Assembly: GCA_963971425.1 (NCBI GenBank)
Contig: OZ020518.1
Location: 12,344,190-12,408,189 of the forward strand
Direction of reading: 5' to 3'
DNA: 64,000 bases
Origin: Bryoerythrophyllum caledonicum
Lineage: Eukaryota; Streptophyta; Bryopsida; Pottiales; Pottiaceae
In this document: in pieces, positions 1 to 64,000 of the stretch
How positions within the stretch are numbered: position 1 is the stretch's first letter
Layout: every line of letters begins with the position of its first letter
Translations under genes and position numbers: made by a program
Notes under the pieces: model-generated
Databases searched by the model: none
What the model saw: only the letters and a program-made list of their open reading frames with translations
What the model was told of the DNA's origin: nothing

Positions 1-433
1 GTACCACATCATCGGAAAACTATTCTACTGTCAACGACGATGGAACAGCAGACTTACATCAACCGGTCGTGCAGTGAAACTCCGCTTGCATACTGTGTTT
101 ACTGACAAAATATGCACTACATAACAGGTATGAAAAGAATGTAAAAATTTAATGCAGAATTAAGTAGAGAACTTGAAAAAATAAAAGAAAAAACATCTGT
201 GTGAAAAAAAAATTGCCAGATATATCACAGCAGACACATACCCAGACACTCAGCCCGCCGCTGGCTGTACACCAAGCGCCTAAAATCACCATCTACAACC
301 ACTCCAAGCAACGCCTGCCGCCACTGTCAACCCCAAGACACACACCAACATGGGCAGCACACAGCGCATAGTATGGAGCACATGCAATGCGTTGCCAACC
401 ACCCGCCCACCACAACCATGTTCCATATGTCAC
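1..433. other. No gene recognised
   Basis: Low-complexity A-rich sequence up to about position 240, then mixed sequence. If the EF-Ts exon just to the right belongs to a working gene, its last exon would lie here on the minus strand, but I cannot identify it. Confidence 0.4.
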
Positions 434-598
434 CTTCGGACCTTCCTCTTCCTTCTTCGCCTCCTCCACCTTCGGAGCTTTCGTCACCACCGGCTTCACG
501 TCCGCCTTCGCTGTTGTCTGCGCTGCCACCTCGGCGGCGAAGTCCACCGACTTCTTCTGCAGCCCCTCTCCCAGATTGTATCGCACAAAATGACGAAC
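434..598 (-). pseudogene. Chloroplast-type elongation factor Ts, C-terminal exon
   Basis: The minus strand encodes a segment beginning VRHFVRYNLGEGLQKKSVDF and continuing into AAEVAAQT, then a Lys/Glu/Pro-rich tail. This matches the C-terminal signature of plant plastid EF-Ts (F/Y-RYxLGEGxEKKxxDFAAEVAAQT), which recycles EF-Tu by GDP/GTP exchange in the chloroplast. A plausible acceptor (GCACAG) precedes it and a plausible donor (AAG|GTGACA) follows, giving a 55-codon internal exon. No other EF-Ts exon is recognisable on either side, so this is either one exon of a gene with unrecognised flanks or a captured or left-over fragment. The domain match is fairly clear; the state of the gene is uncertain. 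Confidence 0.5.
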
Positions 599-1140
599 CT
601 GTGCACCCAGTCCAACCAACACTTTCACATTCCTGCCCTCCACACACCATGCATAGCGTCCGCCAACACTACCATCCACCGTCGAGAACATGCACCGACC
701 AACCCCGCCAGCGCTCAAAACCACCATTTCACCACCTTGCTGCGTCTAGAGTTTCCAAATGTTAAGAAAACAAACACGAAAAGCAGAGGCAGGTTGTGTA
801 AAGTACTGACCTGAGAACATGGAATCGCTTCACTTGAACAAGAGCACAGTGACACTAGACCTCGGTGCACATCACCTTTGTCCTTTAGGGGGGATCTTCT
901 ATAACAAATTACCTAGAAAGTCGAGGCCATGAGGAGGAAGGGGGCAAGGCAGTGGAGGCGAGAGAGATCATGCAGATATCTCTACAAAAACTGTTCCGGA
1001 TACTAAAGTCGCAGAAACGAAGTGAAGGCCGTGCGGCCGCACGGGGTGCTACAGGGAAAGGCAGAGAAGTAAAAAAATTCTACTAAAAGTAAAAGCGTTG
1101 GTAAACCCTACTTAAAGAAATCAGTACCTCTCTACCGCGC
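599..1140. other. No gene recognised
   Basis: Unique-looking non-coding sequence. It contains the first of two NotI-centred palindromes (1029-1044). No coding exon could be supported. Confidence 0.4.
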
Positions 1141-1765
1141 TGTTCTCCTCATCTTCTCGTCTTCCACGCAGACAACCCTCCCTCCCCTCGCCGCACACCG
1201 GCCCTTCCCTCCCCTCGCCGCACACCTCCCCTCGCTGCACACCTCCCCTCGCTGCACACCGCCCCTTCTCTCCCCGCAGAGCACACCTCCTCGTCCCGGC
1301 GCACACCTCCTTGTCCTGGCGCACACCTCCTTCTCCCGGCGCACGCCTCCTCGTCCCGGAGCACACCTCTTCGTCCCTGCGCTCCTACCTCGCCATAGCC
1401 GGAGATCTGAGCATGCAGATCTCGATCTACAACCGCTTCTTTGGAGCGATGTTGGTACTCTAAGTGCGCGCGGCGCACACAACCTCGTCCTGGCGCACAG
1501 ATCTAAGTTACCTCCTTCAGAGACGCCTCGTCCCGGCGCACAGATCTAAGTTACCTCCTTTAGAGACGCCTCGTCCCGGCGCACCTACCTCGGCATAGCC
1601 GGAGACCTTACTGTGTGCAGACCTCGATCTAAGTTACCTCCTACAGAGACGCAGACAAGGAAGGGGGTCGAGTACGCAAGCAACCTCGATCAAGTTACCT
1701 AGGGTTGCAAGGCACGGGGTTGCAAGGCACGAGGTAACCAGACTACCCCGTGCGGCCGCACGGGG
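1029..1765. repeat. Pair of NotI-centred palindromes bracketing a minisatellite
   Basis: CCGTGCGGCCGCACGG at 1029-1044 and the 20-bp perfect palindrome at 1746-1765 (the same core extended by CC and GG) share the stretch CGTGCGGCCGCACGGGGTGC. They lie about 700 bp apart on either side of the GC-rich tandem repeats. Confidence 0.7.
1160..1640. repeat. GC-rich minisatellite, CTCGTCCCGGCGCAC family
   Basis: Units of about 20-24 bp built on CTCGTCCCGGCGCACACCTC fill 1160-1380. A clear 43-bp unit is repeated at 1484-1526 and 1527-1569, with a third partial copy at 1570-1584. The block CCATAGCCGGAGA..TCTCGATCTA near 1392-1431 recurs near 1591-1632. Open frames here (81-116 codons, minus strand) are Arg/Gly-rich and are explained by the repeat. 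Confidence 0.85.
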
Positions 1766-1789
1766 TGCAGCAGATCAAACCCTCTCAGT

Positions 1790-2240
1790 CCCTCCAAACC
1801 CGCCCATACCTTCCCCCCTCCCAGTCCGGTTCTTTGTACCAGTTCCCAGTCCGGTCTTTGTCCCGCCTGCTTCCCAATCTGCAGTCTGTTTCCCATCTGT
1901 AGTCTGTTTCCCATCTATAGTCTGCTTCCCAGTCTGCTTCCTAGTCCGGTTCTTTGTAAAAGTCTGCTTCCCAGTCCGGTTCTTTGTAAAAGTCTGCTTC
2001 CCAGTCCGGTTCTTTGTACCGGTTCCCAATCCGGTAACTTTGTCCCGCCTGATTGTCAAGTCCGGTTCTTTGTCCCGCCTGATTTCCAATCCCGCCCTCC
2101 TAACCCGGTTTTCAGTCCCGCCTCCCAATCCCCATACCACCATACCCGCCCGTAACCCTATACCCCATACCCGCCCATAACCGTATACCCCATACCCGCC
2201 CATAACTTTATACCCCCATACCCGCCCATACTCACGGACT
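1790..2240. repeat. Minisatellite, CCAGTCCGGTTCTTTGT and CCCATACCCGCCCATA units
   Basis: Units of 18 bp (AGTCTGTTTCCCATCTGT type) and 30 bp (CCGGTTCTTTGTAAAAGTCT..) occupy 1880-2100. They are followed by CCCATACCCGCCCATAAC units at 2140-2235. The reverse-strand 142-codon open frame is a by-product of the repeat periods being multiples of three. Confidence 0.85.
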
Positions 2241-2654
2241 CGTTACCGGCTAATAGTATGATATTTAATTACAGGTAAAAAAGACTAACACTTATAATGA
2301 AAAGAGGTAGGATACTTTAAATATCTTTTTAGTAGATAATCTCAATGCAAGTTAGTTTTAACTTGGAAAATGACTCACAAACAATTTAGTTTAAATATTG
2401 CTACTTATAGAAAAAGTGTTGCTCTTCAATTAGAGTTGCAACTAATGCTAGGGTAGTTAATTAATCAATATTACTATCACGGAATTTTTTTTTGTAAATC
2501 CACAAATGAAGTTAATTATTTTTTTTAATTTTCCACCTACTAACATATGCGTAAGTCGGTTTAGAATGTAGATAGTCGTATTCAAATGTAAGTCTTTCAA
2601 CCTTCTCAATTACGGAAGTTGTCTTCGACTCTCATTTAAGCATGAAACATGACT

Positions 2655-3160
2655 TTAGTCTTGTTAATTTGCAGTGAGCGATATTGAAGGATTGGTACAC
2701 GGTGTTCCTAGTGGTGGTGGAGAGTGGTGGTAGAGAAGGACAACAATTCATTAGGCAACTTCAAGTTTGTGGACGAGTTCTGACAATAGTTTACCACGTC
2801 GGGTGAGTTATGAGTTTCCTACTAAAATCTTGTTTTGAATTCAAACTAAATATTTACAACTGAAAGTCCTTAGGAAGAGTTGTCTCACAAGAAGAAGAAG
2901 GCTACTGGTCCCCGAAGTAGGCCGGCGTGAATGAAGTGTCAGTTTGTTCAAGCACAATTTTCTTTTATTGAAACATGGAATATATTTCTTGTCTTGTTCA
3001 ATTGCATTTTGAGGAATTGAAGGATTGATAGTGGGAGTTTAGTAGTGGTGAACAAGATTAGCAACTCGTCCGGCAGTTTATATTTACAGAAAAAGATTGG
3101 CAGTAGCTTGAACAAATTGGATGAATTATGAGGTTTCCATTATAATTTTGTTAAGATTTT
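2655..3160. repeat. Imperfect direct duplication of a ~170-bp block
   Basis: Shared landmarks in the same order: ATTGAAGGATTG, GTGGTGGAGA/GTGGTGAACA, GCAACT, ATGAGTTTCC/ATGAGGTTTCC, AAAATTTTG-like ends. First block about 2670-2830, second about 3010-3160. Confidence 0.6.
2885..2960 (-). mobile_element. LINE 3'-terminal sequence, copy a
   Basis: Read on the minus strand it gives CACTTCATTCACGCCGGC followed by CTACTTCGGGGACC and a TTCTTCTTCTTG tract. The same terminal block occurs at 14926-14985 (plus) and 15793-15850 (minus). The latter lies just downstream of a reverse-transcriptase C-terminus, so this copy is read as an isolated 3' end. Confidence 0.55.
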
Positions 3161-3571
3161 GAAAATTGTAAAGCACAGATGCACCCCGTATGTGCTTATG
3201 TACGGACCATGCTCTTATGTTATTTGTGACAATCAATAGACTATTGTCAAATGCCTCTTCTTTTTCAAAACTAGGTTTTCCTTAGTCTTTTTTATCTTTT
3301 ATATATATATGTATCATTTTTTAAATTTTATTTATCTACCTTTTTATAATTTTGTAGCAAAAATTGATAATTTAGTTTGTTTGGATCTCCAATCCTGACT
3401 TGAAGATTGTTATATGGGTTCACTTAAATAAAAACATGTTTTGTTATGAATTCTGTGATACCATATTACAATTATACCTATGTTATGTGTGAAGAATTAA
3501 CCATGAATTATTTTTCCTATTTTAAACTAGATGATGTGATTACAATGATGAACAGGTATTAGTACAGTGCT

Positions 3572-6500
3572 ATGGCAAGAGTTAAAATCGACAAGGGATG
3601 GGAGAACCACGGTTGGTGGATTAGAGAGGAGGCGCCGTTGAAGCCGTTTTTGTGGGTGACGGAGTTCCCATTTGACATGGGTAAACGCACCTCAGGATTG
3701 GGGAAAAGATTTGGCGAGATTGAAGCGATTTCAGGTATGCCAAATGAATTTGTATATGTAACGTGTGTACCAGACGTTGGGGCAACAAAGTGTAAGTATC
3801 ACTTGTCACGACAACTTCTTCTGGCACCCGTTCCAGAGGCTATTGTCCAGAATCCAGGGCAAATTAAATTACTTGCATCATTGCAGAAGTCGTGGGAACA
3901 GATTTCTCTCAGGGTACGTACAGACAGACACAATAATATTCTGGCATTTCTGGATTTATCTCCGGAGCTGGTGGCAAAGGCACGACGAATCATGCATGAA
4001 CATTTGTCCTATGAAGCAATACGGGCATCAAATCCAACACAAGCAGCAGCACGAGCTCCTCCAGCAGAACCTGAAGAGACGGAAGAAATTTATCGAGTTC
4101 TTGCACGACCTACTCAGTTAGATTGGATGCCAGTGGAAGAAAGGCGCATACGTGAGGTTCAATCTTCTACTCCTGCTTTTGAGTTACCGGGATCTCCCTA
4201 CCCCCCTGCATCAAGTGATCCGCCCTCGAAGAGACCACGACTTAACAGGAGGAATATACCTTCAAGTTCTCGAAGAAATCCCTCAACTTTGGAGGCTAGC
4301 GGTACGAGATTGATTGGGAGATCCTTAAGATTGGGTGGCAGGATCTCCAGGCCAAGGAATGTAACATCAAGACCCCATGCCGTAGCCTCTACATCCAGAG
4401 CGGGTGGATCGGTTAACTTGTCTACAGTGGCACCCGAAGAAGAAGAGTTTCACAATACTTCAATCCCTCTTGAAGAAGATTCAGAAAATGAGGTGGAACA
4501 AGTGGACATTTCCACAGCTCGGAAGTTCAAGTTACCATTGATTACGCCAGTAGAACTTGCGAGCGGATCATTGTGGGGGCAGGTTATGTTTAATGCTCAC
4601 ATTGATCACATTGTTACTGTGGAAAATCCTGAGACAAATCATCGGGTTTTGTCCAAGAAGAGGGTTGAGGATGTGTATAAACGCCTACGGGATTCAGAAC
4701 TGAAGACTCGAGTGAGTAGGTTGACACTCCGACCAATCAGGTACATTGTGTACAGCACCGACGATGAAGGTACACAAGTGCAAAAGGAGGTGTCGCTTCC
4801 TGTTGAAGGAGCTGCACGGGAGTTTGAACGGGCATTTCTTGCACACGCACAGGCTCATGGATCTGGCATCGAAGCATCTAGAATGGCTTGGCTTGTAAAG
4901 CATATCATATGGGAGCCTGTAGACGGTCAACACATAGTGGCAGCCTGTAAGTTGGCACACGATGAATGGATGCGCGGTGATATGTCAGACGATGAATACA
5001 ATGAGACTTTTAAAAAGCGACGTGCAACTTTTGTGGTGTTCGATGATCGCCGTTTCTACATCGAGAAGTCGGTGAAGATCAACGTGGCGGAGAATGAGAG
5101 GGGCCATTATTCAAGTGTGGAGGAAGATTTGAAGAAGCTTCGCGATATCTGGATCTTATATGGAAGGCCTGATACAGCAATCCGCGCTGACGATGAACGA
5201 AGAGCTATTGCTTTGGTGAGCGCTGCAAGTGCAGCTCATAGGTTGCACAAGATGGTTGCACGGGATTTGACGCTTGGAAAGTTGACCAAGAACATGCAAG
5301 ACTTAACCCGTCATGCATGGAATCCAAGTAATGATTGCTTTGAGGCCGTGGTTCGCATGTGCAAGGACTATGACGACGGTTTCTTCTTTCTCAGCAAAAA
5401 GGAGGAGGAAAATTGGAAGAGATATGCTGCAAAGAAGAACCTCGATCCAAACGTGGATGTACGTGAGACGCGCCCGTCAATGACTCAGAATTGGTTGAAG
5501 CCTCTTAAGAAGATTCCAGACTCCTTCTATGTACAGCTGGTACGTGCTAGTGCAGCCAAACCGGTGGGTGATGACGGACAAAGACCTCGCCAGTAGTATT
5601 ATTTCAATGGTGTATCCGACAAGAATCCAAGCATGAAGACTATTGCTGGTGCGGTTGCTCGGTATGAATCTCGAAGTGCGGTTATGAATTTGATGCGCTG
5701 GTTGATGGTGGAGAGCGGGGAATACTCACCGAGATCAATGGACGAGTTCTTTCGTATACGGATACAGAAGTATCTTCCGCATGGCAATATGGATCAAGTT
5801 AAAGACTTTGCCAAACGTATAGACTATCGTATTCGAAAGGCATGGGGTTTTCCAACACAGAAAACAGTGTCTAAGCTAAGAGACATAGGAGACCTCATTC
5901 CCCCGTTTATCAGGTCTTATTGTGCGAATATTGCGGCAAGAGGTTCTGGACAACAAGAACTTTCAGAACGTGGGAGTGGTTCGAGCAGTGTGACTTGGGA
6001 ATGGCAGGTAGAAGTTCCAAGATCTGGTGTTAATGACACAAGAAACCCTCTCATGGTTCGATGTAGAAGAGGGTTATTTCATGCGGAGTGCGCACCATTG
6101 GGGAAACCTTGCACGTGGATTATTGATTGTCGGTGTGGAGGCGGCAGATATGGAAAGGATGTATGGGGGGATGAACAATACAATGGTGTATTTGCAAAGT
6201 TGGCCTTATGGATGACAGACATAGAGCGATGGAATGTCATATTCTTGCTGCCGCCGGGTGCATTTGCACAGGAGGAGTTCATCAACAAAATGAAGCTTCC
6301 AAGCGGTTGTACATGGCTACGTGGATCTTGGGGGTTTGATTCAGACAGTGTTGATCCTTACTCTCTAGATTTATATGAAAACGGAAGATTGCGTCAGACC
6401 GTTCAACCAATTGGCGATGTTGTCATTTATATGCAACATCCAGTTGGTATTACACGTAGTCCAAACTACGTTGACAGTGAGCATCCGCTTCCGCTCTTAT

Positions 6501-7621
6501 TCCAAGACCGCTGGAGTGATGCGCTGAAGCCGTGTGATGCTGACTTATTGGAAAGGTCACCATCCGAGCTGTCGAGACTAGTGCGTTCGTACTTGCCGAA
6601 GGGATGGGGTTTAGTAGCATGTGGCATTTCGACGGCCATCCCTACAATTCTTCAAGGAGAGTTTCTCGGATGTGAGGTCTTTGTTTTTGATGATTCCTCT
6701 GAGAAGACTTCATTTTTGTACGACCACCTGTGCGATACTCTTCAAGGGCGGTTGTTGATTACTGAGAGGGGAGAAAGAAGTAATAGTGCACGGGAATTTG
6801 TACTGGAGACAGAAGAAGTGCCTTCAGAAGAAATGTCAGGGGACAACAAAGAGGATGAAGATATAGGCGGATCTCTTGATATGGATGCATCAGAGGATAT
6901 GGTTCGTTTGGAGGAACAGTCTTTATCTCGAACTCCAAGTTTTGAGAGAAGAGGAGATCGTGAACTTGGATCACAAGATACACCAGTTGGCAGTCCTTTG
7001 ATCCACGAAGGTGTTGTCCATGATGAAGATCAGATAGAGAAGTCACCATCGGAATTGATAGATCATTCTATGCAACTTACAACTGAAGGCACTTCGAGGG
7101 AGACTAATAGGACGCATGTAACAGAGGAGACAATCACTGGTGAAGTGGATGGTGGCTCAATAACTCCACTAGGAGGTGCTTCTCCAACCCGTCCTCATTC
7201 TAGGGGAGAACGCTCAGGAGAAGCATCGGAATTTGTAGTGTATACGAGGATTCGACGACCTAGAAATACTCCTACACTGGAGTCGGATACCGAGGAGGAG
7301 GGCAACGAAATCGGAAATGATGTTGGGGATGTCTTGCCTTCAGTGCATGAATCTAACATTTCGGGAGACAGCATGGCATTTGAAGGAACATATTCTACTG
7401 AACTAGATATGTCGTTCAATGCATTTGATGGATTCTACTACAACCGAGATGGCATAAGGCACAAACAAGAAGGTGAAGCGGGCAACTATACATATGTGGA
7501 GGTTGCATCCATTGCAGTTGGAGATACAACAATTTGTCCAGTGGGAGATGAAGAATTATCTGCCATGGTTGGAAATGTGATGGAACACGCTTGTGGAGGG
7601 GCACCGCTAGATGAAGATTGA
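3572..7621 (+). CDS. Large protein with ParB/DGQHR-like and methyltransferase-like regions, copy 1 (one in-frame stop)
   Basis: One frame stays open for 1,349 codons except a single TAG at 5594-5596 (codon 675), so it is annotated as one unit. Residues ~1-290 carry a unique N-terminal region and a Pro/Ser/Arg-rich linker. A conserved block around 415-520 contains WEPVDGQHIVAACKLA (D451-G-Q-H454), the motif expected of ParB/DGQHR-type folds, with Ile where these families usually have Arg. After the stop, residues ~980-1050 contain SPSELSRLVRSYLP, then GWGLVACGISTAIP, then CEVFVFDD. That order resembles the P-x-EL helix, glycine loop (motif I) and acidic strand end of beta-class N6/N4 DNA methyltransferases. 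The usual DPPY motif is replaced by LLPPG near FLLPPGAFAQ. The C-terminus is acidic and Ser-rich. No introns are seen, unlike copies 2 and 3. The function is unknown. The domain assignment is my inference from three-way comparison. Confidence 0.6.
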
Positions 7622-8703
7622 GCGGTGGAGCCAATTGTGGGGCGGTTTGCCTGATATTTACGTGACCATAGAACAGTGGAACAATTTTGGGAATGCTTCT
7701 ATAGTTCTCATATGCAGTAATAATGGTTTAGATAGTCCGTAGTGGACGTTTAGTGTTTTGTATGTTTTAGGAGTGGTCTTGGATTGCTTGGTTATGTATT
7801 TCATTGCATATATATCCTATTGTGTGCTTCACTAATATTTTTCATTGCTATATCATTTTATGAATATGATTTTTGTGAATTGGACTTGTAATGCAATACT
7901 TTTATTAGGGATAAGAAATGAATAATTAACCACATGCAAATAAATACTACAATATGAACAAAGAAATAAGTTCAATATTGTTTTTAATTTAAATTTGCTC
8001 AAAGATTTTGGAATTATATGGATAATAATTATAATAAACTCTCATATGACGGATACTCAAAATCAATAGAATTAAGAAGTGAAATGTTCATATGGCCTTT
8101 CAAATCAAAATAACCAATATCATTGTAAATATTGTAGCACGATTGAAGTTGCTTAATTATAATGTACAAGGACTTTGAAGGTATCATTTATAAGTAGAGT
8201 ATGAAAAATAGACTACATTTGTGCACACAAGAAGGCCAATGTTGAGCCCAAGAGAAATATAAATTCACCATAAAAAAGATAATGAAATCTCGCGAGTTTT
8301 GGATTTTTGTTTTCAAAATTGAATAAATCCGCCTTATTTGTACACAACTATATATGCACTTGGCCAAGTGCAAAATTGCTTAATTGCGTGTTATTATTAG
8401 TATTATTATGATATATATTAATAATAAGACATATTTTAATAATATCTATGTAATGCGTCCATTATTAAAGACATTGATTGTAGAGATTGGATCGTTGACT
8501 TTATGTCATTTTATAGCATAGACATATACTTATTGAGAGAATGATGGGTTAATGATTGATTACTTCCATTACATCTAGATAGCACATAATTCCACAGCAG
8601 ATATGCACCATTAAAATACAACACGTATACAAATATAATAAATCATGGGTTTGGGGACACGGGGAACTGGCGCAGCTGGTTGGCTTCCGCCGCGCACACC
8701 TCC
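7622..8703. other. AT-rich 3' flank, no gene recognised
   Basis: AT-rich sequence following copy 1, with no coding signal. The first ~250 bases may be its 3' UTR. Confidence 0.4.
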
Positions 8704-9190
8704 ATGATGGGCGACATGGATCCCTCCCCGTCCGCCTTGCTGCCTTCCTCCACCCGTCTCCTCATGCGAGCTCCGCAGGAGAGATGCACTTCTCAGGACT
8801 TCTTGTAAAGCCCCTGGCTCCTTGGCTCCTATTCTGAAGCGAGTGCTCTCTCCCCCTTCTATTTCTCAACTCTTCTTATTGCATTGCCTCGCTTGATGTA
8901 CAGCAACCTCCTATACAAGTTCAGATGATTGTATTTGTGTGGAAGCTTGTATTGAGCAGGTGGCAAAGGCAAAGAGGAAAGGTTCTGGCAAGGTCTATGC
9001 GTTGAAGATTATGTACAAGCGTGGGGTTCTTCAGAAAATGCTTTCGTGTAAAAGGCGCTTGACGAGATGCAGCGTTCTTAAAGACCCTGTTGTGTGTGGC
9101 AGGAGAAAACTCGTCAGCATTTGTTGGTACAGCAGAATACGTGTCGCCAGAAGTTCTACATGAAAGTCCCGTGAATTATGCCTATGTTTC
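8704..9190 (+). pseudogene. PDK1-type AGC protein kinase, degenerate fragment
   Basis: Three separated pieces in correct order match 3-phosphoinositide-dependent kinase 1, which phosphorylates the activation loop of other AGC kinases. (1) An ATG at 8704 opens a short frame ending RAPQERCTSQDF then TAA, resembling the RAPQExFTxQDFE start of plant PDK1. (2) 8939-9030 encodes VAKAKRKGSGKVYALKIMYK, the strand with the ATP-binding Lys (ALK). (3) About 9109-9180, in another frame, encodes SSAFVGTAEYVSPEVLHESP, the activation-loop end. The catalytic loop and DFG between pieces 2 and 3 are missing, and the frames do not join, so it cannot encode a kinase. Confidence 0.7.
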
Positions 9191-11243
9191 AAATCACTCG
9201 CATCAGACCTTCTGCTGAACATCAGCTCTATCTCACAGTGTACGGTAGATGGCAATTTTGGCCTTGTATTTGGTGTATAATTAGTTTCCGTAATAGCAAG
9301 AAACATATTACATAAGATTGTAAAGTAAGATTTGAGATGATTTTGACGATGGCAAAGTCATCGTGCTTACATCAAACAACTCTATCTAACATGGAAGTGT
9401 TGCTTTTGCACCTTTTATTTGGCATCAGTGTCGGCGCGTGAGCATTGAGTTGTACTGTATATTATTAAATGCTAGAAGGCAAGCTACCATTCAAAGCTGG
9501 GACATAATACAACGCATTTGGTAACACTGATTCATGAGTAAATTTTATGAATAACTCATAAATGAAGCTAAATTAGGCGTCAGTTTGAAGGAATGAATTC
9601 AGAGCTCATATGCCTCTATTGCAAAAAAAGAAAAAAACTCTCAAAAAACAGCATGGCAAATACAACAAATGCATAATAGAGTTTTCCTGAAAGTCACAAA
9701 AATACACAGGATAGCCACCCCGAATCTAAAGGCCTTATGTTAGTAATTGGGACCACATGCACATGGTGACTTGGCTTGGGAAAGGTGCGGTGGAACTATT
9801 GGTCAACCCTGTGAGAACTTAGGGTACTACGGGGGAGCTTTAGCTTGCATGGGGTAGGGCCCAAGAGCATTGATGCCAAGCATTTCATTGGTGCAGAAAA
9901 AGGAGCAAATTATGGAGCATGAGATTTCTAATGCTCTCTTTCTTTCCATATTTAAATCTCACCTTGTCTAACACCATTTCCACCCTACCTTGCCTCTTTG
10001 GGTAACACTTTCAGGAAAACTCTAATTTATAATTCATCAACTCTCATTTAGCCGTGAGCTCTTGAACCAATGAACAGAATTTTCTAAAACCACCCATTGT
10101 GATGTTCATGTTAAAAAGCATTTTTTTTACATCAAGCCAACAGGCATGGTGGGCTACGTCACAAAAAACATGGCAGCAGCCCAGGCATTTTTATGGGAGC
10201 AGGGAACCCTGGTGGAAAAGCGGATTTCCCTATTTACCCCGGTCGAGCGTGGGTCGGAGCCATAGGCTCGGGAGGGGAGGGTCAAAACCTGCCCCTATTT
10301 TTGTGTTGGAGTGGGGCCCTACTTGATCCATGGGGGCTCCATAGGGCCGTAGGCCCCAAATTTGTAAAAAAAAAACAAAAAAAGCCCTGAATTCTACGGT
10401 CTACGTTTACTGAGATAATGATTCTATAAATGGGATTGAACCCAAATTTATACAGCTCTCTAGTCCCACCGGAACTCGATGGTCGAATTTTGGACGCTTA
10501 TGAAGGGATTTCGGGCGCGTATGAGGGAATTTTGTTTTACCGTGATGGCAAAAGGCTTCGTCGGAACCTACAATGCAAACAGTTGTCCAGGTCAATACAT
10601 AACTTACATATCCCAGGGCAGCAGTAATGAAGTAAGAATATAGGGCACTGCAGCTGAATAAATATACGATATCAATCAGCGGTAAATAGCACAGCATCTC
10701 GTTCGTCTTCCTACTACGGCATGTAATAAAACCTAGTGACGGTGGTAAATCTAAAGAGAAAAGATTTGGAATTCGCAAGTCTGCGGAGTCCATGAAGATA
10801 GTAACCTGATACATAACTCGCAAAACTCCGCCGGAGTCTATGACGATAGTAACCTCCGCGTCTATCGATTTCATACCACCAATGTCAAACGCACCGACAT
10901 CACCGGCTCCTCCAGCAGTGGCCTGATGAGAAACCAACAAACAAACCAGGAAAGAAACATAAAGGGGTAGAATAAAATATAAATTGGCCGTTTTTGGTGT
11001 ACGGGTATTTGTTTTTTCTTTAATAGAGCTTTTTATATTTGTAAACAACTTAAGATTAAATTTTACATGGCAAACTCGTGAACTGCTGTGGTCTACTGTA
11101 ACCCACGTCACCATTTATTTCAGTGTAATAGTAATTTGAATATAATATCTAATGAAGTTTAGAATGATGAGGATCTGTGTAAATCTTGATAAACCTTTTC
11201 CGATGAACTTGACTTAGTTTCTGATGCATGGTGTCCTGTGTAG
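9191..11243. other. Non-coding, with an inverted-repeat element and a possible minus-strand exon
   Basis: No confident gene. A MITE-like inverted repeat occupies 9677-10024. On the minus strand a frame at 10925-10800 begins right after a good acceptor (TTTCTCATCAG) and encodes ATAGGAGDVGAFDIGGMKSI. It then contains two imperfect copies of GTTACTATC(G/T)TCAT(A/G)GACTCC. It could be an exon of an unrecognised gene, but support is weak. Confidence 0.35.
9677..10024. mobile_element. MITE-like element with 18-bp inverted ends
   Basis: TAGAGTTTTCCTGAAAGT at 9677-9694 is repeated as its perfect reverse complement at 10007-10024, enclosing ~310 bp with no coding capacity. No convincing target-site duplication is visible, so the superfamily is undetermined. 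Confidence 0.5.
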
Positions 11244-11857
11244 TGGTGAGGAGGAGGTTGACGAAACTCAGTTTGAAGATGATGATTGGGCATCTGCTGT
11301 AGCGTCGACGTGAGTTTGCACTACCTGGTCTTTTATTGAATTTGTTGGAAACATCATGCATGCGCTGTGAGTTAACTGCTTGCGTCCTCCTCTTCCCCCT
11401 ATATAAATTCTGGTCTAGGTATATTCTAGAGCAGAACGATGGTGTCAGAATTAGATAGATCTTTTCAGTGCAATTTTCAAATTTATATTCTAATGGGTAT
11501 AATCCTTTTTGCAGGGGCGTTTTCTTAGCAGCAGATGGTAATGGATCTCACAAAGGTGGAACGGTTTCACGGGGTTTGAAGGTATGCTCAAAGTAGTGGT
11601 GACTATTATTTCGGTACCTCTGATTGCACTCATGAAAACTGGAGTAGCAGATGCAACGTCGGTCATTGTTGTGCTTGGACGTAACCTCTTAAAAGTTACA
11701 CCTCACTAGGATTTGCAAACGATAAGTTGGACAATATCTTGACGCTGGCCTGATACACGAAGTTTACCTGCATCGAAACTTTTTCCATTTGCTGCAGGGG
11801 CCTAAGAAAAAAGCAAGCTATTTCAGCGATGAAGATGCCAGTGGAGATGATTCCTGA
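11244..11857 (+). CDS. 3'-terminal exons of an unrecognised gene
   Basis: Three exons join cleanly in frame: 11244-11309 (acceptor TGTGTAG, donor GTGAGT), 11515-11581 (acceptor TTTGCAG, donor GTATGC) and 11798-11857 (acceptor GCTGCAG, stop TGA). They encode an acidic C-terminus: GEEEVDETQFEDDDWASAVA, then TGVFLAADGNGSHKGGTVSR, then GPKKKASYFSDEDASGDDS and stop. Canonical borders and a kept frame argue that this was a real gene. The acidic EDDDW and DED clusters suggest a trafficking or scaffold protein tail, but I do not recognise the family. Upstream exons are not found, so the gene is either truncated or has long introns to the left. Confidence 0.5.
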
Positions 11858-13117
11858 ACCTAGGCGGCCAATGACGTATCTACGCTTAGGATTGATGTGG
11901 TTTGTACAAAGATACCATCTTGATTTTTATAATTTAGCGTTCGTGGCGGGTTTATGGTAATCCCCCTTGTTTGGGGACAGTCCCTTATAAAGAGGGCGTT
12001 GTGGACTTGCAGGGAAATTGTGGTCGAGAAGATCTCTTCGAATGAACGTCTTTGTTTTTACCGTTTCTAAACGACGGTGGTCTTTGTCTCAAAAGCGCGT
12101 GAACTCATCACCGAAGACGTTAGAGTAGAGCGAATATCAATGCCTCATCATTATTTCTTCTTGATTCGCACAAATACAAACATTGAGAAGTCCGAAATAG
12201 TTAGGTCTACTTGTTTTTGCAATTATATTTGTATTGCATTTAAACCTGTGGTCGTTTTCACAAAGTTGAAATATAAAGTTTACAGTTGAAATATAAAGTT
12301 TACAGTTGAAATATAAAGTTTACAGTTGAACTGTAATTTGGATTATTAACATGTTATTGCTCTTGAGAAGAAAGAACTAGGAGCACTTGGTGTAGTCTTA
12401 CAGAGTGAAAGAGACCTAAAATTTTCTTTGCAAAAGTTGATTGGTCCATTTCAATGTATGTCTATTCCTTCCTTGAAATATACACCCAGTTGGTTTTAGG
12501 AAAGAAAAAAAATGAAAACGCAAGTATGGAATACCTTGTGTTTTTTTTCTTCTAAAGTTTATCTAGAAAATGTCAAATATTTTGCACCGTATTAGACAAT
12601 GGGCAAGGAAATAGGTTCTTCTTTTATAATTATAAATACAATAAAGAAAAAATGTACACAAAGAAGACCTACACAAGGAAGACCTACATGTGACACCACA
12701 TCCTTGAATCTTTCAACTTGTGTGTGAAATTTTCTAAAATGAAATCGGTCTAATGGCACACTCGAAGAACATAGAAATATTGTGCTCTGGATTGTCTTTA
12801 GGTTGCGAAATGTAACGCTTTGTTGAAAAGGGAGAGATCTGGGAAGAATATTATGTGTGCGGTCAAGTCAAGGAGCAACAGTGGGACAGGCCGCAGCACT
12901 AGACAATTAAGTGACTGTTGTTCGAGCGCTCGAACCAGAGGAAGAAGTTCTCTCTCTCCTGCGCGCTCTCTCTTAGTTCGGCAGGCTAGCAGTCGGTGTG
13001 CTCTACGGACTTAAGCATCCCGTCATAGCTTCCTTTCTATCTGTTTTGCCACTGTCGTTACCTCTGTTGCGCTTCTGTGTGTGTGGCCATAGCGCAGGCC
13101 ATCGCTTACCGGGCGCC
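11858..13117. other. Intergenic, with a 20-bp tandem repeat and the MED10 5' flank
   Basis: Contains three exact tandem copies of AGTTGAAATATAAAGTTTAC at 12264-12323 plus a partial fourth. The ~300 bases before 13118 are GC-richer and probably hold the MED10 promoter and 5' UTR. No other coding sequence seen. Confidence 0.5.
12264..12330. repeat. 20-bp tandem repeat, 3.3 copies
   Basis: AGTTGAAATATAAAGTTTAC is repeated exactly three times, then AGTTGAA begins a fourth. Confidence 0.9.
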
Positions 13118-14237
13118 ATGGCAGACGCCTCGGGTTCGCCGCACACGGCCACGGCCGCGGCCACGGAGGACACTCTGGCGTCCGTGCAGCGCGCCCTCGC
13201 CCTGCTCCACCAGCTGCAGTGCTCCGTCTCCACCTTCCAGCTTCCCTCCCAGCTCGTCCTCCTCGAACGCTTGCCTGTACTCCTTCGCCCCCTCCTACCT
13301 CTGTGCTAGGGTTTCCTCTTTTTTGCTGTCCATCTACTTATCACAAGGTGGAGGTGGCAGGAATGGACTGGTCACTGAGCTCGGCAACATGCACTCCGCT
13401 TCCCAGGATTGTCATATTCAGATTCCGCTCGAAGTTCTCTAGTGCTCCCCTTTTTTCTGCCGGCCTAACTTTTCTTTCCTCATTTCGGTCAGATCCGAAA
13501 CCGTGGAATCATCAAACACACGGGATTTCGGTTTCGGTTGAATTATCAATTCATGTTAACCACGACCACCACGACCACCACGCTTTGTATTTTACGATGT
13601 ATGTTCCGATCCGCGTTGATCTTGGAACATGAACAATTTCATAGACGAGGGACGTAACCGTGACGAGTTCACAACGAATTTGCTCAATGGATGTGTTCAG
13701 CACAATCAAGCATCAAAGGGTAAAGTGGATTCTTTCAAGGTATGTTGTAATTCAGGAGAGCAAGTGCCATCCTTTTCGGCTCTTTTTTTCTGCTCCGATC
13801 AGTATTGCTAGGATTTGATGTCGCATCGTTTGATGTTGCATTGTCGTATGTTTTGGTCATCTTCTCGTACTCGATGTTTTCTTATATATTTTTACTCTTG
13901 TATGATGAGCGATGGACTTAGTGTGAATTGTGAAATTCCAGGCACTGCGAAAAAATCTACTGGAACAGGTGGAGGAAATTTTCCCTGCCGAAACTGAGGC
14001 TTATCGAGACATAAGTACAATCGATTCTGTTTGAAGTTTTAACCATCCCTTTGATTTTGTATTCAGATGCAGGAAGTCTTCATATGTTTTCTGTGTAGTC
14101 TTGTTTATTTGTAGTGAGGAATGGTATGAACGCATCAATTGACCTTTCTTCATTAATGGTTATAGGAGTCCCGAAGAGCAACACATCCAGGAAATATGTT
14201 GTCCAATGGTGATATGAAACTCAAATTCGATCACTAG
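13118..14237 (+). CDS. MED10: Mediator subunit 10 (MED10), possibly decaying
   Basis: Five blocks in order match plant MED10, a middle-module subunit of Mediator that links activators to RNA polymerase II in the nucleus. 13118-13272 encodes the N-terminus including VQRALALLHQLQCSVSTFQL. 13361-13440 encodes NGLVTELGNMHSASQDCHIQ then IPLEVL. 13632-13739 encodes NNFIDEGRNRDEFTTNLLNG. 13942-14028 encodes ALRKNLLEQVEEIFPAETEA. 14166-14237 ends SNGDMKLKFDH and stop. The last two introns have usable borders (CAAG|GTATGT..TTCCAG; TCT|GTTTGA..TATAG). The first donor reads CTT|GCCTGT, and the exon 2/exon 3 junction has neither GT nor AG at the position the protein alignment requires. This could be sequence error, non-canonical splicing or early pseudogenisation. 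Length and domain content are otherwise complete. Confidence 0.8.
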
Positions 14238-14925
14238 AGTGTAAGCGTACGTACTACCAACATTTCAAGGAATTTCATGTTTTTCCAAGTGATACTTGAT
14301 GCTTTTTCGTTTAGTTCTCTCAAGCAGGATTAAACACACTAGAATGTGTCTCATCTGGATGTAAGGAAAGTATCATTTGTAAAGGTTTATAAGTGCCATC
14401 TAGACCTAGGTACAAGTACAAGACTTGGTAATTTTGGAATGCTCCATTACACGAACCATGTCATTGATGCTAGCCTTGAGATAGAGCATATCAACTTTCA
14501 TATCTGTTTGAGGCACTTGGCACTTTCATAGAATATGGGAGGGAACTGGTTTCTGGACAGAGTTTTTATATTGGGTACTTTTACTTTAATATTTATCACT
14601 AAGTTTTTGTAGCAGGAAAATAGGTGAGAATAAGATATGAAAAGTATCAAAGATTGCAATCCATCTAACGACAGGGGAAGCGTGACCGTTACAATCTGAT
14701 TGGAGTAGAGCAAAAGGAGGAAAATGATCATGTCTTGTTGTGTATAAATTATATAGGTCTAAGGAGACCTCATTGTATGGGTACCCAAAAAGCCCTTGGG
14801 GGAGATGACATGTCGGTTGTCTCTAAGGCAATTAGTGTAGAAAAGTGTTCACCTTCGAAAGGGGGAAGTAGCTCTAGATTCACTATCCTTTGTCTGGCGG
14901 GCATCGGATTAGTGATTACAATGAA
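14238..14925. other. No gene recognised
   Basis: MED10 3' flank followed by sequence that may belong to a LINE 3' region (its tail is at 14926-14985). Short open frames only. Confidence 0.35.
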
Positions 14926-14985
14926 TAAACACTATATTCACGCCGGCTCCTTCCGGGGTTCAGAGTTCTTCTTCTTCTAGGTCTC
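14926..14985 (+). mobile_element. LINE 3'-terminal sequence, copy b
   Basis: AATAAACACTATATTCACGC then CGGCTCCTTCCGGGG and a TTCTTCTTCTTC tract: the same terminal block as copies a and c, on the plus strand. The upstream body of this copy is not recognisable. Confidence 0.55.
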
Positions 14986-15784
14986 AGTTATGGTCCCACC
15001 CACATTGTGTACACTTGTTTATAGACTTCCAACCTATGCAGAAATATACGTGGGTCTGACGAGTGGCAAGCTCTTACGGATGACATAAAACCGCCATCTT
15101 AACTATCAAAGGGCATGTAGAAACGTGTATTCTCGATGGACAGCCCAGTCCATACAGTACCCATCAGAGTTCCTTTGTATAATACACGATAAGATGGATA
15201 CCACAAAGACGGAATGCGCTTCATTGCTTGAAGATAAAGACATGATTGGAGACATTTATATTCAAACCTCTTATATTCATATAATCAATTTAATGTATAA
15301 TCAGTAATTATTGCTCATAACATGTTAAAATGTTCTTATTTCGATTTTTATGTAAATTAGATAAAGGAATGGAGAGTACTTAAGAATGCTTTACACCGTC
15401 TTCCACAACTTTAAAAATTATATCAACAATGTATAATATCAAACACATACTTCTCATCTCCAATCACATGTTTCATAGAGTTAACAAAATTCATCTTGTC
15501 ATTGCTTGGTGAAAGCCTTTGACCCTAGCATTAGATTTGATGGCACTAGACTAGGCTAAATTTATAGCTAAACATTATTCCACATACAATATAGTTTAAT
15601 AATCTATCCTTGTCATGCTAGAAATAAGCAAGTGCCAAAACTTGATCCTAAGCAAAGAACATATTTCAACATCATATTATATCAATTTACAAAGCAAACA
15701 CCATAACTTGTATAGATCCAACCATCATTTGACCCTACAGGGCGGGTAAACCCATATACAGTTAGACCTCAATAAGTGTTAGAG
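14986..15784. other. No gene recognised
   Basis: AT-rich spacer between two oppositely oriented LINE 3' ends. No coding signal. Confidence 0.4.
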
Positions 15785-16450
15785 GTTGGGAGCATAAAGA
15801 AGAAGAACGCCAGTCTCCGAAGGAGCCGGCGTGAATAAAGTGTCTGTTCGTTCCACCATTAAAACCATGCCCACCGAACAAGGAAATATAGTATGGAACT
15901 ACTTCCCTCTCTCAAGGATAGACACTATGTAACCAGTGGCCAACACACACAAGTATCCGATTGTATAATAAAAAGAGAGTGGCTAAGATGTGAAGGGGAT
16001 AAGGAAAGAGAGGTGAGAGAGGTGTTATCCATTGGGGAGGAGAGGGGGGAAGTTTCGAGTTTTTTTTAAGGTATGTATAGGTGTTTCTATGGGGGGTCTT
16101 GTAAGTCCGGGAGGGGTTGGTTGTTTTCGATTTTTTGTTTATGTAGTAGGATGGACATGGCATGTTGAATAGCAATGATGTTGATGTTCCTGAAGGTGTT
16201 TATAATTGTATCGACAGGTATTTTAAAGGTATCTTCAAGGTTTTTTATGGATGGAATGAAGGTGGTGGCACGGACGCCAGATGTAATTACAATAAGGGGG
16301 TCTACTGTCCATCCAAAGACTGCGATGTCATCAATAAGGGATTGATATTTATCTATTTTGTTTTGAATTGTTTTGGGGGAGAATCTATCATTACAATATG
16401 TGAATTCAATAAATTGAATGGTGTAGTCCTGTTGATGTGATCGGGTGGTG
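15785..16450 (-). mobile_element. Non-LTR retrotransposon (LINE), reverse-transcriptase C-terminus and 3' end, copy c
   Basis: On the minus strand, from about 16450 to the TAG at 16089-16087, one frame encodes YTIQFIEFTYCNDRF, then KIDKYQSLIDDIAVFGWTVD, then PLIVITSGVRATTFIPSIK. This is the conserved region downstream of the catalytic core of LINE reverse transcriptases (EFTYCNDRF...KYxPLIDxI...GWxVxPLIVITxGVR). The remaining ~300 bases are the 3' UTR, ending in the GACACTTTATTCACGCCGGC block at 15793-15850. The rest of the element to the right is missing: this is a 5'-truncated copy, typical of target-primed reverse transcription. Confidence 0.75.
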
Positions 16451-18355
<1,905 letters not shown>

Positions 18356-21300
18356 TCATAAAGTTGGCTCTGGCATTGGTATAGGATGTTTTCGTAGATG
18401 CTCTCGAGACCTTAAATCCGCCTGCTCCATCACAAATACAAAGTATCACCAAATGCAACAGTATCCTAGACAAAAAAAAGAAAAATGACAGAAAAAAAAG
18501 GGGAAAAAACTAATAAAAAAACTAGTGATATTTTGGAAGATTAGAAGCTAAATATCTGCAATACTAAAAGATTGAAAAATGGAGTGTTGAGTGCGGAGCT
18601 CACCTGGCGAATAGGCTCAGGAACTCGATGTAGGCAACAGCAGCGAATGACTTCAACAGCCGTGTCCAATGATATGCGATGTCCCACAGAAATGAACACT
18701 GGTTTGGAACATCCATTGTGGCTTCGGAAAGCCTGCCAATCAAACATAAAAAAGAGGGTCAAACACTCTCCAGATGAAGGTTTAATGAGCTACCCCCTGT
18801 TTTGACTACTCTTTCATCACTATAAGTAGGAAGAGCTGGGTGGTCTTCATTCTTCAGTTCAGTCAATGGAAGAGTTTGCATGAGATCTACCCTGATGAAT
18901 ACTATATTGGAGTTTAGAGTTGCTCGTAGTTTTACGATATTGTAAATAGTTAATTGAGATAGATTTTTTGGGGGAAAGTGTAAGGGAAGAAAATGGGGAG
19001 AAAATGGGGAGAGGTAAAAGAGCCACATGTTGCACATGGGAATGGCTAAATCAAAGGATAAGGACCAGCCCACTTGCTTTGACTATACAAAGTCAAAGAT
19101 AAGGTTGGAAAGTCAAGTGGGTGGTGGCAAAGTCTTAGGGGGCGGCCATGAGACCCATGTGGGATGAAGTCACGTGGAAGTTGTTCAAGAAGGCACTAGG
19201 AAGGTGCCAAACACGTGGTACAAGTAAAGGCCTTCGCAAGAAGGCAATATCTCACTCCAACCATTGTTTGCAATACCTTGTGGGTGTATTCTAGCTTGTG
19301 CAATCATTTTTCTACTTCTTCTAATTTCAATAGGTTATGGGCTCACTCATGTGAGTTGCGAGTGTAGAGTTTTGTTGCATTTAGTGTTTGGAGGAGGTCT
19401 TGCGAGGGTTTGAGTGTTCGAGGAGCACGAGGGCTGATTTGGAGCGTTGGAGGAGTCGGAGGGTGTATTTGGAGCATTGGAATGCACAAGGGCTGATTTC
19501 AAGCATTTGAGGTGCTCAAGGTGTCGTTTGGAGCACGCGTGGCGATTGGGGAGTCACAAGGAGTTTGGAAGAACGGCGGTGGTGCACATTGAAGAGTTTG
19601 GGACCTTGTAAGTGTTCAATCATGGTGTATGTGCATATTTGCGCTCTTAAGGTGTTGATTTGAGTGTTTGAGATGCTTAGTATACACATTGGAGTGTAGG
19701 TGAAGCTCTTTGAGATCATTGAAGTCCCTATTTGCATGTATGAGCAAGGAAGGGGCTGATTTGATTGTATGAGCTTAGAAGGGATTCATTTGAGAGCTTT
19801 GAAGTGGATACTTGCAAATTAGAGCCTTGAAGGGGCTGATTTGGGTGTGTGAGGTTGCTTAGTTGTGTACTAGTGCTTGAAAGAGGCATATTTGAGTGTT
19901 TGAGGTGCCTACATGCACTTTGGATTCTTGAAAGGACTCAATTGAGAGATTGAGGTGCATTAGTGCACATTAGAAGCACGTAAGGGCTGATCTTAGCCAT
20001 TAGATTGTCAACATGGCCGCATTTGAGAGTGAGAGTGCTAGGACCATTGACAAGTTCAAAGGTGAGAACTTTAGCCTTTGGAAGTTCAAGATTGAGATGG
20101 TGTTGGAGTCCATGGACCTTTGGGAGATCGTGGAGGGCACCGACGACCCTCCCGCGAAGGAGGACGATCCTATGGTGGTCAAGGACTACAATCGACGTGC
20201 CAAGAAGGCCATGACCGTCATCGGGCTCAATTTGGCGGACAACCAACTTGCCCACATAAGGAGTTGCAAAGGACCCGCGGAAGCATGGAAGACGTTGTGC
20301 AACATCCACAAAACGAAGAGCTTGTCCAACATCCTCTTTATTCGACGTAAGTTCTTTACCATCAAGATGCAAGAAGGTGATGACATGTTAACACACATCA
20401 ACAAAGTGAAGGAACTTGCGGATCAACTTAATTGCTTGGAGGTTCCCATAAGAGATGAAGATATCGTCATGACGTTGCTTGAGAGCTTACCGCCATCATT
20501 TGAGAGCTTGATCACGGCCTTGGAGACATTGAGATTCGAGGACCTTACCATGGAGTTTGTTACCGCAAGAATGATGCACGAAGTGTCGAAACGCAAGGAG
20601 AGGGAGGTTCATGGCGATGATGCGGCCTTGTTTTCAAGGCCAAACAAGGGGGGCAACTCATCATCACGTGGAGAGCCCAAGTTGTGTTACAATTGTGGCA
20701 AATCGGGCCACCTTGCTCGAAATTGTTTCAAGCCAAAGAAGTGGGAGCGCGACAACGCAAACCAAGCGAAAGAGAAGGAGGGTGCCAACCATGCAAAGGA
20801 CAATGATGACTACGCGTTCACAACCCAAGATGGACGTCATTTTAAGTCCATGTGCAAGTGGATCTTGGATTCGGGTGCCACAAAACACATGACACCACAT
20901 AGGGTGGCATTCGACACATACGAGGTAATTCCACCACGCAATGTTCATTTGGGTGATGATAGTGTCGTGAACGCCATTGGAGTTGGGTCTATTGTGGTGG
21001 AAGTGCTTGTTGGAGGGCGTCCAAGGAAGATAACCATCAACGAGGTCCTTCATGTGCCAAAAATGCAAGCAAACTTGCTCTCGGTGAGCAAGCTTGTGTC
21101 GAGTGGATTGAAGGTGCAATTCAAGGTAAATGGGTGTACATTGAAAGCATCGAATGGAGTTGTACTTGTTGTGGCACCGCGTGAAGACAACTTGTACCAA
21201 GTGACCTTTGCAAACGTGCACAAGGCGGATACGGCTAACGTAGCACAATCATCATCGAACAAGGGTGCAATGGAGCTTTGGCATCGTCGACTTGGGCATT

Positions 21301-24300
21301 TGAATGTGAGGAGTGTGCACTTTCTTCAAACCATGGTAAGTGGGATGACCCTCGACAAGGATGACTTGTCTATCTCATTTTGTGAAGGGTGTGTTGAAGG
21401 CAAACAACATAAGACTCCATTTCCAAAGAATGGAGGGACACGTGCCACCAAGCCCTTGGAGATTGTGCATTCGGATGTGTGCGGTCCCATGAGAACGACG
21501 TCTATAGGTGGTGCAAGGTACTTTGTGACCTTCATCGATGACTTTTCAAGGAGGGTGTGGTTATACACATTGAAGACGAAGGGGGAGTGCCTTGAGAAGT
21601 TCAAGGAGTTCAAGGCACTTGCGGAGACTCAATCGGAGCACAAGATCAAGGTGTTTCGGTCCGACAATGGCGGGGAGTTCATGTCCAAGGAATTCGAAGG
21701 TTTTTTGAAGAAGCACGGCATTGAGCGACAACTATCAACACCATACACACCGCAACAAAATGGAGTGGCGGAGCGTGCAAATCGCACCATTGTGGAGATG
21801 GCAAGGAGCATGATTCATGCTCAACGACTCAAGCTCTCGTTTTGGGCGGAAGCGGTGACCAATGCGGTGTACATCCGCAATCGATGTCCAACTCGGGCTC
21901 TTGTCACCAAGACACCGCAAGAGGCTTGGAGTGGCCGCAAGCCATGCATTGCACACATGCGTGTGTTTGGATGCATTGCCTATGCAAAGGTGCCCGATGC
22001 AAGGAGGGGTAAGCTTGATGCAAAAGGTACCAAGTGTTTATTTCTTGGATATTGTGAGGGAACCAAGGCATATCGTCTCATGTGTGTTGAGACGAGGACC
22101 ATCATTAAGAGCCGTGATGTAGTGTTTGATGAGGATAGCACTAGTGTTGCTCACGGTTTGGAGATTAGTCCAAGTGGGAGTAGTGAGACGCCATCGTTGG
22201 TTTTGGTGGACGAATCTTCCAAACCAACTCCCTCAAGTGTGAGTGAAGATGGTGATTGCAAGACGGAGGAGACGGTGATTCATAGGGAAGAAGATTCAAA
22301 CGTACCACCTTCACAAACATCATCACCAAGTGGTGTTGAAGAAGATGGAAGCATTCAAGAGCCTCGATATCCAAGAAGGGAACGGCGACCGCTCGGCGAT
22401 TGGTGGATGAACCACATCTTGCCACAACAAGAAGAAGAGCGCGCCAACGTGGCCGCCCTTGAGGATCCATTGAACTTGTGTGAAGCCATGCGATCCGAGG
22501 ATGCGAGCAAGTGGGAGGCGGCCATGCAAGAGGAGTATGACTCACTTATGACCAATGAGACGTGAGAGTTGACATCCCTTCCAAAGGGTCGCAAGAGCGT
22601 TGGATGCAAGTGGGTATTTCGTACAAAGAAGGATGCTTCTGGAGAAGTTGTGCGCCACAAAGCAAGATTGGTGGCCAAAGGATTCTTGCAAGTTGCAGGA
22701 GTGGACTTCCATGAGACCTTTGCTCCCGTTGCAAAGTTTAACACCATTCGGTGCATCCTTGCGCTTGGAGCGGCGCTCGATTTGGAGATCCATCAAATGG
22801 ACGTGAAGACCGCATTTTTGAATGGCGAGTTGGAGGAGGACATCTATATGAGCCAACCGCAAGGCTTTGAGAAGAAGGACTATGAGCATCTTGTGTGCAA
22901 ACTCAAGAAGTCGTTGTACGGACTCAAGCAATCACCAAGAGCATGGTACCAACGGATCGACTCGTTCTTCATCCAAGAAGGCTTTACAAGAAGTGAAGCG
23001 GATCACTCCTTGTACATCAAGCAAACGGGTGGGTACTTGTTGATAGTGCTCGTCTATGTGGATGACTTGATCATCTTGGCTAGCCTTACGGCAAAGTTGA
23101 CGTGGCTCAAGGGCAAACTCGATGTGGAGTTTGATATGACGGATCTTGGTGAATTGAAGTATTGTCTTGGTGTCGAATTCGTGAGGGACCGCAAGGCACG
23201 CACCATCACCATGAGCCAGAGGAAGTATATTGAGGAGGTGCTCAAGCGCTTCAACATGGAGGAGTGCAAGCCCATAGGTACACCACTTGATGTGAGTGCA
23301 AAGTTAATGAAACTCTCGGAGGAAGAATATGAGAGCATTCAAGGTGAGATGCAAGGTGTACCATACAAGAGTGGAGTTGGGTCGTTGATGTATGCCATGG
23401 TGGCCACACGGGCGGACCTTGCATTTGCGGTAAGCATGGTGAGCCAATTCATGTCTAGGGCTGGTCCGTCACATTGGAGTGCCGTGAAGCGCATCATGCG
23501 GTATTTGCAAGGTACCAAGGACCACAAATTGTGGCTTGGCGGCAAGGACATTGCTTTGAGAGGGTATTGCGATGCGGATTGGGCGGGAGATGCAAACGAG
23601 CGACGGTCAATAACGGGGTATGTATTCTTTGTTGGAGATGGTGCCATCTCGTGGAATTGCAAGAGGCAACCGACCATTGCCTTGTCCACGACAGAGGCGG
23701 AGTACATGGCAACTAGCCAAAGTACAAAGGAGGCTATTTGGCTTCGCAAGCTTTTGGTGGATGTGGGGTTTGTTCAAGAGGGAGCAACCACCATCATGTG
23801 CGACAACCAAGGGTGCATAGCCCTTGCGAAGAACCCCACACACCACTCACGCACAAAGCACATTGATGTGCAACATCACTTCATTCGCGAGAAGTTGGAG
23901 AGTGGAGAGATATGCTTAAAGTATTGCCCAACGGAAGACATGGTGGCGGATGTATTGACGAAGGCACTTGCGAGAGAGCGTCATCAAAGGTTAGCTACCG
24001 CGATGGGATTGCGGGGAGGTAACTACTCGCAAAGTGGGAGTATTGGAGTTTAGAGTTGCTCGTAGTTTTACGATATTGTAAATAGTTAATTGAGATAGAT
24101 TTTTTGGGGGAAAGTATAAGGGAAGAAAATGGGGAGAAAATGGGGAGAGGTAAAAGAGCCACATGTTGCACATGGGAATGGCTAAGTCAAAGGATAAGGA
24201 CCAGCCTACTTGCTTTGACTATACAAAGTCAAAGATAAGGTTGGAAAGTCAAGTGGGTGGTGGCAAAGTCTTAGGGGGCGGCCATGAGACCCATGTGGGA

Positions 24301-25880
24301 TGAAGTCACGTGGAAGTTGTTCAAGAAGGCACTAGGAAGGTGCCAAACACGTGGTACAAGTAAAGGCCTTCACAAGAAGGCAATATCTCACTCCAACCAT
24401 TGTTTGCAATACCTTGTGGGTGTATTCTAGCTTGTGCAATCATTTTTCTACTTCTTCTAATTTCAATATACTAGCAACCTCTCTCCTAGGTTACTTACGA
24501 ACTACTTAGAGGTGAAAAACTTGCAAGAATGGACGTCATGGAATATGGATTTGGCCTCATCATGGGAGCATTAGGTGGATGAGAATTTATTGTTACCATT
24601 CCCCAGATTTGGCCTGTGCTTCCGACGAGGGGCATTCCTCCACCAGCTTGCAAGTTGCTCTCCGACACCACATGCCTCACTTCCTGATTCGTCAAGCCAT
24701 CGATGTGGTGCAGCTGCAAGACGTATGAGCCAATGATTTTGAATGAGGTCGCAACAGAGCAGGAAACAAAAAGCTCGACATGGTAGTAGATGGAACCTGA
24801 AACCCATACGTTTTTGCCAATGCCGATGGTAGGAATGTCCGCCAGCACGCCCAAGTGGCTCGCCAGTCCAAACCCTGATAGTAACCAGAAGGAAAATTCT
24901 TGTGAGTATACATGTGTAGAGATACTAGTACTACTACTACTACTACAAAGAAAAAAGCCAAAAAAATCACCTCTGGGATGGAGAATGCCGTTTCCGTCCA
25001 CCATCAACAACTGCAGCATTTTGTAAAGCCACCCAAACTGTCAATTAGATGCTTCAAAGACTGCATAAATCAATAGAAGAGCTTGCTGGCATCCTTCAAG
25101 TCAGTGGGAGAAGAGTTTATATGAGATGAAATGAATATCAGCCGATTCTCTTTAGAGGTGATTTTGATTGGAAAGGAGAAGGCGTATCTGATGCAAACTT
25201 CAGGTGATTCTATAAACAAGCCTTTTGCAAATCACTAGAAGAAAGCTGACTGGAAGTTTGAGCACCTGAGGGTAAAGAAGAGGCGCCTTTGCTGCCATTT
25301 TCTGAAGAAGGCCAAGGAGCACTGGAGTCTGCAGCAGAATTTCATCACCTCAACAGTACAAAGATTAGGCATGAATCCAACGCAATCAGTCTCAAGATTG
25401 AGGAACAAATACCTCACGGAAGGCGAGAAATCCAGCGACGTAGGGCATGGTGAGGTGCACCATGTCGAAATCCTCGTACACAACCTGCATGCTCTCCAGA
25501 TCCATCACCACCAACGCGCCGCACGCAAACGAGCTGTCCTCCTTGGCGAAGCTCAGATCCACTCCTCCCACATACCGCAGCTTGCTCACGCCAACATCCT
25601 CAGAGACCGAGTCCTCGGAAGCCACCAGGCGCCATGGAAAATCGTCAAACGTCACCAACTTCTCTTTCAACATAGCTTGCTCCCTGATCCAAAAAAACAA
25701 GATGACCCAACGGCAACCTCTGTTTCAACATAAACCCAAATTTGCAATCGCATCCAAAAGCAACCTCTCCTTCGACTTGATCAGCAATCCCGAAACATCA
25801 ATGAAAGCGAGAGAATACCTGATCTATCTCTCGGTCTGGCCTACAGCGTCCTTCTTGACAGCTCGAACCGACTCCTCCAT
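18356..25880 (-). CDS. ENDOV: Endonuclease V, with a Copia element in one intron
   Basis: Eight minus-strand exons: 25880-25819, 25683-25413, 25328-25266, 25010-24971, 24874-24810, 24713-24597, 18732-18604 and 18421-18356. From exon 2 on, all join in frame with GT..AG borders. The family cleaves DNA or RNA next to deaminated adenine (inosine). Visible landmarks are the metal-binding Asp in RYVGGVDLSF, the Glu in AGFLAFRE, the Asp in LLMVDGNGILHPRG, then GFGLASHLGVLADIPTIGIG, LHHIDGL, KPVFISVGHRISLDTAVEV and RVPEPIRQADLRSREHLRKH. Exon 1 (MEESVRAVKKDAVGQTER) runs into a TAG at 25826-25824 just before its donor. This codon is probably a changed CAG, or translation may start within exon 2. Intron 6 is 5,864 bp because a Copia element sits in it, antisense to the gene. 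The gene is divergent from TEL2. Confidence 0.9.
18905..19332 (+). repeat. Copia left LTR
   Basis: 428 bp, TATTGGAG...TTTCAATA, preceded by TACTA. Confidence 0.95.
19390..19990 (+). repeat. Degenerate short repeats in the Copia 5' leader
   Basis: About fifteen loosely related units of 30-45 bp containing GGGCTGATTTGGAGCGTTGG or TTTGAGTGTTTGAGGTGC fill the untranslated leader between the left LTR and the gag ATG. Confidence 0.7.
20013..24053 (+). CDS. Copia gag-pol polyprotein with one nonsense codon
   Basis: A single 1,346-codon frame, interrupted only by TGA at 22563-22565 (codon 851). The context TNET[stop]ELTSLPKGRK corresponds to the usual T-W-E-L-x-x-L-P-K-G-R, so TGG became TGA. Domain order is Copia type. 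Gag comes first, with a CCHC knuckle (CYNCGKSGHLARNC, residues ~224-237). Protease has WILDSGATKHMT (~284). Integrase has the HHCC region from ~424, the first Asp in HSDVCGP (~487), FRSDNGGEF (~548) and QNGVAERAN. Reverse transcriptase has DVKTAFLNGELEEDIYM and YVDDLIILA (~1015). RNase H has DADWAGDANERRSITGYVF and ends near DMVADVLTKAL. The start ATG follows the leader repeats and opens the usual Gag N-terminus (KFKGENFSLWKFKIEMVLES). The copy is autonomous in layout but non-functional unless the stop is read through. Confidence 0.95.
24041..24468 (+). repeat. Copia right LTR
   Basis: 428 bp, TATTGGAG...TTTCAATA, followed by the target duplication TACTA at 24469-24473. Its start overlaps the polyprotein stop region. 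Confidence 0.95.
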
Positions 25881-26574
25881 CTCAACCTCTTGTAGGACGT
25901 GCCTGAGGAAGAGGCTCGGCGCCCTCAAGTTCACCAGATTCGACCGACTCCGGAGAGACCTGGGCAACCCGGTGAGCTTCTGAGACGAGTTCCACAGCCT
26001 CGAACTCCTCCGCTCCATACAAAAGATGCACCACCGCAATCACTCACTTCAAGTGTCCCAATAGTGTTGACATTGAGAGCGTCCGTTGCTTCCTGCGCAA
26101 GCATGACCTCAAAATAAACGTCCTTGTGATGTCAAATTCTTGTCGGTTGTAGGTGGAAGAAAAGGTCTGGGTTTAAGACAAGGTTTGTAACTTTGTGTGA
26201 AGGTTTTGCTCATGAGGTTTGTGTTCCGAATCAACTGTAGGGTTTATGATTTTTTCTCTGATGTCTTAGGGTTTGAGAGATGGTAGGATGAAGATGCGCG
26301 GTCGTCATATGGAGGCTAGGTTAAGGTTTTGCTAATGAGGTTTGTGTTTGGGTCAGGTCTAGGATTTAGGGTTTTTCTCTGATGTCTTCTTTCCTGATGA
26401 TGGAGAGGTTGGATGAGGATGTGTGGGAGTTATATGAAGGTTAGGTTTGGATTTTGCTCATGAGGCTTGTGTTCCGGATCAGCTTTAGGGTTTTCATGTA
26501 AGACAGTGAGTCGGAGCTTGAGTAGGTTTTCGTGAGGGTTTGGTTTGGACATTCTTTGCTTCAGGTTCTGAGCG
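25881..26574. promoter_or_regulatory. Divergent promoter between endonuclease V and TEL2, with ~125-bp repeats and telo-box motifs
   Basis: The two start codons are 694 bp apart, head to head. From ~26207 three imperfect units spaced ~125 bp begin GCTCATGAGGTTTGTGTTCC (26207), GCTAATGAGG (26331) and GCTCATGAGGCTTGTGTTCC (26456). Each contains AGGGTTT(A/T) boxes and two contain CTCTGATGTCTT. AGGGTTTA-type telo-boxes are common in promoters of plant growth and replication genes; their role here is an inference. Confidence 0.6.
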
Positions 26575-29259
26575 ATGGCTGCGAAACTGGAGGAAGCGCT
26601 CTTAGATGTACCTGACGATGAGAAGAGCCTCCAGAAGATTTTTCACGAGTTCTTCCAAGAGTCTCCCCCCACCGAGCCATTGCTGCGCTTGTCTCCCTTG
26701 CTTGGCGCACATGAAACATCCGACGATGGCACTGCTGTCAGTGCTCAAGCTCGAAGGCATGTCTCCTCTTCTAGATCATGGGAAGCTTGACCTACTCATC
26801 TAGTTTCTACTGAATTTTGCTGACATTTGTGAGAGCGTTTGACTTCAGGTTGTTGCAGATCTGGTTACTGCAGCAGGACGGCGTCAAAGAGACCGCTATT
26901 TTCATCGGCCATCGCTCTCAAGTGCAGGAAAGTGGGTTGCACAGCATGAGCTGGTTGCAAGAGATTCTCCAAGTCTCCCAACTTATTGCAACAATCCCTG
27001 ACAGAGCTGGAATCGACGCCCCAAGAGCCCTGCAATCACCGTATCCACCATGAATTCATGTGTTCAGCTCTCTTCTGTTGCTCATGATCGTCTACACCAT
27101 TTTGGGTTTAAGGTTAGAATTCTAGGTGATCTCATGCCATATCAGGATTTAAGGTTTTAGCAATATGAATTGGCATTGTTGGCATTTTTCTCATACAGAT
27201 TCATGAGGTCCTTCACTTTTACCAGACTGTACCATGAGGCTGTGGCGAGGCAGCTGTTGTCAGCAGCTGAGAAGCGTTGGGAAGAAACAAGCCAACCCAG
27301 CACAGATGATGGAACATTTGTGTTTATTGGTGAAGTCATTAGCAGACTTTGCCGCCGAGGCCAAGCAGGTCTGGAAACCTTCCACACAAGTTGCAAGGTT
27401 TTTATGCATGGTTTTATTGCTGATATGGTTTTATGCACATTTTCTGATGCATTGTTTTTTTTATGCAGATGTGTTATCTAGGGTTTATGTACCTGTGCTT
27501 ATGCAACAAGTCATGGCTAGAGTGGGAGTTGAACCAAATCTAGATATGGCAGACTCAACAATAGAAGCTTTGAAGGAGAGGAATCTTTGGACATGGATGT
27601 TTGCATCAATCAAGGACTCGCACGCCATGGAAAAGTTGGTAGAGGCGATCCTGAGAGAAATGGTAGCTAAACTTGAAGTTGATGTGATGGCATGCTGCAT
27701 GTTGTGGATGGTATTTGGGTCCCTTCTCTCCAAGCATAATCTGATCAGGTATGTGGCTGTGATGATGAGCTTAGGGTTTAGGGTTTAGGGTTTAGTTTAG
27801 TTGTGACGATCAGGGTTTAGTTACACGATTATTTGTCTTGAAGCTACTCAGGCTATTATATGAATTTAAATGTCACTTCTTATGAAGGTTGTGAGCTTTC
27901 ACTGGGTGCCATCATCAATATCATTATTAGGGTTTAGACTTTTTAGGATTAGGTTTTAGGGTTTAGGGTTTAGGTGACATTGTGATAATCGGGGTTGATT
28001 TACAAGGTTATGAGATTTGTTGTCTTAAATGTTACTAATTTTTGAAAGCTTTCGGCATCAACTGGTTTCCATGATCATTTTTTGTTGATTACTGATGGTT
28101 TTTCATTTGTGAATCACAGGATGGTGTTCTTGGACAAGTGTTTGTTCGTCAAGGTGTTGCCCATCCGCTGCTTAAAGTGGATCCTAGGGTTTGCAGTGCT
28201 ACACAAGTCGCACATGGACACAGAAGTTGTGAGGCGGCTGGCGCAAGTTTGGTCATCCAACGACTTCATACGCTCAGCTTCATTACCAAAGCAAGCATGT
28301 ATCCTCACAAAAACTAATAATTTTCACTTAAAAACGAGGTTTAAGGAGTGTCTTTCCTTTCTTGGAGACCTTGATAAGAGAAACAGATATGACAGCAGCT
28401 GTTGGGATGTGCGTGAGAAGAATGACCAAAGAAGACTTGGACAAATGCGGTGACCTGATGCGCTCTATACTACAAGGAGTGACAAGTATGCTCTGCAACA
28501 TCAAACTTTATGTATTCTAAACCGCTTCATTTCTGATGGTGTTCTGTTATGTTCGGTGCAGATAGGTTAGAGAGCCCTCTTCCTTTAGTTCGAGAAATGG
28601 CCAAGCGCATGGCGTTGGCTTTTTCTTTGGCTGTTAACCCTGCGAAGCCGTTGCTTCTGGATGAGGGAGATCAAGTTGGGGATTTGGATGACTGGGATTG
28701 TTTGAGACGTAAGGCAAGTGGTGGTGAAGACGAGGGTGGTGAAGGTGAAGCGAAGGGGGTTGATCCGACACAGTTTAGCGTTGGTACTTTGATTCTCTCT
28801 CTCTTTCAACATTTTGCAAGTGTCTTTAAGTTTAAGGTTTCGGGTCTTTGGTCTATGGCATGTTTAGATCCTTAAGCCTATGACATGTCTGAGGATGTGT
28901 TAAGAAGTTATGGCATGTTTGGACCCCTCACGGTGCTGTTCTCTCATCATTCACATACAATGCTATGTTCAGGCACAGACCAGCATGAGAAGCGGAGGCG
29001 AAGAAGAGACCGACGTGAAAAGCTGGCCCTCGAAGAAGACGACCCGGACGAGGTTGTCAACCTTGGTGAAGAGAGCGTTTCGTGGTCGGCGGATGAGGAG
29101 GAGGAGGGAAGTGCTGCTGCAGACTCAGACACCGACTCAGAGGGCTCTCTGCAGCCATACGACATGTCAGACGATGAATCAGAGCTGGAGCAACGCAAGC
29201 TCCCCTCTCAGTTGAGGGAGTGCGCAGCAAACTTGCGAAAATCCGACAACCCCGATGCT
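26575..29259 (+). CDS. TELO2: TELO2/TEL2 homologue, exons 1-8 (3' half missing)
   Basis: Exons 26575-26756, 26849-27040, 27199-27368, 27469-27748, 28120-28298, 28387-28485, 28562-28783 and 28979-29259 join in one frame. The product matches the N-terminal half of TEL2, the TTT-complex scaffold that with TTI1/TTI2 and HSP90 stabilises PIK-like kinases (ATM, ATR, TOR). Landmarks: VSQLIATIPDRAGIDAPRAL, TFVFIGEVISRLCRRGQADV, VLPIRCLKWILGFAVLHKS, MTAAVGMCVRRMTKEDLDKC, GDLMRSILQGVTNRLESPLP, PLVREMAKRMALAFSLAVNP, SLQPYDMSDDESELEQRKLP and ECAANLRKSDNPDA. Intron 1 uses a GC donor (CGAAG|GCATGT); the others are GT..AG. Exon 8 ends at a good donor (GTAAGT), but no further TEL2 exon is found. The following kilobases are repeats and RING/PHD remnants, so the gene is interrupted, or has a very long intron. 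Confidence 0.9.
27771..27975 (+). repeat. Interstitial telomere-type repeats in TEL2 intron 4
   Basis: TTTAGGG runs at 27771-27795 (about 3.5 units) and 27954-27975 (about 3 units), both in the intron between exons 4 and 5. Confidence 0.9.
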
Positions 29260-29784
29260 GTAAGTGCTCTTGAAACTTGTGTTTGTGTGTCACCCTTGAA
29301 ATATTTCTCCTCTTGTGCCATCAGATCAGGTTATTCTCTACTACCTTTGAAGTGACACATGAACTCTTCTTGAGGTCATACCAAACACCTTCAACAAACC
29401 TTGACCACCTTGATGGCAACTTTTTGCACTATGGGCCGTGATTTTCCAATTTTAACTTTGAAAGAATTATGTTAGGCACATGTGCACCAAATTTTAGAAG
29501 TAAAAGAAGGGTAGAAAACAGATATTCAACAAATTATGGGAAAAATGATCATTTCTAGACAAATTTGAAAACTTGAATTTTGGATTTTTGTCGGCGGCCA
29601 GCCGAAGCTTTTTCCTCGTTTGCAACTTTCAAATGGCTATAACTTATTCAATCATATGAAGTGTTTATTGATATCTATGGTAGGCAAATCTCATTGTCAA
29701 ACATTCCAAACATATTATCTACGACAACAAAATCAAATGTCGCATATGATATATGTCGCATATATCATATTATCATATTACAAA
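29260..29784. other. AT-rich repeat replacing the TEL2 3' end
   Basis: No coding sequence. A stretch around 29440-29530 (GTGCACCAAATTTTAGAAGT...) resembles 34665-34720 (GTACACCAAATTTTAGAGGT...), so this is a dispersed repeat. At 29739-29830 TGATATATGTCGCATAT occurs twice. Confidence 0.5.
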
Positions 29785-30945
29785 TTATCCCTCATGTTTA
29801 ATATGACACATGATATATGTCGCATATGACTTTAAACAATGAGAGTGATCTTTAATAACGACCATTTGATTTAACATTGTCATCACCAATAGCCGTCTCC
29901 GATGGTACCCTTCCTCCCAATGAAGCTCTTCAGTCCCGGTGTGCCCAGTTAGCGTGGTTCCATGATAAGCTCTTTGTAGTTCTTCATTGCCCAATGCTCG
30001 CTCACCCGAGGAGTTGTAATATGGTGGCGGTCCTAAGCCGTGCACCAATTCCTTCTTTTGGCGATTCCAATGCCACCCCAAGGTTTGGAAAAAAAACATC
30101 TTCATACCGTACTCGATAGGTTTGTTAGGGTACATCTCGCTTGCAGCATGCATTATTTGGTCAGGATCATCTAACAAGGTTGCCCCTCCAAAGGTATGCC
30201 ACAATTGTGCCTTTGACATATTATGCCTCCAGCTCCATTCAACGAGGTGCCCGTCAAACTAAGAAAGTGTAAAGTCATAATCATCTTGACGATACACCCA
30301 ATGGCTTGGCATAAAATCCCTCAGGCCAAATTGCAAATACAAACGGGGATGTAATGGTGCTCTACACATACTACATGTACGTGACCGAATCATACTCTTG
30401 ATTAGACATTGTGGATGGAATGAATGGCCGCATGATCCAATCGTGAAACATCCTTCTAGGCCCCATGGATTTCCGCAAATAGGACACGACGATCCGTCGG
30501 ATGTCATCGAATGTGGCTTTAGCCACAACGGCTTCCCGATCATATCGGTTGGATGGTCATGCACATGATCCACGTTCCAATGGTGGTCACCATCCGTAAT
30601 GCGCTTCCAATCAATGCTTTTATTGTCAAGCTTTATTGATGGCTCCTTGTCATTCCAACTGCTTGGATACATGGTTTCATCCATAGGCCATGATGTGAGT
30701 AGAAGGGCCCTCAATTTCTTGTCCGAAGTCCATTCGGCAACGATGCTCTTGAATTCCGCCTCATATTGACGCGCTCGCGCCACAGCAACGACCGTTGCCA
30801 GCATCATCTCTTCACGCTCAGCAATGGTTTCCAATACTAGGGCTTCAAGAATATTTCTCTGTGCAGCAAGATATGTATGAATAGAAAAAGGTAGAAAACA
30901 ACGACTACACCACGACATGTCTACGGGCAGACTCTCGAGACTCAT
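29785..30945 (-). pseudogene. RING-finger protein of a repeat-like family, one in-frame stop
   Basis: One minus-strand frame, broken only by TAG at 30261-30259. Before it comes the RING-type zinc site CPICGNPWGLEGCFTIGSCG then HSFHPQCL and CSMCRAPL, as in RING E3 ubiquitin ligases. It is followed by LYLQFGLRDFMPSHWVYRQD. After the stop come FDGHLVEWSWRHNMSKAQLW and KPIEYGMKMFFFQTLGWHW. The N-terminal part (NILEALVLETIAEREEMMLA) is helical. I believe proteins with this layout occur in many copies in genomes of seed-free plants, but I cannot verify this here. Function unknown; the nonsense codon and repeat-rich surroundings suggest a decayed copy. Confidence 0.6.
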
Positions 30946-33131
30946 TTCGGCACATTCAGAAATTGCAAAGGAAATGAGAATAATTTCATGTAGTAAACTT
31001 CTGAAAAAGGAGCCAGATTCTCTTAATTAATCAGAATATCTTTCTCTAGCTGATGAATACGGATTAGTAGTTAGGTAGGAAGTGACAAACGATTGATTTG
31101 CCAAGTTTCAACACACTAGAAAAAACCATTCTGGCTTCATATCCCAAACTACCAGTTGGCACTCACTCGACTTCATTCAGCATCAACTAGTTCTCACTAG
31201 CTCACGAACATGCATTGTGTCTATGGGAGTACGAGCAATCAACAAGCACTAAAATAATCTGTTAAACTAAACTACGGTAAGGAAAAACATTAGCTTCTCA
31301 TGCGCTGGATTGAAACTCTTTCGGTGCTTGACAGAGATTGCTCAAATCAGGTTGTTGATCGAAGACATCAACAGCACTGAAGATGTGTTGAAGGCACTCG
31401 GAGATGATCCAGAAGCGCTGAAAGCCCTCCTCCATCACAAAGCGACGACGCCCGCTTCACACCAAAATACTGCTTTCATCAAGCCACCATTTCCTCCCCC
31501 CGTGTAGCAAAAAGAAGGAATTCCAAGCCCTCGGGTAAAAATCGGATGTTCACACCAAAACTATTAGGTCAAGGAGCGATTCAGTGATAGAAAGTATCAC
31601 TGATCATCGTCTAGCTCAAGCACACTCCTAGCTCCTCATGGTAGGGGCAGATGCCATGTCATCCCACTATCAGCAGCGTATTGTTGTTGCGTCCTAGAGG
31701 TACAACGAATGGGTATATGATCAATATGTCAAACCGCTCATTGCACTCAAAATTGTTCGCCGAAGCATAATAGATCAGCAGGAACGTACACGCTTAAGTC
31801 AGCATCTACTTCAAGGTCACAAAATATGAACAGAAAGACCCACCCACATCCCAACTTCACCAGATGATTACCTTGAATGTAGCAACCGTTACGATACCAA
31901 TGAGCCTGGCAGTCAAATAAAAATAAATGAATATGTGGATGGCATCGTACGCCGTTCGCAACTCTATAGCACGTCTTCATGAAACGCAGAAAAAATCATG
32001 TGTAAACTACCAAAGTCTCCAGCCATTATGTGATGCGACCACCCATCCAGGAGTTCATCTGCTACAGTGGGATGATGAAGAGGGAGAAGGGATAGATCAG
32101 AAAGGTTTCTATCTAGACATACGTAGATTTGTTTGGAATGCAATAAAGTCATTTGTAAAGTCACTTGTAATTTCAAGATATGCCATTTTTTTTCCATTTT
32201 AATTAGCCACTTTGAATAGTTTTCATTATCTAAATTTAGTTCAATAGAGAGATAGCTGTCTGAAAATTAGTAGTAACTCAAACTCTTCCTTTATTTTCAA
32301 AGATGACTGAAATCATTCATTTTACTTAAATATACTTTAGGTTTTGCTTCTAATTAGTTGGTGACTTGGATCATTATGTGAATAGTACCAAGTGTCATGT
32401 AAACAACAATAGCAAAACACAGTAGATCAAGAATCACCACCAACATCAAATAAACAAAAAAAATACACTAAAACAAGTATCCGTAGTACACGTTCAAAGA
32501 ACACGTATGAAATCACTAAGTAATCAAGCGTCTTGCACTTCATAAAGGGAGAATTAACAAGTGCAAGTAAAAAAAGAGAATGCGGAGCCTTCACTCATGA
32601 TAAACTATTACTTACAAGCAAAAAAATTCACTTATGCTCTCAACTCTCACTCAAAAAGTTTGACTTGACAAAGATGTCAAGTCAAGGACGTTAATGTTGG
32701 TTAGATTAGTCTAATCTACATTAGTTATTGAGGACGTGCGTCCCAAGATAGCTATTGTGTTAACAAAGATTGCTAAACACAACAGATCGAGAATCATCAT
32801 TTACATCAGATAAACAAAAAAGATATACTAAAACAAAGATAGTTAGTACATCCTCAAGTGCCCCCGTAGCGGATAAAAATACACTCTATTTGGCTAGGAC
32901 TAAACAATACTATGAAGACAATTGTCACGGTGATGACGCTACAACAACTGTACGAATCCATTTGAAGATATAATCCCTTGCTGCATCTAGGCGGGGTGCT
33001 ATGTGAGCCCCATCTTTAATCGCCTTACGCAACTTTGTTGCCAATCTCTTAGTCAATCTTATTCTTTAAACAGAACGAGGAACTCCAACAAAGTGGCTAG
33101 ACACCACATCAATGACATGTCCAGTAGAAAA
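30946..33131. other. Repeat-rich spacer, no confident gene
   Basis: Holds an imperfect direct duplication (about 32417-32500 and 32774-32855). A plus-strand open frame at 31310-31507 encodes IRLLIEDINSTEDVLKALGD, which looks protein-like but matches no family I know. Minus-strand exon-like pieces near 31990-32110 are also unassigned. The spacer lies between RING and PHD remnants on the same strand, so it may contain introns or linkers of one larger decayed gene. Confidence 0.4.
32417..32855. repeat. Imperfect direct duplication
   Basis: CACAGTAGATCAAGAATCACC... near 32420 and CACAACAGATCGAGAATCAT... near 32778 both continue into ACATCA(A/G)ATAAACAAAAAA, ATA(C/T)ACTAAAACAA and AGTACA; offset about 357 bp. 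Confidence 0.75.
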
Positions 33132-33755
33132 TCAATCCATTTCATTGGATGAAATGTGACTCAAAGACCTTCTACAACGAGGGCAACTCCAATCCGCGGA
33201 TAGTAGAGTAGAAAGCGGCGGCGTCAAGCAAGCCATATGCCATTCACGCTGATAACGGTTGCGTAATAACATGGTAGCCGCACCTTTCTTCTCACCACAT
33301 ACAAAACACGGAAGACCTTGTGGCACAACGGCCAATTCAAGATGCACAGAGCCATCAATAGGCAAATAACAGAGCACGCAGATCTTGGAGTGCTCCCGAT
33401 ACTCCCGGCCATCTTTGCCTTATAGCAACAAGATGCCACTAGGCAACACATCTTTCACGCGAAGAATTGTGCACCGAGCCTTGACGTTCAACGTCGTAGG
33501 CGCCTCACGCTGCAGATATACGTAATATTTAGTAGAGAAACTCCGAAACTGAGGTTGGTTAGCGCCATTGCAAATGCGAGTGTACTGTAATGTGTCGCGA
33601 TGCTCAGCAATGGATAAATTATCCATTGCCATTGACATGGCCAGCTTGAAAAATTCTGCCCAAACTCGCCAACACTAGATCCCGAGCTCTGGATTTTCTA
33701 AATCCACAACCGGAACCAGCTTCTTCTGTATAGAACTAATAAAATTGGCTTTCAT
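33132..33755 (-). pseudogene. PHD-finger protein fragment, decayed
   Basis: A minus-strand frame starting MKANFISSIQKKLVPVVDLE is broken by TAG at 33677-33675 and TAA at 33422-33420, then continues to a stop at 33132. The second part reads GKDGREYREHSKICVLCYLP. The third encodes a C4HC3 PHD-like finger: CFVCGEKKGAATMLLRNRYQ then EWHMACLTPPL and WSCPRC. Two zinc ligands appear lost (the expected LLCxxCQ reads LLRNRYQ, fitting TGC to CGC and TGT to TAT). PHD fingers read histone tails; this one could not fold normally. The RING pseudogene to the left is on the same strand and may be part of the same old unit. Confidence 0.65.
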
Positions 33756-36700
33756 CCGTACAGTAACTGATACGGACTAAAAGTGACCAAAGAGGCTTGC
33801 CGGCTAAACCGGTATCCCATTCAAACCTGTAAACGATGATAGACGTCACAACATTCAAAATACACCAAATCATCCGAAATACACCAAATACATCCGATTA
33901 CAATTACAATAATAAGCTCATTCAAGAGAGTAGAAGTGCCACGACATAATATGAACGAGCATCCAACCACCTCCCACTTATAGTCAAAATTGAGGTGTAT
34001 TAATATATTAATCATTGTAGAGCGTATTAATAGAGTACTTATCGCAACAGATACAAACGATGACACAGGAACTGTGCCTTAACTGCCAGATCACTGCAGT
34101 CTAACTATGGTTAGATGTGGTGATAATTCCTAGGAGATAAGGTGCCTAGGGATTAGCTAAATGTACCCTGGGGTTGGATTATCTACATATCTTAACACTC
34201 CTGATGGCAGCCAACTCTAATTTCCAGTCTTGCCTACTGGCAATGCTCTCCTTTTCGGAAAGGAATAATTTCTTGAATCTTATTCTACACATACCCACAG
34301 AGCTTTCCCCCCTTCTTTTTTCTATGACTTCAAAGCATCCTTGACCCTTTAATTTCCCTGACAATTTTACCAAAAAAACTTCAAAACTACTAATTCTAGT
34401 GCAATGAATACAGAAGGAGAAATAAACATTTATTTTAAATTTTAACCATAGAATCTCAATTAAGACTTATCAAATAATATACTCACAAAATTTCATCAAT
34501 TAAGATTGTATGGATTAAAAGATTATAGTGTATAAAGTAAAGAAAACTGATCATTTTCTTCCCTATGTTAAGTGGATCAGCAAACTTTGAATTCACTTGG
34601 TGTCAATTTTTGCACTACACAAGGTCTAAATTCCATACCATCATGTTAAGCATGATATCAGTTCCTTGTACACCAAATTTTAGAGGTAGAAAAGGATGTA
34701 GCATATTCAAAACAATCGTGCAAAGAGGAAAGATTCAAAAATTGTCAAGTCAAATTTTATTTTTTTGTAAAGTAAATATGTTTTAGAATGATAATCCAAA
34801 TGGTCAATATGAAGTTCTATACCACATGTTCTTATGGAAAAAATAAAAAGTGAAGAGTATATGAATTTCAAACTTTTATGCAAAAAAGTAGAAGTTTTCT
34901 TGGTACCTTGCCTGACAATGTGTGGCAATGTGCATTGTGTGAAAATGTTTGACTTGGGATAAAATGCTATTTTCCAATAAAGACAAAAAGAAATTTAAAC
35001 AATGTAAAAGGAAATTCTATTGCTTGCTAGTATTGAATATCTCACATTCAATAGAGTGTCCTAGTAGAAGTTTTTGAGATGTTTTTGTTTAGGATGGCAT
35101 AACTTTTTCTCTATTAGTCCAATGACAATAAAAACTATAATTTCATGTACCTCTTGTCTTCTTCTATTTTTGTACAAAATTTTGAAAAATTTGGATATAA
35201 ATTGCAACTATGGAAACATGCCCAAGATTTGCAAAAGCCCACCTCGGGACTTTTAGCATTTAGTATTTAACCCCTAAATGCAAAACGTTTTGAGGTGGGC
35301 TTTTAGAGATTTTTGGGTAGCTTATACTAGTGTCAATTTAGATCATGAAGTTTTGAAGTTTTCATTATAGGTGTGTTTTAGTAATAGCTTCATGAAGAAA
35401 AAAACATTTTTCTAAAAAAATACGCAAAACTAAAGTTATTGAGGTCAAAAGTTTGAAATGAGATGTGCGGGCAGGGCATGCGGGGTACTATAGAGCTAAA
35501 TAGTAATATAGTAGAGCTTGAATAGTACCACTGTAGAGCTCAATAGTGCACATTTTTGTGGCGGGTAGCAATGAAGGAAAGTTCTTTGCAACCTTCATTG
35601 TTTTTACTTAAAAATGCATCAAAATTAAGGATTTCACTTTTTTGAAAAATGTCTATTATTATAAATAGAAGAAGGCATAATAATAGTTTAGATTTTAGAT
35701 CCATGGAATAAAACAGCTTTTCTAAGTAAATGGCTGCTTTTTATACCCCTTGTCATTGCAAGTTTTTTTTTCTTATCCTAAACACCTTTATCACTTGTGG
35801 TTTTTTGCATGCAATGACCTAATACAAGGTAGAACATAGATATATCAAATTTATGCAATGTGTAGTGGAAGAGTATGCTACTATCATGAGTCGGTTCGCT
35901 AAACCTATGCGTGCAAGGAAGAAAAAAACCTCAATGCATTTTCAAATGCATATATCTTACAATATACGGGATATGAAATTACTGCATGTAATTTGATATT
36001 AGTGGAGGATGCACTATGTTCATGTACATTTTAGAGGCTGGACATTTCATGACCAGAGACGAGCAACGTCAAGTATAGCTAGGTATGTGAGGAATGACCG
36101 GTAGACTTGAAGAGTTAGGTTTGTAAATCAACCAAAATGTAAATAATGAGAGAGGACGATGTCACTACATTGCCGCATTCTGCTCCTGCTTCGCGCTGAC
36201 TAAAATGAAAGCACAGGTAACATTGACGACCATCGAAATAGTTCCCTACTCCCAATGAGCTCACATATGATAACTGCTAATAGCTTAAGAAATTACTCTT
36301 CAGTTCTGAGGCGTGTTGCCGAGAAATTAGTTCGAAGGTGACACTCGAATGGACGGAGGGAAATGATTGCAACAAAACAGATAAAAATTGGAGATCATGG
36401 TATAACCCTACAGGACAATGCTGTCAAATGGCAACCCGCCAAAATCACCTGAACTGTTGTGCAAGCCTGGTGCATTCCACGACCATGGCACTCCCCGCCA
36501 GACGGTGCACATGTTCTTGTGACGCCAGGAACCACTATAATACTTATGTTTGAAGAAAAATCTTTAAGTGCAAAGAAGTGTAAGGATTTTGTCCCATTGA
36601 GTTTGGATAGACAATGCAAAATCTATTGAATTTTTAGAGATTTTTCCAAGAATTAAAAGACCAAAAATTTTCTTCCAATTTTTTCTTTCTAAATTTTATT

Positions 36701-39700
36701 TAAAATTCAACAACTTCCTCACCAAAGCTCCAAATGTTGCAAAACTAAGGTAGTACACTTCTAACTCCTCTCCAAGGGCTTTTGAATGATACAAAAAGCA
36801 CCTCCTCATGCTTCATTCTATGAGATTTCAATGTTACACACAACAAACATTACAAAATACACAATTAATCTTAAGGTGTAGATTTTACACTAGCTGTATA
36901 ACTTGATTTACTAATATTTAATGCTCTTTTTGTGAAGTTTACTACAAAAGTTAATCCTAATACAAGGCAAATTTGCCATTGTTGTGTAGAAAATTAAAGT
37001 AGAAAATGAAGTATGTGGAAAAATTGACATTGAGCAAGTTGACAAAAACAAGAACAAACAAGCATTTGTCTTCAATAGGGAGAATCCTTGTAAAAGATAT
37101 CTAGTCTTGATACAAATTTACTTTGGTTTCAACCAATAACAAATAAATTAAGGATTGACAAATACTCAAATAGTAACCTCTGTAGGAAATAGTTGGTAAT
37201 AGAAAATCCTACTTAGAAATAGAAGTGTTTTTTGCTCTAAAATTTACCATTGAATAGACTACGTCAAATGAGCCTTCTATTCTATTCTTATTTAATATCA
37301 TATGTAATTCCATCTAAAATTTAAAGAAAGAATATGATTATTTATCATTGATTTTATTATGATTAATTGATTTGATAAAAGAATTACTATAAATTTTTTA
37401 CAAGTCACTTAAACTTCTATAATAGCTATTGTATTAAAAATCTAAGTTATTTTCAAATACTCATGTGTAAGAGAAAATATTTTACCTTCCCTACAAAATA
37501 TAGTTTGTATGATGAGTCCTAGAGAAATGGACTATGTGTAAAATCTTAAATCAATACCTTAAGATAGGTTGTTTGTTTTGTTTGTTTTGTTTTGTCACAT
37601 AGCTATCTTTTGGATCCTACAGCTGCACTCTTGGTACCATTGGAAAGCTCTTGGCGAGGAGGGGTGCATGGGCTTTGTTTTGTGGTGTTTGGACCTATGA
37701 AGTGGAAGTTATTGAATTTCAAAGGTTTTTTGGAATTAAAAAATTAGAAAAATACTTTTACTTTCCATTTTGGACCAATGGTGTGAATCTTTTTTATTTA
37801 TTTTTTATTTTAAAAATTTGCTTTTACTTTTTTACACTTATTTTTGATGTGGCATCGCTATAGGGCCACTCTAGTACTACTTGAAGACATAGTTGTCTAT
37901 AATTTGATGTCTTGCCAATGGACTACACCTTTAAGAGAAAGTGATTAAAGTTCACTGAAAGACGTGTGAGAGTAAGGTCTCACAAGTCTCGTTAAAAATT
38001 TCCATTAATGAAGAAAATGTGAAGCACAAATGTTGAAAGTATCTATATAGTAAAAGTTGGAACACTAGTTTTACATTTATTTTGAATTAATTTTTAAGAT
38101 ATATCTTAAAAATCAATTAACAATTATTTTTACACTTAGCACTTTACTTCTTTGTGATTGGTCAAAACTATGTTTTCTAATGAATTCTAAAGAAATGCAA
38201 AATATATAGTAATGAGATCATAGATATTCTCTCTAAATACAATTTTTTTAATACTAAGCAATTTTTAATCACATTGTCCTATTTTTATTATATTTTTTGT
38301 TTGACTTTAGAAATCTAAGTTAAAAATTTAAATATGAAGAGCCTATTTTATTTGATTTTAAGGAAGAAAACAAGAACTTTATAGACAATTTCTTGTTGCT
38401 CCAAATGCTACCCAAAACTAGGGCTTTGACCAAAAAATAGTTGCTTTCTTGGGCATTTAGGTTAAGATTAGAAAAGCATGACTTTTATCAATGCCATAGT
38501 TAGGTAAACATTATTAATTTTATTAATTTTTAATTTTTTTATAAATTATTACTCCTTAAATGTCATTGGTTGAAATAAAAATAAAAAATATATATTTTTG
38601 TCTTTTGTTCACAAAAACTCTTTAAAAATTCTACATCTTTTACATCATTTGTCAAAAATAAAAGTAATTTTTTTTTTAAATTTAAAAAAATTAAAATTTT
38701 ATGACTTTGACACCCAACAAAGCCTATGCATCCCTCTTTTCCAAGAGCTTTCCAATGGTATCAAGAACACCTCGAAAAGATGCACAATTTTTTATAATCT
38801 CCAAATGACAAATAAAACAAAAAATATTTTTGGGAGGAATACATATCTACAACATATACAATTGATTATTACCTTCATTATATTAATATGTCTATGACAT
38901 GAATATGTACTTATAAATGCTAAGAGTGTTTTAATTTTGTTTTTTATAAATATCTTAGACATCATTTGAATTTGTTAAGTATACATGTAGTAATTAGTGT
39001 AAATGGAGAGCTTTAATTGAACTTTTATGGAAGTATATATTAAATTAAGCTTGTCTATAAGATGTAAGCATACTTATTTCTATAAATAGAATCTTTAATT
39101 TTATTTTTACATGAATTTGTTGTACATTAATTATAATTGTAATATATAAATAGGCTTTTATATTTATAAAATATCTAATTTTATTTTTTTAAATGCTATG
39201 TAATCTTATGTTTTAATGTATAAAGTCTTTTGTAATTTTTTCTACCCTTTAAGAGTATGAAGAATGCTTTGTGAATAATTATTTCTAAACTTCTTAACAT
39301 CCTTAAGAGTACATGGAAAAAAGGTTTTAGATGCTTTTCACTATAAATCATGGAAGGCATCCATTGTGAACCATTAGTTCCAAAAGTGTAAGGCATGTAT
39401 TGTGAACCATTAGTTCAAAAAGCACAAGGCATCACAAAAGCATGAGGCATCCATAAGTAATTTATGCATTTATGCATGTTTAATTTGTAATGAAAATGAA
39501 TATGTAGGTGTTGTCTGTTTTGCATTCTATCAATGCTGGTTTATGTCTGTAGTTTGTAGGTTGTTGTCTGTTTCGTAGTGTGTGTGTAGTGTGTCTACAA
39601 ATTGTTTGTGTGTAATGTGTGTGAATGTGTGTAATGTGAATTGCAGTTTCTGTGTATAATATGCCGTGATTTTTGTGTTTGTGTTGTATAATTGGGTGGA

Positions 39701-39875
39701 TTGATGCTTTTATGTACATTTTTTGGTTTTTATATGCTATTCCAATCCGTTGTTTAGAGTGTCATACCGACAGCTATTACTCTGTATGTTTGAGAGTGGA
39801 ATTTCCATTCACTGATTTCATTGGTTCATGCCTGCAGAAGCTCAGAGTTTCTACAGATAAAGTTGCGCAAGAAAG
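33756..39875. other. 6-kb AT-rich repeat region, no gene
   Basis: No coding sequence could be supported. Contents: a hairpin at 35232-35304 (AAAAGCCCACCTC / GAGGTGGGCTTTT); short ~24-bp repeats of TAGAGCT(A/T/C)(A/G)AATAGTA near 35490-35555; three related blocks near 36755-36800, 37630-37683 and 38713-38767; a ~45-bp repeat of GTGAACCATTAGTTC near 39365-39420; and (GT)n-rich sequence at 39570-39640. Probably nested old transposable elements. Confidence 0.5.
37630..38767. repeat. Inverted repeat, ~45-bp arms ~1.05 kb apart
   Basis: ACCATTGGAAAGCTCTTGG at 37636-37654, continuing to GGGCTTTGTTTTGT, is matched in reverse complement at about 38714-38765 (ACAAAGCC...CCAAGAGCTTTCCAATGGT). A third, more diverged copy lies at about 36755-36800. 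Confidence 0.7.
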
Positions 39876-42800
39876 ATGGCAGATAGGTCAGTTTAAAACC
39901 CTGAATTCAATCTGGACCCTAATCTGAAGCCAGTATTCCGTTTCATAAACCCTTAAAAAACCCTAAAACTAATTAACGAGCAGGTGGATGGCACTCACTT
40001 TAGCTCGAGTCGAGCTAAAGTGAGTGAGTTGCAACAATTTCTAAATTATGTTAGATACCATATGTACAGTTCTTCAAAAATTATCCTGCTGGATTTAGCT
40101 CGACTCGAGAATTTAGCTCGAGGTGAGCTAAAACAAAAGCACCAAAAGAACCATTATTTTAAATTTAGCTCGAACAAAGATAAAAAAGAAATAAAAATAA
40201 ATGGTAAACTGAAACATAAAAAAATCTACTTTTTATCTTAAAAATGCTAAGAAAAGAAGTAAAATTCAGCTAAAGACAAAAGAAAAGCCCACATCAACCA
40301 GATCATTAGACGTTATATTTTTCTCCAAACGAGCTTGAGTAAGTGAAATCTAAATAAATACCATTGGTTTAGCTCGAGTCGAGCTAAAAGCTTGAAATTT
40401 GAAGAATTTAGGCCCTATTTAGCTCGACTCGAGCTAAATAATATGTCCATTAGTATGTGTTGGTCGTAACAAACTCCAAAAATATGCCAACTCCAAGCCA
40501 ATCGATGCATATTCATCAATTTAGCTAATCTCGAACTAAAAATCATAACATAGAGAGAATAACAAGTACAAAGAAAATATTTCCCATGCACATGTTGTAA
40601 AGATGGTATCAAGCAAGAGATTTAGCTCGAGTCGAGCTAAATTGACCAAGTTCTATAAAGATTTCATCGCGGCATTCCTTATTATCAGTGAAATTCACGG
40701 AAAAAAACGTCTAATTATGCTTTGCATAGGAATATAACATGGCTCTTAGTAAGCAAATAAAGCTGAATACAATCGTATATAAAGATATAGTTTAGCTCGA
40801 CTTGAGCTAAAAAGGGTAATCCAGAAACAATTTTAAATAGCATCATGTTTGACTCGAATCAAGGTAAACAATGGCTAAAGATCTGATGTTCAGTCGATCA
40901 AGTATCTAACAACCTTGTTTGATTTCCTTCAGTGTTGAGAAGGCCCGCCTCGTCGGCATACTGCAACACTTCTACAAGCAAAGAGAAGTGAATCCCGATG
41001 ATGACGACGACGACGATAGCAACAGACTCGATTGCTGGGAGCTCAAGGATCCAACAAAGGCGACATTGTGGACTACTCTGTGGGCGCCCCACACCGAGAA
41101 CCTTGTCTTCGCCACAAGCTTCACGGGCGAGAGCGCCGACGTAATCAAAATCTTCTGCTCAACCACAAGGCTAGATCCATACCATTTCACGATAGTAATA
41201 GATACTATTAGAACGCCTTGTTCAATATCAAACTGTCTAGTTAGTCTTCAAGGTTCAAACTTTGAAGAAATACACAAAACATTAGAAGATGAAATGATAG
41301 AGAAGAAGTGGCGGACTTCCAAGGACGAAGCTCTAAAGGCCAAGCCACTAGCGAAAAAACTTAGAAATATTGTTGGAGCAATGGGAGTTGCGGCCGCATT
41401 AGAGAGGCAGAAGAACGCATCTATCCGATGTCGCGCTGATGCTTCTGCGCATACAGAAACCGGAAGCCAAGTCATCAGCCAGGCATCCGCCCAAGTTCAG
41501 TCTGCCGGACAACCCATTACGCGGAGCAATCCACGGAAGTCAACTTCCGCTTCGGCATCGCCATCGAAGAAGCGCGCGACGGCAGGCAAAGGAGAAGGCT
41601 CTATGCGGAAGAAGAGCAAACTGGTCTCAGAGGAGGATCTGTCCACCAGCTTGGCTTCTGCAATATCGGAGTTGCCAGCGGCACACCGCTCCGGAGAGGT
41701 CATTGACTACAACAACGTCAATGTAATCTTCCAGAAGTTCTTCACAGAATGCCAGGAAGCCTTTGTCTTTGACGACCCTCGCCAGAAGACGGAGCTAGAT
41801 GTAATGAGGCTGTATAACGCTCCCGAGGCATGGACTATCCGAGCATTTGAACCGAGGGGTATGGAAGATCTGAAGACATATCTGATGAACATGCCGGATA
41901 GATTGCAGAAGCAGACACTCTGCGTCATGCCCAAGCTTGACTTCAAGCCGAAGGATCTCAACGACATGGCTGACTGCGACTTCTACATCATAAATGGCCA
42001 GCATTCCGTCGCCGCATCCAAGTCAATGATCAAAGGCAACGTCCCGGAGACGATTCGCAAGGACTTCCGAACATGGAATTGCTTCATCGTCTGGACCCAG
42101 GACCATGACAAGCTCCGGAAGATTTCCGCCTTCTATAACAGGGTCAATCACCTAACCCCGTTCAAACCGACATAGGCAACCAACATCCTTGGAGCCCGTG
42201 CAGTCTGGGAGAAGTACGGGAGATCGTTGCCAAAGCATGGTGCAGCTGGTGCCACGGATTCAAGAGCCTCTGCGCGCTGACCTCCAGGAAACGACAAGCA
42301 ATTCGAGGTAATTCCTAGCTGGAACTTTGTTTAGCTCGAGTCGAGCTAAATCTCGATAGCAACATTTCTTTCTTTATTCAATTTCTGAGCTAGAGTTCAT
42401 TCAGGCTAACATTCCCACCTTGATTTAGCTCGACTCGAGCTAAGTTGCCAACTAGCCCCCCTTGCACAAACACTAACCTTAATACTTATTCGTTCTGCAG
42501 AAATTCATGGATGCCATCCGCATACGGTTTTCCATGATCGATGTCGCAAAGCACCAGATCGAGCCAGAAGAAAGGGGCCAAGAGCAAGTTGTTGATCCTC
42601 ACGAACGAAGTGAAGATCATCACATCGTCTGACCAAACATTCGACCTCTGGAAAGAGGTCATCTCATGTGTTGCCCGCGGAGATCTCATTGACGTCGACT
42701 CCAAGGACATGGTGAAGTTCAAAGACCACAATAACTTCGAGCCGGAGAAAGACGGAGTGCTGACGCCGGAGTTTTTCAAGTTCATGGGTAATCTGTCGGA

Positions 42801-45800
42801 GGCCGACCACGCCAAGATGTGCTTGCACATATTGAACCGCTCGGGTCCATCAAGGAAGTACAAGCACCCGAAGGTTGTCGTGAAGCAGCCTACGACTGTG
42901 GTCGAAGACTGCTACTCGGTGAAGGAGTGGATCGAATGAAGGAAGCGGAAGGCGACGGCACGCATGCAGTTGCACCTGATTAGGCCAGAACTTGGCCTAT
43001 TTAGGGAGGATGACAAGGAGTACGTGGAGTCTGCATGGAAGAAGTTTAAGAAGGATTTCCATGTGAGTAAGGCGTCCATGCGCATGCTTCTCGACTGGGG
43101 TCCTGGAGATTTGTACTACACGAACGCGCGGCAGACTCAATTCCGAAGAACCTCTTGCGAGGAGTTGTCGCCCTACGCCAAGCGATTCTTCACTGTCTTC
43201 CTCACGCAGCGATCACGCTTCAATCCGCCGAGTGGAGCCTTGTTTTTTCGAGCCTTCAAGAGAAGTCCGATAAGGTTGGGGAATTGGCCTTCGGACTCTT
43301 GGCAAACCATAGGTTGCAGTTCGAAGCTGGGTGTGATCGACTTCCGCAACATTCCAGGCCAGTCCGGGAAGTCAAGGTCTACGGTGGAGAAGCCTTACTT
43401 TGAGGAGTTTTTAAGGCTGCTCTCCACCAAGGGACAGCCCAATCTGGATGAGTTTCCATCGTGGCTTTTTATTTGCGGCGACGACGAAGGATACGCGCAG
43501 GTCGAAGCAATGGCGAAGGCGCCACCATTCGCGGAGTTGTTCGATCTGTATCCGTCGGAGTACGTTCCAGCCCCAAATGAGCGACTTGGTGGTTTCTCGG
43601 CAAAGAGCAAGCTTGCCACGGAGAATGTGCATCTACTCTTCCTCATCAAAAGTGAGATTGACCATCCCCCGCGCGTAAAGAAGGTGTACAGCCCCCCGCA
43701 GCACATTGTATACGAGAAGCCTCGTAAATACAATGAGGTAGAGTATGTAATGTACCCTACCGAGCTGCGGATGGAGTTTTACAACCGCATCCTCAACCTC
43801 TTCTGCAAGCCCGGCAATTCTGTGTTTCAGCTCTTTGCTGGAACAAAGTTACTGACATCCAGCGTGGTAAGTGTTTGTCCACTTTAGCTCGAGTCGAGCT
43901 AAATCCTGTTTGTTTATGCTCTTGATGTTTAGCTTTATATTCATCACCTGAGTCGGCTGGACTTCGTTTAGCTCAATTCGAGCTCAACTTTAATCTATGT
44001 GAAGTTAGATATGTGTTCACTTCCTTTGATGTAGCAATTTACCTCGAATCGAGCTTAACTATTACTCTCTGTATGTGTTGTCAATCTTAGATGTCTTCGC
44101 TGGAATCGTTTATCATCCATGATGAGGATGACGAACAAGATTTTGATGAGGCGGCCGAGCTCGCTTCAACGTTGGATCCCCTCGATTTTGCTATAGACAA
44201 TTATCCCGTTGACGAGCAGAAATATCCACGACTCGGGAAGGCGGTTGCAAAAGGAAAGAGCAGAGCGCGAGAGGAGGACGATGAAGGAGCTGAAGGGGTT
44301 GTCAGCGCGTTCGGTGGTACTCCAAGTTCAAGTACTATCAATCTGGACGATGAGGACTCCGTTGACGAAGCTGTTCTTCTCCCGTGGCAGCGCGAGCAAC
44401 TCCGAAGCCGGGGACGACTCCGCCGTCTTGACTTCCCCGACATTGAAGCGTTGAATATTTCAACGAGACCTTCCTCAGCTCCTTCGGCCTATAGGTCATC
44501 GGGGTGGAGCGGGTCCTCCGCGAAGAGGAGGAAGGTTGCAAGTGCCGACGGGCGTTCTCCACTGGGTAGGCCCGCACCGGAGGATGATCGACTTCGACTG
44601 CTTGAGCTCAAGATTGAGGAGCAGGATTGACATCGACAACAGTTGGAACAACGCTTGAAGGAGCGTGATGACGAGGCCAGGCATCGCGATGAGGAGGCTA
44701 GAGCGATGCAGCAGAAGATGCATGACAACATCATGCACATGTTCTCTTCTATGGGAAATCGACTAGCACAAGTTGGCACTCCCCCCGATGCCCAACCTGC
44801 TCCTACAATCGAAGTGACGCCAGAGGTTTTTCCTTCCTCAGTGTCCGATCATCCTAACATAGCTATGGGAGCCGGTGCTAGTTCATCCCAGCTGAATATT
44901 GTGCTTTCCCCTTCTCCTTCCTCTATGCGTGGTCAGTCATTGAGTCCTACCCGCAGCCCTTCTGCAGCCCCTTCCAGCTCGCCTTCTCGCGCTCAGTCTC
45001 ATGGTGATGTTGCTGAGCCATCATCAGGTTTTTCCCCACCTTAGATTTTTCCCGTTTAAGTGTGAAGTAGTTGAGGTGTTATTATCGGCGAAATACATGT
45101 AAATCACTCTGTACAAAACATTTTTTTGTGTGAATATTACAAGGTTCTTACTGTGACGATTTAGCTCGACTCAAGCTAAACGGGTCAGTTCTTTTGCGGA
45201 CATTTGGATCACGTTTGTCTACAGTTATGTTTCATCTGATTGTCTGTAGCTTGCTTGGTTTCCCCAGATATAAAAATTGGTGATGATGCAAATGATCTGC
45301 CTGTCATGGAAGACATTGTCGACGACCCCGTCCTTGTGGTAAATGACAGTCTTGACTCGTCATTGGTTGTCCCTGTGTCCTCTGCGGCTGTGCCTCAATT
45401 TATCCCAGAGGACCTTGCTGAGGATCAGCTGTCATTGGGATCAATGGGGGTCCAGGAGGGGCCGGAGAACAGCATTGACAATAATCAGGTATTTGTTTTC
45501 TTATTTCTTAAATCACTTTTGATTCCCTGGGTTTTTATTTTCGTACATGTTTATAAGAATGATCATTTTGTATGGAAGTTGTAGTATTGTTATTCGTTTT
45601 CCTGGCTTTTCATAACCCGGTTTCTGAAGCATTGGTAGGAGGTGTAAGTGATAGAGAGGAAATAGATCGTGTCCCGTCACATTTCTCGGGCACTTGGTTA
45701 AATGTTGTGCTCGATCTCAATGGAATCATCTGCGCATGCGTTCCCGCTTGGAAGGCCAAGGGATTCAGAAATTTTGACATCCGTGTGCATTCCGCTTCGA

Positions 45801-47430
45801 TGCCAACCGAAGTAGGCCAGAAGCTTGTGTGGGTGCGGCCTGGCTGTGCTGACTTCCTGTCGCAGTTGTCGTCGTTTGCCACTATCACTGTCTGGAGTTC
45901 GATGATGACATCGACAACCTCGGCCATATGTAATTATCTTTTTGGTCCTATTGATCCAATTAGACTAATCAGAATCCTAGGTCAGGAACATTGCGATAGA
46001 GCTCCGGTTCGCAAGGAGGGTAACCGAACATTCTACATGAAGAAACTCGGCACTCAGAAGGATATCTTTCTGAAGACTTTGTCCAAACATCTTTTTAATA
46101 GTTTTGGTGGTCTTTATACCGAGGGTAATACTCTCATCATTGACGATAGTCCAATTAAGCACATGCTTAATTTGTCCGAGAACGTTCTTCTACTTCCTAG
46201 TTGGTCATACGAAGATGTTGGTGCTGAAGACGATTGTGTTCTAATGAGGGAATTGCTGCCGTATCTTTCGGGCCTTCACCAGTATCGGGAAGGGCTTGCG
46301 ATGTATCGATCCTGTCACCTCGCTGGGCGGGTCATGTTCTATGATGATCATGAAACATCTGATCAGTATGTTTTGATCCAAAATGCAATTAAGAGTTCGG
46401 AGAGTAGGTCCCGTTCATCTCGTAGGACTCCCTTATGAAAGCAGACTTGGATGTTTTCACATTGAGACAGATATACTGTAATTTCTACGATTTTTCTTTG
46501 TAAAAGTTGTTGGATTAATATGATGCGTATTATTTTTCAAACTTTTTTGAGTTCTAGGTTTTGTATATATTAGTTTCCACTGATTTTGTAGCTTGGAATG
46601 GCATTTTAGTGATCCGACATGATTTTTAGGCATCCTCTTTCTCTGATAATCTGCAGGGCTACGGTTGTCGAGCATCGTTGGATTCATTGATGAATGTTGC
46701 GGATTATGCCCCTTCCCTTCGAAGTAGCGGGGTATTATTGCACTCTGTTGTTACCGCGCAGTCTACCATGGATTATTCAACGATGGCTGTAGATGAGGGA
46801 GTTGTTGACAGTCCTGTCAACATGGCGCCAAATCATGAAAGGATGAATTCGGTCTCTCCTACTTGGCCTCGTTCCATTCCGCAATCTCCTCGTGCAGTCG
46901 AGGAGGGTAGTGCTCCCACCAGACGTGCTCTTTATGACAGCACAAATGATGCTAACTTGATTGTTCCTATGAAGGTTTGGGTCAACCCTCTTATCCTTGA
47001 AGTGATTTGTGTTTTATTTCTGCATGCGGTTGATTTTGCAGTGGTCAAATTGATAAATGCTTTTGTTTAGCATCGTTCGAACTAAGATGTGGTCTTTTAG
47101 ATTAGCTCTGATCGAGCTAACCTATTACTCGTGATCTTTAGTTTGAGAGGTTTAGCTCGAACGCCCTAAAGTGAGTGAAGTTCCGATGCTGTGCAGGGGT
47201 GCTCTTCAACTCCTCGGCAACATCGCAGTCGAACAAAAAGTCTTGGTGGAAAGTCGTCGACCGTGACGGGATCTCGCCCCCACTCGCTTCCTAAGACATA
47301 CCAAGACGACCAAATTAGGCTAAGGTTGCAGCGTCTTCTCGACAGCCCATTGATGCAACAGAATGATTCGGCATGGACACGTCAGCGACAGCGGGCATTC
47401 ATTAAGTCTCGTATTGAGGCTTTACGATAA
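39876..47430 (+). CDS. ParB/DGQHR-like, methyltransferase-like and FCP1-phosphatase multidomain protein, copy 2
   Basis: Exons inferred from borders and frame: 39876-39886 (MAD + AG), 40933-42307, 42501-43866, 44091-45027, 45250-45488, ~45659-46438, then likely 46657-46974 and 47197-47430 (TAA). Exon 2 contains DFYIINGQHSVAASKSMIKG (NGQH codons at 41993-42004), aligned with copies 1 and 3. Exon 3 ends with MYPTELRMEFYNRILNLFCK then PGNSVFQLFAGT, very like the P-x-EL helix and motif I (DPFxGSG) of beta-class DNA methyltransferases; the intron falls right after. Exon 4 encodes a charged coiled coil (HRQQLEQRLKERDDEARHRD). Exon 6 encodes an FCP1/NLI-type HAD domain: VVLDLNGIICA (second Asp of DxD is Asn), KLVWVRPGCADFL, ITVWSSMMTS, TLIIDDSPIKHML. 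Defects: TAG 42173, TGA 42278, TGA 42937, TGA 44628 and a frame change near 42575. Function unknown; probably a decaying gene. Confidence 0.6.
39992..47171. repeat. Family of 19 dispersed 21-bp palindromes, intron-restricted
   Basis: Consensus TTTAGCTCGA-(G or C)-TCGAGCTAAA. Perfect copies: 39999-40019, 40368-40388, 40418-40438, 40621-40641, 42330-42350, 43883-43903. One to several mismatches or half-sites: 40094-40114, 40112-40132, 40164-40184, 40520-40540, 40791-40811, 40848-40868, 42424-42444, 43967-43987, 44038-44058, 45160-45180, 47066-47086, 47101-47121, 47151-47170. The first copy lies in a longer palindrome of 35 bp (39992-40026, arms CACTCACTTTAGCTCGA), and the last copy is followed by the same GTGAGTG. 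All lie inside inferred introns 1, 2, 3, 4 and 7 of copy 2; none lies in an exon or elsewhere in the window. Confidence 0.95.
45659..46438 (+). CDS. FCP1/NLI-type HAD phosphatase domain exon of copy 2
   Basis: This exon alone encodes a full FCP1-homology domain of ~240 residues. Motif 1 is LDLNG (family norm DxDxT/V), motif 2 is TVWSS and motif 3 is LIIDDSP. WVRPGCADFLSQLSS is the diagnostic region of plant CTD-phosphatase-like proteins, which dephosphorylate phosphoserine or phosphothreonine. With the second motif-1 Asp replaced by Asn, acid/base catalysis would be impaired. Some plant members share this LDLNG form, so loss is not proof of a dead gene. The exon itself has no stop. Its fusion to the upstream exons is inferred from a phase-0 join (donor at 45489, acceptor AGAGAG|GAA at 45659). 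It could instead be a separate gene starting at the ATG at 45572. Confidence 0.7.
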   Translation, partial: EIDRVPSHFSGTWLNVVLDLNGIICACVPAWKAKGFRNFDIRVHSASMPTEVGQKLVWVRPGCADFLSQLSSFATITVWSSMMTSTTSAICNYLFGPIDPIRLIRILGQEHCDRAPVRKEGNRTFYMKKLGTQKDIFLKTLSKHLFNSFGGLYTEGNTLIIDDSPIKHMLNLSENVLLLPSWSYEDVGAEDDCVLMRELLPYLSGLHQYREGLAMYRSCHLAGRVMFYDDHETSDQYVLIQNAIKSSESRSRSSRRTPL

Positions 47431-47732
47431 ATCCTAGAGCAGTATTATTCATGATAATAGGTTTTTGTTGCGTATATAGAAAGAAGAATGATGTACGTGG
47501 TTTTTTTCCTACTAAGTTCAAATAAAGCATTTTTTAAAAGATGATTCGTTGATTCTTTTTACTACTTTGATGTTCATTTTTGCTTATTAATAATGTACAA
47601 TTTAGTGAATTATGGTTCTTGATTCATTTTTGCCATGCTTTGCATCTTCAATTTACTACCACCATAGTTGCACCTCTTGAGAAATTTTCTTCTAGTCTCC
47701 CAAATGCCTTCCTAAACCACTATAATCAAATT

Positions 47733-50700
47733 CTAGAATTTCCCAAAATCATGGAATTTTCCGAATATATCGAATACGGTGTTTACAGCAGGGGGAGGAC
47801 CATCACGTGAACTTTGAGCTGCACCCACTCCAGTTGTGTTGATTGGAAGAGGTGGAACTTGCTGGCCAGGCGTCGGCGGGTCGCCGACAACGTCGTTAGG
47901 TGCCACGGGTCGAGGATGAACAAACGACGACACAGAGCGCGATACGACTTCAAGGAGGGGCCGCTCATTCAGCGGAATCAAAATGTGAGTCACTGACGTA
48001 CTGGCGGTTGATACGTTGATTTGGACTGTGGATACAGGGAGGCCTGTCCTAAGACGGTCGTCGATATCATCATGTTGCACACCAGCAACGACAGCGGTAG
48101 CCTCCATTGCAATCTCAGCAGCCTCCTCCATGGTGATGTCCTCAAGGTGATCTTTGTCGTAAACATTGTTGACATTGTCCTCGATGTTCTCCTCATCCGC
48201 CTCTTCGACTACCTGTTCTTGATCCACAGCGGGAGCGGAAGTGGCAGGATCGGCTGCCGCTCCAATTGCTGGAACGGGACTGCAACGCGGCAAGAACGCC
48301 ATACCGCGAACGCGATCGTGCGCATTTGCAACCTCCGATTCCTCTTGCACGAACTCGACCACAGTTGCGTTGTGTCTTTGCAGAATCATCCAAAAGATAG
48401 ATAAGCTGATGCCACAAATTTCATTGGCGGGCAGCCGACGAAGTCAGTCAACACAAAATAAGGAAAAACCAAAGAGGAAACATAAGTGGGTCTTAAGAGA
48501 AGCTTGATTACCAGTGCCACTGCTGTCACGTTGCCGCCACCCCAAGCATTGACGACAGTGACAGGGTCGCTGCCCCTCAGAGCCGGCCCCAATACGGACA
48601 TGAGCAAACCAATGCTGGGATGGCAGTCATCTCCGGACCAGTTTTCTGTAGAGGGCTCGGCGGCGACGGAATAGATCGGATGCAAAGGGCCTTTGAGTCC
48701 TGTGACCTCGAGGAACCTATCCAATCGCTCTGCTGGACGGTCAGGCTTTGTATAGACGATTCCGACAAATACTGAAGGGCTCGCATCCAAGTCAGATGGC
48801 GTAAAGCGACTTTCTGGATCCGGAAGATACCGGATCGTGTGGACCGCCACGTCCGATTTCCTGCAACAGAACTGAGTCTCAAGCTCAAAGTTCGACTTAT
48901 TGTTGCCAATGAAAATGCAGGGAGCAAATAACTCCTTTGCATCTCCCTCACCACGAAGCACTTTCTCAGCAACAGCCTCAAAGCCGCTCTTTTTGCAGAC
49001 GGTCGCCACTCCGTTAGGCCAGAAGTCGAACACAACTAACACCTCCCTCGCCTCTTTCTGAAGAAGAAACGCACCGCCTTTGTCTATGGCCTTGACGACA
49101 TCTTCAAGTGTCCTTCCAACTTTGACGTCGAAGCGGACAGTAAGATGCTCCGCTGATTCGCTTGAGATGGCAGTGAACTTCTTCAACACCGCGTGGTATT
49201 CCGCTGGAGGTGGGTCAGTAGTTGAAGTAATGCCGTTGTACCTCGAGGAAAGATACTTCTTGCCACCTTCAGTTTGTAGTAGCTCCCGCCGTATGTTCCT
49301 GATCGTGTCGTTGGTAAGCTTCCATTCGACAGCAATCTCTTTGTACTCCTCGTCCTTCCAAGGCACATAGTCGGCTTGTCCGGGCTTGATAAGCGGGTGG
49401 TTTCGGAACTGCAGCATGAGCTCGTTCTTGATAATATAATCCATTTTCTTGCCCTAGCACCAGCTCTTCAAGGAAATTCCGTCCGCGGTCTTCTCGCGAG
49501 ACCCAATCACCTTCAAGAACACCTTGCAGTCCAGGATCTCTTGAGCTAACTTCATGCATTCATGATCGCGTAGCCCAATAATGAACTGCAAGTCGGTCTG
49601 CGTCAGATCAAGCTTCGGACGCTTCAGGATGGTCATTGGCAACTTTCCGTCTTCCATGATTAATTTGCCTTGATCCCAACGGTCAAACACTTCCTGCCAC
49701 TTGTTGTAAAGGTCGTCGGGAACATCAACGAGGGGCAGCTTCCAGGTCTTCGCAGCCTTGTCCTTGGCAAGAATTGGACTAAGGTAGTCTGAAACAAAGT
49801 TCTGCAGAATGCAATGAAGGAAGTGAACTGAGAACAAAGTAGAAGCCGTCGGCTGCCAGCCGATAAAGAAGTGGTCATGAATAGTGAAGGGAAGAAACAA
49901 GAGGAGGAACGAAGGGAACCATTCCTTCCATCTCTTGAGATCAGTCCTCCTATCGATTCGACCATGCTCAATCCACCTCGCTCGCATCAACTGAAGCTGC
50001 CCGTGAAATTGGGCCTCCGCTTTCTTGTCCGCAATTTCAATATTCAGCAGATTGGAGATCTTGACGAGGTTTTCACTGTCAGTAGACCAAACCGGGATGA
50101 CATCGTAGTTGAGAAAATAATTTGCCCTATCCGACCCGAGTTCCTCTTCGTTCCCAAGTTGCTGACAAACAGCATACGTATGTTGTCCGCCAATAATGTA
50201 CCAGTGGGTCCCTTAATGCTAGGTACGACAAGGTCCATCCCATACAAAGGGAAGCCTGTGACAGGGTTAATCAGACTTGGTTTCCCTTGTAGTGGAATGC
50301 AGTAAAGCTCCGGTATTTTGCGCCAAGGACCGAGTCCCTTGTAGAACAAGACGAGCTGCTCACTGCGCCTTGGAATCATGTCACGGTACTTCATCGACGC
50401 AGGCGCAATGTGAATGCGGTCCTCCGGAATCTTTTCACAAAGAGCCTGCTGCCCGAATGGATAACACTCCTCGAGCGTCCTGTACATTTGGTCCAGTTCA
50501 GTGTCCTTCGTTTTCACTGAGAGCTGGTTGGCGAAGGTCAGCGCCTCTGCAACTGATTTGATCTTTGACTCCTTCTTCGACACCCGCTTCTTTGCAACCT
50601 TTATCGAAGACTCCCCCGTGTCCGGAGTTTCGGTGAAATCGATAAGAACCAGACCGCTGGCGCCCTTTCTTGCCCTTGGCTTATTTCTTGGAGCAGGCTT

Positions 50701-51012
50701 CTGAACAGGTTGCTTCGCGTTCTCCAAGTCCCCAAACTCTTTTGCCTGCTTGAAGCAAAGCATGAGGTCTTCCCGGTCGTCAGGACTTCCGGACACGAAC
50801 TGCAGGTCTATATCGTGCGCATCTTCACAGAGCTCGTGGACGCACAGCACGACGGGAAGTCGGACCGCAACAATTTCGGGGTCCTCGTCCGCCATGTTCC
50901 TCTTCACCGTAATGAGGAGTACAACAAAGAAGGCTTCATTGGGCTCTTCCTTCATATCCATCACTAAGACCAAGTTCCCCCCCGTCAAGGTGTTCGCGTT
51001 GAGCCTCGCCAC
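47733..51012 (-). pseudogene. ParB/DGQHR-like and methyltransferase-like protein, copy 3
   Basis: Minus strand. An N-terminal frame (51012 to ~50200) encodes a variable region with a basic linker and reaches GFPLYGMDLVVPSIKG. The reading frame then changes between 50212 and 50192. The new frame gives WYIIGGQHTYAVCQQLGNEE (GGQH at 50191-50180) and VIPVWSTDSENLVKISNLLN, matching copy 2. It runs to TAG at 49456-49454, then continues in frame from 49444. The C-terminal part contains CHPSIGLLMSVLGPALRG then VVNAWGGGNVTAVAL, the methyltransferase motif I region. An intron (48511-48406) follows at the same place as in copy 2. The last exon (48405-47733) includes MILQRHNATVVEFVQEESEV, placed like the acidic strand end after motif I, then an acidic Pro-rich tail. 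Phases at this intron do not match exactly. Frame change plus stop suggest a decayed copy. Confidence 0.6.
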
Positions 51013-51770
51013 AATTCCGAACTTACATGGTACGCCCTACCGCCAAGGAAGACCCCATGCAATGATGGTCCCGGATGGTTCGAATGTCGAGCGCGGCTAA
51101 ATCTCTTCCGGCCAACCCATCTCCTTATTGGGGACACTATTGCCACAGAGCCACCTGATGGCCCGCGGGAGTATGAAATATTATCAGAACACAGTAAGGG
51201 ACAAGCGAATGGATATGATTTCATCAATGATTCAAACCATGATTCTACGTCGTCAGCTGCCAGTCGACAATTAACATCGACCAGTACTACCGAAGATAAA
51301 TGTCCAATAACACGCACAGAAGTGGTGATGATTTCCCAGTTCGTCGGCGGGCAGCATAGTTTCTACTTCCAGCATCCGACTCGATTGGCAGTTGGACAAC
51401 AAATTGAACAGTTACACCTACGCGAAAGTAATGAAGACAGTCCGGTGGATCTCGTATTGTGACTCTATGAACTGACAGCGGACACTATATGTACATGCGT
51501 TTGCTGCAAAACAGTCAGAGTTGTCTATGCCGACATCCTGCCAGTGTCATGACGGCATGACGCGTCGTGTCGTGACGTTCCTCCTGGTCACGACATAATA
51601 GGGTCAACGTAGGGTTTAGGTCGGTCTTTACCCCTATGCAGGGTGATTTAGTTACCTTGGTGTCAACGTGGCCATCCTAGGTGGCAACTTAATCCTACGT
51701 GGAGACCATCGCTTTTACTAGTGGTGAAGAGATGTTACTCCTTCAGTAAACCGCTCGTGGGCGCGGACTG
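51013..51770. other. No gene recognised
   Basis: Upstream of copy 3. May contain its promoter and leader exons on the minus strand, but none is recognisable. Confidence 0.35.
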
Positions 51771-51774
51771 GACC

Positions 51775-52160
51775 GCGGACGGATATGGGTTTAGGGAGTG
51801 GAATGGCCACGGATAGGACGCGGACAGGCCGCGGATGGGGCGCGGACTGGCCGCGGATGGTACAAGGAAGTATGCAATGACGCGGACAGGCTGCGGACAG
51901 GCCGCGGATGGGGCGCGGTCGGGGCGCGGATGGGGCGCGGATTGGCCGCGGATGGGGCGCGTACTGGCCACGGATGGGGCGCGGACAGGCCGCAGACTGA
52001 GGGATGTTGGGTCCCGAAGTGGGCGCGGGACCAGGGCGCGGACAGAGCGCGGACTGGGCGAGGGTGGATCGCGGACAGCAGGGGGCGAGTCGCGGACTGC
52101 CTGCGGTAGGGCGCGGACAAGGGCGCGGACGGAGCGTGGACTGGCCGTGGGTGGGGGGTG
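51775..52160. repeat. GC-rich minisatellite, GCGGATGGGGCGCGGAC units
   Basis: Variable 11-24-bp units made of GCGGACTGGCC, GCGGATGGGGC and GCGGACAGGCC fill ~390 bp. The 103-157-codon open frames on both strands here are explained by the repeat. Confidence 0.95.
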
Positions 52161-52296
52161 GACGGGGCGGAAGATCCAGGGAGTATAAAGTAAGTACACC
52201 GTCCTCATAGTTTCTAATTTTGGACGGTCTGACCCTCTTGCCTCCTAGTTGACGGCGGGACTACGGACTTTCTCATTGTTTTTTTGTATTTCAACC

Positions 52297-52456
52297 ATGG
52301 ATTCTGGGGAGCCTTCTTCTAGAAAACGAGGACGCTATGTCGGACAAGTGCGTCCCAAGCCAAAGAAGCGCCTTCACATACTGATCGATCATGATTTGAA
52401 GGCATTTTCTGGTTGGGAGGATGTTCCAAGACCTTGGACCTTTTCAGATTGTGTTG
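52297..52456 (+). CDS. 5' end of an unrecognised protein, cut by the assembly gap
   Basis: From ATG 52297 the frame encodes MDSGEPSSRKRGRYVGQVRP then KPKKRLHILIDHDLKAFSGW and EDVPRPWTFSDCV, reaching the N run. A TATA-like GAGTATAAAGT lies at 52179-52189, just after the minisatellite. The basic start could be a nuclear localisation signal. Family not recognised; only 53 codons are visible. Confidence 0.4.
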
Positions 52457-52656
52457 NNNNNNNNNNNNNNNNNNNNNNNNNNNNNNNNNNNNNNNNNNNN
52501 NNNNNNNNNNNNNNNNNNNNNNNNNNNNNNNNNNNNNNNNNNNNNNNNNNNNNNNNNNNNNNNNNNNNNNNNNNNNNNNNNNNNNNNNNNNNNNNNNNNN
52601 NNNNNNNNNNNNNNNNNNNNNNNNNNNNNNNNNNNNNNNNNNNNNNNNNNNNNNNN
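52457..52656. other. Assembly gap, 200 N
   Basis: Exactly 200 undetermined bases, a common placeholder length, so the true gap size is unknown. It separates the 5' end of one gene (plus) from the UGT fragment (minus). Confidence 1.
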
Positions 52657-53223
52657 TCTTCGCCGCCGCGTGAACGGCCGAGAAGCGGATGTCGCGGATC
52701 ACGCACGTGATGGCCGCCTTGCGCTGCGTCGCCGCCAGAAACTCCTCGAACACGGGTCCCATCGCCAGTAACGCCTCGGAATACTGGTAGTATTTCTGGA
52801 ACCGCGGGAAATCGAGTAACAGCCCATCTGAGATAGACACGAACTCGATCCCTCTTCTGCAACCACGAAAAGATATTACTCCTCTTCACCTCTCGATTAG
52901 CCCATAGATCGCGCCAAACTGTTTCCTAGAACCTGACAAAATTCAGAGTGGTGTTTCAGGGAGGCTTACTGCGGTTCCAGAGCTTTGGAGCTGCGTGACT
53001 TGAACATCTGCTCTCCATATATGGTGTTGACGAAAGTGATTCGGAAGCCCAGCCGTACCAGCTTCTTGGCGAGCTGCAATGCGGGCGTGATGTGTCCCTG
53101 CGCAGGCAGCGGAATCACCACTGCGTGCAGAGGAGGAATCACATCAGGTGATCGATCTTCACGACGAGCTGCCAGCTCCATCTTCTGGATCTGATCCGTC
53201 TTCACAGCTTCAAAAAGTTTCAT
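52657..53223 (-). CDS. Family 1 UDP-glycosyltransferase, N-terminal exons (cut by gap)
   Basis: Two minus-strand exons. Exon 1 (53223-52970) starts MKLFEAVKTDQIQKMELAAR and reaches HAVVIPLPAQGHITPALQLA then KKLVRLGFRITFVNTIYGEQ. This is the N-terminal substrate-binding half of plant UGTs, with the catalytic His in AQGHI. The donor is CCGCA|GTAAGC. Exon 2 (52856 leftwards) continues in frame as GIEFVSISDGLLLDFPRFQK and ends near AITCVIRDIRFSAVHAAA at the assembly gap. The nucleotide-sugar-binding PSPG box would lie beyond and is not visible. UGTs transfer UDP-sugar to hormones and secondary metabolites. Whether this copy is complete depends on the gap. Confidence 0.85.
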
Positions 53224-54797
53224 GTAACTTACTATGAGACATCATGGTTCGTCCTGCATAAAATAGGACATGTTTCAGCTCCAAAACTTGGCCAGTCAAA
53301 GTGAAGGGACGAGTGAGCGCACCGAGGTTGATGAAACGTGATCCATGTGGGTTTCAACATTAAATGTACTTTGTGGGACACTGGGAGCGTCAGAATCTTC
53401 ACAACAGATTGGCTGCCAGCGGCCAGCTCCTGTGGGCAGCCACTTATGAGATCTCTGAAGGCCCACGCTGTTGCGATTGGGTTCACAAGCACTCGAATTT
53501 CTCACTGCAGGTCATAGTATTGTGAAATCATCCTAACTCCCTTCCCCTAAAATTCTCTAACCTCGTGTGAAATATTCAATAAGCCCTGTTTGCACTTACA
53601 CGATAGAGCAAGTTTAGAACCAAAAACTGATATTAAATAGTTTAAATTACACAACATTTTGCCCGGGTGGGGGTCCGGTGGACCAGGCTGGCCCACCGCA
53701 GCCTCTGTCGCGCGCCATCCCGCTCCGAGTGCCTGGCCGGACTGGCGCTCACACGAAGTACGGGGCACGCCTAATTTCCCCGGGCCGACCCAACGAACAA
53801 TTGTCCACCACGAGCCACGAACATCATTGATCCACAGTTTCCCTGCCTGACAGAGTCCCCGCAATATCTCACCTGCATCAGCCCACACACGACGCCCGTT
53901 CCTCGAACATTTGCTTTCTGGCCTGGCGAGGCACAAGTTTACAAACCCTGGCCAGCGGTGCGGGACATTCACGGCAACTTTTGGCGAGGGCGGGATTGTG
54001 GGGGCGTCCCCGAGCATTCTGCCCGGGTTGGTGTCTCCACGGTCGAGATGCTCCAAGGTTTGCCAAAAGTGCCACTGGTACTGAAACCGCCAAAACGAGG
54101 TAAGTTACTGTAGAGCTAGAATGTGGAGATGGTGTCTTGATGGAGCAGAGGATTACAGAAGGCAGGTGATCGCACAGCAAGGTAGGAGAACCGGTGAATT
54201 TAAGACGAAAAATTAGATCACCGGTAGGAAGAGATTCTTCGTTTACAGAGAAATATGGTTCATAAAGAAAGAGAATTCTCTCAAAGAACTGCTAAACTGA
54301 AATTTACTCTTCCAAGGGTGATGTCTGAGTCCACCATGAATTCCACGTGAATCCAAAGGTGATTTATAATCACAGCGAAGTACCAATTGTCCCCAAAAGA
54401 CTGCAGAAGAGAGCAAAATCAAGGCTTCAGGGAGCTGCATCCTCATCCCAACTATCTATAACAAAGAAAACTGCAACTACCACACAACCTCCGCATAATC
54501 TCATCCCAGCTTCAGCACAGAGATCTCACATTCTCCAAACGCTACTGCTGCAAGTGGAATGCTCAGCGACTAGACAACAAATGATGAACAGCTCCACTTC
54601 TCCTGATTTCGAAGGAGAATAGACTGCGATGTGGTACGGAGATGCACATCCTAGAACAGATATCCAAGCAGTAGAATCAGCTTAAGCTCCCATGATGCAT
54701 CTCCAGGGGTCTTTATCTGCCAACTCATTATCTAGTGACCCACATTAGACCTGCTCCGGATGATGGCCATCAATCTTCAAATACCGCTAGATAATCT
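53224..54797. other. No gene recognised
   Basis: UGT upstream flank, then a GC-richer stretch at 53660-54060 with open frames on both strands but no recognisable motif, then the F-box 3' flank. TGCCCGGGT occurs near both ends of the GC-rich stretch (about 53660 and 54020). Confidence 0.4.
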
Positions 54798-55994
54798 TCA
54801 AGTAAGATCACTCATCTTCCTTAAATCCAGGTCCAAAAGACCGGCATGAATGCCATACCGGCACTTCTCACCGACACGCTGCGCCGTATCCCCAGGCATC
54901 TCATACCAACATCCCCTCACCAAATCCCACCCCACACACCTCCCAAGCAAAGACAACACCACAATGGATTCCCCACACCCAAGCGCCACCACCGCATCCC
55001 CCAACAACTCCGGGTGCTTCTGCAGCATCTCCCTGGAGTATCTGGCAAATTTCACCATCTCCGCCACCTTCACCACCTCAGCTCCTTTGATCTCCGAGAT
55101 ACTCACCCTGACCTGGTGCCGCTTCTTCATCCTGGTGGTCCACGTCTCCAGGTCAATAAAATCCTCCCACATGGTCATGTCAATGAAGGGAAACATGGGG
55201 AGGCCAGTGAACTCCACAAAGAACAAGCGCCCCAGGCTCACCACCAGGAGCGACTTGTCCTGCGCGTGCAACACCTGCGGCAGCTCCACATCCAAGCAGC
55301 GCCAGCTCTCACCCGCGAACTCCCACAGCTTCACGCTCCAGGGGATCACCAAGGTATCCACGAACAAAGTGTAGAGAATTCCGTCCAGGAAGACGCTGGA
55401 GTACGCAAAATAGTGCTGCCCAGGCACGGGGAGCTTGCGCCAGACTTTAACAGCGGAGTCGTACATGTGGACGTGCTCCTGGCGCGCGGTGCTGGTGGTG
55501 TTGTACGCTTCCATGAGGACGATCCGGTAGCGCTGCGACGATCTATCCACCGACATGGCGGCAATATCGCGGCGGTAGGAGAATCTGTACTCCGGGGCTG
55601 GGATATGGTGGAAGCTCCCGCTCACCGGGTTGCAAACGACTTGGCGCACGCGCTGGGGCTTGGCCATGTACATGGCGTACACGAGCCCACCGTCGGAGGC
55701 CAAGGTGTGGGTGGAGAAGGCGGTGCTGAGCGTGTGGAAGCTGCGGTCCGTCATGTCCAGGAGGTGCCAGTTCAGGCCAGTGCTCCGGAGGTCCAGCTGC
55801 TGCCGCGGCGTGATGAGGATGGAGGAGGATGGTCTGGGGGATTGGGCGCACAGCGAGGCGAACCCGGGTCGGGTAATGAGATGGTTCCACTTTTTGCAGA
55901 CGCGGCGGAAGCGGCACAGGCTTTGGACCGGGAGACGAGATAGGACTAGCTCCAGAAGGTCCGGAGGTAAATTCTCCCATAATCCCGCCATCAT
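54798..55994 (-). CDS. F-box protein (F-box/kelch-like type)
   Basis: Intronless minus-strand frame of 398 codons from the ATG at 55994. An upstream in-frame ATG at 56051 would add 19 residues, but the F-box family normally starts close to LWENLPPDLLELVLSRLPVQ, so I prefer 55994. The F-box (residues ~4-45) continues SLCRFRRVCKKWNHLITRPG. It would dock on SKP1 in an SCF ubiquitin ligase. The rest forms the substrate-binding half, with RVRQVVCNPVSGSFHHIPAP, the typical F-box-associated or kelch-like beta-propeller entry, and VWRKLPVPG. The C-terminus is ...HAGLLDLDLRKMSDLT. The frame is intact, and this is the only host gene in the window that is complete and undisturbed in a single exon. The 365-codon plus-strand frame opposite is its shadow. 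Confidence 0.9.
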   Translation of the reverse strand: MMAGLWENLPPDLLELVLSRLPVQSLCRFRRVCKKWNHLITRPGFASLCAQSPRPSSSILITPRQQLDLRSTGLNWHLLDMTDRSFHTLSTAFSTHTLASDGGLVYAMYMAKPQRVRQVVCNPVSGSFHHIPAPEYRFSYRRDIAAMSVDRSSQRYRIVLMEAYNTTSTARQEHVHMYDSAVKVWRKLPVPGQHYFAYSSVFLDGILYTLFVDTLVIPWSVKLWEFAGESWRCLDVELPQVLHAQDKSLLVVSLGRLFFVEFTGLPMFPFIDMTMWEDFIDLETWTTRMKKRHQVRVSISEIKGAEVVKVAEMVKFARYSREMLQKHPELLGDAVVALGCGESIVVLSLLGRCVGWDLVRGCWYEMPGDTAQRVGEKCRYGIHAGLLDLDLRKMSDLT

Positions 55995-56800
55995 GCTTGA
56001 GCTCTGAGGTGGAAAGACATCACAGATTGTTGTCAGACTACAAGCCATCACCGAAGTCCATAGAATGAGTTAGGGTTTGAGCCTGCTTAAAGTCTCAGAT
56101 GAAGCTGAACTAATCTCAAAAAAAGCACTTGATCTCGAAGGTAGAAAATGACACATCACAGACTGTCTCAGAGGTGGAAATAACACATCACAGATTGTAC
56201 GCGCCATCGAAAGAAAGCCTATTCTATAAGTTAGAGTTTGAATCATAGACGGATGTAATTACCTTGATCGATGTATGCCGGAGTTTAGCTCCCTTGCTGA
56301 TCGTTTTACCACACAACGGAGGTCATCAGAAATTATAGCCCCATAACGCAAACATGACGTTATTGCTTCATTCGACCTTGAACAACTCAGAAGCAAGTTA
56401 TCTAAAAAGCAAGCGATCTAAAAAGCAAACGATCTCTGAGCTGGAAAGACATCACAGATTGCTACCACACTACCACGGCATTCAAATTGGATCTATAAAA
56501 TTAGCTAGGTTTTGGGAAGCTATGGACTGCAGTGACTGCTTTAGGAACCTCACACGATGGATGCCGGAGTCTGGGTTTTAGCACACAATGAAAAACGTAG
56601 TAACCGAAACGAATTGAGCACTCACCTGGTCAATCTTCCTTCTCCCATAATCTCGTCATGGCCAGAACTAGGCCCTTCCTCAATTGGTCCAATTCCGATT
56701 GAAAAACTTCCTCCACACCTGGTCTCACATCACAGATTGAATCATTGAAAGTGGGTCTACAGAACTAGTTAGGGTTTGGGCAGCTAAGGATTCCCAGATA
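55965..56800. repeat. Degenerate repeats of the F-box 5' region
   Basis: GGTGGAAAGACATCACAGATTG at about 56012 has relatives near 56171, 56439 and 56727 (each with CATCACAGATTG). GTTAGGGTTTG-like boxes follow near 56071, 56231, 56504 and 56769. TCTCCCATAATC.CG.CATG occurs at 55974 and 56642. This suggests several partial duplications of the gene's 5' end. Confidence 0.6.
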
Positions 56801-58336
56801 GAGCATCTGAAGACAGATATACTTATAGCTCCTCAGCTGATGGTTTTAGCACACAATGGAGATCAACATAAACACATAGTAACTCGAAAAAAGCACTCAC
56901 CTGATTAATCCTCCCACATTATGCACAAATTCACACGGTGTCGATCACAGCCAAAGCGCCACAAATTAGCTAGTATCCAGCGCAGCACCTCAAGCCAGTC
57001 ACTGAGAGCTGCAAATTACACCACCTTCCGTACCAAATGCCTTGCAATTTACCCAATTACGCTCGGTTCCAAACCCCAGAGGCAGAGAAACTCCCAATTG
57101 AAGCTGCTGCTGTGAGTAATTTAGATCGTCACATCCCATGGAATGCTCACCACCAAGTGTTCACCATTTTCAGATGTTCACCTCCAAAACGTCACCAGAG
57201 CGTATGACACAGCTTCTCAGCGCACAATTGCTGTGCAGATTCCCACAAGTGAGCACTTCTGTTGGTTGTCCACCGAGAAAAGTGAAGTCTTCCATCTTCC
57301 AAACGCCCGATGGCTGCCACGTCTGCTCACAAATTTAGGGTTTCTGGTGTCGTGACGTCATAACTTCTGAGTCAAGCTCCAAAGTATTCAGACCCATATT
57401 TAGCGTAGCATTACTAAATCGATTCAATAGAGTATTCCTGCAAGTCCGTACTAAAGCGGAAAGAAATGAAATAGGCGGGGTGACATTTAACCCTTGAAGG
57501 ACGATGGTCGAATCTGGTCGCTCTGATAATCTACAAGGGTCGTAGAATATGTTGACCAAATTTACTACTCTTGAAGATTCGTGCAGTGACCAGATTCGAC
57601 CATCATTGACCTTACAGGTTTAATTATGGAAAGACAAAGCTATATTCAGTTGTACCTTATATTTGACGATGGTAGATTGTACCGTCTATTTTAGCAAGTA
57701 TGAGATCTAAAAGAGCTCCGTGAAGTTAGGTGACGAGAGACTGGGATGTTAGTCGCAGTTTGAAGGATTAGGAGCAGCATGTGAGTTGGGCACTGCTGCG
57801 GTCCTCACTTATGTATGAGAGCTACGATTTACGTAGGGCTGATGAATGCTTAGTGTTGGGCAAAACTTGAGGACAGTACCTCTCACTTTGTTGTTTGTAC
57901 TTGAAGTTTGCCATAAGATTTGGATAGTGGGCATCTAAGCGTGGGACCCAAAGTGTTGGCATCGAGATCTAGTGACATCTTTGATGTTGACCTGCACAGC
58001 AGAGACTTAGTACAGGAAAGTCTGTTGCACTCCCCTACACATCCTCCCAATCTCTTTCACAAACCAAATAGATAGCAATGTTTAGCACCACACACCACAC
58101 ACCATGACAACTAGAGAATAGTCAATCACAACTTACCAACAAACACCTAGCACCTACACCATCCATCAAGCACACACATGCTGATTACTATCACTTTGCA
58201 TAGCCAACCCGCACACATCCACAACTTACCAGAGATCACTACCATCATGTCACCACGCAAGGTCAAAACGGCGCCTCTTCGCGTAGCAGCAGCTTAACTT
58301 GTGTATCAAGCTTGAACGTGAAGTTCGCCAGCCAGT
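56801..58336. other. No gene recognised; one inverted repeat
   Basis: Non-coding. Contains the inverted repeat at 57503-57604. Short open frames only. Confidence 0.4.
57503..57604. repeat. 17-bp perfect inverted repeat
   Basis: GATGGTCGAATCTGGTC at 57503-57519 and GACCAGATTCGACCATC at 57588-57604, loop 68 bp. Flanks are partly complementary (AAGGAC / TGACCTT). Could be the remnant of a small MITE. Confidence 0.8.
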
Positions 58337-60039
58337 ATGTCATTTGGAAAGCAAGCATCAAGCTCTCCACCAAGCACGCTTCGCCTCCAGCGCCTCCAAC
58401 TACTGGCCAGATCAAGTGCCGCAGATTCTACAGCTCTTCCAAATGCACGGAAGAACTCACTCGCCCAATTTTTGAATTCGCAAAAAAGAAGAGCAGCATC
58501 CTACAGCTCCGAGGATGGGTCACCACAGAAGCAAGAGGCATCCACAGCACGACACCACAGATCCAACATTCCAAGTAAGTTCCCTAAACCCCCCACCAAA
58601 TCCAGCTGCAATTGCCTTCTCAGTAGTCGAATCGCGCCTCGTGCCACCGCGTCCTCCGGATCCGAGCTTCCAATCGCCACACGCAACGTCTGTCACACAG
58701 ATAAGAGCAACGTCTCCGACAATCATGGCCGCCTAAGCTCCACTAAATTGTACAACAGGTCGCGCGCACAAGCAACCTCTAGATTAGCACACGCAGCCGT
58801 CAATACATGCAGTTCATTATCCATCACCAACTTAACACTCCGCAAGGTAAAACTTTTCACCATATCTCTGATTACACTAACTTTATCTCCAGTAACACAC
58901 AAGTGGCCAAGTTGTACAAACCAGCCAATCCTCGAAAGATGCAGCAATGCGCAAGATGACAACCTCCACCGCTTCAACAAATTCAGCCGCAATTGCCTGC
59001 TCAACGGACGAATTGCGCCTCGTGCTACCGCGTCCTCTAGATCCGAGCCTCCAATCGCCATAGGCAACGTCTATCACAAAGATAAGCGCAACGTCTCCAT
59101 CAATAGTAGCCACCTGAGCTCCATCGAATCCCGTTGTAGGCCGCACGCACAAGCAACCTCCCGATCTGCGCCAACAACCTTAGATCCGTGCACGCAAGCC
59201 CCAGACCCGCACAAACAGCCGCCAAATTCGCACAAGCAACCTCCAGATTCGATGAGCTGCAACAACACAGATCACCGTGGTTTCCTTGCTTGCCTCTTGA
59301 AACCCCAACACCCACCCTCTGCTATTAAAACCAACGACTGCAGCCAAAGTATCCCTCGATCTTTAGTTTCAAACTTGCAAACACAGTGATTGTCTTCCAC
59401 ATCTTTTCACTCACAGTAGTTATCTTCCACACCCTTTCGCTTATCGACTCTAGTTCTAACCGAGAGACGGAGAGAGCAAAGAACGGTGCACTATTCACTT
59501 ACCCACTCTGCGGATTGCTCCTTGGAGTTGCCACTGCTAATCTCCAGCCACACCTCACATTAGCTCACCTTCAGGCAAGCGGTGCAGGCAAAAGAGAAAC
59601 CTTACCATGCAGGCGCCTTACGGCTCACAAAGGTGGCAGCGCAGCAAGCCAGCCACATGCAAAGCGAGGTGACTCAGTAGTGCGTGAGGGCACCCGATGG
59701 CCGCATCAACAACGATCCTTCGTAATCCTAGATGGGAAGAGGCCGGAGCGAGGGAAGACAACAGCGAGCGACTGCCGCGATTCACCATGGGCGGGGCCCA
59801 AAAATCCGTTGCCAGCACGAAGTGTTAGTCTTCTAGCTGAAGACTCTACCCGTTCCAACGCATGTTCCAACCAGCTCCAACGATGGGACCCTAACAAGAC
59901 TCAATCCCAGACCAAGACACGTCCCAGTTCCCAACCAACAACTCCAACAACCAGAAAAATATCTAGACATCACGGCCAACACAGAACAACAATCCTCTCA
60001 CGTACTCTTCCAGTCTATATTTTTTCATATTATTTTTAA
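58337..60039 (+). other. Duplicated sequence with a 350-codon open frame, coding status doubtful
   Basis: The frame at 58337-59389 is Ser/Arg/Ala-rich and contains a ~190-bp block that occurs twice with offset ~380 bp. The copies are at ~58600-58795 and ~58980-59170, both containing CGCGCCTCGTGC or TGCGCCTCGTGC, then CGCAACGTCTCC, then CGCACAAGCAACCTC. The two copies keep the same frame (offset a multiple of three or nearly so). No domain is recognised, and codon use is not obviously protein-like. The second open frame (59386-60039) is likewise unassigned. I lean to non-coding. Confidence 0.3.
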
Positions 60040-60571
60040 ATTTTTAAGGCTTTTTTGAAAGCCTTAGTGTATTGTTTTTTTGTTTAAATTCAAAGGAATT
60101 ATTTTTTGGAAAGGTGACCACTTCTTTGAAACCTTCCACAAGTGTGTACAAATGTGTTACTTTAACGATAGGGGTCAATATCTTTGTTTGATTCTTAAAG
60201 TTTGTACTTGGAAATATAGGCTAGACATATTTGAAATTACTCTCACTATGCTCCTCTATAAATGGTCTTAAAGTCCTTCCACAAAAAGGTGACCATTATT
60301 ATGGTACCTCTCATAAGTGTGTATGGATATATTATCTTAAAAGTCATATTAGAGGTTATCAAAATTGCATATATTTCTTGTGCTTGATTTGTATGTATTT
60401 ACAACCACATGGTATTGTCGAACTCATTAGGTTCTTCTTCTTGAACATCTTAAACCCAAGAGGCCCACAAAGTAAGTTGTGGGAAGGGAAAGATGTCAAG
60501 GTTAAAGGAAAAAAATAGTAGACATCTTTTTAGCCAATTATTGTAACACTGTTCTTATTTGTCATTGCAGA
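60040..60571. other. Probable 5' untranslated part of the LINE
   Basis: AT-rich, no gene. GACCACTTCTTTGAAACCTT.. near 60115 and GACCATTATTATGGTACCTC.. near 60289 are related blocks (TCATAAGTGTGTA / CACAAGTGTGTA), which may be leader repeats. Confidence 0.3.
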
Positions 60572-62262
60572 ATGTCTCATGCTCATGCCGCCTCTACCTC
60601 TAGGGCAGTTGAATTCATGGAAGTAGTAGAAGAGAGTGTTTGTGACACGGTTTCCACACAAAAGCGGTCCAATGTTGATGTTATGTCGTCCCCAAGCCAA
60701 AAGAAGGTCCGGGCAACTAGTTTGTCCCGCCCTCAATATTGGTTGGGGTTTAACACTTTAAACACTATAGTTATGACAAGTGAGAGTCCAAAAGAACCAA
60801 TTCACATTGTCAATAAACTTGTGGGGATGAGCTTGAGTGCGAAAGAGGCCAAAGAGAGGGTAATAGGTCTACCCTCTTTTCCTTATGTCTCTCAAGAAGA
60901 ATAGCCCTCTAAAAGAAAAGATGGAAAAGAGGGTCATTATTTCAATCTAACGCAACTTCCAAGAAAAATTGAAGTAGATGGAAACGGATTTGCTCTTGAT
61001 TATCATGTCGCAATTTCTTTCCAACTAGGAGACTTGGAAGTATGGAGAAAAGATGTCGTCCAAGAGATGGTACAAGAGAGATTAAATAACATGGGAATTG
61101 AACTTGGGGAAATTTTGGGCAAGCCTTTAGCTCTCATGTGTTATCACAAAATGAACAAATGGAGTGGCACTATTAGGATTCATCTCAAAAATCCTGCGGT
61201 AGATGGGGTAGATCTCCTTCGTGGCATTCGACCATTTATTTTAAATATCGTGGAAGGAATTCCAAACCGCGGAAAGATTTGTAAAAGTTATGATTCTTTG
61301 GCTTTTGCAAACCTTCTTTCTGTCAAAATATTGGCCCTAACCTTGTAAATCAACAATGGTATAAACTTCACAAAGAAATAGTGCGTGAGGGTTTTGCAAG
61401 AGGATTTGACTATGAAGTTACCGATGTACAAAAGCGGGTAGATCTGGAATTTGCATGGGTGAAAACCCCCTCCCTTGAACAAGCTCAAAAAATCAAAGAA
61501 CACAAGGTTGCGCTCAATTACAAATTTTTTACTCCGTACTTTGCAACCAAAGGAAAAATGAGTGACTAGGACAAGGCTTAAAAGAACGCATTATTTCTTA
61601 CAGCAAAAAATTTAAACAACATAAAAAACGTAGAAGACTTAGAAAAGAGTCTTCAGGCCTATTTTGGCAAGGAGAATCTGAAGGATGTGTTCTTCAAGAT
61701 GGAGCATGATAAATATGTTGGAATTTGCAACATTCACTGTCTTAACCCCGCGGTTTATAAGAAACATGTTAACTCAAGCAGATAAATCTTAGGCAAATAT
61801 GTTGAGTTTATTCCCCACCCCAAGAGTTTCAATGGAACTAGCGCACTATCCACTGAGCCCGTCACCAAATGGGATTTTACCGAAGTAAATTCCACGATAG
61901 TCAATGCGGTGATTGCACTCGAAAATGCTTCCACGGTTGGATTTTCACAAGAAGAATTACAATGAATGGTTCAAAGTGAAGTGAAGCGCGGCACCGACGA
62001 CACCATTGTCGAAGTCCGACAAGAGATAGCTATAATGAAACAAGAAATCGTTGAGGAAGCACGCCACTATGTGGACACCGTCCAAACGATATTTGCACGA
62101 ACATTGCGAGGCAAGATGAGCACTCTTCGAATGAGTCTAATCCAACTTATTGAGAATCATGAAGCGGAGGCGTTTGAACGGGAGGTTGAGGCGTCCAATG
62201 AAGTAGAGACATCTCATTGTAATTTGTTCATCATGGAAAAACAAATGGACATGACAAACTAG
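60572..62262 (+). pseudogene. LINE ORF1-like (gag-like) protein, decayed
   Basis: A protein of ~560 residues is traceable through one frame change and several stops. It starts MSHAHAASTSRAVEFMEVVE and includes KWSGTIRIHLKNPAVDGVDL, then in the second frame WYKLHKEIVREGFARGFDYE and DKYVGICNIHCLNPAVYKKH. It ends in a helical segment around VRQEIAIMKQEIVEEARHYV. Lesions: TAG 60902, frame change near 61320, TAG 61567, TAA 61579, TAA 61784, TGA 61963. Its place just upstream of an endonuclease-type ORF2 and its charged helical C-terminus suggest the nucleic-acid-binding ORF1 of a non-LTR retrotransposon. I find no zinc knuckle, and the family is not identified. Confidence 0.5.
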
Positions 62263-62594
62263 TTTTGTCAACCATCGCGGCAGTATACTATATATAATAT
62301 TTTGTTATACTTATGTAAAAAAATTCAAAAAAATACAAAACTTCAAAAAACCAACAATTATTATTCCTTTATAATAATATATTTAAATACTACACCAAAA
62401 ACCAAAACAAACAAGAAAAAAATCCTAAAAACAAACAAAAATATGCAGTATATTTCTATGTTACATTAAAAGACAAAAACAAAACACAAACAAAACATAA
62501 GAAAAAAAACAAAACAAACAACTTAACACATAAAATCAACAATCCCCATATAATTAAAATATATATACCTCAATACACATTTGACACATCAAAC

Positions 62595-64000
62595 CTCCTT
62601 CACAGATGTGGAGACATCGAACAAAACCCAGGCCCGATGCCTAATCTCTTCAAAACACATCCACCACTACATCAACGTCGAGCAAAAATATATTTTATTC
62701 CTAGCACCATTAAATTACACCTTAAATATCAACATTTGGTACAATCTTTTGTACCTTTCTTTAAACCAAACCATGACCAATATGACGAACAAAGCCGTAA
62801 ACTTCCCTATCTAAATAGCTATATAAATAGCTTAAATCAATACATAGTTCCTTATATTTTATATGCTATCGTCATCACTACACACCCATCACTAGTGACT
62901 TGCAATAATATCCTTTCAAATTTAGATAACATAACACTACTGCAAAAGTTGACCTCACTCGAAAATATCCCTGAGAGACACATTCACATATCACATCCTT
63001 ATACAAACTTTCAAAATGACTTCAATCACAACCTTACAAATAAATCCTCAATCCATAAAGAATTATATGACTTTTTACACACTAAAATACCAACCTCTAC
63101 ACTTGAAAGCCTTAAAGATAGATTTCCTTATTTGCCTGAACACCTGTTGGTTGAAACTTATCACATTTTTGAACCTATACTAGAATATTCACATCCCCCT
63201 CCTCTCCCTCCTATTGCATCCACATCACACACCACAGATACTGACAGTCTACAAACCTACATAATTATCTAAAATACTTCTCACCTCAACACTTCCCTCC
63301 TAAACATTCAAAATATGCTTCTTAATACCTTAATCACCCCTACAATTATAAATATCCAAGAAACAAAATTAACCACCAAGAAATCTACTAAATATATTTC
63401 AAACTTGTTTCCAAACTATAAACTCATTTTTAACAATACACATGCGCTTACAAGGTGTATTCAACGTAGAATTCCATATACTTCTGCTAGAAGAGGCATT
63501 ATGACCATGATACATAACAAATATGTATTCCCTGGTAACATCTCAAAGATTCCAATGCCAGCCTCAATTTCACCATATCTTCAATAATACGAATAGCAAA
63601 TCAACCATTACAACCTTGGTTAATCCTAAACATATACATGCCTACACATTCGGAAGACCTTAGACTCATCAATTTTATCAAAGACACTATTTCCGCCACC
63701 CTTAACAGCCACCAAAATCATGTACATCTATTATGCGGCGACTTTAATAGAGACATTTACCTCATTGGCCGTACAATAGACAACATACATACCAATCCAA
63801 CAAATGACGATATACAATGGAAATTAGTCACCACAAATATCAATCTCACCTACATTCCCACAAATACATCTAATTCAAGACAAGAAGGCCTCAATTATTC
63901 TACCACTAGCCTCATTGACGGATTCTACATAAACACTTCTAACCAACAAGACATGACATCAACTACTGATACCACCCTAAACCTTAATTCAAACCGCTAT
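62595..64000 (+). pseudogene. LINE ORF2 with N-terminal 2A motif and AP-type endonuclease (cut by window end)
   Basis: Codons 62595-62639 encode LLHRCGDIEQNPGP-M, matching the 2A ribosome-skipping signature (D-x-E-x-N-P-G-P), in frame with the open frame at 62637-63272. After ~210 residues, and a TAA at 63270, the same frame resumes with SLLNIQNMLLNTL and TIINIQETKL, the start of an APE-type endonuclease (the Glu of QETK). After TAA 63585 and a frame change it continues as NIYMPTHSEDL, LLCGDFNRDIYLIGRTID (Asp and Asn of GDFN) and SLIDGFYI. The reverse transcriptase would follow beyond the window. The several lesions show the copy is inactive. Confidence 0.75.

Follow-up and report, generated by a model that had tools for sequence, protein, structure and literature searches.

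Why should a single gene-like locus carry the same 21-bp palindrome again and again in what appear to be its introns? The palindrome, TTTAGCTCGA-N-TCGAGCTAAA with a free centre base, lies in a 64-kb window (the whole stretch of DNA analysed here, C6:12344190-12408189) that also contains F-box, TELO2 and TIP49 genes, a Copia element and TTTAGGG-type repeats, contents that suggest a land-plant-like nuclear genome. When up to six mismatches are allowed, the window contains 19 sites, all 19 within positions 39888-47200 of the locus called copy 2, six of them perfect bar the centre base; the three weakest (40094, 40318 and 47066, with 5-6 mismatches) are individually unsure. At up to three mismatches 12 sites are found, all between 39999-45180, against 0.01 expected from shuffled sequences, and raising the limit to seven mismatches adds four sites, every one outside copy 2. 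An initial annotation had counted six perfect and thirteen changed copies, and we recovered 19 sites with six perfect; its end coordinate suggests that it included a half-site at 47151, which is beyond the six-mismatch limit and outside our 19, and the weakest few members of the two counts may differ while the total is the same. By introns predicted from splice signals and homology, that is from sequence alone, 11 sites fall in intron 1, two in intron 2, three in intron 3, one in intron 4 and two in intron 7, and the predicted exons of copy 2 contain 0 of the 19 (up to six mismatches). The earlier claim that the sites are confined to introns 1, 2, 3, 4 and 7 and occur nowhere else in the window was borne out for 19 of 19 at this limit; confinement to introns holds for copy 2 and not for the wider family, whose copies elsewhere also have sites in the stretch separating the two genes and close to the right end of the transposon described below. 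Altogether, the palindrome array is a real, strong feature that looks functional.

Copy 2 reads on the plus strand from a predicted exon 1, ATGGCAGATAG (39876..39886, +; a splice landmark, its start read from the letters), into predicted intron 1 (39887..40932, +), which holds eleven palindromes at 39999, 40094, 40112, 40164, 40318, 40368, 40418, 40520, 40621, 40791 and 40848. Exon 2 (40933..42307, +) encodes an N-terminal domain and a ParB-fold domain (IINGQHSVAAS), as judged from homologs and the fold of homolog P0001, and is broken by in-frame stops. Predicted intron 2 (42308..42500, +) carries palindromes at 42330 (perfect) and 42424, and relatives have translated palindromes at the same exon end. 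Exon 3 (42501..43866, +) encodes a helical region and a methyltransferase-fold domain without the canonical catalytic motif, an assignment drawn from homologs, their alignment and the fold of homolog P0081, and contains an in-frame stop and a frame change. Downstream lie predicted intron 3 (43867..44090, +), with palindromes at 43883 (perfect), 43967 and 44038 that align with those of relatives; exon 4 (44091..45027, +), a charged, serine-rich region with one in-frame stop; predicted intron 4 (45028..45267, +), with a palindrome at 45160; exon 6 (45639..46403, +), with a NIF/FCP1-like phosphatase domain (PF03031, E 4.6e-16 on ORF 45563-46438); predicted intron 7 (46975..47196, +), with decayed palindromes at 47066 and 47101 and the half-site at 47151; and a predicted last exon ending in TAA (47197..47430, +; splice landmarks). 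Just downstream of copy 2 is a decayed terminal inverted repeat of a transposon family (47744..47785, -), and copy 2 matches the gene of this element exon by exon, with 49% identity in the ParB part and 61% in the phosphatase part. With several in-frame stops and a frame change in its exons, copy 2 is, to judge by its sequence, an old, broken and degenerate transposon member. The possibility of a host gene with regulatory introns was rejected, the locus being a transposon remnant. Two other genes in the window, labelled ParB-like from a GQH motif read by eye, have no recurring palindrome (arms of 8, up to one mismatch) and gave no tblastn match to copy 2.

Across the genome (437 Mb in 894 contigs), the 21-mer has 3,707 exact matches and, in the two-mismatch search that the initial annotation had proposed, 12,832 matches. 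In the same genome the reversed pattern gave 0 exact matches and 1 with up to two mismatches, and a control palindrome in which each arm had two of its letters swapped gave none; a viral contig set yielded 0 palindrome matches and no confirmed relative. We examined 50 exact places, taken from 61 distinct exact places among the matches listed, all on contig C1. All 50 belong to stretches covered by a ~19.7-kb DNA transposon, the one carrying the ParB gene: 45 fell inside blocks aligned to the transposon, five between blocks and none beyond its limits. One of the 50, C1:240600, is a transposon fragment that is 89% identical.

Nine copies or fragments of this transposon (A-I) were compared. Copy A spans ~19.7 kb, and blocks longer than 600 bp are 72-95% identical between copies. 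In copies A and E, each end bears a ~29-bp terminal inverted repeat beginning AACACCATATT, and both copies with the two ends available are flanked by 4-bp target site duplications (CCTA/CCTA for A, TATG/TATG for E); a 4-bp target duplication is the rule for Sola1. The ParB-methyltransferase-phosphatase gene lies on one strand (copy A also carries the NIF/FCP1-like phosphatase domain), and on the other lies an exon that matches PF25273, DUF7869 (E 8e-31), which may correspond to the Sola1 transposase. Long copies hold 27-30 palindromes each, some of them between genes. In 13 loci totalling 164,495 bp (copy I left out) we counted 276 sites with up to three mismatches to their own clade's motif, and none is contained entirely in the coding sequence defined by homology (57,972 bp), where an even spread expects 97; nine of the 276 touch the margin of a coding segment, at points where the query ran on into intron 3, the loci are related, so that the sites are non-independent events, and insertions of this kind would be resisted by coding sequence anyway. 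Small introns have single sites, intron 1 has arrays with a 52-53-bp step, which would correspond to about five helical turns, and on the transposase side arrays with a 47-bp step lie upstream of an ORF on the plus strand. Throughout the family of this ~19.7-kb transposon, which encodes a ParB-fold and methyltransferase-fold protein, the palindromes are a feature of the non-coding DNA.

We then asked how well the sites are kept. When intron 3 of copy 2 was aligned to each of seven relatives, with palindrome columns defined from the relatives only and copy C left out (its acceptor was unmatched), 49-52 of 56 palindrome columns agreed (~90%), against 81-87 of 161-163 other columns (~52%). The three intron-3 palindromes stand at aligned places in 8/8 aligned sequences. 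The initial annotation had considered a tiny palindromic mobile unit (MITE-like), and we reject it on this presence/absence comparison, in which all three intron-3 sites are fixed in position in all eight sequences. Between the close copies A and F, palindromes are no better conserved than the rest (0.90 in palindromes vs 0.92 elsewhere), and between the more distant A and L039 they are (0.92 vs 0.74), as expected if constraint works on the lineage with drift of single copies. Predicted relative proteins on other contigs often read into introns, and the exact translated palindrome was found in 13 of 79 ParB-exon relatives (shuffle mean 0.0) and 21 of 105 methyltransferase-exon relatives (shuffle mean 0.005), some of which in either set may be the window's own species. 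These translated palindromes adjoin introns 2 and 3 and, once, intron 1 (P0058).

The ParB-like region that the initial annotation had seen in the host gene is upheld by fold: the predicted model of homolog P0001 has the ParB CTPase-domain fold by fold comparison, which alone gave ParB, whereas sequence-only searches of Pfam, PDB sequences and PHROGs returned no ParB match; Foldseek with the ParB and methyltransferase models found no match at an E value of 0.001 or lower. The ParB nucleotide motif (Box II, P motif) is GERR. Here Box II is altered, with GQHS in place of the conserved arginine motif; across 24 aligned relatives, I-N-G-Q-H-S varies little or not at all. The available part of PMC12704722 reports that an R to A change in Box II abolished nucleotide binding. 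ParB proteins bind their palindromes through a helix-turn-helix domain; in the predicted fold of homolog P0081, the part encoded by exon 3 has a helical region that could be placed in no known fold, and a Rossmann-type methyltransferase fold is present. Beta-class amino-methyltransferases are marked by [DNS]PP[YFW] (motif IV) and FxGxG (motif I). Neither motif was found in this methyltransferase domain, in which D285-F286-R287 and G452 and K454 (GxK) are invariant in 29 aligned relatives and presumably occupy the places of the altered motifs IV and I. Because Box II reads GQHS and methyltransferase motifs IV and I are altered, clamp sliding and methylation by the transposon protein are doubtful.

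Other ParB clades of the same genome have different, still mostly symmetric palindromes: TTCAGCTCGA-N-TCGAGCTGAA in L038 and L040, ATCAGCTC-N5-GAGCTGAT in L026 and L029-L031, GGTC forms mixed with GCTC, and hence two half-site types in one gene, in L027, L028 and L033-L035, and mixed forms in L036 and L037; some of the divergent clades sit on small unplaced contigs and might be foreign. On a ParB tree of 38 rows (18 loci and 20 of the 79 proteins, chosen by us, with L032 and L035 of the 12 loci in one locus set left out), the eight motif classes need seven changes, which is the minimum, against a shuffled mean of 21.4; the motif labels were assigned by us, with letters taken from translated tails for the proteins and from sites downstream of the ParB exon for mixed loci, and two of the eight classes are not single clades. 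The two arms differ together, positions 3/19 being T/A in 224 of 243 in the main family and C/G in 21 of 30 in the TTCAG clade. The match of motif to tree and the paired arm changes support co-evolution of site and ParB protein; linkage alone would also give the tree match and template switching can keep arms symmetric, so that this support falls short of proof.

What, then, reads these palindromes, if anything does? They might be sites of the transposase or another element protein, like the internal repeats of other DNA transposons, given the DUF7869 transposase-like exon in the same element, two weak sites (3 mismatches) ~600-670 bp from the right end of copy A and linkage that predicts the same tree match. 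We consider this unlikely, as the sites spread over most of ~20 kb and reach their highest density within the ParB gene, in its intron 1, rather than near the ends, and copy 2 retains palindromes and ParB gene with just a 39-residue transposase match, the sole one in the window, ~25 kb off. The typical reader of dispersed palindromes, moreover, is a ParB protein. A host transcription or chromatin factor whose sites the element exploits would suit the arrays packed into intron 1 and those upstream of the plus-strand ORF on the transposase side, and is highly improbable in view of several motif variants in one genome, each with its own ParB clade, and of 0/50 examined exact places away from the element.

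The palindromes could also act without any dedicated protein. In favour of RNA hairpins (an earlier candidate) or DNA cruciforms, for instance in splicing, is the complementarity that runs past 21 bp in family copies. There the flanks vary and still pair, as CAC/GTG or CAG/CTG in the main family and as TGCATA/TATGCA in the TTCAG clade; in copy 2 a marked extension is seen at the first site alone. However, the sense strand shows no wobble bias, with 19 G.T vs 23 A.C mispairs among 1,560 pairs at 156 sites, and many sites lie outside the ParB gene, and we hold such a role to be very unlikely. Equally improbable is that the palindromes have no function, tandem duplication having multiplied them and template switching having maintained their symmetry: the 52-53-bp and 47-bp tandem arrays, the symmetric flanks and the close copies A and F without extra palindrome conservation (0.90 vs 0.92) would fit, but the motif is kept at aligned intron 3 places while the remaining intron has diverged to ~52% identity, and relatives carry it next to introns 2 and 3 and, in one exact case, intron 1.

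We favour, with a probability of about 0.62, the reading that the palindromes are parS-like recognition sites for the transposon's own ParB protein, used in a VANC-like way. In the available part of PMC5735166, VANC of Arabidopsis VANDAL binds short motifs in the introns, intergenic parts and termini of its own element, and these motifs are tandem repeats that differ between related elements, that of VANC21 being the 9-base YAGTATTAY. VANC is the closest working model: here too an element-encoded protein goes with motif arrays in the element's non-coding parts, and between related elements motif and protein change together. The transposon type is another, no ParB fold is described for VANC in that part of the source, and anti-silencing was shown for VANC and would be inferred here. 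A dimer of the ParB-fold and methyltransferase-fold protein would bind the palindromes, and the many dispersed sites, with arrays in intron 1 and on the transposase side and singles in other introns and between genes, would let the protein mark or coat its own transposon specifically. As with VANC proteins, the likely use would be protection of the transposon against silencing by the host, or else control of its two genes, with the methyltransferase domain probably serving as a non-catalytic DNA-binding or partner domain. The initial annotation had suggested a parS-like cluster recognised by the gene's own product; the family-wide array in a ParB-gene transposon supports this idea in part, and the binding itself is what we infer.

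Several observations weigh against parS-like sites. Gene and sites travel together, so linkage alone gives the tree match, and this holds for the transposase too; the two window genes with a ParB-like GQH motif have no recurring palindromes, and five loci have mixed half-sites; no DNA-binding domain for the palindrome was recognised in the protein; and flank pairs are also symmetric, which is not required of a fixed-size dimer site. A full eukaryotic ParB/parS-type system, in which ParB would nucleate on dozens of phased palindromes, spread, and shield the transposon from DNA methylation and silencing, the dead methyltransferase acting as a second DNA-reading arm and site and protein co-evolving by clade, is a tentative and rather doubtful extension.

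Among known systems, Sola1-1_Ec32 of Ectocarpus is alike in being a giant DNA transposon (21.5 kb) with a ParB-like and DNA methyltransferase gene on the strand opposite the transposase, and the authors propose that such algal accessory proteins bind and modify their own element (PMC12477816, available part, which names no binding site for them). Here, in contrast, the genome is land-plant-like, candidate palindromic sites are present and the methyltransferase lacks the canonical motif. ParB/parS and KorB/OB, in the available parts of PMC11790492 and PMC5577506, also pair a ParB fold with palindromic sites, whereas the present site is 21 bp or longer and Box II is not conserved. The KorB operator TTTAGCGGCTAAA described there has the half-site TTTAGC in common with the 21-mer, a weak lead that may be chance because TTTAGC also fits the KorA operator. 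The palindromes of Volvox organelles are likewise short, abundant and thought selfish (PMC2670323, available part); those described here differ in having fixed places in a nuclear transposon and in accompanying a ParB gene. At the level of titles and abstract openings, the literature yielded no description of the 21-bp motif. The array offers a candidate site for ParB-methyltransferase transposon proteins, with 3,707 exact copies and clade-specific variants, which makes a protein-DNA code testable. If the reading is true, VANC-like self-recognition would extend to a ParB-fold protein, which could serve as a sequence-specific epigenome tool.

The ParB-methyltransferase gene is accompanied by an NLI/FCP1-like phosphatase domain both in copy 2, the old and broken gene of the window (domain at 45639-46403), and in copy A, a long copy of the same transposon family elsewhere in the genome (domain at L005:2548-3186, - strand). 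Read by eye, a ParB-like GQH motif is also present in two further genes of the window (3563-7621, + strand, and 47733-51036, - strand), in the forms VDGQHIVAACK and IIGGQHTYAVCQ. Neither gene gave a tblastn match to copy 2, and no recurring palindromes were found at either of them.

A Copia element in the window (18905-24468) is a recent insertion, since its terminal 428-bp repeats are 99.07% identical. An ORF at 62319-63272 (+ strand), encoding the 2A-like peptide GDIEQNPGP, probably derives from a retroelement.

Among the genome's ParB matches, those least similar to copy 2 lie on small unplaced contigs (e.g. C63, C147, C569, C591), which may be unplaced repeats or foreign DNA. Palindromes vary among the related loci: in the TTCAG clade (L038, L040) many reach about 33 bp, with the form TGCATA-TTCAGCTCGANTCGAGCTGAA-TATGCA, and at L027, L028 and L033-L035 one gene is surrounded by two half-site types, mostly GCTC upstream of the ParB exon and mostly GGTC downstream.
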